DNA from: Desulfomicrobium macestii | GTDB lineage: Bacteria > Desulfobacterota > Desulfovibrionia > Desulfovibrionales > Desulfomicrobiaceae | DNA: 64,000 nucleotides | NCBI RefSeq assembly: GCF_014873765.1 | Contig: NZ_JADBGG010000010.1 | Location: 1 to 64,000, forward strand | Direction of reading: 5' to 3' | Part shown: one piece after another, positions 1-64,000 of the stretch | How positions within the stretch are numbered: position 1 is the first letter of the stretch | Layout: every line of letters begins with the position of its first letter | The notes under the pieces: model-generated | The model's input: only the letters and a program-made list of their open reading frames with translations | What the model was told of the DNA's origin: nothing | The model's database searches: none | Position numbers and translations under genes: made by a program

Positions 1-96
1 CGACGAGCTCTGGATGGGCCCATTCTCGGTCGCCATATGCTTGAGCATACCCGTTATGCTGTGGAAGAATTTGCAGAACTTGACGCACACAACTGA
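1..96 (+). CDS. 3' end of an unidentified protein (partial)
   Basis: Frame 1 is open from the window edge to a TGA at 94-96 and encodes the last 31 residues of a protein, ending in EFAELDAHN. The segment is rich in charged and aromatic residues and holds no motif I recognise. The start lies outside the window. It is called coding because the frame reads cleanly into the stop just before the repeat field. The product is unknown. Confidence 0.4.
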   Translation, partial: RRALDGPILGRHMLEHTRYAVEEFAELDAHN

Positions 97-486
97 CACG
101 TAGGTCTGCCCCTACGGTGGGATGGCCTGGAAACGATCATTGCGTTGTTGGCCTGGGATTCACACCGCGATTGGGCAGACACATAGGTCTGCCCCTACGA
201 TGGGACGGCCGGGGATCCGCACCGCGTAGGGGCGGTCCTGCGTGACCGCCCTTCTTCGGCCCTGCGTGGCCGCCCGGGCAGACCCGTAGGTCTGCCCCTA
301 CGGGTGTTATGGTGGGCATTGTTTGGGATTGCGGCGCGATTGTAGGGGCGAAAAATTTTTCGCCCGTACGGTGGGACGGGCCGGGATCGATCGTTGCGTT
401 GTTGGCCTGGGATTCACACCGCGATTGGGCAGACACGTAGGTCTGCCCCTACGGGGATTCTGGGGGCATTGTTTGGGATCACGCCC
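97..486. repeat. Field of palindromic intergenic repeats
   Basis: This gene-free stretch holds several copies of a short palindromic unit in which GGGCAGAC and GTCTGCCC face each other across 6 bases and are followed by CCTACG (around 173-199 and 427-453). Further GTAGGTCTGCCCCTACG copies lie near 101-117 and 286-302. The blocks 141-199 and 395-453 are direct repeats of 59 bases with one difference. A related GGGCGGTC...GACCGCCC palindrome lies near 230-251. Such units resemble REP-like intergenic elements. Open frames here are by-products of the repeats. Confidence 0.75.
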
Positions 487-813
487 CTACGGTTGTTCGT
501 AGAAGACGTATGTTGAAAATTCCGAGACCTCGAAATAGACCTTCTTTTCGTTTGCGCCGGGCAGGCCGTCCAGGTTCGTATCCGCGATGCCGTATCCGAA
601 ACGGTATCCACGGGCCTGGCTGTCGGAGGTGCCGTAGGCCGTTGAGAGTTTGTCTATCTTGACGAAACGGCGCACCAGCTTGTCTCCGGAATAGACCTCA
701 AGCACCCCGTTGGTGCCGGTCCAGTTCTGGATGGTCCGGCCGAGCTGGTTCTGGGCTTCCTGCGTGCATCCAAAAAATCCAAGGGCCAGCAACACAATCA
801 GTAGTCGTCGCAT
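487..813 (-). CDS. Small putative lipoprotein
   Basis: This encodes 108 residues. The start MRRLLIV is chosen over an upstream in-frame ATG because it has an AAGGAGA ribosome site 5 bases before it and opens directly into a signal peptide. The hydrophobic stretch LLIVLLALGFFG is followed by Cys, a plausible though imperfect lipobox for lipoprotein signal peptidase. The mature part is polar, with several Tyr and Gly residues, and matches no family I know. It is likely exported and lipid-anchored. No partner is evident. Confidence 0.6.
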   Translation of the reverse strand: MRRLLIVLLALGFFGCTQEAQNQLGRTIQNWTGTNGVLEVYSGDKLVRRFVKIDKLSTAYGTSDSQARGYRFGYGIADTNLDGLPGANEKKVYFEVSEFSTYVFYEQP

Positions 814-861
814 GTCGTCTCCTTTTTTTGTTTTTTCGCCCGGACGATTCGTCACCAACCA

Positions 862-1578
862 TCACCCGCCCTTGGCGCACAGCTTGGACCAGCCCGGAAG
901 CTCGTCCCATGCCCTGCGAATTTCGGATTCATGACTGACCGTGAGCGGATCGAGCTTGCGCAAGGCGGACCGGAATGCGGGGCCGTGGTTGCGATGCTCC
1001 ACATGACAGAGCTCGTGCAGAATCACATGTCTCGCCAGCTCCTGCCGCAAAAAAAGCAGCTTGGCGTTGAGACTGATCCCGAAACGCGCGGAACAGCTTC
1101 CCCATCGTCCCTGCTGGTTGCGCACCCGCACCCCGCTTATACCCACTCCATGCGCCGCCGCAAGATCCCGGCACAAGGGTGCCAAATTGACTTTGCCCAT
1201 CTCCACGAGCCAGCGCTGCAGAACAAGCGCGCCTGCAAGTGTCTCTCCTTGCGGCAGGAAAATTCGAAGCATGTCCCCGGTGACCGCAAGCCTGGTCCGG
1301 GGCCCTGTTTCGTACTGAACGCGGTAGGCGCGACCCAGAAATGGAAGCTCGACGGCCTCGGGCAACGGATTTTGCCCCGGGGCTTCATTGCGGGCCGACA
1401 GCTGGGCCAGATGGCTCTGAATCCACTTTTGATGACGTTCGAGAATGGCCGGAACTTCGGAGGTCGAGACGCGGTAGGGCAAGACTATCTCAAGGCCCTG
1501 ACACGAGCGCATCTTGAGCCAGACCTTGCGCGCGCGATGGCTGCGGGTAACTGTGACGGGAATGGATTGCCAGTGCAT
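862..1578 (-). CDS. YgjP-type zinc metallopeptidase (DUF45)
   Basis: The 238-residue product carries HELCHVEHRNHGPAF, the HExxH zinc site with a downstream His typical of the YgjP/DUF45 (SprT-like) metallopeptidases, preceded by the usual QQGRWGSCS segment. Length fits the family. The start MHWQSIPV lies just downstream of the ppsA terminator. Longer in-frame starts would overlap ppsA and the hairpin, so they are rejected, although no strong ribosome site is seen at the chosen start. Substrates of this family are poorly known. It is probably cytoplasmic. Confidence 0.8.
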   Translation of the reverse strand: MHWQSIPVTVTRSHRARKVWLKMRSCQGLEIVLPYRVSTSEVPAILERHQKWIQSHLAQLSARNEAPGQNPLPEAVELPFLGRAYRVQYETGPRTRLAVTGDMLRIFLPQGETLAGALVLQRWLVEMGKVNLAPLCRDLAAAHGVGISGVRVRNQQGRWGSCSARFGISLNAKLLFLRQELARHVILHELCHVEHRNHGPAFRSALRKLDPLTVSHESEIRRAWDELPGWSKLCAKGG

Positions 1579-1583
1579 GAATG

Positions 1584-1607
1584 AAAAAGGGCGGCTTAAA
1601 GCCGCCC
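1584..1607 (-). terminator. Rho-independent terminator of ppsA
   Basis: On the minus strand a GGGCGGCTTTAAGCCGCCC palindrome is followed at once by five T, a few bases after the ppsA stop. Confidence 0.85.
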
Positions 1608-1612
1608 CCGTT

Positions 1613-4600
1613 TTACCAGATGTTTTCGCGTTGAGTCGCCAGGGCTTTGACTTGCTCGTCATAGTCCGAGAATCCGGCCTGATGCAGGGCATCGAGCACC
1701 GTGGTTTCCCAATCCCAGTTGGAATAGATGACCGGCTTGTGGAAGATGCTGCGGAAGGAGGCCAGCTCCTGGCGGTAGAAGTCCTCTTTCACGCTGCCCA
1801 GGTTGGACTGCAACTGCTCGTGCAGACGGGCCAACTCCCCTTCATACCAGTCCATGAGGTCGGGACCGGAGGTGTTCTTCTTGAGGATGTGCTCGTAACG
1901 GTTTTCGGCCAAGAGCATGTGCAGGCGTTCCAGGTGCTGTTCCTGAAGCCAGGCGCCCAGACCCGCGAGCGGGATGTTCTCGGCTTCCACCTCGGCCACG
2001 TCGAACTTGGTCTGCTGGTAGGTGTCGGGCACGACGGAAGCCGATACGATGCCGGCGATGCACACGAGACCACGGATGATCTTGGAATTGGATACGCCCT
2101 GCCCGCAGAATCCGACCTTCTTGCCGAACTTCTGCCCGGTGAAGATGGTGGTCAGGATGGCCCAGACCACGGCCGGGTCTTCCTCGTCGTAGATGTGGCG
2201 CAGCCGCGCGTTGTCGCGGTCCGTGCCGAGGACCAGCTGGGTCATGTCGTTGGAACCGATGGAGAAGCCGTCGAACTCCTTGATGAATTCCTTGGCCAGC
2301 ACGGCATTGCTCGGGATCTCGGACATGAGGATGATCTTCAGGCCGTTGTCGCCGGAGTGAATGTTGTGCACCTGACCCAGATAACGCTTCATGGAGCGTG
2401 CTTCTTCAAGGGTGCGCACGAAGGGCAGCATCAGATGCAAATTGGCGCCGCCGAATGCGCCACGCGCCAGCTTGAAGGCCTCCAGCTCCCAGTCATGGAT
2501 GTTGCGGGACACGCCGCGATATCCGAGCATGGGATTGTCTTCATGGCCCTCGAAGAGCAACCCGCCGAGCAGATTGCGATATTCGTTGGTTTTGTAGTCA
2601 GTGGTGCGGTAGACGATGGTCTTGCCGTGGAAGGCCATGGAGAAGAGGGCCAGACCCTGGGCCAGGCTCTGGATGTAGAGCTCCTTGCCGCTGCGATAGC
2701 CGCGAGACTTGAGGATCTCCTGGATTTTCTCGGGCAGGGTGCGGACATTGTCCATCTCCTGCTGCAGGCCGACTTTCTTGGCCACGTCTTCGCGCATGGC
2801 CGAGATCTTTTCCAGGGTGCTGACGATGACCGGATCGCGTTCGATGCGAGCCACGTCCTTGGCGATGGAGTCCTGAATCTCCAGACGCCGGCGCTGGGAC
2901 TGGGGATCGGCCCCAAGCAGCTCCAGCTCATCGGCATAGCCCATGATGACCGCGACATGATCCCTTAGATTGTGCGACGTCTTGAGCACTTCGAAACGCT
3001 GGGTCGCGAACTCCAGGTGCTCGTCAAGCTTCTTGTCCAACTCGCGCAGCTGGCGATGGATGGCCAGCACCTCATCGGTGCCCTTGGCCCCTTCCCTCTC
3101 GGTCAATTCTTCCATCTTGCGGGCCAGCCCCGTGACGATGCCCACGTAACTGCGCAACTTGATGTCCAGCGAGATGATGCCCGCGGCCATCTGCTCGAAG
3201 ACGATCTTGGTCAGGTCGTTCTCGAGAAATTCGACCTTGGTACCGACCACGGACTCCAGGGTGCCCAGGTCGTAGGCTTCAAGGGCCAGGGGATGCACGC
3301 CGATGTTGCCGAGCATGAACTCGGCACGCAGCAGGCCCACTTCGAAGTCGGGCACATCGCGCAGCCGGGACAGGAACAGGGACTGCCCCACGTCGGCCAG
3401 AATGAGACCGACCTTGGTCTTGGTGGCCGGCAGCTTGCTCACGTCTATCTCGCCGCCCACGTCGACAAGCGGCAGCAGACCACGGTAAACCTTGCCCCGG
3501 GAGCCGTCCACGGTCACTTCGTGGTTGTCCAGGGTGCGCAGTTTCTCAAGACGCTTGATGCCAATGACCGCCGGGATGCCAAGCTCGCGCGAGGTGATGG
3601 CGGCATGGCTGGTGTCACCGCCCGCGTCGGCCATGATGGCCGCCGCGATGCGCATGCCGGGCACCATGTCCGGATCGGTGCGTTCGGCGGCCAGGATGTT
3701 GCCCTTGTTGATCTTGTTCAGCTCCAGGGCGGAGCGCAGGTAGCGTACCAAACCCTGGCCGGCGCCACGGGACGCTCCGTTGCCTTCGAGGAGCACTTCG
3801 GCGTCCTTGGCGGCGTCGGGATCGACTTCCTTGCGGCGCATGAAAATGGTGTGCGGATGGTGCTCAAGGTCTTCGTTCCAGCGGGTCTCGGGACGGGCCT
3901 GCACGAACCAGAGACGATCCCACTGATCGATGCAGAACTCCGAATCCATGATCATGCCGCCGTAACCCTTGCTGATGCAGCGCACGCCCTTGGCCACGGA
4001 CTCGGCCTGAGCCAGGGACAGGGACCAACGGTAGGCCATGTCCTCGGCCACGGCCTCGACCTTGGTGCCGCGTCCGGATTCCTTGTAGATGATGCGCTTG
4101 TCCTTGCAGCCCATGTAGCGGATGACGATTTCCTGACCGTCCTCACGCTGGAAAACGTAAAACTTGTCGGGCGTGACCAGGCCGCTGACCACCGCTTCGC
4201 CAAGACCGTAGCTGGCGTCGATGGAAACGAGATCCTGACGCGTTGTGCCCCGGCATCCGGTGGAGGTGTCGGCGGAAAAGGCCGTTCCGGAAATGACGGG
4301 GTTGATCATGCGCATGATGCACACGGACAGGGAAGTGTTCTCGATGGCCCACTCCTGTTTGGCCTTGACGCCGATGGAGTCGTCGCCGGTCTGCTCGGCC
4401 TTGGCCACGGCATCGAGGATGGCCTCGCGCCGGTAGGTCATGGAGCGCAGGTTGTAGGCGGAAGCGCAGTCCCAGTGGTAGGCCTGCACGACATAGTTCT
4501 CGCCGACAATGTTCAGGTAGGTGTCCTGCAATCCGGCAAAGGCCTTCTTGCGGCTGTCCTCGCCGGCTGCCGAAGAGCGCACGGCGACAGGCTCGTTCTC

Positions 4601-5206
4601 AAGGCCCGCCTCCTTGCAGATCTCAAGGTAGGCTCCGCGCACGGCGTCAGCCACGTCCTTGGGCAGGTCCACGGACAGGATTGCGGCCTGCACGAGCACG
4701 GATCTCTTGCGCAGCTGATCGATACCCTCGGGTGAAACGGCGAAGCCTTCCACCACGTTGTTGATGAAGGTGCGCAGCCGGATCAGGGTGCCCTCCTGCT
4801 TCTTGGCGGCCTCCTTCACATCCAGGGCGATCTTGCGAACGAACTTCTGCAGAAATTCCGAATCCTTGTTGATCTCGGCATCGGTCCAGTCCATGGAATC
4901 GTAAGCCTTGTCCACCGAGGTGCGGACCAGGGCGGCGTTGACCTTTGTCTCATCGAGAAGTTTATGGAAGGCGATGGAGGAGACGGCCCGAAATTGCGGA
5001 GCCCGGATGCCTTCTATAGTGCTGATGATGGCGGTGTTGTAATTCTTGCCGCCGACCAGAAGCTCGGCATCTTCGCCAATCGTCGCGATATCCTTGCCGG
5101 TCAGGATGAGCTGCTTTTGAATCTGCTCTATCACTGCGGGAGGCGTGGCGGCCTCCGCGTACGTATCGGCTTTCTTCTTGGAACTCTTCTTGTCGCTCTC
5201 AGCCAT
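1613..5206 (-). CDS. ppsA: Enlarged phosphoenolpyruvate synthase (pyruvate, water dikinase)
   Basis: The product would convert pyruvate, ATP and water to PEP, AMP and phosphate. At 1197 residues it is about 400 longer than classic PpsA. In order one sees an ATP-grasp/pyruvate-binding region (roughly 50-490, with VRSSAAGEDS), the phosphohistidine swivelling domain with GGDTSHAAITSRELGIPAVIG-type signature near 550 (catalytic His in SHAA), then LLRAEFMLGNIGVHP. A coiled-coil-like insertion of about 200 residues follows, then the PEP-binding barrel (YRTTDYKTNEY, NPMLGYRG, GSNDMTQL). The catalytic Cys lies in GFCGQG, and an extra tail of over 100 residues ends the protein. Start MAESDKK has GAGGAGG 5 bases upstream. 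With pyruvate carboxylase upstream, it supports gluconeogenic or anaplerotic pyruvate metabolism. Confidence 0.88.
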   Translation of the reverse strand: MAESDKKSSKKKADTYAEAATPPAVIEQIQKQLILTGKDIATIGEDAELLVGGKNYNTAIISTIEGIRAPQFRAVSSIAFHKLLDETKVNAALVRTSVDKAYDSMDWTDAEINKDSEFLQKFVRKIALDVKEAAKKQEGTLIRLRTFINNVVEGFAVSPEGIDQLRKRSVLVQAAILSVDLPKDVADAVRGAYLEICKEAGLENEPVAVRSSAAGEDSRKKAFAGLQDTYLNIVGENYVVQAYHWDCASAYNLRSMTYRREAILDAVAKAEQTGDDSIGVKAKQEWAIENTSLSVCIMRMINPVISGTAFSADTSTGCRGTTRQDLVSIDASYGLGEAVVSGLVTPDKFYVFQREDGQEIVIRYMGCKDKRIIYKESGRGTKVEAVAEDMAYRWSLSLAQAESVAKGVRCISKGYGGMIMDSEFCIDQWDRLWFVQARPETRWNEDLEHHPHTIFMRRKEVDPDAAKDAEVLLEGNGASRGAGQGLVRYLRSALELNKINKGNILAAERTDPDMVPGMRIAAAIMADAGGDTSHAAITSRELGIPAVIGIKRLEKLRTLDNHEVTVDGSRGKVYRGLLPLVDVGGEIDVSKLPATKTKVGLILADVGQSLFLSRLRDVPDFEVGLLRAEFMLGNIGVHPLALEAYDLGTLESVVGTKVEFLENDLTKIVFEQMAAGIISLDIKLRSYVGIVTGLARKMEELTEREGAKGTDEVLAIHRQLRELDKKLDEHLEFATQRFEVLKTSHNLRDHVAVIMGYADELELLGADPQSQRRRLEIQDSIAKDVARIERDPVIVSTLEKISAMREDVAKKVGLQQEMDNVRTLPEKIQEILKSRGYRSGKELYIQSLAQGLALFSMAFHGKTIVYRTTDYKTNEYRNLLGGLLFEGHEDNPMLGYRGVSRNIHDWELEAFKLARGAFGGANLHLMLPFVRTLEEARSMKRYLGQVHNIHSGDNGLKIILMSEIPSNAVLAKEFIKEFDGFSIGSNDMTQLVLGTDRDNARLRHIYDEEDPAVVWAILTTIFTGQKFGKKVGFCGQGVSNSKIIRGLVCIAGIVSASVVPDTYQQTKFDVAEVEAENIPLAGLGAWLQEQHLERLHMLLAENRYEHILKKNTSGPDLMDWYEGELARLHEQLQSNLGSVKEDFYRQELASFRSIFHKPVIYSNWDWETTVLDALHQAGFSDYDEQVKALATQRENIW

Positions 5207-5349
5207 CTTCTCCTCCTCTTTCGTGCGCAAATCGAAAACAAGTGTGATCGCCCGGAAAAAACTGGGCTTGGGGGTACATGTCGACGCGTCAGTCCGTCAA
5301 CAAACCTGAACCTTCATGACACGAAAAAAATATATGCAAAAGTTCTTGA

Positions 5350-5376
5350 CAGAAAAGAACAGGCCCCGTGACCTGT
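5350..5376 (-). terminator. Weak terminator after pyc
   Basis: The pyc stop is followed on the minus strand by ACAGG...CCTGT, a 5-bp stem, and then TTCTTTTCTG. The stem is short, so the call is modest. Confidence 0.45.
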
Positions 5377-8300
5377 CTATACCTTCTGGCCGCAAGACGG
5401 ACAGAACTTGAAGTCATCCCGGGTCACCGGAGCCGAACAGGTCGGACATTTCCGGGGAGCAGGCACAAGCTCTACCAGAAGCTCCCCTTCCTTGACCGGT
5501 ACCATTTTCTTGTCTTCCTGGTAATCGGCAAATTTGAGCACGCGCCCGACCATGCCGTCCACCGGAGCAAGAATGGATTTTTCCTGCTTCATGATTGATA
5601 TATTGAAGAGTTCCTCTCCTTTCTTGACCATGTCGCCGGGCTTGACGTGCACGACCCACAAGTCACCGCTGGACGGCGAACCCACATGATACGGATTGCG
5701 GGAATCGGCCATTTCCAGACCGGAGTCATCCTTGCCCGAGGCCTCGGCCACCTTGACCTGCATGGAGAAGGATTCGGAGTCCAGGGAATAGGAAACAAGG
5801 CTCATGCCATGGTCGTCCGGACGCGAGATATGCTGCAGGGTCAGGACATGATGCTTGCCCTGGCTGTCCTTGAACATGACTTCGTCCCCGGCTTTGAGGC
5901 CTTCGAACCAGACATGCAGGGGCAGACGGTTGCAGTCTCCGTATTTGCCCACGAATTTGATGGTGTTCAGGGCGTCGCCCGGATGGTTCAGATACATGAC
6001 CAGTTCCTCGTCTGTGGGAATCCGGCCGATGTGCTCGGCCAGGCCCTGCTGCTCCTTGGGCACGTCGATGTCCAGCAGCGTCGTCAGCGGAGAGGACTCG
6101 GTGCGCCGGGAAATGGCGTCACGGTATTCGGGACCGAAGGCGGACTCATAGACCCAGTCCGGCGGAAAGCCCAAGGGCAGGCGTCCGAACTTGCCCAGAA
6201 GCAGATCGCGGAACGCGTCGTTGGCATCCTGGTAGATCTTCAGGCGCTCGGCACGGGTTTCATCCGTCAGCATTTCCTCGGGCACGGTCACGACCTGGTC
6301 GAGCACCGCCAGAAGCCTGCGCACTCCACGGCGTCCGCCGCGCTTGTAGGCGCCGGTCACGGCCAGAAACGCTGTGTTCCAGGTGATCTGGGAACCGGGC
6401 GTGACGTCATGGTAGCGCACGATCTTGCGGATTCCGGCCAGGAACTTGAGCATGAACGGCAGCAGATGGATGTAGCCCTGCTTCATGGCCCCTTCCTGGG
6501 ACGAGGACGTCGCGCCGCCGGGCATGCCGTGCTCGATGACGTCGTAGTCGATGCCCTGGAAGTGCGGAGCCGTGTAGCGGTCGTAGTAAGGCATGATCTG
6601 CTTGAGCACGAAACCCGTGGTGCGGATCATGTCTTTGTTGAGATTTGTCTTCAGCCCCAGCTCTTCGATGTAGGCCGCCGTGGAGAGAACCTCGCCCTGA
6701 CCGTACCAGCGCACGGCCGCGCCGATGGCCGCGTCCACGATATGCGCGCCGGCCTTGGCCGCCGCCGCCATCGCGGGCACGAAGAGGCCGTCGGTGTAGT
6801 GGCGATGCGAATGGATGACCAGTTCGGGATAGCTCTTGCGGATGGCCGAAACCAGCTCGGTCATGAATATTGGGGGACAGACACCGGCCATGTCCTTGAG
6901 GCCCAGGATGATCAGTCGTTCGGCCTTCTTCTTGGAACAGCCCGCCACCTGGGCGGTCATGTCGATGATCTCCTGCACCACGCCCAGATAATGGGGCACG
7001 TCAAAGCCCTTGGCGAAGGACAGGGAGATGGCCGGTTCCCAGATGTTTTTCCTGGAATTCAGGGCCACCTCGGCGAAGGGGCGCATATTTTCGATGTGAT
7101 TGAGAAAATCGAAACAGCGAATGACGTCGTAGTGCTCGCAGATCATCTCGCCGGTGCGACGCATGATGTTGCGCGGCTGCGGCTTGTATCCGAGCACGTT
7201 GGTGGAGCGGATGAGGATCTGCTTCAGGGTCTTGGGCGCGAACTCGTTCCATTCACGGGCTTCGCTGAAGGGGTAGGTCATGTTGGCGAGCATGGCGACA
7301 TGAAAATGCGCCCCGCCGCCGTTCTCCAGCGAAAAGAAACCGCAGTTGTCGAGATAGGGGCCAATGATGCGATCTTCGGCCAGTCGGAAACGGTTGCCCG
7401 AGTTGGACTGGGTGATGTCGCGGGTGGTCGTGTCCGAGAAATGGACGTGATCGGAATCACGGAGGTAGGCAAGGGTCGCGTCCCTGTCGCCACGCGGATA
7501 GGGATATTCGTAATAGTCCGGCTCGATGCCCGGCAGCGAAGGCTTGAAGGCGTCCATGCGCTTGCCGTCCTTGGTCCGGTATTCCCCGAGCTTGACGTGC
7601 GGGTTGTACCCGTGCGCGGAAATCTCGGCCACCAGGCGGGACAGGCGCACGGCCTCGGACTCCTTGTCCATGTAGATCATGAGCTCCGGAGCGCTGGCCA
7701 CGAACTTGGTGTCGTACTCTCCGGCGCGGAAGCGCGGATGCGCGATGATCTGGCGATGAAAATGGATGGTGGTCTTGATCCCGCCGATGATGTACTCGTC
7801 CAGGGCCCTCTCCATGATGCCAAGCACCTTGCCCCACTGCGGGCCGTAGGCGATGAGCAGGGAAGCCGCCGAATCGTACTGGGAGGGAAACTCGTACCCG
7901 CCGCAGACGCATGAATCCACGCGCACGCCGGGACCGCCCGGAGACATGTACCGGGTGATGCGTCCGGCGTTGGGCGAGAAATCGTTCTGCGGATCCTCGC
8001 AGTTGACGCGGACCTGGATGGCGTGGCTCTTGGGCGTGCAGTTCTCCTGGTTCAGGCGCAGCTCGGCGCCGAAAGCCACGGCGATCTGCTCTTCCACCAG
8101 ATCGATGCCATAGCGGCACTCGGTGATGCCGTGCTCGACCTGCAGGCGGGTGTTGACCTCGATGAGATAGGCGCGGCCCTCGGAATCGACCAGAAACTCC
8201 ACGGTGCACAGGGAATGGTATCCCACCGCGCGTACCAGCTGGCGCGAGTAATCCTTGAGCTTTTCACGCAGCTCCTCGGTCATGCCCGGCCAGGGAGAGG

Positions 8301-9069
8301 GAGTGATCTCGACCAGTTTCTGGTGGTTGCGCTGCACGGTGCAGTCGCGTTCGTCGAAGGCGAAGACATTGCCGTACTTGTCGGCGATGACCTGAATCTC
8401 GATATGTCTGATGGAGGTCAGCAGGCGCTCCACGTACAGGCGCGGATTGCCGAAGGAGGCCTGGGCCAGGGTCGAGGCCTTGATGAAGGCGTCGGCCAAC
8501 TGATCCTGGCTGAAAACTTCGTAAATCCCTCGTCCGCCGCCGCCGCCCTCGGCCTTGAGCATGACCGGCAACCCTATTTCGGCGGCCACCGTCTTGGCTT
8601 CTTCAACGGAAACGGCGCCCTCGGAACCCGGCACCACGGGGATGCCCAGCTTCTGGGCCAGGGTGCGGACCTGAACCTTGTTGCCCAGCAGACGCATGGC
8701 CTCCGAGGTGGGTCCGATGAAAATGATTCCGGCATCGGCGCATTTGGAAGGAAAGGAGTCGTCCTCGGAGGCAAAGCCCCATCCGGGATGGATGGCCGCG
8801 ACGCCCCGCGCCTTGGCCAGGGCGATTATCTTGTCGATGTCGAGGTACGCACGCGAGTTCTCCCCGAGATGAAGGAGTGCGTGGGCGCCGGAGGTAAAGG
8901 GGGCTGTCTTGTCCACATCCGTGGCCGTGATCATGGGCACGCCCTGAAAAACTTCCTTGATGGAACGAACGATTCTTCTGGCGGGAATGCCGCGATTGGC
9001 GACAAGAATCTTTTTGCCCCGGATCTCCCGGGCCACTTCTTCAAAACTGCGGGGAGTCTGCGAACACAT
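5377..9069 (-). CDS. pyc: Pyruvate carboxylase with C-terminal zinc ribbon
   Basis: This biotin enzyme carboxylates pyruvate to oxaloacetate using ATP and bicarbonate. The 1230-residue chain reads: biotin carboxylase domain (about 15-470; ILVANRGIPARR, ATP-grasp KAEGGGGGRG), carboxyltransferase TIM barrel (about 530-1000; RDITQS where most family members have RDAHQS, and IHSHRHYTDG for the metal-binding His pair), and a biotinyl domain with IMKQEKS rather than the common AMKM (biotin on the Lys). A final double CxxC unit, CPTCSAP plus CPSCGQ, looks like a zinc ribbon and is not part of classic PYC. Start MCSQTPRS has a GGAGA site and lies 17 bases after birA, which supplies the biotin ligase. 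Confidence 0.92.
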   Translation of the reverse strand: MCSQTPRSFEEVAREIRGKKILVANRGIPARRIVRSIKEVFQGVPMITATDVDKTAPFTSGAHALLHLGENSRAYLDIDKIIALAKARGVAAIHPGWGFASEDDSFPSKCADAGIIFIGPTSEAMRLLGNKVQVRTLAQKLGIPVVPGSEGAVSVEEAKTVAAEIGLPVMLKAEGGGGGRGIYEVFSQDQLADAFIKASTLAQASFGNPRLYVERLLTSIRHIEIQVIADKYGNVFAFDERDCTVQRNHQKLVEITPSPWPGMTEELREKLKDYSRQLVRAVGYHSLCTVEFLVDSEGRAYLIEVNTRLQVEHGITECRYGIDLVEEQIAVAFGAELRLNQENCTPKSHAIQVRVNCEDPQNDFSPNAGRITRYMSPGGPGVRVDSCVCGGYEFPSQYDSAASLLIAYGPQWGKVLGIMERALDEYIIGGIKTTIHFHRQIIAHPRFRAGEYDTKFVASAPELMIYMDKESEAVRLSRLVAEISAHGYNPHVKLGEYRTKDGKRMDAFKPSLPGIEPDYYEYPYPRGDRDATLAYLRDSDHVHFSDTTTRDITQSNSGNRFRLAEDRIIGPYLDNCGFFSLENGGGAHFHVAMLANMTYPFSEAREWNEFAPKTLKQILIRSTNVLGYKPQPRNIMRRTGEMICEHYDVIRCFDFLNHIENMRPFAEVALNSRKNIWEPAISLSFAKGFDVPHYLGVVQEIIDMTAQVAGCSKKKAERLIILGLKDMAGVCPPIFMTELVSAIRKSYPELVIHSHRHYTDGLFVPAMAAAAKAGAHIVDAAIGAAVRWYGQGEVLSTAAYIEELGLKTNLNKDMIRTTGFVLKQIMPYYDRYTAPHFQGIDYDVIEHGMPGGATSSSQEGAMKQGYIHLLPFMLKFLAGIRKIVRYHDVTPGSQITWNTAFLAVTGAYKRGGRRGVRRLLAVLDQVVTVPEEMLTDETRAERLKIYQDANDAFRDLLLGKFGRLPLGFPPDWVYESAFGPEYRDAISRRTESSPLTTLLDIDVPKEQQGLAEHIGRIPTDEELVMYLNHPGDALNTIKFVGKYGDCNRLPLHVWFEGLKAGDEVMFKDSQGKHHVLTLQHISRPDDHGMSLVSYSLDSESFSMQVKVAEASGKDDSGLEMADSRNPYHVGSPSSGDLWVVHVKPGDMVKKGEELFNISIMKQEKSILAPVDGMVGRVLKFADYQEDKKMVPVKEGELLVELVPAPRKCPTCSAPVTRDDFKFCPSCGQKV

Positions 9070-9086
9070 ATATTTCTCCGTATGCG

Positions 9087-9935
9087 TTATATTTGACCTT
9101 CCGACCAGCCCTCGGGACGCAGCGAACCGGAATGCAAGACCCGCCTTTCGCCGTCGGCGAGAAGGACGATGCCGCCATCCGGGCTTACCCCCGCATACGT
9201 TCCGCAAACCGATGATCGATTGTCAGAAACGCGCACCAAGGCCCCAAGATAGGCTAGAACAGGCTCGATTAACTGGGAAAACTCCAGAGGGGTCGAATCA
9301 GAAAGTTCAGTACTGTAACGGAGCCGACCAAAATTCACAAGCCGTAACCACAGGCCAAAAATGGACACTCCCCGCAAAAGCCCGCCCAGATTTGCCGCAA
9401 CGCAGGCATGATCCCGGCGCAGGTCGGCGTCCTCAGGGCATGACGCGATGTTGAGCCCTATCCCGGCCAGGAGCACATCGCCCCTCTCCTCGATCAGGAT
9501 TCCGCCGATCTTGCGCCCATGCAACAGAATATCGTTCGGCCACTTGAGCGTTACCGGCACCCCAAGCTCGCCCAGTCCCCGACACATGACCCAGCCGACC
9601 AGCACGGAGAGCATGTTCTGCCAGGAACTCGGGGGCATGGGCAGCCGCCAGGCCGCGAACAGGTTGCCGGGCTGGGAAATCCAGGTCCTGCGCATTTGCC
9701 CTCGGCCAGCCCACTGACGGGTGGACAGGACCGAATCCCATGGGTCAAGGCAGCCCTGCCCGGCCAGGTATCCGGCCACGTCAAGGGCCGAGGAGCATGG
9801 TCCGCAAAGATAAACGCGCTCGTCCGGCCGGTCGGCGCAAGGCTCGCCCGGACCGAGAATGGCGGACGCGTCGGCGTGGTCGGCGGAAAATGCGTCCGTG
9901 ACGCCCTCGATATCAGGAGTCCAGAGGATGGGCAT
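9087..9935 (-). CDS. birA: Biotin--[acetyl-CoA/pyruvate carboxylase] ligase
   Basis: The 282-residue protein attaches biotin to carboxylase biotinyl domains. It shows RQWAGRGQMRRTW (the GRGxxxRxW biotinyl-AMP loop), KWPNDI and KIGGILIE, all hallmarks of BirA/LplA-fold ligases, plus a small C-terminal SH3-like part. The first 60 residues do not look like the helix-turn-helix repressor domain of E. coli BirA, so it is probably a ligase only. It lies 17 bases upstream of pyc on the same strand, so enzyme and substrate are likely co-transcribed. The ribosome site is weak. Confidence 0.9.
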   Translation of the reverse strand: MPILWTPDIEGVTDAFSADHADASAILGPGEPCADRPDERVYLCGPCSSALDVAGYLAGQGCLDPWDSVLSTRQWAGRGQMRRTWISQPGNLFAAWRLPMPPSSWQNMLSVLVGWVMCRGLGELGVPVTLKWPNDILLHGRKIGGILIEERGDVLLAGIGLNIASCPEDADLRRDHACVAANLGGLLRGVSIFGLWLRLVNFGRLRYSTELSDSTPLEFSQLIEPVLAYLGALVRVSDNRSSVCGTYAGVSPDGGIVLLADGERRVLHSGSLRPEGWSEGQI

Positions 9936-9959
9936 GAGCTTTTACCGGCAAAACGTGGA

Positions 9960-11231
9960 TCAGGATTTGCTCTTCTGCTTCTTTTGCATCAGCAGGCGCT
10001 TGAGATCGGACTTGTCTCCCGCGCGATAAACCTGCGCGGGCTGGGACCGGACCGGAGCGGGACGAGGCGCCACAGTGCGCGGAGCCTCTTCGGGGGGAGA
10101 AACCTGCTCGACAGCGGCGGCGATGGGCGCGGGTTCCGGTTCGACCGGCCGCACGGGAGGCGCGGGAGTGGGCGGAACGGCCGCAGCCGGACGTGGCGGG
10201 ACATCGGATGGCGCGGCAGTGGCGGGCACGGCGCGTGGAGCCGGACGCGGCGGAGACGCCGGAGCGGCCACGGGCGTGGGACGCGGAACCGGGAGGGGCG
10301 GCCGGACGACGGAGGCCGACGCCGTTGTCCCGGCAAATCCCGGAGCGGGCGTCTGGGCGTAGCTGAAGCCCGTGGGCGTCAGCGGCGAAGAACCGGCGAC
10401 AGGCTGATAGAAAATGGAGCGCATGTAGCGCTTCGGCTCGAACATGCCCGTCACTCCGGTCAGGGACTCGGTGGACCCGATCACCAGGGAACCGTCGGGC
10501 TCAAGGACGGAGGCAATTTTCTCGAAAACCATCTTCTTGTCGGCTGGAGTGAAATATATCGCAACGTTGCGGCAAAAAACTATGTCGAACTTGCCAAGCC
10601 CCGCAAACGGCTTCATCAGATTGAACTTCTTGAAGACAGCCATGGCCCGGATCTCGTCCTTGATCTTCCACCCGTCGCCCATGAGCGTGAAGTACTTGTT
10701 CAACGTCTGCTGCGGCAGGCCGCGCTCTATCTCGAACTTGTTGTATTTTCCGTAGCTCGCCTTGGTCACGGCGTCATCGGAGATGTCGGTACCGAGGATG
10801 GAAATCTGGAAATTGCTCAGGTTGCCAAGGGCCTCGCGCAGGGCGATGGCGATGCTGTAGACTTCCTGTCCGGTGGAGCAGGCGGCGCTCCAGATGCGGA
10901 TGGGAATGTTGCGTCCTGAAGCCGATTTCGAGCGGGTGTCGATGAGATCCGGCAGGATCTTGTGCTTGAAGACTTCAAAGGGGGAAGCGTCGCGGAAAAA
11001 AAGGGTCTCGTTGGTGGTGATGGCGTTGACGATCTCTTTTTCCATGTTGCCGCCGCGATCGGCCTTGGCCTTGGCGTGCAGGTCCAGATAGGAAGCGCAG
11101 CCATACTGCTGCATCATGGATTTGAGCCGCGTCTCGACCAGATAGGTCTTGGTCGAGTCCAGGGCCACCCCGCAAATGGAGTAGATGTATTTGGAGAGGA
11201 CGCTGAATTCGTCCGCGGTGATGCTCGTCAT
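9960..11231 (-). CDS. cheR: CheR chemoreceptor methyltransferase with Pro/Ala-rich tail
   Basis: CheR transfers methyl groups from S-adenosylmethionine to receptor glutamates. The N-terminal helical region and the SAM-binding domain are present: TTNETLFFRDASPFE, the SAM loop WSAACSTGQEVYSIA, and FDIVFCRNVAIYF. These cover about 280 residues. The remaining 140 are almost entirely Pro, Ala, Val and Arg and end in a basic KRLLMQKKQKSKS. That tail is unusual for CheR and may be a flexible tether. The gene lies 28 bases after cheB in a che operon with no receptor gene nearby. Confidence 0.92.
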   Translation of the reverse strand: MTSITADEFSVLSKYIYSICGVALDSTKTYLVETRLKSMMQQYGCASYLDLHAKAKADRGGNMEKEIVNAITTNETLFFRDASPFEVFKHKILPDLIDTRSKSASGRNIPIRIWSAACSTGQEVYSIAIALREALGNLSNFQISILGTDISDDAVTKASYGKYNKFEIERGLPQQTLNKYFTLMGDGWKIKDEIRAMAVFKKFNLMKPFAGLGKFDIVFCRNVAIYFTPADKKMVFEKIASVLEPDGSLVIGSTESLTGVTGMFEPKRYMRSIFYQPVAGSSPLTPTGFSYAQTPAPGFAGTTASASVVRPPLPVPRPTPVAAPASPPRPAPRAVPATAAPSDVPPRPAAAVPPTPAPPVRPVEPEPAPIAAAVEQVSPPEEAPRTVAPRPAPVRSQPAQVYRAGDKSDLKRLLMQKKQKSKS

Positions 11232-11259
11232 AGTGCCGCCACTGTTGGAATTGGCATGG

Positions 11260-12333
11260 CTAACGCACCGTGCGGATGATCTCGGAGGCGATCATCGGCA
11301 AAGGTGAGACAACATCCACGACACCCGCCTCGACCGCGATCTTGGGCATGCCGTAAACCACGCAGGACTCCTCGTCCTGGCCTATGGTCACGGCCCCGAA
11401 GCTCTTGAGCACCTTCAGGCCCAGGGTCCCGTCGCCGCCCATGCCGGTCATGATCACGCCGGTGGACAAGGCTCCATATTCCCGCGCCACGGAGCGGAAC
11501 ATGTAGTCCGCAGCCGGTTTGCAGTTGTTTTCAGGCGGATCGTCGGTGATCTGGATGATCTTTGCTCCGCCCGTGCCCGAGGCCACGCGCATGTGCTTGC
11601 CGCCGGGGGCGATGTAGATCACGTCGGGGCGCACGACCTCGTTGTTCTCGGCTTCACGAACCTCGTACTGGCACTTGGCGTCCAGGCTCTCGGCCAGGGA
11701 CTTGGTAAAGACGGGCGGCATGTGCTGGACCACGAAGATGGGTACCCCGAGCTTTGGGAGCTGCGGCAGCATTTTGGTCAGGGCATTGGGCCCGCCTGTG
11801 GAGATGCCGATGGCCACGACCTTGGACTTGCCCGTGCGCCGGGACGAAGCCAGTATTGACGGAGCCGCGGGAGCCGGCGCGGGAGCGCCGACGGGCCTGT
11901 GCCTCTGTTTGAGCAGGGACCGAAGCTCCAGCCGCTTCGCGAAGGCCTTCACCCTCGGCTGAATGGCGCTCCGAAGGAGCTGCACATTTTCCTGCATGCC
12001 CTCGGCGTCCGGCTTGGCGATAAAATCGAAAGCCCCGAGTTCCAGCGCGCGCATGGTGATGTCGCTGCCGCGCTTGGTCAGTGTGGAAAGCATGATCACG
12101 CCCACATCGGGAAAACTCTTCTGGATCTCCTGCAGGGTCTCGAGTCCGTTCATGATCGGCATTTCCACATCCAGCGTGATCAGGTCCGGTTTCAGGGACG
12201 CAATGCGCGTCAAGGCGATCTTCCCGTTATTGGCGGTGCCGACCACTTCGATCCCCGATATCTCGGCGAGAATGTCGCCCACCACCTTGCGATACATTAT
12301 TGTATCGTCCACAACCAGAACACGCAGATTCAT
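11260..12333 (-). CDS. cheB: CheB receptor methylesterase/response regulator
   Basis: The 357-residue protein has a receiver domain (VLVVDD, phospho-acceptor Asp55 in LDVEMP, Lys-Pro at FIAKPD) and a linker. The C-terminal methylesterase has the catalytic Ser in GISTGGPNAL, His in HMPPVFT and Asp in MTGMGGDG. It removes methyl groups (or deamidates) on chemoreceptors when phosphorylated by CheA. It sits between cheW (24 bases) and cheR (28 bases) in the operon. Confidence 0.95.
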   Translation of the reverse strand: MNLRVLVVDDTIMYRKVVGDILAEISGIEVVGTANNGKIALTRIASLKPDLITLDVEMPIMNGLETLQEIQKSFPDVGVIMLSTLTKRGSDITMRALELGAFDFIAKPDAEGMQENVQLLRSAIQPRVKAFAKRLELRSLLKQRHRPVGAPAPAPAAPSILASSRRTGKSKVVAIGISTGGPNALTKMLPQLPKLGVPIFVVQHMPPVFTKSLAESLDAKCQYEVREAENNEVVRPDVIYIAPGGKHMRVASGTGGAKIIQITDDPPENNCKPAADYMFRSVAREYGALSTGVIMTGMGGDGTLGLKVLKSFGAVTIGQDEESCVVYGMPKIAVEAGVVDVVSPLPMIASEIIRTVR

Positions 12334-12357
12334 CCAGACTCCTAGATATAAATTGAC

Positions 12358-12807
12358 TTAATCGTCGGCCAGCACTTCACCGACATCGAGCACGGCGATG
12401 AGATCCCGGGAGGACTTGAGCACGCCCTGGAAATACTTGCCCTTGAGCCCCTTGATGTTGGAGGGGGTCGGTTCCATGTCTTCCCATTTGGATGTGACCA
12501 CGTCGGTGATGCGGTCGACCAGCAGGCCGATGTTCTCATCGCGGGAATTGACGATGATGATGCGGCTGGTTTCCGTGGTTTTCGAAGGCGCCAGGCCCAG
12601 CTTGCGGCCCAGGTCGATAATGGTCACGATCCTGCCGCGCAGGTTCATGATGCCAAGCACATAGGACGGCGCCTGCGGCACCTTGGTCATTTCCATCTGC
12701 CGGTTCATTTCCTGAATGAGATTGATGTCAATCCCGCACAGGGCCGAACCTACGTAAAAGCAGGACAGCTGCAGGGCACCCGTCTTTTCTTTGGCCTGCT
12801 GTTTCAT
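12358..12807 (-). CDS. cheW: CheW coupling protein
   Basis: The 149-residue CheW-fold protein has CGIDINLIQEM, the conserved ILGIMNLRGRIVTIIDL-type core, and LLVDRITDV, all standard in adaptors that join CheA to receptors. A strong AAGGAGAA site precedes the ATG. It lies 105 bases after cheA and immediately before cheB. Confidence 0.94.
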   Translation of the reverse strand: MKQQAKEKTGALQLSCFYVGSALCGIDINLIQEMNRQMEMTKVPQAPSYVLGIMNLRGRIVTIIDLGRKLGLAPSKTTETSRIIIVNSRDENIGLLVDRITDVVTSKWEDMEPTPSNIKGLKGKYFQGVLKSSRDLIAVLDVGEVLADD

Positions 12808-12912
12808 GCAATTCTCCTTGAAAGAGCTCTAGGCATCACTCATGCACCGCACACGCTTTTTTAAGATTGAAGCCGTCTCGTGGATTGCGGGATTCCCCCG
12901 CATCCACGGCCG

Positions 12913-15900
12913 TCAGGAGGCGTAACGCTTCAACCACTCGTAAATGGACTGCAGGAGGCGCTCCTTGTCCAGCTTTACCTGATAATCGTCAATACCCACG
13001 GCCTTGCCGCGCGCCACGTCTTCATCTCCGGCCAGGGAAGTCAGGGCCACGATAGGCATCATGGAGAAACGCTTGTCCTGGCGGATGCGCCGGGAAAGTT
13101 CGAATCCATCCATATTGGGCATCTCGATGTCCGTGACCACGAGGTCGAATTTTTCCGGATCCGCGTCGAGCATGTTCCAGGCCACCACGCCATCCTCGGC
13201 CACATCGACCATGTATCCGTCATCCTCGATGAACTTCCTGACCTGGTTGCGGAAGAAATCCGAGTCCTCGACCAGGAGCAGATGCGGAACCCCGACCTCG
13301 CCCGCATCATCGGCGATCTCGATGCTGCCGCGCACCGCGAACCAATCGGGCTGTACCGTCTGGATGAGTTCGTAAATGTCCACGATGAGGGTGGTTTTGT
13401 CGCCGATGACCGCCGATCCGCTGATGCCGGGCTGCTTCAGGGTGAAGCTGTCGAGAGCGACCTGCGCCTCGATGGCGTCCACCGGCGGCTTGGCCAGAAG
13501 GCCTATCTCGTGACCGGCCATGAGGAAGACGATGACGATGAGTTCACCGGAGATGTCAAGCAAGCCCACATTGGTCGCCTGATCGAGGGAGAAGACCGGC
13601 AGGGTTCCACCACGGTACTTGATGACCCGCCGTCCGCCGACCTCTTCGATCTCGGCGGCATCGATGAGTTCCACCCGGGCCACGAGGTCAAGAGGCACGG
13701 CGCAGTATTCCTGCGGCGTGTTGCGGAAGACAAAGAGGGAGAGTTTTTCCTGGCCGGTGGCCGCCTCGGCTTCCTTGGGAGTCTGCACGGCTTCCCGGGC
13801 CACGCTCAGGCTGAGGTCGCCCAGGCGTCCCAGGCCCGCCACATCGAGGATGAGCGCGACATGCCCGTCGCCCATGATGGTCGCGCCCGCATACCCTTGG
13901 CATTCCTTAAAATGCCGGCCCAGCGGCTTGACCACGATCTCGACCGAGTCGTGGAGCTGATCGACGACCAAGCCGTACCGGAACTGTCCGGCCGAAACCA
14001 CGACAAGGTTGACATCGGCCGAGGCGCACCCGGATTCGCGGATGTCGCCGAGACTCTTCTCGCCGCGCAGGATCTCGCCCACCATCTTGGAGGCTTCGCA
14101 AGAGTCGGCGTTGAGGCCCAGCACATTGGAAAGATACAGCAGCGGTATGAGCTCGCCGCGCAGCAGGAGCACTTCGGCGTCGCCAACCAGCTCCACGCGC
14201 TCCGTGATCTGATCGACGGGAATGCGCAGCAGTTCGTCGACGTTGACCTGCGGAATGGCGTAACGTTCCTGGCCCACGGATACGAGCAGGCTGGGGATGA
14301 TGGCCAGAGTCAGCGGCAGCTTGATGCGGATGGTCGTGCCTTTGCCCCGCTCGGTTTCGATATCGACCTGTCCGCCGAGCTGATCCAGGTTGGACTTGAC
14401 CACATCCATGCCCACGCCGCGTCCGGAAACATCCGTGACCTGCTCGGCCGTGGACAGGCCGGGCAGGAAAATCAGGTTGGCCTTTTCCTTGTCGGACATG
14501 GACTTGGCCTGATCCGGCGAGATGAGGCCGCGACTCAGGGCCTTGGCCACGATCTTTTCGGTGTCGAGTCCGCCGCCGTCATCGACGATCTCGATGATGA
14601 CCTGTCCGGCCTCGTGATAGGCCTTGAGCACGATGGTACCCATGGCCTGTTTTCCGGCCTTCACGCGCACATCGGGCATCTCGATGCCGTGATCCGCTGA
14701 ATTGCGGACCAGGTGGGTCAACGGATCGCCCAGGCCTTCAATGATGGTCTTGTCCAGCTCGACGTCGTTGCCTTCGAGCTGCAGGTCGATCTCCTTGCCC
14801 AGATTGCGGGCCAGATCGCGGACCACGCGCGGAAACTTGTTGAAAATGTTGCCGACCGTCTGCATGCGGGTCAGCATGATGGTTTCCTGCAGCTCGGACG
14901 TGACCAGATCGATGCGCTGCCCGGCCACCTCGATCTGGTGGATGGCGCCAGAGGAAATGGCCTGCATGAGCTGGTTGCGGCTCAAAACCAGTTCTCCCGC
15001 CAGGTTCATCAGGTCTTCGAGCAGGCTGACATGCACGCGCAGGGAATCGGGCTGAGCGATGGCGGATTTGGGAGCCTTGGGGTCGGGCCTTCGGCCCGCA
15101 TCCTCGTCGGCCGTCACCTGGGGCTCGGGCCGTGGAGCAGGTGCGGCTGGCGCGGTGGGAGCAGGGGCCACGGGTGCGGCCGGAGCCGCGGGCTTGGGCG
15201 CTGGCGCGGCCAGGGCCGAGGCCAGGGTTTCCCCGCTGAAGAGCTCCGAGATCAGGGAATCAGTCCGGTCCTCGTTGGGAGTCTGCGGGGTCTGGTCCAG
15301 AAGCTCCTGGGCGAAATCGGCCACCGGGGCCGCCTGATCGGAAGGCAGGTCGATGCTCAGGGTCGTGATGAATTCGCTTCCCAGGTCCAGAAGCGCGGGC
15401 ATGATGTCGTCCTCGATGATGGAACCAAAAAGAACGAAGAAAGGAATGCGATTGGAAAAATCGTCGTCCTCCAAGGTGCCCACCGCCTCGAAATCGACCT
15501 TCAGATCGAGAATCACGCCCGTGGAATCCATGCCCTTCAAAATATCGAAGATGGTCTTGTTCTTGCGCTGCACGTCATGGATCAGATCGAACTCAAGGAG
15601 GTAAAGGTTCTTCCCCCCCTTCTTGTTCTGAAGCAGATCGAACTCCGCGACCTCGAAGACGACTCGTCCCCGATTATCCCGGACCTCGACCAGACGATCC
15701 ACGGAAGCCTTCTCCTCGCCCTCCAGATTGGCCGAAGCCGCCGCCGTCAGGGCCGCGACATGATCGTCGATATACGCGTCATTGCTCTCGGCCACATTGG
15801 AGATCAGGTCACGCAACTTGTCGAAGGCCAAAAGGACGATGTTGACCACTTCGGGCTCCGGGACAAGCTCGCGATTGCGGACCATGTCCAGGATGTTTTC

Positions 15901-16110
15901 GATCTTGTGTCCCAGGTCCTTGATCTTGGTCAGACCCAGAAATCCGGCACCCCCCTTGATGGAATGCGCCGCGCGAAAAACCTTGTTGACCAGCTCGACA
16001 TCGATATCCGCACCCGCCTGTTCAATGGCCAGCAAATCGTTCTCGATATCCCCGAGGTGCTCGGCTGCTTCTTCCACGTACATTTGGAGAGTTTCGTCAT
16101 CCATCATCAT
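12913..16110 (-). CDS. cheA: Hybrid CheA histidine kinase with C-terminal receiver
   Basis: This 1065-residue kinase contains an Hpt domain (phospho-His49 in AAHSIKGGAG), a large middle region and a Pro/Ala-rich linker. These are followed by dimerisation and HATPase domains (HLVRNSADHGIE, DDGGGLD, GRGVGMDVV), two CheW-like segments (about 590-720 and about 770-900), and a C-terminal receiver (LLLVEDSDFF, acceptor Asp in VTDIEMPNMDG). The receiver likely acts as an internal phosphate sink or relay, which could explain the lack of a separate cheY here. Three consecutive Met codons begin the frame; the first has GGAG 8 bases upstream. It heads cheAWBR behind a STAS gene. Confidence 0.94.
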   Translation of the reverse strand: MMMDDETLQMYVEEAAEHLGDIENDLLAIEQAGADIDVELVNKVFRAAHSIKGGAGFLGLTKIKDLGHKIENILDMVRNRELVPEPEVVNIVLLAFDKLRDLISNVAESNDAYIDDHVAALTAAASANLEGEEKASVDRLVEVRDNRGRVVFEVAEFDLLQNKKGGKNLYLLEFDLIHDVQRKNKTIFDILKGMDSTGVILDLKVDFEAVGTLEDDDFSNRIPFFVLFGSIIEDDIMPALLDLGSEFITTLSIDLPSDQAAPVADFAQELLDQTPQTPNEDRTDSLISELFSGETLASALAAPAPKPAAPAAPVAPAPTAPAAPAPRPEPQVTADEDAGRRPDPKAPKSAIAQPDSLRVHVSLLEDLMNLAGELVLSRNQLMQAISSGAIHQIEVAGQRIDLVTSELQETIMLTRMQTVGNIFNKFPRVVRDLARNLGKEIDLQLEGNDVELDKTIIEGLGDPLTHLVRNSADHGIEMPDVRVKAGKQAMGTIVLKAYHEAGQVIIEIVDDGGGLDTEKIVAKALSRGLISPDQAKSMSDKEKANLIFLPGLSTAEQVTDVSGRGVGMDVVKSNLDQLGGQVDIETERGKGTTIRIKLPLTLAIIPSLLVSVGQERYAIPQVNVDELLRIPVDQITERVELVGDAEVLLLRGELIPLLYLSNVLGLNADSCEASKMVGEILRGEKSLGDIRESGCASADVNLVVVSAGQFRYGLVVDQLHDSVEIVVKPLGRHFKECQGYAGATIMGDGHVALILDVAGLGRLGDLSLSVAREAVQTPKEAEAATGQEKLSLFVFRNTPQEYCAVPLDLVARVELIDAAEIEEVGGRRVIKYRGGTLPVFSLDQATNVGLLDISGELIVIVFLMAGHEIGLLAKPPVDAIEAQVALDSFTLKQPGISGSAVIGDKTTLIVDIYELIQTVQPDWFAVRGSIEIADDAGEVGVPHLLLVEDSDFFRNQVRKFIEDDGYMVDVAEDGVVAWNMLDADPEKFDLVVTDIEMPNMDGFELSRRIRQDKRFSMMPIVALTSLAGDEDVARGKAVGIDDYQVKLDKERLLQSIYEWLKRYAS

Positions 16111-16311
16111 TGTGCGAACTCCATATGGATTTCAATTTATGAGGCCTTCTCCCGCGCCCGCGGGCACCGGTCCCAAGCGCCCGGGCTTGCGCCCGCGCTC
16201 CGGATCTAAAAAAAACGACCGGGAACGATCTGCCCTCCCCTGGCTCCCGCCATTGGCAACAAAGGGCATTTCTCACCTGCAACGATGGCGGGCATTTGCC
16301 GCCTGACCGCG

Positions 16312-16614
16312 TTATGAGTCCAGGTTCAGATGCTGGTCAAGACGCATCGACTTGAAAAGTTTGATTATATTTCCTGAAGCGTTGACAATGATCAACTTCC
16401 CGCCTTTTTTCTTCATGGAATTGTGCGTGGCAATGATCACTCCGATACCTATGGAGTCCATCATCCCCGCCCCGGTCAGATCGATACGCACCTCCGCCGG
16501 GGAGTCCGCCAGCAACGAAGCCAGCTCCTGCTTGAACTCCGGAACCATGGAGGACACAAGATCCTGACCCGGGGTGATGGTGGCAATATTCCCTTCGCGG
16601 ACGATAGCAGACAT
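16312..16614 (-). CDS. STAS-domain protein (anti-sigma factor antagonist type)
   Basis: A single STAS domain of 100 residues contains DSIGIGVI, where Ser54 matches the phosphorylatable Ser of SpoIIAA/RsbV-type proteins. AAGGAG precedes the ATG. It is first in the che cluster, with a 201-base GC-rich gap before cheA, so co-transcription is likely but not proven. Partner switching with an RsbW-like kinase would be the family role. No such kinase gene is in the window. Confidence 0.85.
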   Translation of the reverse strand: MSAIVREGNIATITPGQDLVSSMVPEFKQELASLLADSPAEVRIDLTGAGMMDSIGIGVIIATHNSMKKKGGKLIIVNASGNIIKLFKSMRLDQHLNLDS

Positions 16615-16926
16615 AGGCGGCTCCTTAGGAGAAAAATCATGGCTGGGAGGACCTTCTTACACACGGGTCCATACGATATCAATCTACATCACTGGTAATA
16701 ATTTGCAACAATTACTGATCATTGCTCCCAAAATTTCGCATACGCGCGCTACCCGCCCTACATAATCCCGTACACAGCCAACATAAAAGACGTTTTTCGC
16801 GTATGCCGAGAATATGCGCTTTGCCCTTGTCAACATTCTGATTTTCTGGAAAATATAAGTTTGCTTGTCGTTAACCGGCTAAAAAGCGTGGATACGCATA
16901 AACCATTACCCAAGAAAAATTTCCTG

Positions 16927-19026
16927 ATGACATCCACCCAGCACGCGCCGAACACCGAACCACCCGTCACTACCAGTATCCTGCTGGTCGAAGACAACGC
17001 CATTGTCGCCTTCGACATGCAGCAACGGCTGCAAAAGCTCGGGTACCAGGTCCAGGGCATCATCACCTCCGGCGAGGAAGCCATCGCCGCAGTTGCACGG
17101 CAAGCGCCGTCACTGATCCTCATGGACATCTTTCTCGATGGGCGCATCGACGGCATCGAAGCGGCCAAGGCCATCCTTGAAAACACGCAGATCCCCATCA
17201 TCTTCCTGACCGCCCATGACGACGAAGAAACCCTTGGGCGCGCCAAGATCACCGAGACCTTCGGCTACATCATAAAACCCGCCGAATCCCGGGACCTGCA
17301 CGTAGCCATCGAAATCGCCCTCTACAAGCATTCCGCCGCGCAGGCGCTCCAGAAGAGCGAACAGCAGTACAGGCTGCTTTTCGATTCCATGCTGAACGGC
17401 TTCGCCCTGCACGAGGTCGTGACCGACGCTTCGGGAAAACCCAGGGATCTGCTCTTCCTCGACGTCAACCCGGCCTTTGCCAGCTTCTTCGGCCTGCCCG
17501 CAAAAGACATCGTCGGACGCAGCCTGCGTCAGCTTTCGGAAAAGGTCGAACCTTACTGGATCGACATCCTCGCCAAGACCGCCATGACCCGCGAGTCGAT
17601 CCGCTTCGACAGCTTCGCGGGATTCGTGGGCAAACATTTCTCCGTGGTCGCCTTCAGCCCCCAGCCCAGGCAGGTGGCCGCCATATTCGAGGACACCACC
17701 AAGCGCAAGGACGCCGAAAAGCATCTGCAGCACCGAACCTTCCACGACGCCCTGACCAACCTGCCCAACCGCGCCCTCTGCCTGGACCGCATCCAGCAGG
17801 CCATGGAGCGCAGCCAGGTACGCGACGACTACCTCTTTGCCGTCGTGCAGGTCGATATCGACCGCTTCAAGGACGTCAACGACAGCCTCGGGCATCTTGT
17901 CGGCGACCAGCTGTTGCAGTCCATAGGCCACATCCTGCTTGATACCGTGTCCGCGGTGGACACGGTGGCACGCCTTGGCGACGACGAGTTCGTGGTGCTG
18001 CTGGAGGAATTGCCATCCAGGAAAGCGGGCACGGCCACCATCAAAAAAATCAAGTCCGCCCTGAACCGCACCCTGGACATCGAACATCATCCCATCCACA
18101 TCAGTGCGTGTTTCGGCGCTCTCTTCGGGCCCAACGAATACACCTCGCCCGAATACTTTCTGCAGGGAGCCAACATCGCCCTGCGCCACGCCCAGGAACA
18201 GGGCCTGGACCAGCTGCGCTTTTACGCGCCGGAAATGCAGGACAAGGCCCTCAGGAAACTGGACACGGAAACACGGCTGCGCAACGCCATCAGCGAAAAC
18301 GAGTTCTTCCTGGCCCTGCAACCAATTTTCTCCATCGGCCAGAACCCGACCCTGAGCGGCTTCGAAGCCCTCTTGCGCTGGAAGCCCAAGGACAAGGACT
18401 GGGTTCCCCCCAGCGAATTCATCCCCATTGCCGAACAGACCGGGCTCATCCTGCCCATCGGACAATGGGTGCTGGAGCAATCCTGCAAGGTATTGCGATC
18501 CTGGGCCGAAAAATACCCGGAAAATGCCTTCAGCGTGTCCGTCAACCTGTCCGCGCGCCAGTTCTCCGATCCCGATCTGGTGCAAAACCTGTTCAACTGC
18601 ATCCGCCACAACCGCATCAACCCATTGCAGCTCAAGCTCGAGATCACGGAAAGCGACGTCATGACCAACCCCGAGGCGACGATCCAGAAGCTTCGCATCA
18701 TGAAGGAGCTCGGCATGGCCATTCTGGTCGATGATTTCGGCACGGGCTACTCGTCCATGAGCTACCTGCAACGCTTTCCCATCGACACGCTCAAAATCGA
18801 CCGCAGTTTCGTGACTCATCTGGACAAGCACGCCAACCGCGTCATCGTGCGCACCATCGTCAACCTGGCCCACAGCCTTGGCCTGTCCGTGGTGGCCGAG
18901 GGCATCGAGACCGAAGCCCAATACCTGACGCTCAGGGAGATGGGCTGCGAATACGCGCAGGGCTACCATTTCTCCAAACCCATCCTGCTCGACCAGATCG
19001 ACGAGTTCATCCGCGAACACATCTGA
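16927..19026 (+). CDS. REC-PAS-GGDEF-EAL cyclic-di-GMP signalling protein
   Basis: The roughly 699-residue protein has a receiver (ILLVEDNAIV, acceptor Asp in LMDIFLDG, GYIIKP), a PAS domain and a GGDEF domain whose signature reads GDDEF. The EAL domain is complete (GFEALLRW, VNLSARQF, LEITES, DDFGTGYSS, KIDRSF, AEGIET). This pattern suggests a c-di-GMP phosphodiesterase with a doubtful cyclase half. Start MTSTQHAP is chosen near the receiver. A TTG start 66 bases upstream in frame is possible, and neither has a strong ribosome site. It is transcribed away from the che operon. PilZ effectors occur at 47.7-48.5 kb. Confidence 0.88.
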   Translation: MTSTQHAPNTEPPVTTSILLVEDNAIVAFDMQQRLQKLGYQVQGIITSGEEAIAAVARQAPSLILMDIFLDGRIDGIEAAKAILENTQIPIIFLTAHDDEETLGRAKITETFGYIIKPAESRDLHVAIEIALYKHSAAQALQKSEQQYRLLFDSMLNGFALHEVVTDASGKPRDLLFLDVNPAFASFFGLPAKDIVGRSLRQLSEKVEPYWIDILAKTAMTRESIRFDSFAGFVGKHFSVVAFSPQPRQVAAIFEDTTKRKDAEKHLQHRTFHDALTNLPNRALCLDRIQQAMERSQVRDDYLFAVVQVDIDRFKDVNDSLGHLVGDQLLQSIGHILLDTVSAVDTVARLGDDEFVVLLEELPSRKAGTATIKKIKSALNRTLDIEHHPIHISACFGALFGPNEYTSPEYFLQGANIALRHAQEQGLDQLRFYAPEMQDKALRKLDTETRLRNAISENEFFLALQPIFSIGQNPTLSGFEALLRWKPKDKDWVPPSEFIPIAEQTGLILPIGQWVLEQSCKVLRSWAEKYPENAFSVSVNLSARQFSDPDLVQNLFNCIRHNRINPLQLKLEITESDVMTNPEATIQKLRIMKELGMAILVDDFGTGYSSMSYLQRFPIDTLKIDRSFVTHLDKHANRVIVRTIVNLAHSLGLSVVAEGIETEAQYLTLREMGCEYAQGYHFSKPILLDQIDEFIREHI

Positions 19027-19098
19027 AAAAAGAGAGAGCGCTCCCGTCATGAAACGGCAACGCCCCTCTTTATCGTCAACTGATCCCGGAAATGAAGC

Positions 19099-20484
19099 CT
19101 AGCCCTTTGTAATAATGCTCTTGGCGGGGATGAGGCCCGTCGCCGCGGCCGAAACGATGTTTCCAGCCACTCCGGGTCCGTCTCCGGCCACGTAGAGTCC
19201 CCCGATAGCGGTCTGCAGATTTTCGTCGCATTCCACCTGCGTGGCGAAGAACTTGATCTCCGGCGCATACAGGAGCGTTTCGTCGTTGGCCACGCCCGGC
19301 ACGACCTGGTTGAGCTTTTCGAGGCCCTCGACCAGGTTGGCCAGAATGCGCTCGGGCAGGGCCATGGCGATGTCGCCGCAGACCACCTTCTTCAAGGTTG
19401 GCTCGATGTAGCTGTTGCGGATGCGGTTCCAGGTGGAGCGGCGGCCGCGCTTCAAATCGCCGAAACGCTGCAGGATGGGCTTTCCGCCCCCGATCAGGGT
19501 CGCCAGGCGGCCGATGGATTCGCCATAGGCTTGGTTATCCGTGACGGGCTCGTTCAGGACCACCTTGGACAGGAAGGCGAAGTTGGTGTTCTCGCTTTTC
19601 TTGTCCATGTAGGCATGGCCGTTGACGCAGACGAAATCCTGGTAGTTTTCCTGGGCGATGAACCCGCCGTAGTTGGTGCAGAAGGTACGGGTCAGGTCGT
19701 CGTACTTGGAGGTGCGGATGAAGAAGGTCGGATCGTAGATGATGGAGCACAGGTCCTGCATGATCTCGTTGTGCACTTCCACGCGCACCCCGACCTCGAT
19801 GCCGCGCTGGGTCACGGCCAGACCGTGGCGCTGCACGAGCTGGCCGACCCATTCGGCCCCCACCCTGCCCGGAGCCAGAATGACGTTATCCGCCAGATAC
19901 TCGCCCTTGGCCGTGGTCACGCCGCGCACCCTGCCGCCCTCGACCAGGATGTCGACCACCTCCTCCTTGGTGCGCACGGTCACGCCCTTGGACTTGATGT
20001 ACTCGACCATGCCGGTGATGTGACCGGGCAGGTTGTCGCTGCCGAGGTGCTTCTGCTTGATGACCAGCAGGTCGATGCCGAACTTGCGGGCCTCCTTGCG
20101 GATGGAGCGGGCTTCGTCGATGTTGGTCGGATAGACCTTTCCGTCCATGCCGAAGCGGTTGAAGATGGCCTCGGTCTCGTCGATGAGCTCTGTGGCCTTG
20201 CCCAGACTCATGAACTGGGTCAGGTCGGTCTTGCCCAGCTTGGGTATGAAGTTGAGCTTGCCGTCGGAAAAGAGCCCCGCACCGCCCATGCCCGCCAGGA
20301 TGTTGCAGGGCTTGCAATGAATGCAGTCCTGCGCCTCGGTCATGGGGCAGTTGCGGATCAGCGAGTCGCGACCCTTCTCGATCACAAGCACATCGAGGCT
20401 TGCATGCTCGGCCAGATGATAGGCCGCGAACAGACCGGCCGGACCGCCGCCGACAATGATCACGTCATGGACTTTCTTCTGCAT
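19099..20484 (-). CDS. FAD-dependent oxidoreductase (COG2509-like)
   Basis: The 461-residue flavoprotein begins with a Rossmann motif VGGGPAGLFAAYHLAE and ends with a second FAD-contact segment GGLYVAGDGPGVAGNI. A Cys-rich stretch, CPMTEAQDCIHCKPC, near residue 46 is typical of this uncharacterised dehydrogenase group. The substrate is unknown. The start is 2 bases from the typA stop with AAGGAAAA upstream, so the genes are translationally close, but no functional link is obvious. Confidence 0.8.
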   Translation of the reverse strand: MQKKVHDVIIVGGGPAGLFAAYHLAEHASLDVLVIEKGRDSLIRNCPMTEAQDCIHCKPCNILAGMGGAGLFSDGKLNFIPKLGKTDLTQFMSLGKATELIDETEAIFNRFGMDGKVYPTNIDEARSIRKEARKFGIDLLVIKQKHLGSDNLPGHITGMVEYIKSKGVTVRTKEEVVDILVEGGRVRGVTTAKGEYLADNVILAPGRVGAEWVGQLVQRHGLAVTQRGIEVGVRVEVHNEIMQDLCSIIYDPTFFIRTSKYDDLTRTFCTNYGGFIAQENYQDFVCVNGHAYMDKKSENTNFAFLSKVVLNEPVTDNQAYGESIGRLATLIGGGKPILQRFGDLKRGRRSTWNRIRNSYIEPTLKKVVCGDIAMALPERILANLVEGLEKLNQVVPGVANDETLLYAPEIKFFATQVECDENLQTAIGGLYVAGDGPGVAGNIVSAAATGLIPAKSIITKG

Positions 20485-20486
20485 CT

Positions 20487-22328
20487 CTATTTTCCTTCGA
20501 CCTTCTTCTTGCGCGCGACCATGCTGTGCCGTTTCTGGGCCGAAAGCTCGATCTTGCGCAGGCGGATGTTCAGGGGAGTGATCTCGACCATCTCGTCGTC
20601 GCGGATGAAATTGAGCGCCATTTCAAGGGTCATGGGCAACACGGGGGTGAGGATGATGGCCTCATCCTTGCCCGAGGCGCGCATGTTGGTCAGCTTTTTT
20701 TCCTTGCAGGGGTTGATGTCGATGTCGTTATCGCGGTTGTGCTCGCCGACGATCATGCCCTCGTAGACCGCATCACCGGGACGCACGAACATCCGGCCGC
20801 GCGGCTCCAGATTGAAAAGCGCGTACGGCACGGCCTGACCCTGACGGTCGCAGACCAGCGAACCGGAAAAACGGGTCGGGAAATCGCCCCGGTACTCGCC
20901 GTATCCGTCGAACAGGGAATTCATGATGCCCGTGCCCTTGGTGTCGGTCAGAAATTCGTCCCGGTAGCCGATGAGAGCGCGGGACGGGACGGAAAATTCC
21001 ATGCGCACGCGGCCGCTGCCGTTGTTGACCAGATTGAGCAGTTTGCCCCGGCGGATGGACAGTTTTTCCGTGACCACGCCCATGAAGGCCTCGTCGCAGT
21101 CCACGTAAACGTGTTCCATGGGCTCAAGGAGCTTGCCGCCTTCTTTCTTGTAGATGACCTCGGGACGACCGACGCCCAGCTCGAAGCCTTCGCGGCGCAT
21201 GGTCTCGATGATGATGGCCAGCTGGAATTCACCGCGACCCTTGACGATCATGGAGTCCCTGTCCTCGCTCTCCTCGACCTGGATGGCCACGTTGGTCAGG
21301 GCCTCTTTTTCGAGACGGTCCTTGATCTTGCGCGACTGCACGATCTTGCCCTCGCGTCCGGCAAAAGGCGAGGTGTTGATGGTGAAGCGCATGGACACGG
21401 TGGGCTCGTCCACGTCGATGCGCTTCAGGCGCACCGGGCTTTCCTTCAGGCAGATGGTGTCGCCGATGCTGACCTTGTTCAGGCCGGCCATGACCACGAT
21501 GTCGCCCATCTCGACGGCGGCCTGATCCTTGAGCTGCATTCCTTCGTAGGCTTGCACCTTGGTCGGCCGGAAGGCGAGCTGGTCGTTTTCGCCCATGCAC
21601 AGAAGATCGGCCTTGTCCTGCAGCAGGCCGGCCTTGATCTTGCCGATGACCAGGCGACCCAGGTAATCCGAATACCCCAGATCCGAGACAAGCATCTGAA
21701 AGGGTGCGGCAGGATCGAAACGAGGGCCGGGGATGTGCTCCAGGATGAGGTCGAAGAGGCAGGAAAGATCCTTGCCAGGCTCATCAAGCACCGGAGAGGC
21801 CACACCGTCGCGGCCGATGGCGTAAAGCACCGGAAATTCGAGCTGGTCCTCGTCGGCGCCAAGATCGATGAACAGGTCGTAGACCTCGTCCAGCACTTCC
21901 TGCGGCCGGGCATCGGCGCGGTCGATCTTGTTGACTACGACCAGAATGGGCAGGCTCGCGTCCAGGGCTTTCTTGAGCACGAACCGGGTCTGGGGCAGCG
22001 GGCCCTCGGAGGAGTCCACCAGCAGCACCGCGCCGTCGACCATGGACAGGGCGCGCTCCACTTCCCCGCCAAAATCGGCGTGGCCGGGGGTGTCGACGAT
22101 ATTGATCTTCACGCCTTTCCAGCGCACGGAGCAATTCTTGGCGGCGATGGTGATACCGCGTTCGCGCTCCAGATCCATGGAATCCATGACGCGGTCGTCC
22201 ATGGCCTGGTTGTCCCGGAAAACTCCGGACTGTCGGAACATGACGTCCACCAGGGTGGTCTTGCCATGGTCAACGTGTGCGATGATCGCGATATTTCTGA
22301 TATTGTCATTTTTCTGCATGGTGGGCAT
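20487..22328 (-). CDS. typA: TypA/BipA ribosome-associated GTPase
   Basis: This 613-residue translational GTPase has the P-loop AHVDHGKTTL near residue 17, RERGITI, DTPGHADF and NKIDR, followed by EF-G-like domains and the BipA C-terminal domain. It binds ribosomes and affects assembly and stress adaptation. Start MPTMQKND is preferred because GAGGAAAA stands just upstream and the length matches the family. Upstream in-frame ATGs would add an unrelated leader crossing a tandem repeat. Confidence 0.95.
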   Translation of the reverse strand: MPTMQKNDNIRNIAIIAHVDHGKTTLVDVMFRQSGVFRDNQAMDDRVMDSMDLERERGITIAAKNCSVRWKGVKINIVDTPGHADFGGEVERALSMVDGAVLLVDSSEGPLPQTRFVLKKALDASLPILVVVNKIDRADARPQEVLDEVYDLFIDLGADEDQLEFPVLYAIGRDGVASPVLDEPGKDLSCLFDLILEHIPGPRFDPAAPFQMLVSDLGYSDYLGRLVIGKIKAGLLQDKADLLCMGENDQLAFRPTKVQAYEGMQLKDQAAVEMGDIVVMAGLNKVSIGDTICLKESPVRLKRIDVDEPTVSMRFTINTSPFAGREGKIVQSRKIKDRLEKEALTNVAIQVEESEDRDSMIVKGRGEFQLAIIIETMRREGFELGVGRPEVIYKKEGGKLLEPMEHVYVDCDEAFMGVVTEKLSIRRGKLLNLVNNGSGRVRMEFSVPSRALIGYRDEFLTDTKGTGIMNSLFDGYGEYRGDFPTRFSGSLVCDRQGQAVPYALFNLEPRGRMFVRPGDAVYEGMIVGEHNRDNDIDINPCKEKKLTNMRASGKDEAIILTPVLPMTLEMALNFIRDDEMVEITPLNIRLRKIELSAQKRHSMVARKKKVEGK

Positions 22329-22390
22329 TTTTTCCTCGTGGAGCATAAAAAACGGCTTCCTTGACTGAAGCCGATGTGGAGTTGGTCGTA

Positions 22391-22432
22391 CGGCGCACAA
22401 CACACGGCGCACAACACACGGCGCACGACACT
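22391..22432. repeat. 14-bp tandem repeat, three units
   Basis: CGGCGCACAACACA occurs twice exactly and once with two changes, head to tail, in the leader between the zinc-finger gene and typA. Confidence 0.9.
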
Positions 22433-22564
22433 ATTTTTCCATTACGCGCACCTTTCGTGCGACGTCAAGAAGGAAAGAAACGAAAAAAGCGGATCTTTCT
22501 AAGGGCGCAAATCCGGACAGGCGGCCGTTTGAGGGCTGGCGGCAGGAAAAGAGGGCCTGAAAAC

Positions 22565-23002
22565 CTACTTGAACATCCCGCAGCGCATGTTGCGGATGGC
22601 GTCCTTGAACTGGATCTCGGCAGTGCAGGGCTTCATCAGTTTCTGAACATAACCCAGACCAAAGGTGGGATGATCAATGACATCGCCGATCTGAAACGTA
22701 CGCTCCATGCTGTAGGACAGGGGTTTGGCGCAGGGGGTGACCAGCTTTTCCCACTGTTCGAGCAGAGCCTGGGCCTGCTTGCTGGAAGCCAGGGCAGCCT
22801 TCTTGGGACGAGGGGTGGCGGGTTTCTTGACCTTGGGCTCGGCAGTTGGCGACACATAGGCGTGACGTGCGTTACAAACCTTGCACTCGACCTTGGCGAT
22901 CTTCTCGCCGGACATGACGACCACGTGATGATCGGTCACGGTCTTGCATTTCTTGCATAGGGACTCGACGGAACTGCCTGCTTGTATTTGATTTTCTGTC
23001 AT
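22565..23002 (-). CDS. Zinc-finger protein with CarD-like C-terminal segment
   Basis: The 145-residue protein starts with two CxxC pairs (LCKKCKTV and ECKVCNAR), likely one zinc site. A Lys/Pro/Ala-rich linker follows, then FQIGDVIDHPTFGLGYVQKL, which resembles the KxGdxVxHpxfGxGxV strand pattern of CarD/UvrD-type RNA-polymerase- or DNA-tethering domains. AAGGA precedes the ATG. No function is known. A transcription-associated role is inferred from the C-terminal pattern only. Confidence 0.65.
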   Translation of the reverse strand: MTENQIQAGSSVESLCKKCKTVTDHHVVVMSGEKIAKVECKVCNARHAYVSPTAEPKVKKPATPRPKKAALASSKQAQALLEQWEKLVTPCAKPLSYSMERTFQIGDVIDHPTFGLGYVQKLMKPCTAEIQFKDAIRNMRCGMFK

Positions 23003-23195
23003 GTTCGATCCTTTGAAGTAACGTTGCGGGAAAAAAAAGCCACAAGGGAAAATCCTTGTGGCATGTTCTCTATTGAAGCACTCTACCCCGTTACCGTGCG
23101 CGAGGCAATGGTCGAATTTGCCATTTTGTCATACAGGACTTTTTACGGCCTTCGCACCGTTGACAGCGCCCGCCTCGCCGCGCATGGTGCCCACT

Positions 23196-23338
23196 TCTCA
23201 GGGCGGGGTGCAATTCCCCACCGGCGGTATCCCGCTTCACGGCGGGGAGCCCGCGAGCGCTCCCGGAGGTCCGGGAGGTCAGCAGATCCGGTGCGAGGCC
23301 GGAGCCGACGGTGACAGTCCGGATGAAAGAGAAGACGG
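23196..23338 (+). ncRNA. FMN riboswitch (RFN element)
   Basis: The conserved RFN blocks are visible in order: TCTCAGGGCGGGGTGCAATT, CCCCACCGGCGGTA, AGCCCGCGAGCG, CAGATCCGGTGCGAGGCCGG, AGCCGACGGTGACAGTCC and GGATGAAAGAGAA. The element lies directly upstream of ribB. FMN binding would be expected to turn ribB expression down, here through the adjoining terminator. Confidence 0.95.
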
Positions 23339-23341
23339 CGT

Positions 23342-23369
23342 ACCGTTCACGGGCGTGAACGGTTCTTTT
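23342..23369 (+). terminator. Riboswitch-controlled intrinsic terminator
   Basis: ACCGTTCAC and GTGAACGGT form a 9-bp stem with loop GGGC, followed by TCTTTTC, between the FMN aptamer and ribB. This position fits an expression platform acting by premature termination. Confidence 0.85.
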
Positions 23370-23411
23370 CAGCCGCGCCCTGATTCACGTTCAATTCCAA
23401 GGAGAACCACC

Positions 23412-24068
23412 GTGAATCAGTTTTCAGAAAGTTTTGAAAACACCCCTCCCCGCATCCGGGTCGAACGCGCCCTTGCGGCCTTGCAACAAGGGCGGGGGGT
23501 GCTGGTCACCGACAACGAAAACCGCGAAAACGAAGGCGATCTGATCTTCGCCGCCCAGTCCCTGACCACGGCCCAGATGGCCATGCTCATCCGCGAATGC
23601 AGCGGCATCGTCTGCCTGTGCCTGCCCGAGGACAAAGTCCGCGCCCTGGACCTGGCGCCCATGGTCAGCAACAATTCCAGCCGTTACCAGACTGCCTTCA
23701 CCGTCTCCATCGAAGCCGCCCAGGGGGTGACCACGGGAGTGTCCGCCGCCGATCGCGTGCGCACGGTGCAGGCCGCCATCGCCGACGATGCCCGCCCCGG
23801 GGATCTGCATCGTCCCGGCCACATCTTCCCGCTTCGCGCCTGTCCGGGCGGGGTTCTGGAACGCGAAGGCCACACCGAAGCCACCGTGGACCTCATGCGC
23901 CTGGCCGGACTCAAGCCCTGCGGCGTACTGTGCGAAGTCACCAACGAAGACGGCACCATGGCCCGCATGCCCGAAATCCAGGAGTTCGGAAGACGCCACG
24001 AGCTCCCCGTGGTGACCATCGACGACATCAAGGAATACATCCAGGCCTCGGCACAGGCCGCAAGCTAG
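23412..24068 (+). CDS. ribB: 3,4-dihydroxy-2-butanone 4-phosphate synthase
   Basis: RibB converts ribulose 5-phosphate into the four-carbon precursor of riboflavin. The 218-residue protein has [15 protein letters not shown] (acidic metal loop; the family usually has DDEDRENEGD), [21 protein letters not shown] and [14 protein letters not shown]. Start is GTG with AAGGAGAA 6 bases upstream. No GTP cyclohydrolase II domain follows, so this is monofunctional. It sits under an FMN riboswitch and apart from other rib genes. Confidence 0.93.
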
Positions 24069-24171
24069 CGACTCCTCCGGCACGGCGCTTCCGGCGACCC
24101 GGCGCGCCGTGCCTTTCCAGACTTCATTTTCCGGACTGGACTTTTTCCGCCCGCCTTTGTAGCCGCACCCC

Positions 24172-24636
24172 ATGACCCCCGCCATAAACGCCGCCAAAAA
24201 AGCAGGAATCACATTTGTCGTACGAGAATACGACCATGACCCGTCATGCACGTCCTACGGCCTGGAAGCGGCCGAAAAACTCGGCGTCGATCCCTGCCAG
24301 GTCTTCAAGACCCTGGTCGCGGATCTGGGCGGGGAGCTGGTGGTGGCCGTCATTCCGGTGGAGAGCATGCTCGGGCTCAAACAATTGGCCAAGGCCGCCG
24401 GGGCCAAGAAGGCGGCCATGGCCGACAGGGTCCTCGTGGAGCGCGCCACCGGCTACGTGCTTGGCGGGGTCAGCCCTCTGGGACAGAAAAAGCGGCTGCG
24501 CACCTTCATCGACATCTCGGCTCAGGACCACCCCGTCATGCTGGTCAGCGGAGGTCGGCGAGGCCTTGATATCGAACTCGCTCCCGAAGACCTGGCCCGT
24601 ATGACCGCTGCCCGCTTTGCGCCTCTTGCGCAATAA
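24172..24636 (+). CDS. ybaK: YbaK-type Cys-tRNA(Pro) deacylase
   Basis: The 154-residue protein fits the YbaK/EbsC editing family: VFKTLVADLGGELVVAVIP, the conserved central Lys in AAGAKKAAMAD, GYVLGGVSPLG and LVSGGRRGLDIEL. The family hydrolyses mischarged Cys-tRNA(Pro). It follows ribB on the same strand after 103 bases; the functional link is probably incidental. Confidence 0.92.
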   Translation: MTPAINAAKKAGITFVVREYDHDPSCTSYGLEAAEKLGVDPCQVFKTLVADLGGELVVAVIPVESMLGLKQLAKAAGAKKAAMADRVLVERATGYVLGGVSPLGQKKRLRTFIDISAQDHPVMLVSGGRRGLDIELAPEDLARMTAARFAPLAQ

Positions 24637-24824
24637 GGGCCGCCCCTGCTCGCTATCCCGGCCCGGCCAGGCTTGAGGTTCGGCCACGGGGGCCGCTTTC
24701 AATGCGGGAGGCACCGTGCATGACGGCAACTGTCATACACGCGCAAACCTTGACTTATTTTCCAATCCAAGGCTTATACTTCACGAGGTAAAGACTACGT
24801 AACGCAAGAACAGGTCGAGGCGTC

Positions 24825-26579
24825 ATGGCACATATTCACGGTAAAGCGGTTCAAAGCGGCAATACCCGGGCCTCTGCCCGCCATAAGGACATTCTGCTGC
24901 GCCTCATCCTGCCCCTGCTTCTCGTTCTGATACCGGCTGGGGCAGGCCTGTATGCATTCGGGCATAACCAGCCGTGGATCACCGCCATCTTCGCCGTCTT
25001 CTTCATCGCGGCCACTCTGCGCTTCGAAGAGCTCGGCCTCGCCTTCTCGCATCATTTCTCGCATTCGCAGACAAACTCCCAGGCCTCACGGATCGTGAGC
25101 AAGGCCTTGCGGCAGCTCCCAAGCGAATACCATGTCTTTCATGATCTGCATTTCGAAGGCAACCAGCTCGATCACGCCGTGATAGGCCCAAACGGGCTCT
25201 TCCTGATCAGAACCAGAAGCCATCTCGGAAATGTCACGGCCTCGGGCGAATCCCTGCGCCTGAACGGATGGCCGTTCATGCTGGACATGCTGACCCAGTG
25301 CTGGAACCTGACCCAAAAACTGACCCGGCACATGGATCTGCAGTACGCAGGCGGCGTGCACCCCTGCCCGGTACTGTGTTTCAGCCGGGCCAGCGTCGGC
25401 ATTGCGGGCCCGGTGCGCGGCGCGCTGGTTGTCGAGGCCGGGAATCTGGTCCAGGCCATCCTGGCTCACGATGACGCCCTGCCTGCGGACAGGATGTATG
25501 TTCTGATCGATAAACTCACCGGGCTGGTGAGCGCCGACACAGGAGCTGAACCCGACGACGAGGACGAGCTCCAGGCCGACCGGACACCTCGGGGCTTACT
25601 CAAATCAAATCTGCCCGTCTGCGCCGGATGCCGCCACCAGCCAAGCGCTGAAGAATTCGGGCTCTTTCCCGGAGAGTGCCCGAAATGCGGTCGCCTCTAC
25701 TCCGTCACGCACGAGGAATCCGAGGCACGCCCCGGGCCCAAGCCTTTGAAGGTTCTCTGGAAGCCGAGCCTGCTGCAGCTCGGGATAACCTTTTTGCTCA
25801 TCGCCGGATGCACGGGGTACGTCGCGCACAGGCAGGGCCTGCTCGGCCTGGAGCAATTGTTCATTCAATCGCGGCAAACCGCCGATACCGAGCCTGCGGC
25901 GTCCGATGCACTTTCTCCCGCCGCGGAAAACGGGTCCTCCCCCGTCGTCGTGGCGGAGCAAACCGCTGGCGCGGACAATGAGACCAGCACCCCGCCGCAA
26001 GCGGACATCATGACGCCCGATCCGCGACCAGGCACCGGCATGACGCAAAACGAGCCGGCATCGCCGGTCTATTCCCAATCCGGCGACAACATCGCGCCAT
26101 CCCTGCCCGAGCAGGCACTTGGAGTGAACGCAAGCTGCGCGACCGTGGCCCAGGCGCTCCCGAACGCCACTTCGGAAGACGCGCAGGCGCTCCCAAGCGC
26201 CGCCTCGGCAGAGGCGCAGGCACTTCCGAAGGCCACTTCGAAGAATACGGATGCGCCTTCCATCGACACTGTCCAAGGCTCTCCAGCGCCCGCCGCGACG
26301 CTTCCGAAGCCAAAAGCCGAGACGGCCCAGGCCCCTCCCCGGAACCCTGACGAATCGTTCGACAAGGGCAGACTGGTCGTCACCTCGTCCCGGCCTCTTG
26401 TTTTGTGGTTCAGGAACCAGCAGACCTGCAAGGACTTCGGCCCCTTCGAGATCAAGGCCAAACGCGTGAAGGACATCGTCCTGCCCAAGGGCTTCTACAG
26501 CGTGGTCTATCTGGAAAACGGCAAACGCAGGCACACGACCATGAGCTTCCTGAGCGACCAGGGACAACTCGATTTCTAG
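24825..26579 (+). CDS. NERD-like membrane protein with zinc ribbon
   Basis: This 584-residue protein begins with two hydrophobic segments (about 25-65). A NERD-like region follows: HDLHFEGNQLDHAVIGPNG with the acidic and Asn residues, LFLIRTRS. Then come a four-Cys unit (CAGC...CPKC, about 266-290), a third membrane segment near 320-340, and a low-complexity Ala/Pro/Ser stretch with imperfect repeats of SEDAQALP type. A compact C-terminal domain of about 80 residues containing CKDFGPFEIKAK ends the chain. NERD domains are relatives of nucleases. Here the role is unknown and the catalytic set looks incomplete. Confidence 0.6.
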   Translation: MAHIHGKAVQSGNTRASARHKDILLRLILPLLLVLIPAGAGLYAFGHNQPWITAIFAVFFIAATLRFEELGLAFSHHFSHSQTNSQASRIVSKALRQLPSEYHVFHDLHFEGNQLDHAVIGPNGLFLIRTRSHLGNVTASGESLRLNGWPFMLDMLTQCWNLTQKLTRHMDLQYAGGVHPCPVLCFSRASVGIAGPVRGALVVEAGNLVQAILAHDDALPADRMYVLIDKLTGLVSADTGAEPDDEDELQADRTPRGLLKSNLPVCAGCRHQPSAEEFGLFPGECPKCGRLYSVTHEESEARPGPKPLKVLWKPSLLQLGITFLLIAGCTGYVAHRQGLLGLEQLFIQSRQTADTEPAASDALSPAAENGSSPVVVAEQTAGADNETSTPPQADIMTPDPRPGTGMTQNEPASPVYSQSGDNIAPSLPEQALGVNASCATVAQALPNATSEDAQALPSAASAEAQALPKATSKNTDAPSIDTVQGSPAPAATLPKPKAETAQAPPRNPDESFDKGRLVVTSSRPLVLWFRNQQTCKDFGPFEIKAKRVKDIVLPKGFYSVVYLENGKRRHTTMSFLSDQGQLDF

Positions 26580-26650
26580 CCCGGCGCAAATGCGCACGGC
26601 CTTCGACATCTGTCAGGGCAAACGTCCACAACATCCGGCGTGAAACTGAG

Positions 26651-26695
26651 AAACCCGCGTCACGGAAAACTCTGGGTTTTCCGTGGCGCGGGTTT
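26651..26695. terminator. Bidirectional terminator
   Basis: AAACCCGCGTCACGGAAAAC and GTTTTCCGTGGCGCGGGTTT form a nearly perfect 20-bp stem between two convergent genes (the NERD-like gene and phnE), serving both strands. Confidence 0.85.
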
Positions 26696-26719
26696 GTCTT
26701 TGCAGTGATGCGATGAATG

Positions 26720-27511
26720 CTAGATGATTTTCTGCCTGATCTTCGTGACCACGATCTCGGCCACGATGACCACGGCAAAGATGCACAGCAGGATGAGCGC
26801 GACCTGATTCCAGCGAAAAAGGGCGATGGCCGTGTCCAGCGCCATGCCTATCCCGCCCGCGCCGACCAGTCCGATAACCGCCGACTCGCGCACGTTGATA
26901 TCCCACCGAAACAGGGTGATCCCCCAGAAGGCCGGTGAAACCTGGGGCCAGTAAGCCTTGAGGAAGATGCTCGGCCAGGGGGCCCCCGCCGCCTTCAATG
27001 CTTCCACCGGCCCCTTGTTGCATTCCTCCAGGGCCTCGCCCAGGAGCTTGCCGCAAAAACCGATGGAGCGAAATCCGATGGCGATGGTCCCGGCCAGGGC
27101 GCCGGGGCCGAAAACGGCCACGAACAGGATCGCCCAGACAAGGGTGTTCACCGAACGCGAAGAGACAAGGATCAGCCGTGCCAGCCAGTTCAGGGCCGGG
27201 ATCGGGGTGATGTTGCTGGCGGCCAGCAGCGCCACCGGCAGCGACATGACCAGCGCCAGAATGGTGCCCATGCCCGCGATGTGCATACTCTCGACCAGGG
27301 CCTGGTGCACGCCTTCGCGATAGTGAGCGACATCCGGCGGCCACATGCGTGCGAACATGTCCGCCATCTGGGTCGGGGCATCGTACAGGAATTCCGGAAC
27401 GATCTGCACCGTGCGCATCGAAACGACCAGGGCGGTGACCGCGGCCAGATAGATCGCAAACCGGGCCAGTCTTTGAGCGGGAGTGAAACGCTCCCAGGTG
27501 CGACTAGTCAT
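26720..27511 (-). CDS. phnE: Phosphonate-type ABC transporter permease (second PhnE)
   Basis: The 263-residue inner-membrane permease has several hydrophobic helices and the permease-ATPase coupling loop EALEECNKGPVEALKAAGAP. The PhnE-like GAGGIGMAL segment is near the C-terminus. It overlaps the preceding phnE by 8 bases and is last in phnDCEE. The two permeases are related but distinct, so the pore is likely a heterodimer. Confidence 0.88.
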   Translation of the reverse strand: MTSRTWERFTPAQRLARFAIYLAAVTALVVSMRTVQIVPEFLYDAPTQMADMFARMWPPDVAHYREGVHQALVESMHIAGMGTILALVMSLPVALLAASNITPIPALNWLARLILVSSRSVNTLVWAILFVAVFGPGALAGTIAIGFRSIGFCGKLLGEALEECNKGPVEALKAAGAPWPSIFLKAYWPQVSPAFWGITLFRWDINVRESAVIGLVGAGGIGMALDTAIALFRWNQVALILLCIFAVVIVAEIVVTKIRQKII

Positions 27512-28289
27512 TGAACACCGCCTTGACTATGGATGCGAGGTATTCCCCGAGCATGACGAGGATGATGATCGAGATGAGGATCGCGGCCAGGAAGTCGTAG
27601 TCGAAGCGCTGAAACGCCGCGAACAGCGTCCCGCCGATGCCGCCCGCGCCGACGATTCCGACCATGGTCGAATTGCGGATGTTCGCGTCGAACTGATATG
27701 TGGCGAACCCGATGAAGCGATTCAGCACCTGCGGCAGCACGGCATACAGGATGACGCTCATGAACGGGGCTCCGGCGGCCCGACAGGCCTCCACCGGCTT
27801 GAGGGAAATCTCCTCGATGGCTTCGGCGAAGAGCTTGCCGATGAAGCCGATGGACGCGAAGATCAGGGTCAGGATGCCCGCCAGCGGGCCGAATCCCACC
27901 GCCTTCACGAACAGGATGGCAAAGATGACCGGATGAAAGGAGCGGCAGATGGCAATGAGAATGCGGGCCGGCCAGGTCGCCCAGGTCGGCATCAGGTTGC
28001 GCGAGGCGGCCAGGCCGATGGGCAGGGAGAAGGCCACGCCGAACGCCGAGGCGATCACCGCGATTTCAAGCGTCTCCAGAAGGTTGCCCAGCAACAGCTT
28101 CCAGCGCTCGAAATTGGGCGGAATCATGCTCCCCAGGAATTTCGCGCCATTCTCAAGGCCGATCACGAAACGGTCCCAGGTGATGTCCAGGGACCAGAAC
28201 GCGAGCACGCAATAGCCGATCACGGCGAGCCACCCAAGGCGCGCAAGCCAGTTGGGCTTGAAGGCTCTTCTGGTGTTGACCGCGCTCAT
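27504..28289 (-). CDS. phnE: Phosphonate-type ABC transporter permease (first PhnE)
   Basis: The 261-residue permease shares [20 protein letters not shown] and GAGGIGGTL with the neighbouring permease. It overlaps phnC by an ATGA and the second permease by 8 bases, so these genes are translationally coupled. Confidence 0.9.
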
Positions 28290-29080
28290 GACAACCAGTC
28301 CTCGCCGCCGTAGATCTGCTTGAGATGATCGTCCGTCAGCTCCGAGGGCGGGCCGTCGAACACGATGCTCCCCAGCGACATGCCGATGACCCGGTCGGCG
28401 AAGCGCTTGGCCAGGTTCACGTCATGGATGTTGATCAGCACCGGAATGTCGTGCGCCTTGGAGAAATCGTTCAGAAGCCCCATGATCTCGACGGATGTCT
28501 TGGGATCAAGGGAGGACGTGGGCTCGTCGGCCATGATCACGTCGGGGTTCTGCATCACGGCCCGGGCGATGCCCACGCGCTGACGCTGCCCGCCGGACAG
28601 GGCGTCGGCCCGCTCGGTGGCGAATTCGCTCAGGCCGACCATGTCGATCAGCTCGAAAGCCCGATCGATGTCGTGCTGCTCGAATCTGCGCAGCCAGGCC
28701 CGCCAGACCGGCACGAATCCGAGTCTGCCGCAGAGCACGTTCTCGATGACCGAGAGGCGCTCCACAAGGTTGAATTCCTGAAAGACCATGCCCACGTGGT
28801 GCCGGGCCAGGCGCAGTTCCTTGCCCGAAAGCCGCGTGATTTCGTGTCCGGCCACGGTGATGGTGCCGCTGGTCGGGTCGATGAGGCGGTTGATGCAGCG
28901 CAGCAGCGTGCTCTTGCCTGTCCCGGAGGGGCCGATGATGGCCACCGTGGAACAGCCCCGTACCTCGAAGGAGATGTTTTTGAGAACCGGCTTGCCCGGA
29001 ACGTAAGCCTTGACCAGATCTTTTACGATCAGGGAACGGGAGGCATTCCCCCCGTTCCCGTTATTGCTTGATGACGTCAC
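28286..29080 (-). CDS. phnC: Phosphonate-type ABC transporter ATPase
   Basis: The 264-residue ATP-binding protein has Walker [11 protein letters not shown]-loop [11 protein letters not shown], signature [12 protein letters not shown], Walker [13 protein letters not shown] and switch INIHDV. The PhnC family energises phosphonate, phosphite or phosphate uptake. The start is GTG with AAGG upstream. The N-terminus carries a Ser/Asn/Gly-rich leader. It lies 19 bases after phnD. Confidence 0.92.
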
Positions 29081-29099
29081 GATAATGCCTTGTATGTGA

Positions 29100-30116
29100 T
29101 TACTGCTTCTTGGCTTTCTTTTCCGCGTCCGCCTTTTCCTTGGCGATCATGGCCTTGAGGCCTTCCTCGTTGTAGCTCGCGCCGGTGGCCTCTGCGATAT
29201 CGCGAATGACCGCCCAATCCTTCTGGTAGCTGATGGGGAAGAAACGATCCGCGCCGTCAAAGGCCTTCTTCATCTCGTCGGTGTAGCGATAGGTGTAGAA
29301 CGCTTCCTTGATCTTCTCGACCAGATCCGGGCAGAGCTGGCTGGAGTAGCCGAAGGATGACGTGGGGAAACGGGGGCTGGTGTAGATGATGCGCACGGCG
29401 CCTTCATCCACGCGACCGGCGCGCAGCATGCGCTCGTACACGTCCGAGGCCACAGGGGCGGCATCGTAGTCGCCGTGAACGACGCCCAGGACGGACTGGT
29501 CGTGCTTGCCGGAGTAGACGACGGTGTAGTCTTCGTCAGGCACGATTCCCTGGGCCGGGAAAAGCGCGCGGGGTGCCAGGTTGCCAGAGTTGGACGAGGG
29601 AGAAGTGTGCGCGACCTTCTTGCCCTTGAGATCGGCCATGGTCTGAATGGGGCTGTCCTTCTTGACGATCACGATCAGGTTGTAGCCCTGGAACGCCTCG
29701 GCATCACCCTTGACGGCGATGGGCACGTAACCGGCCAGGTTCACGGCGAAGCCGGTGGGCCCGGTGGAATAGCCAGCGATATGCAGGCGGCCGGAGCGCA
29801 TGGCCTCTACCTGGGCCGAGTTGGAGTGCACGGTGTAGTAAATGACGTCCTTGCCCGTGATCTTCTTGATGTGGGCCTGAAAATCGGCAAACAGATCCTG
29901 ATATACGGCGGGATCTTCAACCGGGGTATAGGTGAAAACCAGGGTGGAAGGATCTTTGCATTCGCCGGGGAGCGCGTTGTCGGCGACCAGATCCTTGTCG
30001 TTGTCGCAATACATTTTGTCCAGAATTCCGCGGTAGGTACATTCATCCGCGAATCCGGGAACGGCGACGGCCAGGATCATCACCGCGGCCAGAAAGCCCA
30101 AGAAACCCTTCTTCAT
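29100..30116 (-). CDS. phnD: PhnD-like periplasmic binding protein
   Basis: The 338-residue precursor has a clear signal peptide ([20 protein letters not shown], cleavage near GFA-DE). The mature protein follows the PhnD pattern: [48 protein letters not shown] and SFGYSS. The ligand could be phosphonate, phosphite or phosphate; no C-P lyase or phosphite dehydrogenase gene is near to decide. Start MKKGF is preferred because AAGGAG lies 6 bases upstream of it and directly abuts the earlier ATG. It is first in the operon. Confidence 0.9.
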
Positions 30117-30504
30117 GATCATCTCCTTGTTACAGTGTTGGTTCAGACAACGCGGCTGATGCACCAGCAAATCAAGGCAAAGCCGCTAAAAAACCGATGC
30201 CGGAAGGAGGCGGCGAAAGGCCAGCCTCTTTGTTTTGTACGTTCGCAACAGAAACAGGTCGCTCGTTTTCGAAAAGAAAAATTGCGAAAATGCCACGCTC
30301 CAATTCAACAACACACCCTGCCCACATTCGGGACAGTGTCGCGAAAGGCTCGATACGAAGGCGCAAGAGACGCCAGGAAAAGCGCGGTTCAAGCGATGAT
30401 TCACGCGCCCTTGCCCCCTGTTCCGTCGCCGAAAACTTTAACCGAATTGTGACGTTAGCGCAATGTGAACTCGCAGCCATGTGGCAGGTTCCTGGCAAAA
30501 AACG
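30117..30504. other. Gene-free upstream region of phnD
   Basis: This stretch of about 390 bases separates phnD from the ferritin-like gene. A 108-codon minus-strand frame crosses it but lacks a ribosome site and family features. I see no clear -24/-12 or Pho-box-like direct repeat. It presumably holds the phnD promoter. Confidence 0.4.
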
Positions 30505-30544
30505 AAAAAAAAAGAGGCTCCCGGATTCGCACCCGAAAGCCCCC
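30505..30544 (-). terminator. Terminator of the ferritin-like gene
   Basis: On the minus strand GGCTTTCGG and CCGGGAGCC can pair (with two G-U), and the stem is followed by a run of nine T, about 25 bases after the stop codon. Confidence 0.75.
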
Positions 30545-30568
30545 AGGAGGATGTCCTTGCAGAACCGT

Positions 30569-31045
30569 CTATTTACGCAGCATGCCCGCCAAAAGGCGCA
30601 GGTGAGTGCGCTCCTCGTCGATGCAGGCCTGCACGTGCTTTCTGTCCCCTTCGGGCACGAATTCGCGCATTTCGAGGAAGAACATGATCGTGTCCTTCTC
30701 GAATCCCATGGCCGTTTCGATGGCCTCCTCGGGAGAACCCATGAAGGTTTTGAGATGATTCACGTCGCCCAGACGGAAAAGAGTGTGTGAATCGAGCAGA
30801 TACTTGAGGTAGTCCACATACTCGTCCTCCTCGGCCCAGGCCGGGAGCTCCACTTCCCCCACCCGCTCATAGAGCTTGGCGAAGATCTCACGGTGTTTTG
30901 TCTCCTCCTTTGCAAGAAAGGAGAACAGATCCTTGAGTTTGGGCTCGGTGGTGGTCTCGACCAGACGATTGTAGAAGACTTCGCCGCGGGTTTCGACTTC
31001 CTGGGCGGCCAGGAGAATGTCCGTTGCCTTGAATATTCCAGCCAT
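30569..31045 (-). CDS. Ferritin-like / rubrerythrin-type diiron protein
   Basis: The 158-residue all-helical protein has carboxylate/His pairs in ferritin-like positions: VETRGEVFYNRL, KEETKHREIF, GFEKDTIMFFLEMRE and DEERTHLRLL. No rubredoxin tail follows, so it is the erythrin core alone. It may handle peroxide or iron in this anaerobe. Start MAGIFKAT has GGAGGTTTT upstream. It lies downstream of the flx-hdr operon, separated by a repeat element. Confidence 0.82.
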   Translation of the reverse strand: MAGIFKATDILLAAQEVETRGEVFYNRLVETTTEPKLKDLFSFLAKEETKHREIFAKLYERVGEVELPAWAEEDEYVDYLKYLLDSHTLFRLGDVNHLKTFMGSPEEAIETAMGFEKDTIMFFLEMREFVPEGDRKHVQACIDEERTHLRLLAGMLRK

Positions 31046-31064
31046 AAAACCTCCTACCTGGCAG

Positions 31065-31184
31065 TCCAAAAACGGCGACCTGCTTCGTCACTGCAGAAAA
31101 TCTAGACCCTCACGTATGTCTCTATACGCTTCGGGCCTGGATTTTCTTTGTTCCTCGCATCTCACCATTTTTGAACAGCCTGGA
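31065..31184. repeat. Palindromic intergenic repeat, copy A
   Basis: The element runs from CCAAAAACGGCGACCTGCTT to CACCATTTTTGAACAGCCTG and has an inner inverted repeat AAAATCTAGACCC / GGGCCTGGATTTT. It matches the element at 39701-39819 over its whole length at roughly 75-80 percent by eye. It lies between flxA and the ferritin-like gene. Confidence 0.85.
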
Positions 31185-31205
31185 CATTTGTATTTCTACC
31201 AGTTG

Positions 31206-32036
31206 CTACAGTTCCGAGGGCAGCTCTTTGAGCTGGGCATAGGTGAAGACGGGTCCGTCCATGCACACGTACTTCGTGCCGATGTTGCAGCGCCCGCAGA
31301 TGCCCACTCCGCACTTCATGCGTTTTTCCAGGGTGGTGAGGATGTTCTCATCTTCGAAGCCCAGTTTCTTGAGAGCCTGCAGGGTGAACTTGATCATGAT
31401 GGGCGGGCCGCAGGTGATGGCCACCGTGTTCTTGGGCGAAGGGTTGATCTCGAGCAGCACGTTGGGGATGAGGCCGACCTTGTGCTCCCAGCCCTCGGAC
31501 GGGTTGTCGATGGTCAGCACGGTGTTCACATCCTTGCGTTCCGTCCACTCCGGCAGTTCTGCCTTGTAGGTCAGGTCGGCGGGGCTGCGCGCACCGTACA
31601 ACAGGGTTATGTCACCGTAGTCTTTACGGTTGTCGAGCATGTATGTGAACAGGGTCCGCAAGGGAGCCATGCCGATGCCGCCGCCCACGAAGACGATGTT
31701 CTTGCCCTTCAGGTCCTCCACCGGGAAGGAGTTGCCAAGAGGAGCGCGCACGCCGATCTGGTCGCCGGGCTGCAACTGGTGCAGACGGGTCGTGACCTCG
31801 CCCACGCGCATGACGCTGAACTGCAGGTAGTCCTTGCGGGTCGGGGAGGAGTTGATGACAAAGGTCGACTCGCCAACGCCGAAGACCGAGAGCTGCCCCA
31901 CCTGGCCGGGCCGGAAGGTGAACTCCTTCATGCGCTCTTCGTTGTTGATGACGATGCGGAAGGTCTTGATGTTGTGCGTCTCCTGGATCACTTCGACAAT
32001 GGTGGCCATGTCCGGGAGATAGGGATTGGCATTCAT
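31206..32036 (-). CDS. flxA: FlxA: FAD/NAD-binding reductase subunit of Flx-Hdr
   Basis: This 276-residue subunit resembles ferredoxin-NADP reductase and hydrogenase gamma subunits. It has the FAD loop TFRPGQVGQLS, the NAD-binding VFVGGGIGMAPLR, and a C-terminal CGVGICGRCNIGTKYVC iron-sulfur site. In the Flx-Hdr complex it takes electrons from NADH. Its ATG overlaps the flxB stop as ATGA and it is the last gene of hdrCBA-flxDCBA. Confidence 0.92.
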   Translation of the reverse strand: MNANPYLPDMATIVEVIQETHNIKTFRIVINNEERMKEFTFRPGQVGQLSVFGVGESTFVINSSPTRKDYLQFSVMRVGEVTTRLHQLQPGDQIGVRAPLGNSFPVEDLKGKNIVFVGGGIGMAPLRTLFTYMLDNRKDYGDITLLYGARSPADLTYKAELPEWTERKDVNTVLTIDNPSEGWEHKVGLIPNVLLEINPSPKNTVAITCGPPIMIKFTLQALKKLGFEDENILTTLEKRMKCGVGICGRCNIGTKYVCMDGPVFTYAQLKELPSEL

Positions 32037-33061
32037 TCGGAGTACTCCTGTGCTGCTTTCACGATCTGCCGGATATCGACTCCGGCGGGGCACTGCTTGA
32101 TGCACCGGCCGCATCCGCAACAGGCGATGACGCCCTTGTGCAGGTCCGGATAGTAGCTGAACTTGTGCCCGACGCGGTTCTTCAGACGATGCGCCTTGGT
32201 CGGACGCGGGTTGTGGCCGCTGCCTTCCAGGGTGAAGGTGTGGGACATGCAGTTGTCCCAGGAGCGGATGCGCCGGCTCTCAAGGCCCAGGTCGTCGTCG
32301 GTGATGTTGAAGCAGTAGCAGGTCGGACACATGTAGGTGCAGGCTCCGCAGGAGATGCACTTGGCCGACTGGGCCTGCCAGAAGTCCATGTCGTCGAAGC
32401 GGGCCAGAAGCTGGGCCGGGGCCGAAGCGTAATCGTGGGCCTCGCCCATCAGCTCCCTGGCCCTCACGTTCTTGGCGTCGGCTTCCTTGCCCTTGTCGCC
32501 CGCGTCCGCGAAGAGGGAAGACTTCATGACTTCCTCGCCGGCAGGCGTGACCGAACGCGCCACATACCCTTCCCCGACCAGGGTCAGGAGCACGTCGGAA
32601 CCTTCCGCATCGGCAGGACCGCTGCCCACGCTGTGACAGAAACAGGTCGTCTCGGGACGGTCGCAGGCCAGCGAAATGAAGACCGTGTTGTCCCGACGCG
32701 TAATATAGTAGGGATCCTTGGTCTTGTCCGTTTCGTAGACCGGATTGAAGATGAGCTTGCCGCGTGCCCCGCACGGACGGCAGCCGATGACCACGTTCTT
32801 GCCCTCGGGCAGGGTCTCGGTGATTTCCGGCTTCTTCTCCGGGATCTCGCGCTTGACCGTCAGCAGGGTTTCCGTCTGCGGAAAGGTCGCGGCCTTGGGG
32901 GAGACGGCCGCCATGCGCGAGTGCATGTCAAGGACCATCCCCGGCAGAAAACGGCGGAAGGTCACGGTGCCGCAACTGGCCACGGGCGCGAGCACGCGGC
33001 AGGTGGCGGTCAGCTCCTCGGCCAAACGGATGAGGTTCTCTTTTGTTATGAATCGTTCCAT
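32033..33061 (-). CDS. flxB: FlxB: iron-sulfur subunit of Flx-Hdr
   Basis: The 342-residue protein carries two four-Cys clusters, CISCGACTYMCPTC and CCGCGRCIKQCPAG, plus further Cys residues (GCRPCGARG, CFCHSVGSG). It is expected to relay electrons between FlxA and the rest of the complex. Its ATG shares one base with the flxC stop (TAATG). Confidence 0.9.
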   Translation of the reverse strand: MERFITKENLIRLAEELTATCRVLAPVASCGTVTFRRFLPGMVLDMHSRMAAVSPKAATFPQTETLLTVKREIPEKKPEITETLPEGKNVVIGCRPCGARGKLIFNPVYETDKTKDPYYITRRDNTVFISLACDRPETTCFCHSVGSGPADAEGSDVLLTLVGEGYVARSVTPAGEEVMKSSLFADAGDKGKEADAKNVRARELMGEAHDYASAPAQLLARFDDMDFWQAQSAKCISCGACTYMCPTCYCFNITDDDLGLESRRIRSWDNCMSHTFTLEGSGHNPRPTKAHRLKNRVGHKFSYYPDLHKGVIACCGCGRCIKQCPAGVDIRQIVKAAQEYSE

Positions 33062-34017
33062 TACCAGCCTCGCTCGTTGATGCGCTCTTCCTCGACCTTG
33101 AAGGTCAAGAGAGGCGGGGTCTGTTCCAGAGCCGTGCCTGCCTGCAGTTCAAACACGTCCTTGACCTGCTTGTTCATCCAGCGCCGCAGCAGCATGAGCG
33201 GAATGTCCACGGGACAGGCCCGCTCGCATTCGCCGCATTCCGTGCAGCGTCCGGCCAGATGCGAGACATGCACCATCTGGAACATCATGTTCTCGGCCGG
33301 GGAATTGTCCTGGCTGATCCAGAGGGGATCGCGGCTGGTCGCGATGCAATAGTCGCGGCAGACGCACATGGGACAGGCGTTGCGACAGGCGTAGCAGCGG
33401 ATGCAGCGGCTCATGGTCTCCTGCCAGAAGGCGAGCTTTTCGGCGTCGCTCTTGGCTTCGAACTCATCCTGGCAGGCCAGGCTCGCGGCCGGGGCCGGAG
33501 TGTGCGCGGCGCCGATCAGCACATCGGAGATGATGGCGTCGGGCGTGGCGCAGACCAGGCATTTGTCGGCCAACACGTCAGAGAGTTTGAGGGTCGCGGA
33601 CTGACCGGCCACGGAGATCTTGAGATCCTGCGCGCCAACCTCCACCGACTCCACGAATCCAGGATCGGCGGGCAGGGCCGCGCGGATCTTGCGCTGGCTG
33701 ACCACGCCGTCGCAGCAGAGGCCGAAAACGACGACATTCTCGCGGTTGATCAGGTTTTCATTCAAGAGCTGGATCACGCTCTTGCTGTCGCAGCCCTTGA
33801 CCACCACACCGATCTTCTTGCCCTTGAACCCGGGCAGGTAGGTGGCCAGGTTGTGCACGGCCAAGGGGCCTATGATGAGCCGATCCAGATCCGCCTCGGT
33901 GCGGATGAAGAGCGGCGTGGCATGGAGCGGATCATAGCCCTGCTCCCAGCCGATGACGCACTCAAGCTCGCCCAGGTGGCTCTTGATGGCATTTTTGAGA
34001 TCATCCAATTGGGACAT
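33061..34017 (-). CDS. flxC: FlxC: iron-sulfur subunit of Flx-Hdr
   Basis: The 318-residue protein has a CoF420-hydrogenase-beta-like N-terminal part (VVVKGCDSKSV, FGLCCDGV) and two ferredoxin motifs, CIRCYACRNACPMC and CTECGECERACPVD. Start MSQLDDLK is favoured by GGAGGACAT directly upstream. A longer frame would overlap flxD in an implausible Arg-rich reading. It is translationally coupled to flxB. Confidence 0.9.
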   Translation of the reverse strand: MSQLDDLKNAIKSHLGELECVIGWEQGYDPLHATPLFIRTEADLDRLIIGPLAVHNLATYLPGFKGKKIGVVVKGCDSKSVIQLLNENLINRENVVVFGLCCDGVVSQRKIRAALPADPGFVESVEVGAQDLKISVAGQSATLKLSDVLADKCLVCATPDAIISDVLIGAAHTPAPAASLACQDEFEAKSDAEKLAFWQETMSRCIRCYACRNACPMCVCRDYCIATSRDPLWISQDNSPAENMMFQMVHVSHLAGRCTECGECERACPVDIPLMLLRRWMNKQVKDVFELQAGTALEQTPPLLTFKVEEERINERGW

Positions 34018-34039
34018 ATGTCCTCCTGTTATTGCAAAT

Positions 34040-34531
34040 CTATCCGTGACACGGGCAAGTCTGCCCCTGACCAGCCTGGACGGCCAGCGTGTTCCAGTCC
34101 GCTTCGGACGCCGGGTTGAAGGTCGGCGCGGGGCCGAGCTCATGGATGCGGCGCGTGAACTCCGTGACCACATGCTGCCAACGCTGACCTTCCGAGGCCG
34201 AAACCCAGGTGTATTCGAAACGGCGCGCATCGATGCCGGTTATGGGCAGGAAGCGCTTGAGCATTTCGAGCCTGCGCCGGGCATAGAAGTTGCCTTCGGC
34301 GTAGTGGCAATCCCGGGGATGACAGCCGGACACGAGCACTCCGTCCGCGCCGTTCATGAGAGAACGGACGATGAAGAGCGGATCGATGCGGCCGGAACAG
34401 GGCACGCGGATGACGCGCAGATCCGTGGGCTGAGTGAATCGGGATACACCCGCCGTGTCCGCGCCGCCGTAGGAGCACCAGTTACAAAGAAAGCCGACTA
34501 TTCGTAATTCGCGAACATCTTGGGCGGGCAT
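34040..34531 (-). CDS. flxD: FlxD: MvhD-like [2Fe-2S] adaptor
   Basis: The 163-residue protein matches the MvhD/FlpD delta-subunit family that docks electron-input modules onto HdrA: FLCNWCSYGGADTAG, PCSGRIDP and GCHPRDCHYAEGN. It ends in CPCHG. The start has GGAGGTG 9 bases upstream and overlaps the end of hdrA by 34 bases. No later in-frame start is credible. Confidence 0.92.
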   Translation of the reverse strand: MPAQDVRELRIVGFLCNWCSYGGADTAGVSRFTQPTDLRVIRVPCSGRIDPLFIVRSLMNGADGVLVSGCHPRDCHYAEGNFYARRRLEMLKRFLPITGIDARRFEYTWVSASEGQRWQHVVTEFTRRIHELGPAPTFNPASEADWNTLAVQAGQGQTCPCHG

Positions 34532-36480
34532 AAGGCGTTCACCTCCGCGAGGATCTGGTTATCTGTGAAATGTTCAAGCTGGATGGCGCCCTGGGGACAG
34601 GTCACCGTGCAGATGCCGCAACCCTGACAGACCGTGTCGATGACCTCGGCCTTCGGATTGCCGAAGCGATCCTCGATGGCCTTGATGGCTCCGAACGGAC
34701 AGGTCTGGATGCATTTGCCGCAGCCGACGCAGCGGGCCGGGTTGACCCTGGAAACTGCCGGGTCGGATTCCAGCTCCTTCTTGGACAGAAGGCCCAGAAC
34801 CTTGGCCGCGGCGGCACTGCCCTGACCGACGGAGGCCGGAATGTCCTTAGGGCCCTGACAGGCGCCGGCCAGGAACACGCCGGCGGTGTTGGTCTCGACG
34901 GGCTTCAATTTGGGATGGCTCTCGACGAAGAATCCGTACTGATCCGGAGCCACGCGCAATTTTTCGCCCAGCTGCACCGCGCCCTTGGCCGATTCGGCGC
35001 CAACGGCCAGAACGACCAGATCGGCGGGAACCTCGACCTGCGTGCCGGCCAGGGTGTCCGCGCCGCGCACGATGAGCTTGTCGCCCTTGGGATAGATCAT
35101 GGCCACGCGGCCGCGCACGTACTGGGCCCCGTATTCTTCCGTGGCCCGGCGGGTGAACTCGTCATAGCCCTTTCCGGGTGAGCGGATGTCCATGTAGAAG
35201 ATGTAGGACTGGGAATCAGGGATGTGATCCTTGGTCAGGATGGCCTGTTTGGCGGTGTACATGCAGCAGAAGCCCGAACAGTACGGACGGTCCACGGACT
35301 TGTCGCGCGAGCCGACGCACTGGATGAAGACCACGTTTTTGGGCTCCTTGCCGTCGGAGGGCCGCTTGACGTGCCCGCCGGTGGGACCGGAGGCCGAGAG
35401 CAGACGCTCGTACTGCATGGATGTGATCACGTCCGGGTAGCGGCCTTCGCCGTACTGCGGGTACTTGTGCCAATCGAAAAGGTCATAGCCCGTGGCCACG
35501 ACGATGGCGCCCACGTCCACGTTGATCAGCTCGTCCTTCTGTTCGAAGTCGATGCACTTGACCGGACAGACCTTGGCGCACAGGCCACACTTGCCCTTGG
35601 TCAACATGATGCACGATTCCGCGTTGATGGCCGCCTTCTTGGGGATGGCCTGCGGAAAGGGGATGTTGATGGAGGGCGCGTTGCACAGATTTTCGTTGAA
35701 CTTGTCGGGAAACTTGCGGCTGGGGCATTTTTCCACGCACAGGCCGCAGCCCGTGCAATCCTTCCAGTTCACGTAGGTCGCCTTCTTGCGGATGGTGATC
35801 TGGAAGTTGCCCACATACCCGCCCACGGCTTCGATCTCGGAACAGGCGTAGAGGGTAATGTTGGGATGCTGGGCGATGTCGACCATCTTGGGGCCCAGAA
35901 CGCAGGACGAGCAGTCCACCGTGGGGAAGGTCTTGTCCAGCTTGGCCATCTTGCCGCCGATGGTCTGCTCGCGCTCGACCATGATGACTTCCTGGCCGCC
36001 GTCCGCGCAGTCCAGCGCCGCCTGGATGCCCGCCACGCCGCCGCCGATGACCAGCACGCGCTTGACCGTCTCGAAGCGTTTGGGGATCAGCGGCTTGTCG
36101 CGACGCAGTTTTTCCACGGCCATGCGCACCAGCTCGGCGGCCTTGCCCGTGTTCAGGTCCTTTGATTTGCCGATCCAGGAGACATGCTCGCGGATGTTGG
36201 CCATTTCAAACATGTAACGGTTCAGTCCGGCGCGTTCCACGGTCCGGCGGAAAGTGGGCTCGTGCATGCGCGGGGTGCAGGAGGCCACGACCACGCCGTC
36301 GAGATTCTTGTCCTTGATGGCCTGGATGATGGCGTCCTGCCCGGGCTCGGAACAGGCATACATCGTGTCCGTGGCGAAAACCACGTCCGGGTAGGTCAGG
36401 GCCGTGGCCGCAACGGACGGACAGTCCACGGTTCCGGCAATATTGCTGCCGCAATGGCAGATAAAAACACCAATTCGCAT
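34498..36480 (-). CDS. hdrA: HdrA: flavin-bifurcating heterodisulfide reductase subunit
   Basis: The 660-residue FAD/iron-sulfur protein has VGVFICHCG-type N-terminus, an FAD Rossmann motif VLVIGGGVAGIQAALDCADG, and several cluster motifs (CTGCGLCVEKCP, CGLCAKVCPVKC, CVGCGKCIQTCPFG, CQGCGICTVTCPQG). In related complexes HdrA bifurcates electrons between ferredoxin and a disulfide acceptor. Start MRIGVF has GGGAGGACG upstream. It lies 10 bases after hdrB. Confidence 0.95.
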   Translation of the reverse strand: MRIGVFICHCGSNIAGTVDCPSVAATALTYPDVVFATDTMYACSEPGQDAIIQAIKDKNLDGVVVASCTPRMHEPTFRRTVERAGLNRYMFEMANIREHVSWIGKSKDLNTGKAAELVRMAVEKLRRDKPLIPKRFETVKRVLVIGGGVAGIQAALDCADGGQEVIMVEREQTIGGKMAKLDKTFPTVDCSSCVLGPKMVDIAQHPNITLYACSEIEAVGGYVGNFQITIRKKATYVNWKDCTGCGLCVEKCPSRKFPDKFNENLCNAPSINIPFPQAIPKKAAINAESCIMLTKGKCGLCAKVCPVKCIDFEQKDELINVDVGAIVVATGYDLFDWHKYPQYGEGRYPDVITSMQYERLLSASGPTGGHVKRPSDGKEPKNVVFIQCVGSRDKSVDRPYCSGFCCMYTAKQAILTKDHIPDSQSYIFYMDIRSPGKGYDEFTRRATEEYGAQYVRGRVAMIYPKGDKLIVRGADTLAGTQVEVPADLVVLAVGAESAKGAVQLGEKLRVAPDQYGFFVESHPKLKPVETNTAGVFLAGACQGPKDIPASVGQGSAAAAKVLGLLSKKELESDPAVSRVNPARCVGCGKCIQTCPFGAIKAIEDRFGNPKAEVIDTVCQGCGICTVTCPQGAIQLEHFTDNQILAEVNALCPPKMFANYE

Positions 36481-36490
36481 TGCGTCCTCC

Positions 36491-37375
36491 CTACCTGGCC
36501 TGCGCCGGTTGTTTGATCTTGCCCAGGGCGAGTCTCGGATCGACACAGAGCTTTTCAAAGCCAAGCACGGCGCGGTCCAGTCCCAGAGCATAGCCAAGGA
36601 GTTGGGTATAATAGAAAACCGGGATCTTGAATTTCTCGTGCAGGGCGTGATTGATCTGCCCCTGCCGCAGGTCCAGATTCATCTGGCACAGCGGACAGGC
36701 GGTCACGAAGGCGTCGGCGCCGACATCACGTCCGGCATCCAGCAGCTTGCCCGACAGCCGAGTCACGATGTCGTTGCGCGGAATGCCGTAGGACGCCCCG
36801 CAACACTCGACCTTGAGCGCGAAAGGCACGACCTCGGCGCCAAGCGCGGTCATCAGGTTGTCCATGGCCATGGGATTTTCGTGATGGTCGAAACGCATCA
36901 GCTCCGGGGGCCTGTTCATGATGCATCCATAGTAGCAGGCGATCTTGATTCCGGTCAGGGGCTTGACCACCTTGGATTTGATCAGCTCAAGATCCACGTG
37001 CTCGGTCAGCACCTGCAACACGGACTGCGCGTCCACGTTGCCGTTGCAGGGCACGTCGAGGAGCGCATTGGCCTTGGTCCGAAATCCGGGATCTTCCATC
37101 TTGTGGGCTGCGGTGCGCAGGTTGGTCAGGCAGCTGGGACAGGGCGTGGTCACCTTGTCCATGCCCATGACCTCGACCTGGGCCAGGTTGCGGGCGGACA
37201 GGGCCGCGGACAGGACATGATTGACGGTGTGCGCGGGAGTGGAACCGCAACAGCTCCAATCCGGAATGTCCACCAGCTCCACGTCCAGGGCCTTGCAGAC
37301 CGCGCGGGTGGAGCTGTCGTATTCCAGGGATGTACCCTGACCGGAACAGCCCGGATAATACGCGATTTTAAACAT
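36491..37375 (-). CDS. hdrB: HdrB: catalytic heterodisulfide reductase subunit
   Basis: The 294-residue protein contains two Cys-rich CCG domains (SCCGSTPAH...CPSC and ECCGASYG...CPLCQMNLD), which in HdrB bind the noncubane clusters that cleave disulfides. In sulfate reducers the partner may be DsrC trisulfide/disulfide or another thiol carrier. It overlaps hdrC by 8 bases. Confidence 0.94.
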   Translation of the reverse strand: MFKIAYYPGCSGQGTSLEYDSSTRAVCKALDVELVDIPDWSCCGSTPAHTVNHVLSAALSARNLAQVEVMGMDKVTTPCPSCLTNLRTAAHKMEDPGFRTKANALLDVPCNGNVDAQSVLQVLTEHVDLELIKSKVVKPLTGIKIACYYGCIMNRPPELMRFDHHENPMAMDNLMTALGAEVVPFALKVECCGASYGIPRNDIVTRLSGKLLDAGRDVGADAFVTACPLCQMNLDLRQGQINHALHEKFKIPVFYYTQLLGYALGLDRAVLGFEKLCVDPRLALGKIKQPAQAR

Positions 37376-37934
37376 TGTCGCCTCCTTTGCGGAACCGCTC
37401 GAAAATGCGGGCCACCTGTTCGCGTCCCTGGATCTGGTGCGGTTTGAAGGGCAGCTTGCCGCGCATGAGAGCCTGCGGAGCCAGATCGACGTCGGTGAAT
37501 ACGCGGCCGGAGCGCGTCATGTACGCGGCCATGAGACCCAGCTCATAGGCGCGTCCATGGCGCTCGACCGAGGCCAGAAACGAGTCGGCGAAAATCTTCA
37601 CGGAGCGCTCCGTGGCGTACCCGGCTTCCCGGGCCATGTGCCGACAGACATCCATGACCAGCGCGACATCGATCTTGTTCGGACAGCGCGTGGTACAGGA
37701 TTGACAGGAGCCACACAGCCACAATGAACGGCTTTTCAGGACTGCTTCCTTTTGTCCGGTCTGAATCAGACGCATGATCTGACTGACCGAATAATCGTAG
37801 GCGAACGTGTACGGACACCCGGCCGTACAGTTGCCGCACTGGTAGCATGTTCTGATTTTCTGATGGCTGCGGGCTTCGACCTCGGCGACAAACTCAAGGT
37901 CGGCAGTGGCAAGATCAAAGATTTGCATGGACAT
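37368..37934 (-). CDS. hdrC: HdrC: iron-sulfur subunit
   Basis: The 188-residue protein has two [4Fe-4S] motifs, CYQCGNCTAGCPY and CGSCQSCTTRCPN, and passes electrons from HdrA to HdrB. The start is uncertain. MSMQIFDL at 37934 is used here, but in-frame ATGs at 37976 and 37928 are also possible and none has a strong ribosome site. It heads the seven-gene operon. Confidence 0.9.
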   Translation of the reverse strand: MSMQIFDLATADLEFVAEVEARSHQKIRTCYQCGNCTAGCPYTFAYDYSVSQIMRLIQTGQKEAVLKSRSLWLCGSCQSCTTRCPNKIDVALVMDVCRHMAREAGYATERSVKIFADSFLASVERHGRAYELGLMAAYMTRSGRVFTDVDLAPQALMRGKLPFKPHQIQGREQVARIFERFRKGGDNV

Positions 37935-38026
37935 ACCCAACTTGCGGTAAAGAACGGCGAACCGTCCGGTTGACATGAATCCCGCCCCGAAAAAAATCTA
38001 CGCGCACAATGAACCTTTTTGACACA

Positions 38027-38042
38027 CCGTCCGAACGGACGG
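38027..38042. promoter_or_regulatory. Inverted repeat upstream of hdrC (possible operator)
   Basis: CCGTCCG-AA-CGGACGG is a perfect 7-bp inverted repeat about 90 bases before the hdrC start, in an otherwise AT-richer gap of 330 bases. A regulator-binding role is inferred. It does not match the Rex or Fnr consensus. Confidence 0.4.
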
Positions 38043-38198
38043 GTGATCCAAATTGATACAACGTATCCACTGAAAGTGTGTGTTTCCGGGACATGGGTTT
38101 TCTAATAAGCAGATTTGATGCCATAGTATCCATTGGCTTGCGTTGTCCAGCGCCGGGGGACATCTCGCGGTTTTCGACGGAGAGAATGCCAACCATGC

Positions 38199-38241
38199 AA
38201 AAAAATCAGCGGCCTGAACCGAGAACCGATACAGACCGCTG
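38199..38241 (-). terminator. Terminator of the lpdA operon
   Basis: On the minus strand CAGCGGTCTG pairs with CAGGCCGCTG (one G-U) around a 15-base loop, followed by ATTTTTT. It lies 24 bases after the lpdA stop and separates that operon from hdr-flx. Confidence 0.8.
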
Positions 38242-38264
38242 AAAACTGGACAGAATCAGCCTCA

Positions 38265-39677
38265 CTAGAGCAGGTGCGCCGTCTCGAAAATGCCCTCGGC
38301 CAGTGTCGGATGAGCATGTATGGTCCGGGCCAGGTCTTTGGCAGTGGCGCCGAGCTGCATGGCCAGGGTCGGCTCCGCGATGATGTCCGAGACGTGGGCG
38401 CCTGCCAGGTGCGCGCCAAGAAGCTTGCCCGAGTCGGCGTCCACCACCAGCTTGAAGAGCCCCGCCAGCTCGCCCATGGCCTGGGCCTTGCCCAGTTCAC
38501 GGAAGTTGCTCTGCGGGCAGGTCACGTTGAAGCCCTGCTCCCGCGCCAGGGCCTCGGTCAGACCCACCGTGGCCACCTCGGGAGAGGTGAAGACCGCCGC
38601 CGGCACCTTGGAGTAATCCATGTCCTCGAACGCACCCAGACAGTTCCTCACCGCCACGAGCCCTTCCATGGCCGCCACGTGGGCCAGCATGACCCGCGCC
38701 GGGCCAAGCACGTCGCCTACGGCGTAGATGCCAGGCACAGAAGTCTCCAGGCGAGCGTCGGCCTTGATCCAACCGCGCTGATCCGTCTCCACGCCAGCCT
38801 CGGCCAGGCCCAGGCCAGACGTGTTGGGCACGCGCCCCACGGCCACCAGGACCACGTCGGCTTCCAGCACGCTCTCCTTCTGCGCCGACGCCGGAAGGTC
38901 CTTCACGAAAGGCGAGGGCCCGAGCGTCACCTGCACGCCCGTCTCCGTCACTTCCGCTTTGGTGGCCGTGCGCGCCAGCTCGCAGGCGATGCCGCGCTTC
39001 TTCATCTCACGCTGGATGAGCTTGCTCAGGTCCGCGTCGATGGACGGCACGGGGAGGATGCGGTCCAGCCCCTCCACCACCGTCACCTTTGAACCGAAGG
39101 CCTGGAAGATGAAGGCCAGTTCGCAGCCAATGACGCCGCCGCCGACCACCAGCATCCGTTTCGGGACGGTCTGCAGTTCCAGGGCGTCGTCGCTGGTGAT
39201 AATGCGCTCGTGGTCAACGGGCAGGGTCGGAATGTTCAGGGTGCTCGACCCTGTGGCGATGATGACCCTGTCGCCTTCCACTTCCTGCACCGCTCCGTCG
39301 GCACCGTGCACGCGCACCAGGCACGCGCTTAATACCTCGCCCCGGCCGCGCAGCAGCGTGACCTTGAGTTTGGAGCACGTCTTCTCCAGACCGCCGCGCA
39401 GAATCCCGGACACCTTGTCCTTGCGCGCGATGATGGCGGGCATGTCCGGCACGGCCTCACCGGCCCCGCTGATGCCGAACTCGGCCAGGCGATGCGCCGT
39501 CTCCAGCGCCTCGGCCGAGGCCTTCAGGGTCTTGGTCGGGATGCAGCCCCAGTTCAGACAGGTCCCGCCCATGTGGGCGGATTCCACCAGAGTCACCTCG
39601 GCCCCGGCCTTGGCCGCGGAAAACGCCGCAGTGTACCCGCCGGGGCCGCCGCCAATGATGGTGATGCGTTGCGCCAT
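38265..39677 (-). CDS. lpdA: Dihydrolipoamide dehydrogenase
   Basis: The 470-residue flavoprotein has the FAD motif GGGPGGYTAA, the redox pair Cys40/Cys45 in GGTCLNWGCIP, the NAD motif VVGGGVIGCELA, and the C-terminal HAHPTLAEGIFETA with the catalytic His. It oxidises or reduces lipoyl groups with NAD(H). AAAGGAGG precedes the ATG. It is the last gene of the sulfotransferase-glutaredoxin-gcvH-lpdA set, so its lipoyl partner is likely the adjacent H-type protein. No 2-oxoacid dehydrogenase or GcvP is in the window. Confidence 0.95.
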   Translation of the reverse strand: MAQRITIIGGGPGGYTAAFSAAKAGAEVTLVESAHMGGTCLNWGCIPTKTLKASAEALETAHRLAEFGISGAGEAVPDMPAIIARKDKVSGILRGGLEKTCSKLKVTLLRGRGEVLSACLVRVHGADGAVQEVEGDRVIIATGSSTLNIPTLPVDHERIITSDDALELQTVPKRMLVVGGGVIGCELAFIFQAFGSKVTVVEGLDRILPVPSIDADLSKLIQREMKKRGIACELARTATKAEVTETGVQVTLGPSPFVKDLPASAQKESVLEADVVLVAVGRVPNTSGLGLAEAGVETDQRGWIKADARLETSVPGIYAVGDVLGPARVMLAHVAAMEGLVAVRNCLGAFEDMDYSKVPAAVFTSPEVATVGLTEALAREQGFNVTCPQSNFRELGKAQAMGELAGLFKLVVDADSGKLLGAHLAGAHVSDIIAEPTLAMQLGATAKDLARTIHAHPTLAEGIFETAHLL

Positions 39678-39700
39678 GGCAACCTCCTTTGTCAGGACGC

Positions 39701-39819
39701 CCCAAAACGGCGATCTGCTGCGTCAGCGAAAAAATCCAGACCGCTTATGTATGAGCAATACACTGCCCGCCCTGGATTTTTTCGCTTCCTTGCATCTCAC
39801 CATTTTTGAACGGCCTGCG
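39701..39819. repeat. Palindromic intergenic repeat, copy B
   Basis: The element runs from CCCAAAACGGCGATCTGCTG to CATTTTTGAACGGCCTGC, homologous to 31065-31184. Its core is a perfect 15-bp inverted repeat AGCGAAAAAATCCAG (39725-39739) / CTGGATTTTTTCGCT (39772-39786), which could fold into a hairpin with T-rich arms. It lies between gcvH and lpdA and may attenuate lpdA transcription. Confidence 0.88.
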
Positions 39820-39954
39820 ATTTTTGAATTTTTCAACAGTCAGCTATGTATAAAGATGCGCCCGAGTCGTGCGGGCCGTGCTCATTCAGCTTGGTCCCGC
39901 GCCAGCCTAAACGCAGGCCGGCGCAAAGACCGGGAGGGAGATCGAGCGGAAAGG

Positions 39955-40338
39955 TTAGGCCGAGATGATCTTCTGGTATTCGGCCGCGGTGATGATCGCT
40001 TCGGACAGGTCGTCCGGCTTGATGCGCACCAGCCACCCGGCGCCGTAGGGGTCGGAGTTGACCAGTTCGGGAGTGTCGGAGAGCGCTTCGTTGACCTCCG
40101 CCACCATGCCCGAGAGCGGGATGATGGCCGGGGAGACGACCTTGGCCGACTCGATCTCGGCGCAGGACACGCCCTGGTCGAAATGCGAACCTACCTCGGG
40201 CAGGTCGATGAAGATGACCTCGCCAAGCTGGTCCTGGGCAAAGTCGGTGATGCCGATGACAAACGAGCCGTCGCCGGCCTCTTTGGCCCAGAGGTGCTCG
40301 GCGTGATAGCGGCGGTCGTCAGGAAAGTTCAATGCCAT
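39955..40338 (-). CDS. gcvH: Lipoyl carrier protein (glycine cleavage H type)
   Basis: The 127-residue protein has the H-protein fold signature ITDFAQDQLGEVIFIDLPEVG and the lipoylated Lys66 in EIESAKVVS. GGAGGACA precedes the ATG. GcvP and GcvT are absent from the window. Instead it sits 29 bases after a glutaredoxin-like gene and before lpdA, with lplA 6 kb away. A role as a stand-alone lipoyl carrier, as known for LbpA in sulfur-oxidising Hdr-like systems, is worth considering. A normal glycine cleavage role with P and T encoded elsewhere is the alternative. Confidence 0.9.
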   Translation of the reverse strand: MALNFPDDRRYHAEHLWAKEAGDGSFVIGITDFAQDQLGEVIFIDLPEVGSHFDQGVSCAEIESAKVVSPAIIPLSGMVAEVNEALSDTPELVNSDPYGAGWLVRIKPDDLSEAIITAAEYQKIISA

Positions 40339-40367
40339 GATGTGTCCTCCATGGGTTCTCGTGCGTA

Positions 40368-41186
40368 TCAGTGTGCCTCGGGCTTGCGAATCTCGGCCTT
40401 GACCAGGGACGAACGCACCTTGGAGCGGTACGGCAGCAGGGCCTGGTTCTCCAGTGCTTCGAGCCCGTCGGCTTGCTGCGCCTCGATGAAAACTGGCAGC
40501 ATGCGGTCGCTGCAGGCGTCGAGGACCATCTTCGCGGCCTCCCCGGCCTCGGCGGGGGTGACGCGGGTCATGCCGTCGCCATTGGCGTAGGCCGAGGCCA
40601 GAACGCGGATGAGGCCGTCGACGTGGGCCCGGGTCAGGACGATGCTCTGCTTCAGGTCCTCGGCGGACAGCTCCCCTCCGGCGATAACCGGGTACAGGGC
40701 GGCCGGGCCGATGATGTCCAGCACCATGCGGGTGACGAAGCCTTCGTCCAAAACACGCTTCAGCAGGTCGGCGCGGCGGCCGTCGGCATGCAGCTCAACA
40801 GTCAGGCCGCCCTTGGCCAGCAGACGCACCAGAGTGACAAAGTTGTCTTCCTGGCCTTCGGGACAGGCCGACACATTGAGACCGGAAATCCAGCCGTGCA
40901 GCAGCTCGCTGCGCGTCACGCAGGCTTCCAGCACGCGGCCCGACAGCAGGTAGGCCAGAATTTCGCCCGTACCCTGCTTGATGACCTGCCCGTCATCGAA
41001 AATTGGAAATTCCACGCCCTCGGGGTTGCGGTAGATGGAGGAACGGTTGGCGCGGTAGTATTTATTGAAGATGTCCTTGTCTTCCTTGAAATCGAAGGTC
41101 GTGTACTCCTGCCCGCGTTCATCCAGGAACGCCTTGACGATCTTGCAGCGCAGGCAGTCAGGGGCGGTGTAGAGGGTGATGCTCAT
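40368..41186 (-). CDS. Glutaredoxin-domain fusion protein
   Basis: The 272-residue protein opens with a thioredoxin-fold domain (residues 1-85; redox pair Cys11/Cys14 in APDCLRCKIV, cis-Pro region VEFPIFDDG). The remaining 185 residues are not glutaredoxin. They include a segment (RMVLDIIGPAALYPV...LKQSIVLTRAH) that by eye resembles the later strands of radical-SAM activase barrels, but no CxxxCxxC is present. Start MSITLY is preferred (GGAG 9 bases upstream). An ATG 9 bases earlier abuts the ribosome site. It sits between the sulfotransferase-family gene and gcvH. The function is unknown; it may exchange electrons with the lipoyl carrier. Confidence 0.72.
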   Translation of the reverse strand: MSITLYTAPDCLRCKIVKAFLDERGQEYTTFDFKEDKDIFNKYYRANRSSIYRNPEGVEFPIFDDGQVIKQGTGEILAYLLSGRVLEACVTRSELLHGWISGLNVSACPEGQEDNFVTLVRLLAKGGLTVELHADGRRADLLKRVLDEGFVTRMVLDIIGPAALYPVIAGGELSAEDLKQSIVLTRAHVDGLIRVLASAYANGDGMTRVTPAEAGEAAKMVLDACSDRMLPVFIEAQQADGLEALENQALLPYRSKVRSSLVKAEIRKPEAH

Positions 41187-41240
41187 GATTTTCATTCTCC
41201 GGAAAATGCGGGAGCAGCCGAACTGCCCCCGCAGGGATTG

Positions 41241-42686
41241 TTACTCGTCGTCTTCGATGGAGGCCACGCACAGGGCGTTGCTGCCGCCGTAGGGCACGCA
41301 GCCGTCCACGCTCACTTCCTTGGCGCGGTCGCCGAACGCGGCGGCCCCGGGAACGCGGAACGTGTTCACATCAAGGGGTGCAATGGGCGTCTCCACCGGC
41401 TTCTCCACCTGCGGTACCCACTCGTAAGGCACACGGTAGGCGCGGTAGGTCATGTTCATGGGGATGAACTTGCCCTTGTAGGGAGAAATGAATTCCCACA
41501 CTATCTCATAGTCGGGGGTGACCTCGAACACGCGGCCGTTGGAACCTTCGGTGATCAGCGTGTTGCCGTTGGGCAGGCGCTGCATGCCGCTGATGAACGG
41601 GCTGTAGAAGCGGTTGCTGTCCATGGGGAACAGGAACCCGGCTTCGCTCGGGGTGTACTGCCAGACGATCTTCATGGCCACGGGATCGATCTCCAGCACG
41701 CGGGAATAGTCGCGCAGGGCGGCCTTCACTCCCGTGGGAGCGCCCGGGTTGGGCACGTCGTAGCCGCCCCACCCGCCGTTGTCGAAAATGAGGATGTTGC
41801 CTGCGCCGGGCAGACCGGCCGGGATCATGTGGCAGTGGTGCTGGCCGATGATCCAGCCAATGGCCTTGAGTTCCGGGGTCGAGTCGTAGTCCGGGCCCAG
41901 CTTCCAGACGACCTTGCCGGTCTTCTTGTCGATGATGAAGGTGATGTTGGCCTCGCGGCCGTCAACGATGATGTTGTCCGGATGGAAGCGCTCGTCGCCC
42001 GCATCGTACCACTTGTTGGGGCCAAGGACCGACATGGAGTTGATATGCATCCAGTCGCCCATGCCCTCGGGCTGGGTCGGACGGTAGTTGGGATTGCGGG
42101 CCAGGGTGTTCTTGGGCCCTTCGCGGAAGCCGAACTCCGCGAAATGCTCATGGCAGTTCCACTCCCAGACGATCTCGCCTTCCCAGTTCACTTCCAGGAT
42201 GAGGTCGTCCAGGAGCAGCTTGTCGGAAATGGCCGAATTGCGAGCGTTGCGGTGCGCCAGGACCAGGGTATTACCCGAATCGGTCTTGGGCTCCATGCCG
42301 GGAGCATAGTAACCCACGGGGTTGCCCTCGCGCTGGAAGTCGTGGTGATAGCGCGCCATCCAGCGCCCCTCGTAGCCCGGATCCTCGATGTACTCGTTCT
42401 GGTCGAAACTCCACACGACATTGCCGTCCCAGTCGATCTGCACCACGTCGATGCCGTCCTGCACGCTGAACTTGCCGTCGCGACGGCCGCGGCTGGACAT
42501 CAGGTAGCCGCCGGGAAAAATCTTGTTGGGCATACCCAGCACGCCCTTCCAAACATTGTGTTCACGGCCGTTCATGTCCATCAGAACGGCGCCCACTTCC
42601 TGGGCCTGAAAAATGGTAAGCCCGTTCCAGCACTTTTCGGGGTTGTAAACCGTCACGCCGGTGGGATAAATGGTTGGATGACCCAT
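41241..42686 (-). CDS. Arylsulfate sulfotransferase (ASST) family protein, apparently cytoplasmic
   Basis: The 481-residue protein shows ASST beta-propeller features: DWMHINSMS, GQHHCHMIP, DYSRVLEIDP with MKIVWQYTP, and RLPNGNTLITEG followed by GRVFEVTPDYEIVWEF. Classical enzymes move sulfate between phenolic esters through a catalytic His in the periplasm. Here no signal peptide is seen after the start MGHPTIYP, which has AAGGAG upstream. The C-terminus carries two Cys and an acidic EDDE tail. It is first in an operon with glutaredoxin-like, gcvH and lpdA genes. The substrate is unknown. Confidence 0.82.
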   Translation of the reverse strand: MGHPTIYPTGVTVYNPEKCWNGLTIFQAQEVGAVLMDMNGREHNVWKGVLGMPNKIFPGGYLMSSRGRRDGKFSVQDGIDVVQIDWDGNVVWSFDQNEYIEDPGYEGRWMARYHHDFQREGNPVGYYAPGMEPKTDSGNTLVLAHRNARNSAISDKLLLDDLILEVNWEGEIVWEWNCHEHFAEFGFREGPKNTLARNPNYRPTQPEGMGDWMHINSMSVLGPNKWYDAGDERFHPDNIIVDGREANITFIIDKKTGKVVWKLGPDYDSTPELKAIGWIIGQHHCHMIPAGLPGAGNILIFDNGGWGGYDVPNPGAPTGVKAALRDYSRVLEIDPVAMKIVWQYTPSEAGFLFPMDSNRFYSPFISGMQRLPNGNTLITEGSNGRVFEVTPDYEIVWEFISPYKGKFIPMNMTYRAYRVPYEWVPQVEKPVETPIAPLDVNTFRVPGAAAFGDRAKEVSVDGCVPYGGSNALCVASIEDDE

Positions 42687-42797
42687 CTGATGCACTCCTT
42701 TTTTCTGGTGATAAAGGACAGGCCAGCGCCGCCCGGCCATGTCCACGTCTTTTGCCTTGTCTGCGGAACGTCTTTCCATGAAAAACATGGGCAGCGC

Positions 42798-42813
42798 TGT
42801 TGCGTTCCTTACA
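42798..42813 (-). promoter_or_regulatory. Putative regulator box 1 (ASST operon)
   Basis: TGTTGCGTTCCTTACA (plus-strand reading) lies 112 bases before the sulfotransferase-family gene. It matches boxes at 43898 and 44973 and has outer TGT/ACA symmetry. Confidence 0.55.
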
Positions 42814-42888
42814 AATCCGTAAAAAAACTTTTTTGCATTCCTTCGAAATATTCCAGCATCCTAGCGAAACACCTTTTTTTTCGAATAT

Positions 42889-43785
42889 CTAGAACAGCTT
42901 GATCAGCTTGAATTCCGCCCGCCAGTCCTCGGTCAGGGTCTGCTTCTCGTATTCACGGTATGCCGCGCCGAGGACAACCCCACCCAAGGTCACGCCGTAC
43001 TCGGGGAACTTCAGATTGAATTTGGGACCGGCAAAAAAGGTCTTCACGTCGTTTTCCTGATTCACGCCGTCGGCCTCGTCGGCCTGCGTCCATTCGTAGT
43101 AGCCTTCCAGCCCCAGATCGAGCCGGTTGTTCAGGGCGTAAGCGTAATGGCCATTGACACGCAGTCGGTCGCCCTTGGTCACTTCCTTCCTGCCTTCGGT
43201 GTAGATGAGGTAGCTCAGGTCGGTTTCCAAGCGGTGAGAACCGATCATCCATGTGGCGCCGGCACCGACCAGACCGCCCCAGGCGCCGGTACCGATATTG
43301 TTTTGACCGACCTCGCCCGTCGGCACGAACATACCGAGGTCCAAAGCCAGACTCAGGGGAGCGCCGTCCTTCTGCGACATGAACTGCTTACGGAGAATGG
43401 CCGTCGTATCCCCCAGGCCTCCGGACCAGGCGTCGTTCTTCCCGTCGGTTTCGATAGTGTTCATCAGGAACGGAGTGGCCGTGCGGATATCCCAACCCTT
43501 GGCGATTCCATAGCGCGTCTTGAACACGATGTTATGGCTCGACACTTCCTTGTCCGCACCGTCCTCCTCGGAAGTATGCAGATACCACTCGTCCTTGTGG
43601 GCATAACGGTAGTTCGCCACGGCGCAGAACTTGCCCACGGGAAAACCCATGCCGCCCGGACCGTGATTGACGCCGACGGCGCCGGCTGGTGCGGGGACCG
43701 AGGCATTTTGTGAGCAGTGACCCGAAGCGGCAGGCAGGACGAGGCAGCAGCCCAGCAGCAGGCTCGACAGAATTTTCAGACGCAT
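42889..43785 (-). CDS. Outer-membrane beta-barrel protein (phenol-degradation MetA-like)
   Basis: The 298-residue precursor has a signal peptide (MRLKILSSLLLGCCLVLPAASG). It shows alternating hydrophobic/aromatic strands, a GPGGMGFPVG entry segment, many Tyr/Gly residues, and a C-terminal LIKLF ending in Phe as outer-membrane barrels do. The layout resembles the PF13557 (MetA-pathway of phenol degradation) transporter-like family. It may admit aromatic or anionic solutes. It lies just upstream of the ASST operon on the same strand and carries the same upstream 16-base box. Confidence 0.7.
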   Translation of the reverse strand: MRLKILSSLLLGCCLVLPAASGHCSQNASVPAPAGAVGVNHGPGGMGFPVGKFCAVANYRYAHKDEWYLHTSEEDGADKEVSSHNIVFKTRYGIAKGWDIRTATPFLMNTIETDGKNDAWSGGLGDTTAILRKQFMSQKDGAPLSLALDLGMFVPTGEVGQNNIGTGAWGGLVGAGATWMIGSHRLETDLSYLIYTEGRKEVTKGDRLRVNGHYAYALNNRLDLGLEGYYEWTQADEADGVNQENDVKTFFAGPKFNLKFPEYGVTLGGVVLGAAYREYEKQTLTEDWRAEFKLIKLF

Positions 43786-44109
43786 GTGATTCTCCCTTCG
43801 ATGTTCAGGTTGAGATAATCGCACCCGCATAATATGACGCGAGCGCAAACAGTTTGTGAAACCAGGAACAACCTATGGGGAATCCGCGGGGAAACTCTGT
43901 TGCATTTGTTACATTCCTAGAAAAAAAACGACGCAAAATACGACCATGGGCAGAAGGACGTCCATACGACATTCACGGCGCAACGGCTTTCATCACACGA
44001 CAAAATGCGTGAAAAACGTTGAAGCGGATCGATATTTCAGCAAGCTCTCAAAATGATGGAAGAGGGAGGGGAAGGAAAACTGAGCAAGGGGGGGCGGCCG
44101 GCCTTCGCC
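43786..44109. other. Intergenic region with upstream box
   Basis: This 324-base AT-richer gap holds the upstream region of the outer-membrane gene, including the 43898 box, and the end of the crp-type gene. No further gene is supported. A GC palindrome near 44093-44109 follows the regulator's stop but lacks a clear T-run. Confidence 0.5.
43898..43913 (-). promoter_or_regulatory. Putative regulator box 2 (outer-membrane gene)
   Basis: TGTTGCATTTGTTACA lies 113 bases before the barrel gene start, at almost the same distance as box 1 from its gene. It differs from box 1 at 3 of 16 positions. Confidence 0.55.
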
Positions 44110-44814
44110 CTACTCGTTTTGGTAGACCAGTTCTTCGAAACGGGGTCGGTCGAGGATATCGACCTCGTCGCGTGAGTACGGCCCCAGAATGCCAGCCTTT
44201 TCCAACTCACGCAGGGATTTGTTGAGGGTCACGCGGTGAACACCGAGAAGATTGGCCAGTTCCTGTTGATTGAGGCCGGGTCGGACAACGAGAGGGCCAC
44301 TCTCGCTGACCTCCTCCATCTGACGCAGGTGCAGGTACTTGCAGATGCGCGACGGCAGGTCGTCCAGACTGAGGCTCACGGCCTGATTGATCAGCACGCG
44401 GACCTTGAAGGCCAGCGATCGGAACAGCGCGATCATCAGGTCTGGGTGCCGGGGCAGGATTTCCTCAAGGACACACCTGCGCGCAAACGCATAGACCGTG
44501 GAATCCGTTCCGGCGACAATGGCGCTCCTGGACGGGAGCTCGTCGAAAAAGGGCGTCTCGCCGAAAAGCGAGTCCGGGCCGATGCTCCAAATGATCTTTT
44601 CGCGGCCATCCAGGGTCGATCTGGTCAGCCATATCTCTCCCACATCAAGAAAAAAGATAAAACTATCGTCGGTCAACCGCGAAAAAATCTGCGCCCCTTT
44701 CAGAAATTTCATCCTGCGGCCCTGCGAAATAACCTTGCGCCAGCATCCAGCCTCGGAAGGAATTCGGGAAAACTCCAGTTCTTTCATTTCCGTACCCGAT
44801 CTAATGGCAGTCAT
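44110..44814 (-). CDS. Crp/Fnr-family transcriptional regulator
   Basis: The 234-residue protein has a cyclic-nucleotide-binding-type beta-roll (GEIWLTRSTLDGREKIIWSI, GPDSLFGETPFF), a dimer helix, and a C-terminal winged helix-turn-helix (LNQQELANLLGVHRVTLNKSL). No Fnr-type Cys cluster is present. Start MTAIRSG has GGAGGTGAAG 8 bases upstream. It is divergent from the SLC13 transporter gene and near the ASST and barrel genes, whose upstream regions share a 16-base motif, so it is the likely local regulator. The effector is unknown. Confidence 0.88.
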   Translation of the reverse strand: MTAIRSGTEMKELEFSRIPSEAGCWRKVISQGRRMKFLKGAQIFSRLTDDSFIFFLDVGEIWLTRSTLDGREKIIWSIGPDSLFGETPFFDELPSRSAIVAGTDSTVYAFARRCVLEEILPRHPDLMIALFRSLAFKVRVLINQAVSLSLDDLPSRICKYLHLRQMEEVSESGPLVVRPGLNQQELANLLGVHRVTLNKSLRELEKAGILGPYSRDEVDILDRPRFEELVYQNE

Positions 44815-44972
44815 ATGCTTCACCTCCATGTCCTGAACCCCGGGCCGTTTGCGCCTTGCCACAAATGAATTCCACGTCTAGCCCCGCCTTCGGCAACATC
44901 CGCAACGGCAAAAAACTCCAGGGCAGTTTGTTCGTGAAAAAAGTGACGATAATCTTTCCGCGTCGTAAAAAA

Positions 44973-44988
44973 AGTGGCAATTGTTACA
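44973..44988 (+). promoter_or_regulatory. Putative regulator box 3 (transporter gene)
   Basis: AGTGGCAATTGTTACA matches box 2 at 13 of 16 positions. It lies 62 bases before the SLC13 start, in the gap divergent from the crp-type gene, so it could serve both. Confidence 0.45.
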
Positions 44989-45049
44989 GCATGGCTGCCT
45001 CGCCCACCGTATTCTCCAACAATCAAATTTCATCCCAAGGAGATATCCG

Positions 45050-46453
45050 ATGGTCGCAACCCCACAAATGCCGGAAAAAGAGACCCTTTTCAAATGGGCC
45101 TTGAGTCTTGTCATTCCCCTGGCCGTCTATTTTCTGCTGCCCCTGGACGGCGAAACCCTGACTCGTCCCATGGCCCTCTTTCTTGCCGTCACGGCCTGGG
45201 CCGTCGTGGTCTGGGCGACGGACATCATCAATGAAGTGGCCGTCGGCATCCTGTTGCCCGTACTGTACATCGTCATCTGCGGTGTTCCTCAGAAGGTCGC
45301 CTACGGTCCATGGACCTCTCAGGTGCCCATCATCGTCATCGGCGGCTTCACCCTGGGCAAGATCCTGCAAGACACCGGCCTCGGAAAGCGCATCGGTCTA
45401 ACCTGCGTACGGGCCATGGGCGGCAGCTTTGTCGGCGCCCTCTGGGGCCTGACCTTGGCGGTCTTCATCGTCGCGCCCCTGGTTCCGGCCATCACAGGCA
45501 AGGCGGCCATCTTCTGCGCCATCGCCATCAGCCTGTGCGAAGCCCTTGACTTCCGGCCCAAGAGCCGTGAGGCCACAGCCGTCATCCTGGGCACCTGCCT
45601 GGCAGTGGCCTCGTCGAAGCTCTGCTACCTGACGGGAGGGGCGGACCTCGTCCTGGGCATGGGACTGGCGGACAAGGTCATGGATACCAAAACCGCCTGG
45701 ATGCAGTACGCGTATCACAATTTCATCCCGGGCACCATCTACACGGCCATGTCCGTCGGGCTGGTCATGTTCATGCTGCCCTCCAAGGTCGACCGTAAGA
45801 CCCTGGGTCCCATTCTGGAAACAAAGCTCAAGGAGCTTGGTCCGGTCACCAAGACACAGAAGACCGCCGCCTTCCTCATGCTCCTGACCCTGATCCTGCT
45901 GGCCACGGACACCCTGCACGGCATCAACGCCGGACTCATTTTGATCATGGTCGCCTTTGCCTCCTTCCTGCCCGGTGTCGGACTGATGAACGGCGAACGT
46001 TTCAGCAAGATCAACTTCGCCCCACTCTTTTTCATCATGGGCTGTATGGCCATTGGCAGCGCCGGCGGAAACCTCAAGGTCACCCAGTGGATCGCCAGCA
46101 TCACCTTGCCCTTTTTTCACGAGATGAGCCCGACCTCGGCCGGAACAGCGGCATACATACTTGGCGCCCTGGCCAACTTCCTTCTGACGCCCCTGGCCGC
46201 GACGACCACCTTGACCTCCCCCCTGGTCGAACTGGGCGTACAGATGGATATGAATCCCAGGGTTCTGTACTATGCATTCCAATATGGCCTGGACAACTAC
46301 GTATTCCCGTATGAATACGCCGTGCTCCTCTACTTCTTCAGCTCCGGATTCATGCTCTTCAAAGACATGGTCAAAGTCCTGGCCGTACGCATGGTCTTGA
46401 CGGCCTTTTTCATCGCCTTTATCGCTATCCCGTACTGGAAATTCGTTCTTTAG
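45050..46453 (+). CDS. SLC13/DASS-family anion transporter
   Basis: The 467-residue polytopic membrane protein has DASS features: an initial LPLDGETLTRPMALFLAVTA segment, ATDIINEVAVGILLPVLYI, and repeated hydrophobic helices with TPLAATTTLTSPLV near the end. The family imports dicarboxylates, sulfate or related anions, usually with sodium. Start MVATPQMP has CCAAGGAG upstream. Context suggests a substrate tied to the sulfotransferase/lipoyl operon. Sulfonates, sulfate esters or dicarboxylates are all possible. Confidence 0.85.
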   Translation: MVATPQMPEKETLFKWALSLVIPLAVYFLLPLDGETLTRPMALFLAVTAWAVVVWATDIINEVAVGILLPVLYIVICGVPQKVAYGPWTSQVPIIVIGGFTLGKILQDTGLGKRIGLTCVRAMGGSFVGALWGLTLAVFIVAPLVPAITGKAAIFCAIAISLCEALDFRPKSREATAVILGTCLAVASSKLCYLTGGADLVLGMGLADKVMDTKTAWMQYAYHNFIPGTIYTAMSVGLVMFMLPSKVDRKTLGPILETKLKELGPVTKTQKTAAFLMLLTLILLATDTLHGINAGLILIMVAFASFLPGVGLMNGERFSKINFAPLFFIMGCMAIGSAGGNLKVTQWIASITLPFFHEMSPTSAGTAAYILGALANFLLTPLAATTTLTSPLVELGVQMDMNPRVLYYAFQYGLDNYVFPYEYAVLLYFFSSGFMLFKDMVKVLAVRMVLTAFFIAFIAIPYWKFVL

Positions 46454-46471
46454 CTTCCGACTGTCCTCCGC

Positions 46472-46507
46472 TGTCCGAGCCATGAAATCATGGCTCGGAC
46501 AGTTTTC
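46472..46507 (+). terminator. Terminator between the transporter gene and lplA
   Basis: TGTCCGAGCCATGA and TCATGGCTCGGACA form a perfect 14-bp stem around a 2-base loop, followed by GTTTTC. Confidence 0.85.
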
Positions 46508-46554
46508 ATACATCAATTCTTCACGACGCTTCCCACCCTTAGCCAAGGAGCCCC

Positions 46555-47532
46555 ATGCGCTTCATCCACAACACCAGCACCGACCCGGCCTTCAACCTCG
46601 CCGCCGAGGAATGGCTGCTGCGCCACACGGACACGGACATCTTCATGCTCTGGCGCAACGCGCCCGCCGTCATCGTCGGACGCAATCAGAACACCGCCTC
46701 GGAGATCGACGAGGATTTCGTGCGCGAGCGCGGCATCACGGTCATCCGTCGCCTTACGGGTGGCGGGGCCGTGTTTCATGATCTGGGCAACGTCAACTTC
46801 ACCTTCATCCAGCTCGGCAGGCAAACCAAACATCTGGACTTCCATCGCTTCACCGCACCGATCATGGAAGCCCTGCAGGCCATGGGCGTGGACTGCCGGT
46901 TTGAGGGCCGCAACGACCTGGTCATCGACGGGCAAAAGTTTTCCGGCAACGCCCAGCTCCTGGAAAAGGACCGGGTCCTGCATCACGGCACCCTGCTCTT
47001 CTCCTCCCAGATGGCCGACCTGTCCGGAGCATTGAGGGTCAACCCGGTCAAGTACGTGGACAAGGCCGTCAAGAGCGTCGCCAAGCGGGTCACCAACATT
47101 TCAAGCCACCTGCCCGAACCCATGGATGTGGAGACCTTTGTCCGTCGCGTCATGGCCCATGTTTCCGGCAGCGAGTCAGAAACCCTGCCCGGCCTTCACG
47201 CGAGCGAGGAAGCGGCCATAAACGGACTTGTCGAATCGAAGTACGGCACGTGGGACTGGAATTTCGGCTCCTCGCCCAACTATGGCTTCACGCGGGGCAC
47301 GCGCACCGAGGGCGGCGTCGTGGAAATTCACCTCGATGTCCGACACGGCCGCATCGAACAGGCCAGGATTTTCGGGGATTTCTTCGGAGCGCGGGCCGTG
47401 GCTGAGCTTGAGGCCCTGCTCGCGGGCTGCCGTCACGAACGAAGCGAACTGTCCAGACACCTGGCGGATGTCCGGGTCGACGAATTCATCCGCAACGTGG
47501 ATAACGCGACATTCATGGACTGTCTTTTCTGA
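46555..47532 (+). CDS. lplA: Lipoate--protein ligase
   Basis: The 325-residue ligase attaches lipoate to carrier lysines. It has LWRNAPAVIVGRNQN, RRLTGGGAVFHDLGNVNFT, the catalytic Lys in DGQKFSGNAQ, and a C-terminal accessory domain. It follows the SLC13 gene after a strong terminator. The nearest lipoyl protein is gcvH, 6 kb away on the other strand, which suggests this ligase serves that carrier. LplA may also serve other lipoyl proteins in the cell. Confidence 0.94.
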   Translation: MRFIHNTSTDPAFNLAAEEWLLRHTDTDIFMLWRNAPAVIVGRNQNTASEIDEDFVRERGITVIRRLTGGGAVFHDLGNVNFTFIQLGRQTKHLDFHRFTAPIMEALQAMGVDCRFEGRNDLVIDGQKFSGNAQLLEKDRVLHHGTLLFSSQMADLSGALRVNPVKYVDKAVKSVAKRVTNISSHLPEPMDVETFVRRVMAHVSGSESETLPGLHASEEAAINGLVESKYGTWDWNFGSSPNYGFTRGTRTEGGVVEIHLDVRHGRIEQARIFGDFFGARAVAELEALLAGCRHERSELSRHLADVRVDEFIRNVDNATFMDCLF

Positions 47533-47706
47533 TATGCCCTTCCTTGCACGCCCGGCGCAATGTGTTCGGGCTGGTTACACATACCAAGTAAAATTGAGAA
47601 CCGTTTGCAATAAATCAGGACAGGACCAATTGCTGCCGGCAATGCTTGACGGAACACTCCCGAACCTTCATGTTGCATGAAGTCAAACCAACGCGAAGGG
47701 GAACAA

Positions 47707-48042
47707 ATGGACCAAAACAAGCGCCGCTGGGACCGCGAACCGATAACCGTGCCGTGCAAGATCAGCTACGAAGGCGATACGCGCAACTCGGCTCCGGGCA
47801 GCATCATCAACCTGAGCCCGGGCGGGGTCATGCTCGCGACGGAACAGGGATTCATCGCCAATGAACGCGTCGCCATCACCCTTGAGGATGAATACGACGC
47901 CCTGCTCTTCGAATTCGCCGAAATCCTGGTCGGCACGGTGCGCTGGAGCCAGTCCACGTCGTCCCTGGGACAAAACGTCTACCACGTGGGAGTCGCCCTG
48001 GAGCGTGAACTGCCGCGCAGAATGGTGCTGACTGAGCAATAA
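47707..48042 (+). CDS. PilZ-domain protein
   Basis: The 111-residue single-domain protein has RRWDREPITVPCKI with the Arg pair and INLSPGGVML (the D/NxSxxG c-di-GMP loop). A short in-frame extension upstream is rejected because AAGGGG precedes MDQNKRR. It probably binds c-di-GMP, is likely cytoplasmic, and its target is unknown. A second PilZ gene follows. Confidence 0.85.
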   Translation: MDQNKRRWDREPITVPCKISYEGDTRNSAPGSIINLSPGGVMLATEQGFIANERVAITLEDEYDALLFEFAEILVGTVRWSQSTSSLGQNVYHVGVALERELPRRMVLTEQ

Positions 48043-48139
48043 TCGCGTCCATTCTCCTTGTGTTGTCTTCGCGCATCCTCTATAGACCCAGAAAATTTGG
48101 CTTTTCCAAAAAAACCTGCCGCAGCGAGAGGACCTTTCC

Positions 48140-48484
48140 ATGGCTCATGAGATGCAGAAAAACAGGAAATGGAAGCGCTTCGGCTGTCTGCTTCCGTGCA
48201 GGATCATCCCGCAAAACGAGACCGACATGGTCGTCTCGGCACGGATCATAAACATCGGCCGAGGCGGTCTGCTCATCGAAGCCGACTATGGTTTCAACAT
48301 GGGAGACAGGGTCATCGTGGCGGCTGCCAATGCGGGGTTCGAACGCTTCGAGGCCATCGAGGAAGTGCACGGGACCGTGCGCTGGGGACAAATCGACGAC
48401 AGTTCACTGATGGGACTCTATTACATCGGGGTCGAATTCGACGAACTGCTCCCCCTCAAACAGGCGGTGGCCGACCAGGACTGA
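48140..48484 (+). CDS. PilZ-like protein, second copy
   Basis: The 114-residue protein is related to the previous one (MVVSARIINIGRGGLLIEAD, HGTVRWGQ...YYIGVEFDELL). The N-terminal Arg motif reads KRFGCLLPCR and the loop NIGRGG lacks the usual Ser, so c-di-GMP binding is uncertain. It lies 97 bases downstream of the first PilZ gene, likely an old duplication. Confidence 0.78.
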   Translation: MAHEMQKNRKWKRFGCLLPCRIIPQNETDMVVSARIINIGRGGLLIEADYGFNMGDRVIVAAANAGFERFEAIEEVHGTVRWGQIDDSSLMGLYYIGVEFDELLPLKQAVADQD

Positions 48485-48546
48485 CTCGCCTCTTCACCAC
48501 GATTGGGTCACACAGTCGGGCTTGTTTCAGACGCCAGGCGGCGCGC

Positions 48547-48582
48547 GTAAAAAAAGGGATTCCGTGAAATCCCTTTTTTTAC
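48547..48582. terminator. Bidirectional terminator
   Basis: GTAAAAAAAGGGATT and AATCCCTTTTTTTAC form a perfect 15-bp stem with a short loop between the convergent PilZ and carboxypeptidase genes, with T-runs on both strands. Confidence 0.92.
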
Positions 48583-48608
48583 GAGTACCGACAAGGCTCG
48601 GACGCCGG

Positions 48609-49805
48609 TCAGGCTTCCGGCTTCTTGGCCGCGCCTGAAGGCTTTTTGGCGAGCTTCTCGTCCTTGGCGGCTCGCCGGAATCCGTAATCAAGCAGCCGGG
48701 CCGTCTCACGCTGACGCACGGCGGAATTCTGGGCCCCGAGCACCACGGCCACAAGCCGAGTCTTGCCGCGCTTGGCCGTGGCCGTGATATTGTAACCCGC
48801 GTCACAGACAAAACCGGTCTTGAGCCCGTCCACGCCCTTGTAGGTACGCAGCAAGGTATTGGCGTTGCGATGCGTCGCCCCATGATACGTGTGACTCGTC
48901 ATGGAGTGCACCTTCAGCGCTTCGGGAAACGTGCGCAGATAGGCCACGGACAGCTTGGCGATGTCCCGGGCGGTGGAAAGCTGGCCCGATGCGGGCAGGC
49001 CGTTGGGATTCTTGAAGCGGCTGTTGATCATGCCGATCTTCTTGGCTTTCGCGTTCATCTGCGCCACGAACTTGGAAGGATCGCCCTTGCCGAAATATTC
49101 GGCCACGGCCACGCAGGCATTGTTGGCCGAAACCACGCTGATCCCCTTGATAAGCTCGCTCAGCGGGACTTTTTCATTGCGTTTGAGACGCATGCGCGAC
49201 CCTCCGGTCTTGACGGCCGTGGCGCTGACGGGAATGGGCGTCGTAGGCGCGAGCTTGCCCTGGGCCAGGGCTTCGCGAATGATGTACAACGTCAGGAGCT
49301 TGGTGATCGATGCCGGCGCGATGGTCTTGTCCGGATTGTGCTCGTAATAGACTTCTCCGGTGGACATGTTGATCAGCAATGCGGCCTGCGCGTTCAGGTA
49401 CAGGTCCTTGGAGGTGCCCGGCTTCACGGCCTGCTTGGCCGGTCCGGCCTTGTCAGCGAGGGATTTCTTGGCCTTGGCCTCTGCGGCCTGCGGCTTGGCG
49501 GCCTGCTTCGGAGCGGGCGTTGTAACTTGCTCTGCCGCTTCGGACTTGGGAACGGCAGGCTTGGTCTTGGATGAGGCGGTCTTTTTGACTGGTGGCTTGG
49601 GAGCGGACGAAACGGCTTCCACGGGCTCGGTCCGAACCAGGGCCTGAGTGTCGGGACCGGCGGCCTCGGGCCTCGGCACCACGGAGGCCCGGAAGACGTG
49701 CGATCCGGAAGACGCAAATGCGGAAAAGCCGATTCCGGCCAATCCGCTGATCAGGACATATACGATCAATAAGATCAGAAATCGCGTAGCGCATTTTTTC
49801 GTCAT
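48609..49805 (-). CDS. D-alanyl-D-alanine carboxypeptidase (penicillin-binding protein)
   Basis: The 398-residue precursor has an N-terminal membrane/signal segment (ATRFLILLIVYVLISGLAG), a Lys/Pro/Ala-rich spacer of about 90 residues, and a class S11 peptidase domain with SxxK (PASITKL), SxN (VSANNAC) and KTG (GLKTGFV). It trims peptidoglycan pentapeptides in the periplasm. The usual C-terminal amphipathic anchor is replaced by a short Lys/Ala tail, so the N-terminal segment probably anchors it. Confidence 0.9.
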   Translation of the reverse strand: MTKKCATRFLILLIVYVLISGLAGIGFSAFASSGSHVFRASVVPRPEAAGPDTQALVRTEPVEAVSSAPKPPVKKTASSKTKPAVPKSEAAEQVTTPAPKQAAKPQAAEAKAKKSLADKAGPAKQAVKPGTSKDLYLNAQAALLINMSTGEVYYEHNPDKTIAPASITKLLTLYIIREALAQGKLAPTTPIPVSATAVKTGGSRMRLKRNEKVPLSELIKGISVVSANNACVAVAEYFGKGDPSKFVAQMNAKAKKIGMINSRFKNPNGLPASGQLSTARDIAKLSVAYLRTFPEALKVHSMTSHTYHGATHRNANTLLRTYKGVDGLKTGFVCDAGYNITATAKRGKTRLVAVVLGAQNSAVRQRETARLLDYGFRRAAKDEKLAKKPSGAAKKPEA

Positions 49806-50193
49806 GGGCCTTGCCTTTACGGTTCAAGTACGTAGCGGTCAAGCGCCGAACGGGCGAAGAGGCCAAAACAAACACAACATATTCAGTCGGTTATCAAAAC
49901 AAAACACATCCTGCGCAATGAACGGCAAGTGCATGTCAATTGCCAAGATGCAAGTGCCTTACATGCAACACCCCCATTTTTCAACAAGAAACGGAAAAAA
50001 TAATCAACTAAGGACGTGCGGCCTCATCGCTCCAATCAAACCTGAACGACATAGTTCCATCCTTCATACAGCACAAAGTCGCTTTCAAGACGCACCTTAA
50101 AGAATCGGAAACAGGACCCCGGTTTGCACGGGGCAGCGCCTGACGTTCTATTTCACCGGCAGAATTTCAAAAAAGAAGGCCATCAGCGGTTTC
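49806..50193. other. Gene-free AT-richer region
   Basis: This region lies upstream of the carboxypeptidase gene and downstream of nifB. No coding frame with a ribosome site or family features is seen. It presumably carries the carboxypeptidase promoter. Confidence 0.45.
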
Positions 50194-50245
50194 GCGTGAA
50201 CGCAAAATGGCGACAGGAGTCCCTGCCGCCATTTTACGCTCACGC
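50194..50245 (-). terminator. Long hairpin after nifB
   Basis: GCGTGAACGCAAAATGGCG (50194-50212) pairs with CGCCATTTTACGCTCACGC (50227-50245) at 17 of 19 positions, the other two being G-U on RNA. It begins 15 bases after the nifB stop. A T-run is lacking, so it may protect the mRNA end rather than terminate. Confidence 0.6.
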
Positions 50246-50260
50246 ATCACGAAACATTGT

Positions 50261-51517
50261 TCATCCGCAGCCGCTCCCCATGCCTGCACATCCTGCCTTG
50301 TGGGTGCGCGTCTTGTAACGCATGATGTCCCTTCCCTGATAATGTTCCGTCACGATGTCGGAAATCAAGCCCGTGCATTCAAGCACCATGATCCCATGCT
50401 CCCCAAGAACCTGCCGGGGTTGCTTCCCGGCCGCTTCGACCAGGACCAGGGAACAGTCATGCAGGATTTCGGCAAGCCTGTGCCAGCGATCCGGTCCGCA
50501 GCCCACTTCCGGCGCCAGCCTCTCCTCGATCATGCGCGCACCCTTGCCGTGTGGGGCCCAGACCTGAAAACCGGGCGCCTCGCCCAGGTGCATGTTGACA
50601 AGCATCCCTTCCCGCGTGGCCACGGCCACATAAGGCCTGGCTTCCTTCGAGGAACCGCAGGCCAGCTTGTTCAGGGTCGGGATCAGTTCGCTGGAGCGGT
50701 CCGAGCACAAGAGGCCCACGGCATCGGCCCGGCAGCGCTTGCAATGGGTCATCTGCGGCACCAGCTCCCCGCCTTTTGCCCTCAGCTCATGGATGAGCGC
50801 CTTGGTCGGTTCTTCCATTCCGGCAAAGGGCGTGTCCGCCGTCGGATGCAACGGAATGAGATTCTGGATGTCCGCGCCAAGTTCCGCGGCCACCTTGGCC
50901 ACCTCGATCAGATGATGATCGTTCACGCCGGGGATGATGATGCTGTTCACCTTCACGGTGATGCCCTTGGCCTTGAGCAGACGGATGGATTCGAGCTGGC
51001 GTTCGAGCAGAATCCTCGCGCCCTCGACGCCCCGGTAAACCACCTTTCCGACCCGGACCCAGGAATAGATCTTCGCGCCGATCTCCGGGTCCACGGCGTT
51101 CATGGTCACGGTCACATGGGTCACGCCCAGCTCGGCCAGGCGGTCCACATGCTCGGGCAGGGCCAGCCCGTTGGAGGACAGGCAATAAAGCATGTCCGGA
51201 TATTTCTCGTTGATCCGCTCGATGGTCTCGATGGTGCGCTTGGCCTCGGCCATGGGATCGCCGGGCCCGGCAATGCCGACCACGGTGATGCGCGGCTCTT
51301 TCTTCAGGACTTCATCCAGGTATTCCACCGCCTTGTCCGGAGGCAGGATCGCGCTGGTGACGCCCGGCCGGGACTCGTTCACGCAGTCGTACTTGCGGTT
51401 GCAGTAGTTGCACTGGATATTGCAGCCCGGGGCCACGGGCAGATGCACACGGCCGCAGGAACCTGAAGTCTCTTTATTGAAACAGGGATGCTTTGATCTG
51501 TCTTTTGCTTCGGACAT
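50261..51517 (-). CDS. nifB: NifB: FeMo-cofactor precursor synthase
   Basis: The 418-residue radical-SAM protein has the SAM-cluster motif CNIQCNYC, GIAGPGDPM, and further Cys ligands (HCKRCRADAVG). The C-terminal part is a NifX/NafY-like domain (VAVATREGMLVNMHLGEA, MVLECTGLISDIV) and ends in a Cys/Gly-rich tail. NifB builds NifB-co (the 8Fe-9S-C core). Start MSEAKDRS has AAGGGAGA upstream. It ends the nif operon, behind a repeat-bearing gap after nifN. Confidence 0.95.
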   Translation of the reverse strand: MSEAKDRSKHPCFNKETSGSCGRVHLPVAPGCNIQCNYCNRKYDCVNESRPGVTSAILPPDKAVEYLDEVLKKEPRITVVGIAGPGDPMAEAKRTIETIERINEKYPDMLYCLSSNGLALPEHVDRLAELGVTHVTVTMNAVDPEIGAKIYSWVRVGKVVYRGVEGARILLERQLESIRLLKAKGITVKVNSIIIPGVNDHHLIEVAKVAAELGADIQNLIPLHPTADTPFAGMEEPTKALIHELRAKGGELVPQMTHCKRCRADAVGLLCSDRSSELIPTLNKLACGSSKEARPYVAVATREGMLVNMHLGEAPGFQVWAPHGKGARMIEERLAPEVGCGPDRWHRLAEILHDCSLVLVEAAGKQPRQVLGEHGIMVLECTGLISDIVTEHYQGRDIMRYKTRTHKAGCAGMGSGCG

Positions 51518-51569
51518 GGGGTTCTCCCTTGTATGTTGATGCGTCTGTGACGCAGATGAAAGCTGAAGA

Positions 51570-51700
51570 TGGATTCCCGCCTTCGCGGGAATGACACAAA
51601 CGCTTTGCGGCTGGCGGTGCCTGATACCTTGACGAATTCCCGATAGATGCGCGCAAGCAGCGCTTCGCCCCGATGTCATTCCCGCGAAGGCGGGAATCCA
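51570..51700. repeat. Inverted pair of REP-like palindromes between nifN and nifB
   Basis: GGATTCCCGCCTTCGCGGGAATGACA-type sequence at 51570-51596 recurs in reverse orientation at 51674-51700. Each copy is itself palindromic (ATTCCCGC...GCGGGAAT). This TTCCCGCGAAGGCGGGAA unit is a common bacterial intergenic repeat. Confidence 0.9.
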
Positions 51701-51733
51701 TGCCGTTCAATCCTGGCAGTTCAAAAACCCCGC

Positions 51734-53086
51734 CTACAAATACCCATACCCCACCGGGCACTCGTCCTGGCTCTTCTCCAGCACGGCGTTGACCAGCATG
51801 TCGTAGAGGGACAGCGCGCCTTCGTAACCGACATGCAGGATGCGCTGGCCCCCGAAGCGGTCATGGATGGGAAAGCCGACCCGGATGAGCGGGATGTTTG
51901 ACGCCCGGGCCAGCTTGTAGCCTTTGCTGTGGCCGACCAGCAGATCCGGAGCCAGTTCGGCGGCCTCTTCCTCGATGTCCTTGAAATCCGCGCCGCTCCT
52001 GATCACGGGCATGTTCACGCAGACATCGCCGAGGGCCTCGGTGACCGCTTCCCTGAAACGCTCGCCCTGGGTGCCGGTGGCGGCCAGGACCGGCTGGACG
52101 CCGATCTCGCCCAGAAAGGAGCACATCGCGATCACGAAATCCTCCTCGCCGTAAACCACGGCCCGCTTGCCAAAAATGTACTTGTGCCCGTCGACCATGG
52201 CGTCGAGCAGCCTGCCCCGGTCAAAGGCGTCCTTTTCGGGCATGTCGCAGCCCGCGAATTCGCTCAAAGTGTCCATGAAGGCGTCCGTGGCCCGAAGGCC
52301 GATGGGGATCATGGTCTTGCGGGCCGGAACCCCGAACTTGCGCTCAAGCACTCCGGAGGCCGATTCCGCCAGCCCCCCGGACATGCCGAACTCGATGGTC
52401 CCGGCCGCGCCGCCCATGGCCCGGATATCGGCCACGGGCGTGCCGCCGTCGGGCAGGGAGTGGTAGTCGTCCCAGATCACGCCATCCATGGTTCGGGATA
52501 GGTCGGGAAGCATGGTGAAACGCACGCCGGAGCGTTCGCCCAAACCGCGCAGGAAGCGATAATCCGCCGGGGACAGGAAGCCGGGCAGCAGATTCACGCC
52601 GCCGTGGGAGGCCCCCTTCTCCTTGACCACCTGATCGGCCAGGGAACGCACGGCCGCGTGCCAGCCTTCCATGTGCGTGCCCGAGTAGCTGGGGGTAGAC
52701 ACATGGACCAGCTCCGGCAGCGGCAAATCGGCAAATTCCTCGCGAAATTCGTACAGATAGCGGCCGACATCGTCGCCGATGGTCTCGGTCAGGCAGGTCG
52801 TGGCCACGCCGACCAGATCCACGTCGTACTTGCGCATGACATTGAGGATGCCCTTCTTCAGGTTCGGCCCGCCGCCGTACACCGCGCTCTTCTCGCCCAG
52901 GGCCGAGGAGGCGATGTCCACGGGTTCGCGGTAATGGCTGATGATATAGCGCCGCATGTAGGTGGCGCAGCCCTGGGAGCCGTGCAGAAAGGGGACGGCG
53001 TTCTCGATACCCTTGAAAACCAGGGCCGCGCCCATGGGCGTGCACATCTTGCATGCGTTGGTGGTGGAAACGTAGGTGTTAGCCAT
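51734..53086 (-). CDS. nifN: NifN: FeMo-cofactor scaffold subunit
   Basis: The 450-residue protein is a NifK paralogue with TNACKMCTPMGAALVFKGIE, HGSQGCATYMRRY and TTCLTETIGDDV. With NifE it forms the scaffold that matures NifB-co. Its ATG overlaps the nifE stop by 8 bases, so the two are coupled. Confidence 0.93.
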   Translation of the reverse strand: MANTYVSTTNACKMCTPMGAALVFKGIENAVPFLHGSQGCATYMRRYIISHYREPVDIASSALGEKSAVYGGGPNLKKGILNVMRKYDVDLVGVATTCLTETIGDDVGRYLYEFREEFADLPLPELVHVSTPSYSGTHMEGWHAAVRSLADQVVKEKGASHGGVNLLPGFLSPADYRFLRGLGERSGVRFTMLPDLSRTMDGVIWDDYHSLPDGGTPVADIRAMGGAAGTIEFGMSGGLAESASGVLERKFGVPARKTMIPIGLRATDAFMDTLSEFAGCDMPEKDAFDRGRLLDAMVDGHKYIFGKRAVVYGEEDFVIAMCSFLGEIGVQPVLAATGTQGERFREAVTEALGDVCVNMPVIRSGADFKDIEEEAAELAPDLLVGHSKGYKLARASNIPLIRVGFPIHDRFGGQRILHVGYEGALSLYDMLVNAVLEKSQDECPVGYGYL

Positions 53087-54482
53087 TGACGGCCTCCTTG
53101 GGGATGCAGGTCACGCGGGCGGATGTGGCCGGACGCGCGTTGCGCCGGGGCATGAACCTCCAGATCGGGCTCATGACCGAGGCGTGGATTTCCCTGGCGA
53201 AATTGTACATGCCGATGAAGCCTTCCAGCGCAATCTTGCGCTCGTGGTTGTGGTCGCAGAAACCGACGCCCAGCTTGTAGGCAATGGGCCGCTCCTTGAC
53301 CCCGCCGACGAACACGTCCACATCCTTTTCCTTGATGAACTGGGCCAGTTCGAGGGGATTGGCGTCATCGACGATGATGGTCCCGGGATCGGAGATGGCG
53401 GCCAGCTCCTTGTAATCCTCCTCGGTTCCTGTCTGGGAACCGACCACGACCACCGACATGCCGAGGTGCCTGAAGGCCTTGACCAGCGAGAAGGCCTTGA
53501 AGGACCCGCCCACGTACATGGCCACCTTCTTGCCTTCGAGATCGCGGCGCAGCTCGGCCAGCTTCGGCATCAGCACGGAAAGCTCCCCGCGAACCAGCTC
53601 CACGGTCTTGGCCTTTATTTCCGGATCCCTGTCCGAGAAAAAATCGGCCACCTTGTAGAGTGAATCGGCCATGTCCTCCACGCCAAGGTAGGATACCCGC
53701 TGGTAGGGAATGCCGTATTTCTCCTCCATCATCTTCGCCAGCTCCATGGTCGCCCCGGAGCACTGCACCAGATTCAGCGCCGCGCCGTGACAACGCCGGA
53801 TGTCGTCCACCCGCCCGTCGCCGGTGATGTTGGCCACGGTCTCGACCCCCATCTTCTTGAAATATTCGCGCACGATCCATGTCTCACCCGCCAGGTTGAA
53901 GTCGCCAAGGATGTTCACGCTCATGGGCGAGATGCCCGTGGTGTCGCCCGTGCCCACCAGGCGGAACATGGCCTTGCAGGCGGCGGCGTAGCCTTCGCGC
54001 TTGTTGCCCTTGAAGCCTTCGCTCATGACCGGCAGGACCGTTATGCCCGTGTCTTCGGAAACGCGGCGGCACACGGCCTCCAGGTCGTCGCCGATGAGGC
54101 CGACGATGCAGGTCGAATAGACGAAGGCGGCCTTGGGATTGTGCAGGCCGATGAGTTCGCGAAGGCTTGCTTCGAGCTTCTTCTCGCCGCCGAAGATGAC
54201 GTCCATTTCCTGCAGGTCCGTGGAAAAGCTCAGGCGGTGCAGCTGCGGACCCGAGGAGATGGCCCCCCGGATGTCCCAGGTGTAGGTGGCGCAGCCGATG
54301 GGGCCGTGCACGAGATGCAGGGCGTCGGCTATGGGATAGAGCACCACCCGTGAACCGCAAAACACGCAGGCCCGCTGGCTGACCGCGCCGGCCAGGCTGG
54401 GGCGGTTGCACGCCATGGCAAAGGGCTCTTCGCCGATACGGTGCATCTGGCTTTTCCGTTCTTCGAGTATGGTCTTGTTCAT
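53079..54482 (-). CDS. nifE: NifE: FeMo-cofactor scaffold subunit
   Basis: The 467-residue NifD paralogue has ACVFCGSRVVLYPIADALHL, HGPIGCATYTWDIRG, YSTCIVGLIGDD and VGFCDHNHERK. Start MNKTILEE has AAGGAGCAC upstream. It is separated from the upstream ferredoxin gene by a strong hairpin and is coupled to nifN. Confidence 0.94.
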   Translation of the reverse strand: MNKTILEERKSQMHRIGEEPFAMACNRPSLAGAVSQRACVFCGSRVVLYPIADALHLVHGPIGCATYTWDIRGAISSGPQLHRLSFSTDLQEMDVIFGGEKKLEASLRELIGLHNPKAAFVYSTCIVGLIGDDLEAVCRRVSEDTGITVLPVMSEGFKGNKREGYAAACKAMFRLVGTGDTTGISPMSVNILGDFNLAGETWIVREYFKKMGVETVANITGDGRVDDIRRCHGAALNLVQCSGATMELAKMMEEKYGIPYQRVSYLGVEDMADSLYKVADFFSDRDPEIKAKTVELVRGELSVLMPKLAELRRDLEGKKVAMYVGGSFKAFSLVKAFRHLGMSVVVVGSQTGTEEDYKELAAISDPGTIIVDDANPLELAQFIKEKDVDVFVGGVKERPIAYKLGVGFCDHNHERKIALEGFIGMYNFAREIHASVMSPIWRFMPRRNARPATSARVTCIPKEAVNG

Positions 54483-54578
54483 GGTGTGCTCCTTGGGGCG
54501 GTATCGCTGTGTTTGCGCCCGAAAATTCATCTCTGTATGGCCGCTTGGCCCATCGATCCAAAAATGTGGCTCATGGCT

Positions 54579-54627
54579 CCCGAATCCGCCGCAGGGCCGA
54601 TGGAGGAGACCCTCCGGCGGATTCGGG
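54579..54627. repeat. Hairpin between the ferredoxin gene and nifE
   Basis: CCCGAATCCGCCG and CGGCGGATTCGGG form a perfect 13-bp stem, with further pairing in the loop (AGGG/CCCT). No T-run follows, so processing or attenuation is more likely than full termination. Confidence 0.75.
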
Positions 54628-54650
54628 GCAAAAATTCAATCAGTCAAAAC

Positions 54651-54953
54651 CTAGGACAAAAGATATTCGGCGCAGGGCTCGCCCGCCTCGATTCCGTCCA
54701 GGATGGCGTCGATGGCCTCTTCGCTGTCCACGCCGCCAAACCACCAGTTGTCGGGCTGGACGACCATGATCGGACCCTTTTCACACAGCTTCATGCAGCC
54801 CGTAGCCGTGATCAGGATATCGAGGCCCCGGGCCAGGATCTCTTCTTCCATGTACTGCAGGAATCCGTCGGTCTGCTTGAAGCACACGCCCTTGGGGTCG
54901 CCCCCGGCGCGAAAGCTCTGGCAAACGAGAATCTGTTTTTCGGGAATGGCCAT
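54651..54953 (-). CDS. Thioredoxin-like [2Fe-2S] ferredoxin
   Basis: The 100-residue protein matches the small thioredoxin-fold [2Fe-2S] ferredoxins found in nif clusters: LVCQSFRAGGDPKGVC, TGCMKLCEKGPIMVVQP and WWFGGVDSEEA. It may feed electrons to cofactor assembly or nitrogenase. Start MAIPEKQ has GGAGACAG upstream; an ATG 12 bases earlier lacks a site. It lies 17 bases after the NifX-like gene. Confidence 0.88.
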   Translation of the reverse strand: MAIPEKQILVCQSFRAGGDPKGVCFKQTDGFLQYMEEEILARGLDILITATGCMKLCEKGPIMVVQPDNWWFGGVDSEEAIDAILDGIEAGEPCAEYLLS

Positions 54954-54970
54954 ATCTGTCTCCAAATTTT

Positions 54971-55333
54971 TTAAGAGTGATTTTCCGGCGCAAAATCCGC
55001 CGAACCATAAAGCTGGCGCACCAGGCTGAGCACGAAGCCTTCGGCCTCGATGACCGTGAGTCCCTTGGCGGCCAGGACTTCGAGGGGCTTTGGGCCTACG
55101 CTCGCGACCAGCAGGTAGGCGCAGTCGCTCAAGACCTCGGCCACCCCTTCCCAGCGGATGCTCCCGCCGCCGGGAGTCGGCGCGGGCCGGGTTCCGAGGA
55201 GACCGACCATGCCCTGGTCACGGCCGTAGATCCTGAACTCCCGGACATGGCCGAGATGCATGTCCACGGTCTTGCCGGTGCTGCTGGCCACGGCCACCAG
55301 CGGACGATTTCCCTGGGGAGGCGCGAAAGTCAT
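54971..55333 (-). CDS. NifX/NafY-like cofactor-binding protein
   Basis: The 120-residue protein has the dinitrogenase cofactor-biosynthesis domain (VAVASSTGKTVDMHLGHVREFRIY, LLVASVGPKPLEVLAAKGLTVIEAEG), the same fold as the C-terminal part of NifB encoded downstream. Such proteins bind and shuttle NifB-co or FeMo-co. It lies after nifK behind a GC-rich hairpin. Confidence 0.88.
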   Translation of the reverse strand: MTFAPPQGNRPLVAVASSTGKTVDMHLGHVREFRIYGRDQGMVGLLGTRPAPTPGGGSIRWEGVAEVLSDCAYLLVASVGPKPLEVLAAKGLTVIEAEGFVLSLVRQLYGSADFAPENHS

Positions 55334-55351
55334 GATCCTGCTCCTTCAAGA

Positions 55352-55373
55352 GGCGGCGGGTCGCCCCGCCGCC
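55352..55373 (-). repeat. Hairpin between nifK and the nifX-like gene
   Basis: GGCGGCGGG and CCCGCCGCC form a 9-bp GC-only stem with a 4-base loop, 6 bases past the nifK stop. It could reduce transcription into the assembly genes relative to nifHDK. Confidence 0.75.
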
Positions 55374-55379
55374 GGACAT

Positions 55380-56756
55380 CTAGTAGACGAGTTCAAACTT
55401 CTCTTCCGTTTCATCACGATCCGTGCGGGTCAGGATGAGATCGAGGATTCTGGTCAGCATGTGCAGCCCGCCCTTGTAACCGACGGTCGGAAAGTACTGG
55501 TGGCCGACGCGGTCGAAGATGGGAAACCCAAAGCGCAGGAACGGGATGTCCTCGTCGCGGGCGATGTACTTGCAGTAGGTGTTGCCGATGATCAGATCCA
55601 CGGGCTCGTTCTTGATCCACTGATGCAGCAGGAACATGTCCCCGCCCGCCTTGACGTTGGCCTTGTAACCGGCCTCGGACGTGATCTCGTCGATGCGCTT
55701 CTCGAACTTGTTGCCGGGGGTTCCGGTGACGATGTGCACGGGCTTCATGTCGATGGAGGCCAGGAATTCGGTCAGGGCGATGACCTGATCGGGATCGCCG
55801 ACCAGGGCCACCTTCTTGCCGTGAAAGTACTGGTGCATGTCGGAGATCAGATCGACCAGCTGCCCGCGCTCGAAGGCGATGGTGTCGGGCACGTTCACGC
55901 CCGCGACCTTGCGCAGGGTGTCTATGAAGCGGTCCGTGGCCTTGAGGCCGAAGGGCATGTCGAGCACGGTGCAGGGCACCTTGCACTGGGTGTCCAGCCA
56001 GCGGGCCGCATCGGCCGAGCACCATTCGCCAAGGGCCAGGGTGCCGATGGCGTCGCCGGAGGCGACGAGATCCGCGACCGGAGTGCCGCCATCGGGGAAC
56101 ATCTTGTATTCGCCGTTCAGCGCCCCGTTCAGGACGCCGGAGGTGTCCGGGAAGAGGATGATGTCAAGGCCCATGAGGGTGGCCATGCGCCTCACTTCCT
56201 CCATGTCCGAGGGCTCGACCCAGCCGGGAATGATGTTCACGCGGCCGTTCTTCTTGCCGGTGTTCACGGCGAAGCCCTTGGCCATGCCCTTGACCATGTT
56301 GGAGAAGCCGGTGACATGCGAGCCCACGTAGCTTGGCGTATTGGCGTAGATCACGTGCTTGCCTTCGGGCACCTTGCCGCTCTTCTTGGCCTTGTCGGTC
56401 ATCTGCGGCAGATCGTCGCCTATGGTCTCGGACAGGCAGGTGGTGTGCACGGCGATGACGTCGGGCTCATAGACGGTGAAGATGTTCTCGATGGCCGAGA
56501 CCAGGTTCGCGCCGCCGCCGAAGACCGAGGCGCCTTCGGTGAAGGAGCTGGTGGCGGCCGAAACGGGCTCCTTGTAGTGTCGGGTCAGTGCGCTGCGGTG
56601 ATAGGCGCAGCAGCCCTGGGAGCCGTGAGAGTGCGGCAGGCAGCCGTGAATGCCGAGCGCCGCGTACATGGCGCCGATGGGCTGGCAGGTCTTGGCCGGG
56701 TTGATGGCCAGGGCGCTGCGTTCCTTTATTTCCTTGGGGGTATGTCTAAGTAGCAT
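55380..56756 (-). CDS. nifK: NifK: MoFe protein beta subunit (short form)
   Basis: The 458-residue protein has P-cluster Cys residues in KTCQPIGAMYAALG, HGSQGCCAYHRS and TTCLSETIGDDL, plus FPDTSGVLNG and CTVLDMPFGLKATD. It lacks the roughly 50-residue N-terminal extension of the Azotobacter type, as usual for group III nitrogenases. GAGGAAA precedes the ATG, 12 bases after nifD. Confidence 0.95.
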   Translation of the reverse strand: MLLRHTPKEIKERSALAINPAKTCQPIGAMYAALGIHGCLPHSHGSQGCCAYHRSALTRHYKEPVSAATSSFTEGASVFGGGANLVSAIENIFTVYEPDVIAVHTTCLSETIGDDLPQMTDKAKKSGKVPEGKHVIYANTPSYVGSHVTGFSNMVKGMAKGFAVNTGKKNGRVNIIPGWVEPSDMEEVRRMATLMGLDIILFPDTSGVLNGALNGEYKMFPDGGTPVADLVASGDAIGTLALGEWCSADAARWLDTQCKVPCTVLDMPFGLKATDRFIDTLRKVAGVNVPDTIAFERGQLVDLISDMHQYFHGKKVALVGDPDQVIALTEFLASIDMKPVHIVTGTPGNKFEKRIDEITSEAGYKANVKAGGDMFLLHQWIKNEPVDLIIGNTYCKYIARDEDIPFLRFGFPIFDRVGHQYFPTVGYKGGLHMLTRILDLILTRTDRDETEEKFELVY

Positions 56757-56768
56757 GATTATTTCCTC

Positions 56769-58409
56769 TTATTCCCAGACGTACGTGGCGGACAGTTCCG
56801 GGTTTTCCTGCCAGGGGGCCTTCATGTAACTCCAGACCTTGCTGTTCACGAGGCGGTCGATCTCATGATAGAAATTGACCGCGCCCTGAAAACCGGCATA
56901 GGGACCGCCGGAATCGTAGCTGTGCAGCTGCTTCATGGGGATACCCAGCTTCTGGATGGAGAACTTTTCCTTGATGCCCGCGCAGAAAACATCGGGTTTG
57001 ATGATTTCGACCAGCTTTTCGGCCTCGTACTGATTGAGGTCGTCGATAACGAGGGTCTGATGATCCATGTCCGGGATCAGGCCGTCGTATTCCTTGAACT
57101 TCAGTCCGGCGGCTTCGAGTTTCGCCATCTCTTCGGAGGTCTTGCGCGGGGCGTAACGCTGCTCGTCCGCCTTGACCTCGATTTCCTCGATGTTGCGACT
57201 GTCGGCGTCGACCTTCAGATTCGGGATGACGTGGCGGCCTTCGTAGTCGTCGCGGTGGGCGAACTCGTAGCCCGCGGCCAGGGTCTTCATGCCCATCTCG
57301 GCAAAGAGGTCCTGGTAATGATGGGCGCGGGAACCGCCGACAAAGAGCATGGCGGTCTTGCCTTCGGTGCGGGGACGGATCTCGGCGATGACTTCCTCCA
57401 CCACCGGCATCTCCTCTGCGATGACCTCTTCCACACGGGCGGTCAGGCCCGGATCACCGAAGTATTCAGCGATCTTGCGCAGGGACTTGGCCGTGGATTT
57501 GGCGCCGATGAAGTTGACCTTGATCCACGGGATGCCGAACTTGGTTTCGAGCATGTCGGCCACGTAGTTGATGGAGCGGTGGCACATGACCGCGGACAGA
57601 TCGGCCTTGTGCGCCGAGGCGAACTGATCGTAGGTCGAGTTGCCGGAGAAGGTGGAGATATTGGTGATGCCGCATTTCTTGAGGATGCGGTCGATCTCGA
57701 ACCCGTCGCCGCCGATGTTGTATTCGCCCAAAAGGTTGATCTTGAACTCGCCGGGCTTCTCGGCATCGTTCTCGCCCACCACTTCGCTGAAGATCTTGTT
57801 GTTGGCGATGTGGTGACCGGCGGACTGGCTGACGCCCTTGTATCCTTCACAGCTGAAGGCGAAGACGTTGCAGTCGCCGAACTTGGCCTTCATCTTGCGG
57901 GCCACTGCGTGGATGTCGTCGCCGATGAGACCCACGGGACAGGTCGCGAAGATGGCGATGGCTTTGGGATGGAAGAGGTCGTAGGCTTCCTGGATGGCGG
58001 CCTGGAGTTTCTTTTCGCCGCCGAAGATGATGTCCTGGTCCTGCATGTCCGTGGAAAAACAGTACGGCATGAAGTTTTCCGCGCCCTCGGCCGAAGCGTC
58101 GGTCTGGTTGCGGCGAGTCAGCCAGGAATAGAATCCGCAGCCGATGGGGCCGTGGGTGATGTTGACGATGTCGCGGGTGGGCCCCAGAATGACGCCCTTG
58201 CAGCCGGCGTAGGTGCAGCCGCGCATGGTGATTATGCCTGGAATGGTGCGCACGTTGGCGGAAATTTCAGGGGTCTCGTTGCCCAGGGCCTCGTTGACGA
58301 GGATCTGGGAGGCGCGCTTTCTGGCCACCTTGGGCGGATACTTGGCGAGCATGTCCGCTTTTATGTCCGTGGGCGTCCAGTTGACGAGCTTCTTGGCAGA
58401 TGATGGCAT
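56769..58409 (-). CDS. nifD: NifD: MoFe protein alpha subunit (group III)
   Basis: The 546-residue protein has P-cluster Cys sites (MRGCTYAGCKG, HGPIGCGFYSW, ATCPVGLIGDD), the FeMo-co Cys in VMCHRSINY, and the FeMo-co His in LHSYDSGGPYAGFQG. An insertion of about 50 residues (VDADSRNIEEIEVKADEQRY onward) is typical of group III enzymes of clostridia, methanogens and sulfate reducers. Start MPSSAKKL has AAGGAGAAC upstream. Confidence 0.96.
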   Translation of the reverse strand: MPSSAKKLVNWTPTDIKADMLAKYPPKVARKRASQILVNEALGNETPEISANVRTIPGIITMRGCTYAGCKGVILGPTRDIVNITHGPIGCGFYSWLTRRNQTDASAEGAENFMPYCFSTDMQDQDIIFGGEKKLQAAIQEAYDLFHPKAIAIFATCPVGLIGDDIHAVARKMKAKFGDCNVFAFSCEGYKGVSQSAGHHIANNKIFSEVVGENDAEKPGEFKINLLGEYNIGGDGFEIDRILKKCGITNISTFSGNSTYDQFASAHKADLSAVMCHRSINYVADMLETKFGIPWIKVNFIGAKSTAKSLRKIAEYFGDPGLTARVEEVIAEEMPVVEEVIAEIRPRTEGKTAMLFVGGSRAHHYQDLFAEMGMKTLAAGYEFAHRDDYEGRHVIPNLKVDADSRNIEEIEVKADEQRYAPRKTSEEMAKLEAAGLKFKEYDGLIPDMDHQTLVIDDLNQYEAEKLVEIIKPDVFCAGIKEKFSIQKLGIPMKQLHSYDSGGPYAGFQGAVNFYHEIDRLVNSKVWSYMKAPWQENPELSATYVWE

Positions 58410-58454
58410 GATGTTCTCCTTCGTGTGTCCTGGTTTCAATGGATGAAACCGGCT

Positions 58455-58829
58455 CTATTCAATGGACTTGGCGCCCTTTTCTCCGGTTCTGACCCGTACC
58501 GCGTCGATCATGGGCAAAACGAAAATCTTGCCGTCGCCGGGCTGGCCGGTCCTGTTGACGTCCGTGACGACCTTGACCACCTCCGAGACCAGATCATCGG
58601 TGACCACGACGGTCAGCATGCGTTTGGGATAGAGCTTGCCCTTCTCCCCCAGCACCGCCACCGCTTCCTCGATCCCCTTCCTGGCCCCTTCGAGAGGCTT
58701 CGCGTCCACCAGACCCTTGCCGCGACCGAAAGCCTCATGGGCGAAGAAAGCGACCACGCCCGCGTCCTGCAAAGCCTTCTTGGTCTTGTTCATCATGTTC
58801 ATGCGGATGACCGCGATCACTTCTTTCAT
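58455..58829 (-). CDS. nifI2: NifI2: PII-type nitrogenase regulator
   Basis: The 124-residue GlnB-family protein has MKEVIAVIRMNMMNKTKKAL, a long T-loop without the uridylylated Tyr of GlnB, and GDGKIFVLPMIDAVRVRTGE. With NifI1 it inhibits nitrogenase directly in response to 2-oxoglutarate and nitrogen status in group III systems. It starts 2 bases after the nifI1 stop. Confidence 0.93.
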   Translation of the reverse strand: MKEVIAVIRMNMMNKTKKALQDAGVVAFFAHEAFGRGKGLVDAKPLEGARKGIEEAVAVLGEKGKLYPKRMLTVVVTDDLVSEVVKVVTDVNRTGQPGDGKIFVLPMIDAVRVRTGEKGAKSIE

Positions 58830-58831
58830 GA

Positions 58832-59173
58832 CTATGCTCCTGCCGGGGTGCTGTCGCAGATGCCGGAACTGATGGTGAAGACATCGCTCACGTCGCTGAC
58901 GAAAATCTTGCCGTCGCCGAAAGCGCCCTTGGCGCCGCTGCGGGCGGCCTTCATGATCACGCTGATGACGAAGTCCTTGTCCTCGGCCTTGACCACGCTC
59001 ATGAGCATGGTCTTGGGGATCTCGTCGTAGGTCACTTCGCCGATCTTGATGCCGCGCTGCTTGCCGCGACCGGCCACGGAATATTTGGTCACCGCCGGAA
59101 AACCTGCGTCCATGAGGGCTGCGAGAACGTCGTCGGACTTTTCGGGGCGTACGATTGCTCTGACCATGATCAT
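58832..59173 (-). CDS. nifI1: NifI1: PII-type nitrogenase regulator
   Basis: The 113-residue GlnB-family protein has MVRAIVRPEKSDDVLAAL, a T-loop with AGRGKQRGIKIGEV, and GAFGDGKIFVSDVSDVFTI. The ATG is preceded by AAGGAGAG. It is separated from nifH by a 121-bp palindromic repeat. Confidence 0.93.
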   Translation of the reverse strand: MIMVRAIVRPEKSDDVLAALMDAGFPAVTKYSVAGRGKQRGIKIGEVTYDEIPKTMLMSVVKAEDKDFVISVIMKAARSGAKGAFGDGKIFVSDVSDVFTISSGICDSTPAGA

Positions 59174-59231
59174 ATGTTTTCTCTCCTTCGTTTCTTCTAT
59201 AACTCTTTTTATTATTTAACTTTCACTCCAA

Positions 59232-59352
59232 GGTCGTTCAAAAATTCGTTGTGGCAAGGCGCGAGTCGAATTTGAAGGGTGAAGTGTAGCCGACTACATG
59301 AGCCCTTCAAAATCGGGGAGCAACGCAGTCCAGAACGGATTTTTGGACGACC
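59232..59352. repeat. 121-bp palindromic element between nifH and nifI1
   Basis: The outer arms GGTCGTTCAAAAATTCGTT (59232-59250) and AACGGATTTTTGGACGACC (59334-59352) pair at 17 of 19 positions, the rest being G-U. Inside, GAAGGG/CCCTTC and TGTAG/CTACA form a second stem. It begins 2 bases after the nifH stop and would make a large RNA hairpin in the nif transcript. Confidence 0.9.
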
Positions 59353-59354
59353 GC

Positions 59355-60455
<1,101 letters not shown>

Positions 60456-60471
60456 TGGCACCGACCGTGCA
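60456..60471 (+). promoter_or_regulatory. Sigma-54 promoter of nifV
   Basis: TGGCACCGACCGTGCA keeps the invariant GG-N10-GC spacing and all -24 bases, with G for the first T of the -12 TTGCA. It lies 26 bases before the nifV ATG. Confidence 0.8.
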
Positions 60472-60497
60472 ATGACAAAGCAAACACGGGAGGACGC

Positions 60498-61619
60498 ATG
60501 TTGATCGACACGACACTCAGGGAAGGGGCGCAAATGTTCGGGACCTGCATCCCAAATCAGATCGGAATCGAAATCGCCGGACGCATCGCGGACATGGGTG
60601 TGGAAGAGATAGAGATCGGCTGGATGGGGCAACAGGGACTTGAAGAGTTGGTAAGGGCTCTGCGGCACAGGGGCGCGACCTGTGACCTGAGCGTATGGTC
60701 TCCCTGCCGCACGGTGGATGTGTACCGGGCAGCGGGGCTGGGCATCGACACGATCAACATCGGTCTGCCCGTTTCGGACCTGCACATCGCCGAGCGCCTG
60801 CGCACGGACCGTGACGGCCTGACCGCCATGCTGCGCGAAACCGTGGGCCTGGCCCACTCCTGCGGCATCCGCCGCATCAGCATCGGCCTTGAGGACGTGA
60901 CCCGCGCCGATCAGGAATTCGCCCTGTCCATGGCCCGCATGGCCCGGGACCTCGGCGCCGTGCGCATCCGCCTGGCCGACACGCTGGGCGTCATGACTCC
61001 GACCCGCATCGCCGAACTGGTGCGCTTCTTCGCCGCCGGAGCGGACATGGAGATCGCCATCCACTGCCACAACGATTTCGGCATGGCCACGGCCAACGCC
61101 ATCACGGCCCTGGAAGCGGGCGCGCACTGGGCCGACGTCTCGGTGCTCGGAATCGGCGAGCGCTCGGGCATCTCCGCCCTGGAGGAAGTGGCAGGTCACC
61201 TGCGGCTGGTGCAGGGCTACGATATCTACGACATGAATCTGGTGCGCGGACTGTGCGACATGGTGGCCGAACTCGCGCGCATCCCGGTGGCACGCAACCG
61301 GCCGGTTTCAGGCGATGACATTTTCGCGGCCGAATCGGGCCTGCACGTGGACGGCATCCTCAAAAACCCGGCGCTCTTCGAACCCTACGACCCGGCCCAG
61401 ACAGGAGCCAACCGCATCCTGGCCCTGGGCGCCAAGGCCGGACGAGGCGCGGTCAGGACCATGCTCCGCCAGGTGGGCCTTGAAGGACCGCTGCACTCCA
61501 TCGGCAGTCTGGTGGACACCATCCGCCAGCGCGCCGCCGGCGCGGGCCGCCCCTTGAGTCAGGTCGAGGTGCAGGATCTGGCCAAGACACAGAATTGCCT
61601 GGAAGGCGGGATTTGCTGA
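60498..61619 (+). CDS. nifV: NifV: homocitrate synthase
   Basis: The 373-residue enzyme condenses acetyl-CoA with 2-oxoglutarate to give homocitrate, the organic part of FeMo-co. It shows DTTLREGAQMFG, the metal-site HCHNDFGMATAN, GIGERSGISALEE and SGLHVDGILKNP, as in the HMGL-like synthase family. GGGAGGACG precedes the ATG. It is transcribed divergently from nifH with its own sigma-54 promoter. Confidence 0.92.
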   Translation: MLIDTTLREGAQMFGTCIPNQIGIEIAGRIADMGVEEIEIGWMGQQGLEELVRALRHRGATCDLSVWSPCRTVDVYRAAGLGIDTINIGLPVSDLHIAERLRTDRDGLTAMLRETVGLAHSCGIRRISIGLEDVTRADQEFALSMARMARDLGAVRIRLADTLGVMTPTRIAELVRFFAAGADMEIAIHCHNDFGMATANAITALEAGAHWADVSVLGIGERSGISALEEVAGHLRLVQGYDIYDMNLVRGLCDMVAELARIPVARNRPVSGDDIFAAESGLHVDGILKNPALFEPYDPAQTGANRILALGAKAGRGAVRTMLRQVGLEGPLHSIGSLVDTIRQRAAGAGRPLSQVEVQDLAKTQNCLEGGIC

Positions 61620-61772
61620 GACAAGAGGAAAAGCGGACCGAAGAGCTGAAGCTCCGGGTCCTCAAGCGCACGGCAGGAACGCACAGCGGGAACAAGCCCG
61701 GCGGACTCGCGACGCATTTTGGGCGAACGTCGGACGAAAGATGAAAGAACATCAACGCGGATTGGAGGCCCC

Positions 61773-61958
61773 ATGCTCATTAACAGAATACAGGCGCGCA
61801 TCTTCGCCCAGCTCAGCGAGCGGTTGAACATGGACCGCGACGAATATGTCCACGCCCACTCGCGGCACTATCTCGGCAGGCTCGTATCCAGTCTGGAGAG
61901 CCTGACCGAGGAGGACGGCGACTTGTGGATTGCCAGGGCGTATTTGCAGTCCCTGTGA
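61773..61958 (+). CDS. Small unidentified protein
   Basis: The 61-residue frame starts at MLINRIQARIF with TTGGAGGCCCC upstream and encodes an acidic, probably helical protein (QLSERLNMDRDEYVHAHSRHY). It lies 153 bases downstream of nifV on the same strand. No family is recognised; it could be a nif-associated small protein. Confidence 0.5.
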   Translation: MLINRIQARIFAQLSERLNMDRDEYVHAHSRHYLGRLVSSLESLTEEDGDLWIARAYLQSL

Positions 61959-61993
61959 CGAAAGAGCTGGAAAAATGAACGCATCGTCAGGCA

Positions 61994-63361
61994 TCAAGCC
62001 TGCTTGGAGCCGATTTTTTCAAGAATTGTCTTGGCACGTTCGAAATTCGGGTCACATTTCAATGCAGCCTTCATGAACCGCTCCACTTCCTGAAGGCGGT
62101 TCATCTGAAAATAGACCATCCCGATATTGAAGGGGATGAGCGGTGATTCCTGAAGCAGGTCGGGAGTAGCCGAAATCGCTTTTTCAAACTCGCAGACGGC
62201 CTTGTAATGCTCCTTTCCCTGGGCATAGGCCATGCCCATGTTGTAGTGCAAACCTCCCTCGTTCGGAATCACGCCCAGCGCCTGCTGGTAGGTCTGCACC
62301 GCGCCCTTCCAATCACCTTTCTTGCGTAGCGAAACGCCCATTTCATTGACCATCCACAGGTCCTCGCGGGTCATGTCGCTGCCCTTGGTTTCAAGCGCCT
62401 GGTTCATGAACTGGATACTCTGCTCGGGATTGATTTCACGGAGTTTCACGCCGATATCCATGAGCGTTGAGGCAAGCATGTCGTTGGCCTGTGAGCGAAC
62501 TATATTGACTGCGTCCTGATAAAATTTCCTGGCCTTATCTTCCTGGCCATCCTTGCTGTACTGCTCTCCAATATTGATTTTTCTCGTGTGATTCAAAGGA
62601 GATATCTTATCCATGAGCAGCAGGTATCTGATATATTCTTTGGGATCGTTGATTTCGAAATAAAGATCCGCAAGTTTTTGCAAGGGCTTCAGGTTGAGTC
62701 GTGATTCCTTGACAGCCTCTTTATAAAAAAATTCAGCATCTTTGAATTTTCCATTCTTTCTGGCAATATCGCCCTTGAGAACCATGCAAATGGAACTGCC
62801 TGGTTTCTCTTCAAGCAACATGTCTATCCTTGAATCAGCCTCTTCATACTGCCCTTTCTCTATCAGTTCCCTAATATTTTCGACTTCAGTGTGGAACATG
62901 TTTGAAGGCTTTATCGTAAAAGCAATTTTTTGAATTATATTATTTATTGAAATTGGCTTTACGATGATTGAATCGACATCGTTTTCCGCGATGAATGAGA
63001 CATATTCTTCGGAAACCTCAGGCGTGATGCAAATAATTTTCAGTCTGTTCCGAAAAACATCCTTCAAGGATTTGAAATCAAAAACATTGGATCTTCCATT
63101 AATTTTAGATTCGATGAACATGACCACTTGCGAACTGGTATCCAGAAGTTCTCGGCATTTCTTTCCGATATCAGCAGACGCATGTGCAATAGCGAGCGAA
63201 TCGTAATTCAGCCCCATGGTACGCAATGCTCCGCGCATTGTTCTTATGAATATATCGTCATTGGTGACAATAAAAAAAGAACCGTTCTGATTCTGCAAAA
63301 AATTTATGACTATTCTATCATAAATCGGGGCAATTTCTTTTCGTATGAGCTTGTGAGACAC
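61994..63361 (-). CDS. Receiver-like domain plus TPR repeat protein
   Basis: The roughly 455-residue protein has an N-terminal receiver-like fold (FFIVTNDDIFIRTMRGAL, VDSIIVKPISINNII) in which the expected phospho-Asp position reads MFIESKING, so it is probably not phosphorylated. About eight TPR-type helix pairs follow (for example GDWKGAVQTYQQALGVIPNE, HYKAVCEFEKAIS). The likely start is GTG (VSHKLIRK) after AGAGG; a TTG 21 bases earlier is also open. The 5' half is clearly more AT-rich than neighbouring genes. A scaffold role is inferred. Confidence 0.75.
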   Translation of the reverse strand: MSHKLIRKEIAPIYDRIVINFLQNQNGSFFIVTNDDIFIRTMRGALRTMGLNYDSLAIAHASADIGKKCRELLDTSSQVVMFIESKINGRSNVFDFKSLKDVFRNRLKIICITPEVSEEYVSFIAENDVDSIIVKPISINNIIQKIAFTIKPSNMFHTEVENIRELIEKGQYEEADSRIDMLLEEKPGSSICMVLKGDIARKNGKFKDAEFFYKEAVKESRLNLKPLQKLADLYFEINDPKEYIRYLLLMDKISPLNHTRKINIGEQYSKDGQEDKARKFYQDAVNIVRSQANDMLASTLMDIGVKLREINPEQSIQFMNQALETKGSDMTREDLWMVNEMGVSLRKKGDWKGAVQTYQQALGVIPNEGGLHYNMGMAYAQGKEHYKAVCEFEKAISATPDLLQESPLIPFNIGMVYFQMNRLQEVERFMKAALKCDPNFERAKTILEKIGSKQA

Positions 63362-63734
63362 AAAAAAACCTCTGAGATACAAATATATGAAATGGGCATA
63401 CTACGCCCGGAATCAAAAATAAAATAAACAAACCTCACAAAAGGCCCTCTCAAGCAAAGCCGGGATAATGATAAGGCATTGTACCGCCCCGGGCAACCTT
63501 TGTAATACACCGAAATATTTCAGAATATTATCCCGGCACATATTCGGGACCACACACCCGGGCCACTGCCAAGCCCGCGTCATCACTTGAAAGGCAATTC
63601 CTCAAAACTTCCGGCAGTTATCCCAAGCGAAACGAACCGGACCGGACTTGAGCAAGTCGGCCACCGCGAAGTCAAGACCCGATTTTCCTGAATGCTGAAA
63701 CGTGAGAATAACGGCAAGGTTGTGATCATCGTCA
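63362..63734. other. Gene-free region upstream of the TPR gene
   Basis: No coding frame here has a ribosome site or recognisable domain. A 69-codon minus-strand frame near 63583-63792 is Arg/Ser-rich and crosses a palindrome. The AT-rich part near 63400-63540 probably carries the TPR gene promoter. Confidence 0.45.
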
Positions 63735-63766
63735 GCGGAGGCGGCCGGATGACCGGCCGCCTCCGC
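63735..63766 (-). terminator. Strong hairpin after the dctM gene
   Basis: GCGGAGGCGGCCGG and CCGGCCGCCTCCGC form a perfect 14-bp stem with loop ATGA, 48 bases past the dctM stop. No T-run follows. Confidence 0.6.
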
Positions 63767-63814
63767 CGCAGCAGTGTGCCGCTACGGCGCAAAGGGGACG
63801 GTCACGACCGGCGC

Positions 63815-64000
63815 TTACATGCCTGCGGCGATCATGGGCAGGTAGACGACCAGGGCCAGCGCACCGAGCAGGACTGCGAGGTAGGGAAGTATGGCTCTGG
63901 AAATGCGTTCGATGGGCAGGCCCGTGATGGACGAGGCCACGTAGAGATTGATGGCCACGGGCGGCGTGACCATGCCGATGGCCAGGCCGACCACGATGAT
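63815..64000 (-). CDS. dctM: TRAP transporter large permease (DctM), C-terminus, partial
   Basis: The last 61 residues, continuing off the window edge, read VGLAIGMVTPPVAINLYVAS, then SITGLPIERISRAILPYLAV and end LPMIAAGM. GxxTPPVGxNLYV is the hallmark of DctM-type TRAP permease C-termini, which import C4-dicarboxylates or other organic acids. The small subunit and binding protein would lie beyond the edge. Confidence 0.9.
   Translation of the reverse strand: MIVVGLAIGMVTPPVAINLYVASSITGLPIERISRAILPYLAVLLGALALVVYLPMIAAGM

Follow-up and report, generated by a model that had tools for sequence, protein, structure and literature searches.

The window, a 64,000-nucleotide stretch of Desulfomicrobium macestii DNA, carries neighbouring genes for a cytoplasmic-type ASST, a glutaredoxin fusion (GrxF), an H-type lipoyl carrier (GcvHx) and a dihydrolipoyl dehydrogenase (Lpd), whose products plausibly form, in our evenly balanced judgment from sequence, a dedicated system for the use of imported (aryl) sulfate esters that would give sulfite via a dithiol relay. 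Sulfite-respiring bacteria may thereby draw sulfite from sulfate esters without ATP. An earlier note on this DNA had proposed an NADH-linked lipoyl/dithiol relay that acts, together with the cytoplasmic ASST, on a sulfur compound taken up from outside; the core of that proposal is supported by the conservation of the gene set, the separation of GcvHx in a tree, the absence of close Lpd orthologues where the set is missing and a tail cysteine of the ASST, and the further link to Hdr-Flx is not.

Genes of the locus

Every gene claimed by the earlier note was recovered at the same position and in the same family with Pfam and NCBIfam profiles:

38265-39677, minus strand: Lpd, the set's dihydrolipoyl dehydrogenase (TIGR01350, 472.6 bits, cut-off 408.8)
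39955-40338, minus strand: GcvHx, H-type lipoyl carrier (PF01597, E 7e-38; NF002270, 148.7 bits against 117)
40368-41186/41195, minus strand: GrxF, glutaredoxin fusion (PF00462, 23.7 bits against 22.9, residues 6-44 only)
41241-42686 (frame to 42788), minus strand: ASST, cytoplasmic type, 481 aa (PF05935, E 1.6e-23, 83.8 bits against 24.2)
42889-43848, minus strand: outer-membrane protein of the Phenol_MetA_deg family (PF13557)
44110-44862, minus strand: Crp-type regulator, divergent from the SLC13 transporter gene (Pfam)
44981-46453, plus strand: SLC13/DASS-type anion symporter (PF00939 met; TIGR00785 below cut-off)
46555-47532, plus strand: lipoate-protein ligase LplA (TIGR00545, above cut-off)

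Lpd has its CxxxxC redox pair (GTCLNWGCIP), and the lipoyl site of GcvHx is, by homology, Lys66 in ESAKVVS. The symporter is probably an importer of an organic anion, the outer-membrane protein possibly a pore for the substrate, and LplA a possible supplier of lipoyl groups, its linkage not being constant (none beside SLC13 in L041 and L059). A scan for promoters and terminators was uninformative, giving 4 promoter-like sites where 2.4 were expected and 11 terminator-like sites where 9.4 were expected.

Conservation of the gene set

Searches covered samples of 150 genomes of the order and 395 of the phylum. Among the 150, cytoplasmic-type ASST occurs in 28/28 GrxF genomes and GrxF in 28 of the 30 ASST genomes; GcvHx adjoins GrxF in 23 of the 28 and was not found adjacent in 5. 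A scan of contigs for GrxF used two short patterns, which divergent forms escape. The four genes recur as a conserved set, with their order rearranged, in families f1, f3 and f5 of the order, and ASST and GrxF are also found together in three genomes outside it. The complete set is also found in another family of the phylum, at L221, as ASST-GcvHx-GrxF-Lpd following TRAP genes, and at L220, outside the order, GrxF-ASST is followed by TRAP genes. A pairing of ASST with GrxF that persists in three families of the order and in three genomes beyond it is more than chance; the ASST-Grx-GcvH-Lpd grouping that the earlier note wished to see traced across Desulfovibrionales is kept as a set, though rearranged, and is not confined to close relatives.

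The surroundings vary more. In 20 named GrxF loci, GcvHx is present in 9, missing from 9 and cut off by contig ends in 2, with an Lpd type in 11, a Crp-type gene in 16 and SLC13 in 17; MFS or TRAP importers occur at other loci. The Phenol_MetA_deg protein is found in L039, L040, L041, L056 and L152, and a DESULF_POR1-type porin at other loci. One MFS importer is aromatic-acid-like (TIGR00895, below cut-off), which, with the Phenol_MetA outer-membrane protein, hints at aromatic substrates. Genome G104 has ASST without GrxF; at L218, GrxF lies beside a glycine-cleavage operon with no ASST within 20 kb; and G003 has two exported-looking ASST matches without the tail cysteine and no true GrxF. G023 and G077 give incomplete GrxF matches, that of G077 being interrupted by a stop, and in-frame stops were likewise reported for some ASST frames.

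The ASST and its active site

The start codon of the ASST very likely lies at 42686 (MGHPTIYPTG...), a start common to most relatives, and no signal peptide is visible by eye in its N-terminus. Its structural model superimposes on Streptomyces Cpz4 with a VIA Z of 29.4 (rmsd 3.1 over 332) and on E. coli ASST with a Z of about 21 (rmsd 3.4-3.7 over about 325), at an identity to solved ASSTs of only about 15-21%. Neither phmmer with the window ASST nor a close-family profile reached E. coli ASST; a broader profile did, in an alignment that seemingly displaced His436 by one column from the conserved His, a shift resolved by realignment. Residue mapping equates H214, N216, R244 and H283 with E. 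coli H356, N358, R374 and H436, and all four are invariant in 15/15 aligned rows. In the E. coli enzyme His436 is described as the sulfuryl acceptor, with catalytic roles for His356, Asn358 and Arg374 (excerpts of PMC13426309). E. coli Thr501 corresponds to Ile365 in the window and to Gln in Cpz4, and E. coli His252 falls outside the aligned stretch. The preserved sulfohistidine active site, as far as it can be mapped, suggests a predicted sulfuryl transferase.

A doubtful alternative is that the ASST fold handles another group or substrate, such as a sulfonate or sulfinate, which the dithiol relay reduces. The low identity and the loss of T501 would fit it, as would the use of TRAP importers for sulfonates too, isethionate among them (excerpts of PMC6386719), but the invariance of the four catalytic residues, the sulfohistidine included, argues against it. 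The earlier note had left the substrate as an aryl sulfate, sulfonate or other compound; since the ASST retains the residues of sulfuryl transfer, sulfate esters fit better than sulfonates.

The PAPS-independent AssT-DsbL-DsbI of E. coli CFT073 and Cpz4 have in common with it the beta-propeller and, of the catalytic residues, the four accessible to mapping; E. coli AssT too has thiol-redox partners in its operon (excerpts of PMC13426309). The window ASST differs from AssT and Cpz4 in lacking a signal peptide and in having an extra cysteine tail and an importer, and its partners are a reducing-type cytoplasmic Grx, a lipoyl carrier and Lpd, as opposed to an oxidising Dsb pair. The tail cysteine, Cys473 (codon 41268-41270), recurs in 47/47 cytoplasmic-type ASSTs with complete ends, as against 0/14 exported or divergent forms.

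These same features bear on the strongest of the alternatives, still an unlikely one, in which the ASST only shifts sulfuryl groups among phenols or other acceptors, for detoxification or scavenging, and Grx, the lipoyl carrier and Lpd merely keep its cysteines reduced, doing in the cytoplasm what the DsbL/DsbI pair does for the periplasmic E. coli enzyme. The ASST genes of E. coli and Klebsiella also lie beside thiol-redox genes (excerpts of PMC13426309), the acceptors of known ASTs are hydroxyls or amines, and the tail Cys could be regulatory. Yet an importer, a carrier and an Lpd of its own would be much for one cysteine, species without ATP sulfurylase retain ASST and GrxF, and G003, with exported-looking ASSTs free of the tail Cys, is also without a true GrxF.

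GrxF

GrxF joins a glutaredoxin domain (C11-x-x-C14) to a radical-SAM-type barrel, in a model of mean pLDDT 91 whose N-terminal domain is NrdH-like and whose C-terminal domain is PFL-activase-like (3can, Z 11.5, rmsd 4.3 over 156). The CxxC is kept in 34/34 collected relatives, and these two Grx cysteines are the only ones so kept, the 4Fe-4S cluster cysteines of radical SAM enzymes not being conserved. Two further candidates were discarded: Cys108 of the window protein is not the key thiol of the family, since the position is Gly in 7/34 relatives, and selenocysteine, raised by below-cut-off matches to Uxx-star models, is set aside as the CxxC residues are Cys in all 34.

GcvHx and Lpd compared with glycine cleavage

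The earlier note had reported GcvP and GcvT as absent, which is true locally and fails genome-wide: the window genome has a separate gcvH-gcvPA-gcvPB on contig C14 (9.6-12.3 kb) and gcvT on C1, so that the genome encodes a second H-type protein besides GcvHx. In the tree, 23 of the 24 GcvHx of the set fall on the non-GCS side and all 44 GCS H proteins on the opposite side (branch support 82/88), the exception, L205, forming a long branch that attaches next to the GCS rows but not among them. By AU test, a single clade was not rejected either for all 24 ASST-linked GcvHx (p 0.37; such a clade appears in 14% of bootstrap trees) or for the 44 GCS H rows (p 0.228). Close Lpd orthologues are missing from three same-genus genomes without the set, where the best match reaches only 34-35%, and these genomes still keep one GcvH.

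That GcvHx and Lpd are ordinary glycine-cleavage H and L proteins lying near ASST by chance is the least probable reading. They do belong to the same families and share the lipoyl-lysine site, GcvHx exceeds the NCBIfam GcvH cut-off, and L218 places GrxF beside a gcv operon; but the set has no P or T gene, the separate gcv genes and the tree split speak against such a role, which we reject, and in the same-genus genomes examined the close Lpd is lost wherever the set is. The ordinary H protein with P and T encoded elsewhere, which the earlier note had kept as its alternative, is right about P and T and fails in the tree, where GcvHx does not group with canonical H proteins. By this phylogeny, GcvHx is an H-type carrier separate from glycine cleavage.

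Hdr-Flx and the LbpA parallel

In the window, HdrABC-Flx follows Lpd on its 3' side, as it does in L040 and L041, two same-genus loci; these are the only two of 57 annotated GrxF or ASST loci with close copies nearby. Electron exchange with this neighbour, as put forward earlier, accordingly finds no support and is set aside. Another kind of block, HdrA/HdrB/DsrK-like, adjoins SLC13 in L066 (Solidesulfovibrio alcoholivorans DSM 5433), where some Hdr link may exist; a block of HdrA, HdrB and HdrC labels is absent from the remaining loci of the 57, apart from isolated weak labels in L210 and L221.

LbpA of Hdr-like sulfur oxidation resembles GcvHx as a GcvH-related carrier apart from glycine cleavage, GcvHx too being probably in sulfur metabolism, and LplA is nearby in the window. 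LbpA has a conserved cysteine pair near its N and C termini (excerpts of PMC6067878), whereas the window GcvHx has a single internal cysteine, Cys59; cysteines near 24-26 and 114-116 occur in 4/24 GcvHx rows (L047, L071, L158, L181) and no such pair in the others. With Lpd and Grx as partners in place of a conserved Hdr-like set, the parallel holds only in the sense that GcvHx works like LbpA. An LbpA-like carrier trading electrons with a neighbouring Hdr complex, for which the Hdr blocks of the window, L040, L041 and L066 and the four cysteine-bearing rows speak, is very improbable given the remaining loci and the window protein's lack of the pair.

Proposed mechanism

In the reading that we prefer, a relay using imported sulfate esters, the importer would bring in R-O-SO3-, the sulfuryl group would pass to His283 of the ASST with release of ROH, and it would then move to a thiol (tail Cys473, GrxF or dihydrolipoyl-GcvHx) as an S-sulfonate. 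A second thiol would attack, sulfite leaving and a disulfide remaining; thioredoxin-dependent PAPS reduction offers a comparable thiol attack that frees sulfite and leaves a disulfide. GrxF and lipoyl-GcvHx would pass the disulfide to Lpd, to be reduced with NADH, and sulfite would go to DsrAB, so that in effect ATP sulfurylase and APS reductase would both be sidestepped and no ATP spent. The dihydrolipoamide potential is given as -0.29 V (excerpts of PMC6067878). The acceptors named for ASTs in the excerpts of PMC13426309 are phenols, alcohols, amines and sugars, thiols not being among them.

ATP sulfurylase is absent from 5/12 hand-picked ASST-bearing genomes (completeness given for all but two), 4 of the 5 having GrxF, and DsrA is present in 12/12; in those five, free sulfate would be useless for respiration and sulfite usable. 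Species without ATP sulfurylase can also live on sulfonates. Observations that run against the proposal are the 5/28 GrxF genomes without adjoining GcvHx, G104 without GrxF, L218 without ASST and the variable Cys108. The full proposal, a new branch of sulfur respiration in which a cytoplasmic ASST reduces sulfate esters to sulfite, with its flexible cysteine tail as a sulfo-carrier in the manner of the DsrC arm, an NADH-driven glutaredoxin/lipoyl relay and ATP sulfurylase and APS reductase bypassed, is offered more tentatively than the dedicated use of sulfate esters itself.

Significance

Sulfate esters enter respiration via sulfatases that free sulfate, which then needs ATP activation (excerpts of PMC5573963 and PMC6129605), and sulfite derived from organosulfonates lets bacteria of this kind respire with no ATP spent on activation (excerpts of PMC6386719). 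The isethionate sulfite-lyase pathway (IslA/IslB) is alike in importing organosulfur to feed Dsr with sulfite at no ATP cost (same excerpts), and differs in its radical C-S cleavage of a sulfonate, as opposed to the O-sulfo ester and dithiol relay proposed here. In the literature, judged by titles and the beginnings of abstracts and mainly outside subscription journals, we recognised no ASST-lipoyl-Grx system and no direct reduction of a sulfate ester to sulfite, and the natural acceptors of bacterial ASSTs are described as mostly unidentified (excerpts of PMC13426309). If the proposal is true, reducing the esters directly to sulfite would be a shortcut in energy terms, bacterial ASSTs would have a physiological role, and GcvH-type lipoyl carriers would have another job besides glycine cleavage and LbpA. 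With ATP sulfurylase and APS reductase bypassed, bacteria without ATP sulfurylase (Bilophila-, Mailhella-type) could respire host- and plant-made aryl sulfates, and phenol sulfates from hosts and plants might be a new source of hydrogen sulfide in the gut.

Gene Set and Its Conservation

The window belongs to contig C10 of a 4.5-Mb genome in 99 contigs and carries, on its minus strand, a run of genes for an outer-membrane protein (OMP), an aryl-sulfate sulfotransferase (ASST), a glutaredoxin fusion (GrxF), a GcvH-like lipoyl carrier (GcvHx), and a dihydrolipoyl dehydrogenase (Lpd). The gaps, taken from coordinates, are about 200 bp (OMP-ASST), 54 bp (ASST-GrxF), 29 bp (GrxF-GcvHx), and 277 bp (GcvHx-Lpd); upstream of the set lie a Crp-type gene, an SLC13 symporter, and LplA, and the gene families that the earlier note had assigned here are borne out by Pfam and NCBIfam. 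Closely similar genes occur in a named relative, the Desulfomicrobium MAG of locus L059 (GrxF 84% identical). A pair of PilZ-like proteins near the transporter is shared with loci L039, L040, and L041, L059 having a single copy. Two further blocks in the window are:

32033-37976: HdrABC-Flx block, adjoining Lpd
47677-48484: tandem pair of small PilZ-like proteins (label by eye)

In a sample of 150 Desulfovibrionales genomes, a close ASST (best match at least 66% identity) occurs in 30 and a true GrxF (E 1e-39 or better, weaker matches being NrdG-like by position) in 28, all of which are among the 30; the ASST genomes outside the 28 are G061, whose contig stops inside ASST, and G104. More than one GcvH gene is present in 27 of the 28 GrxF genomes versus 19 of the 122 others, as raw counts with kinship ignored. 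GcvHx lies close to GrxF in 23/28; it was not seen beside GrxF in G077, G084, G097, G119, and G149, all but G077 of which have another non-canonical H protein elsewhere. At 20 named GrxF loci, some from the same genomes as the sample, ASST is found at 18, SLC13 at 17, an Lpd type at 11, and GcvHx at 9, and 2 further loci end at GrxF.

Gene orders among the relatives include ASST-GrxF-GcvHx-Lpd, GrxF-Lpd2-GcvHx, and ASST-GcvHx-GrxF, and the importers comprise SLC13, aromatic-acid-like MFS (TIGR00895, below cut-off), and TRAP types. Outside the order, GrxF was found in four genomes of a 395-genome sample of the phylum, with loci reading TRAP-ASST-GcvHx-GrxF-Lpd (L221), GrxF-ASST-TRAP (L220), and ASST about 3.5 kb from GrxF (L219); L218, described below, is the fourth. 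The gene order proposed for a conservation check recurs in rearranged form within the order and also beyond it, and the system is real and conserved.

Separation from Glycine Cleavage

The earlier note had weighed an ordinary H protein with its P and T partners encoded elsewhere, and gcvPA, gcvPB (C14), and gcvT (C1) do exist in this genome; the second of its two GcvH-type genes sits with gcvPA and gcvPB on C14, its product being 38% identical to GcvHx. A tree was built from 83 H-type proteins on only 131 columns, with many forks open. Of the 24 proteins whose genes lie near ASST or GrxF, 23 fall into a single group (support 94/87), alongside further H proteins without gcv neighbors, and the 44 encoded near gcv genes all lie across a branch (support 82/88), so that GcvHx does not group with canonical H proteins. 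The exception, L205, comes from another family of the phylum and sits on a long branch, and an AU test did not reject a single origin of all 24 (p 0.37). On this sequence evidence, GcvHx and its set are not glycine cleavage. The H protein of L218, near both GrxF and gcv genes, is placed among the glycine cleavage proteins; there GrxF adjoins a gcvT-H-PA-PB operon (L218:7466-11017), with no ASST within 20 kb, a context from which GrxF may be a partner of lipoyl H proteins in general.

The window's Lpd scores as a true lipoamide dehydrogenase (NCBIfam), and three genomes of the genus that carry the set encode it at 82-92% identity; in G019, also of the genus, it is 87% identical, the GcvHx beside it being cut by the contig end. 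In G024, G034, and G044, which are of the same genus but do not carry the set, the best match reaches only 34-35%, a further homologue on C1 of the window's own genome is 35% identical and has a CxxxxC pair, and many loci of family f5 have a different Lpd (33-36%) in place of the window type. A 64% identical Lpd lies inside an OsmC-GcvH module in G055, of the same genus and without GrxF. Two other lipoyl modules recur among relatives. In one, Lpd and a non-canonical GcvH accompany an OsmC-like protein (TIGR03562, below cut-off); this module may reduce peroxides with lipoyl as the reductant and a dedicated carrier, and in L150 a lipoyl-synthase-like gene (by eye) is adjacent. The other, in f5, combines GcvH and an LplA-like gene with a TfrB/DsrK-like CCG iron-sulfur protein and a multihaem cytochrome that includes a NarI-like part, and it may connect lipoyl to the quinone pool.

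Further lipoyl modules in relatives
L148:723-3002: OsmC-Lpd-GcvH
L150:2848-5343: OsmC-Lpd-GcvH
L151:2084-4492: OsmC-Lpd-GcvH
L214:4903-7261: OsmC-Lpd-GcvH
L139:1-5512: cytochrome-GcvH-CCG
L145:1-4596: cytochrome-GcvH-CCG
L146:467-5501: cytochrome-GcvH-CCG

Electron exchange with the neighboring Hdr-Flx had also been suggested, but close copies of that block stand near the set only in L040 and L041 of 57 annotated loci with GrxF or ASST. In Solidesulfovibrio alcoholivorans (L066:54-5212), the SLC13 gene of the ASST set has HdrA-, HdrB/SdhE-, and HmcF/DsrK-like neighbors, a block that differs from the window's and whose every label is below the NCBIfam cut-off; L210 and L221 have a single weak Hdr label each. 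At L142:2442-5994 (G031), GcvH and Lpd adjoin an HdrB-like gene.

ASST and GrxF Proteins

Compared with known structures, the AlphaFold model of ASST (mean pLDDT 78.7), a propeller-type fold, scores Z 29.4 against Cpz4, from caprazamycin synthesis, and Z about 21 against E. coli ASST; 3no2 ranks next at 20.4, so fold score by itself does not decide the case of E. coli ASST, and the others are at or below 17.5. Four catalytic residues are also shared: E. coli H356, N358, R374, and H436, the last being the covalently sulfated residue according to a review (PMC13426309), correspond to H214, N216, R244, and H283, invariant in 15/15 aligned sequences, whereas E. coli T501 is not conserved and H252 falls beyond the aligned region. 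Most ASST relatives start with MGHPT immediately ahead of the propeller and end in a C-terminal tail, probably flexible given its low model confidence, with one Cys near the end. Among proteins with complete ends, this Cys is present in all 47 of the window type (>55% identity), and 14 other members of the ASST family from the same loci all lack it, 12 of them having a signal-peptide-like N terminus (by eye). ASSTs with Tat- or Sec-like N termini adjoin small secreted-looking proteins at L058:8211-12005, L207:2920-4726, and L209:373-4168, with a further exported-looking ASST paralogue next door in L058 and L209.

The first 85 residues of GrxF are modeled as an NrdH-like glutaredoxin, and the rest resembles a radical SAM activase domain (3can, Z 11.5) in which no conserved cluster cysteines were found. 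Weak matches of the GrxF profile elsewhere in the genomes cover about residues 98-200 and, with an NrdG2 match (NCBIfam), agree with descent of this part from an NrdG-like activase; one guess at the role of this part is that it docks the lipoyl carrier or the tail of ASST.

Proposed Function

DsrA is above cut-off in all 12 hand-picked ASST-bearing genomes, and no ATP sulfurylase match was found in five of these: a Bilophila MAG (L062) and a Mailhella MAG (L069), both without stated completeness, and G119 (99% complete, one contig), G149 (98%), and G104 (99%), four of the five having GrxF and G104 lacking it. B. wadsworthia cannot use sulfate, according to PMC11610557 and PMC6386719. Cells without ATP sulfurylase can respire sulfite and not free sulfate, which favors, without proving, a route that ends in sulfite.

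Thioredoxin-dependent PAPS reduction provides the template for a mechanism in which the sulfuryl group would pass from the ester to His283 of ASST and on to a thiol, a second thiol would release sulfite, and the thiols would be re-reduced from NADH through Lpd, lipoyl-GcvHx, and GrxF. Dihydrolipoamide (-0.29 V, as quoted in PMC6067878) could be the putative donor, given high ester group-transfer energy and low sulfite. We give this hypothesis about an even chance of being right, its main rival being that the redox proteins merely keep ASST reduced. No description of the system was found in the portion of the open-access literature searched; each part comes from a known family or fold, and what appears new is their wiring.
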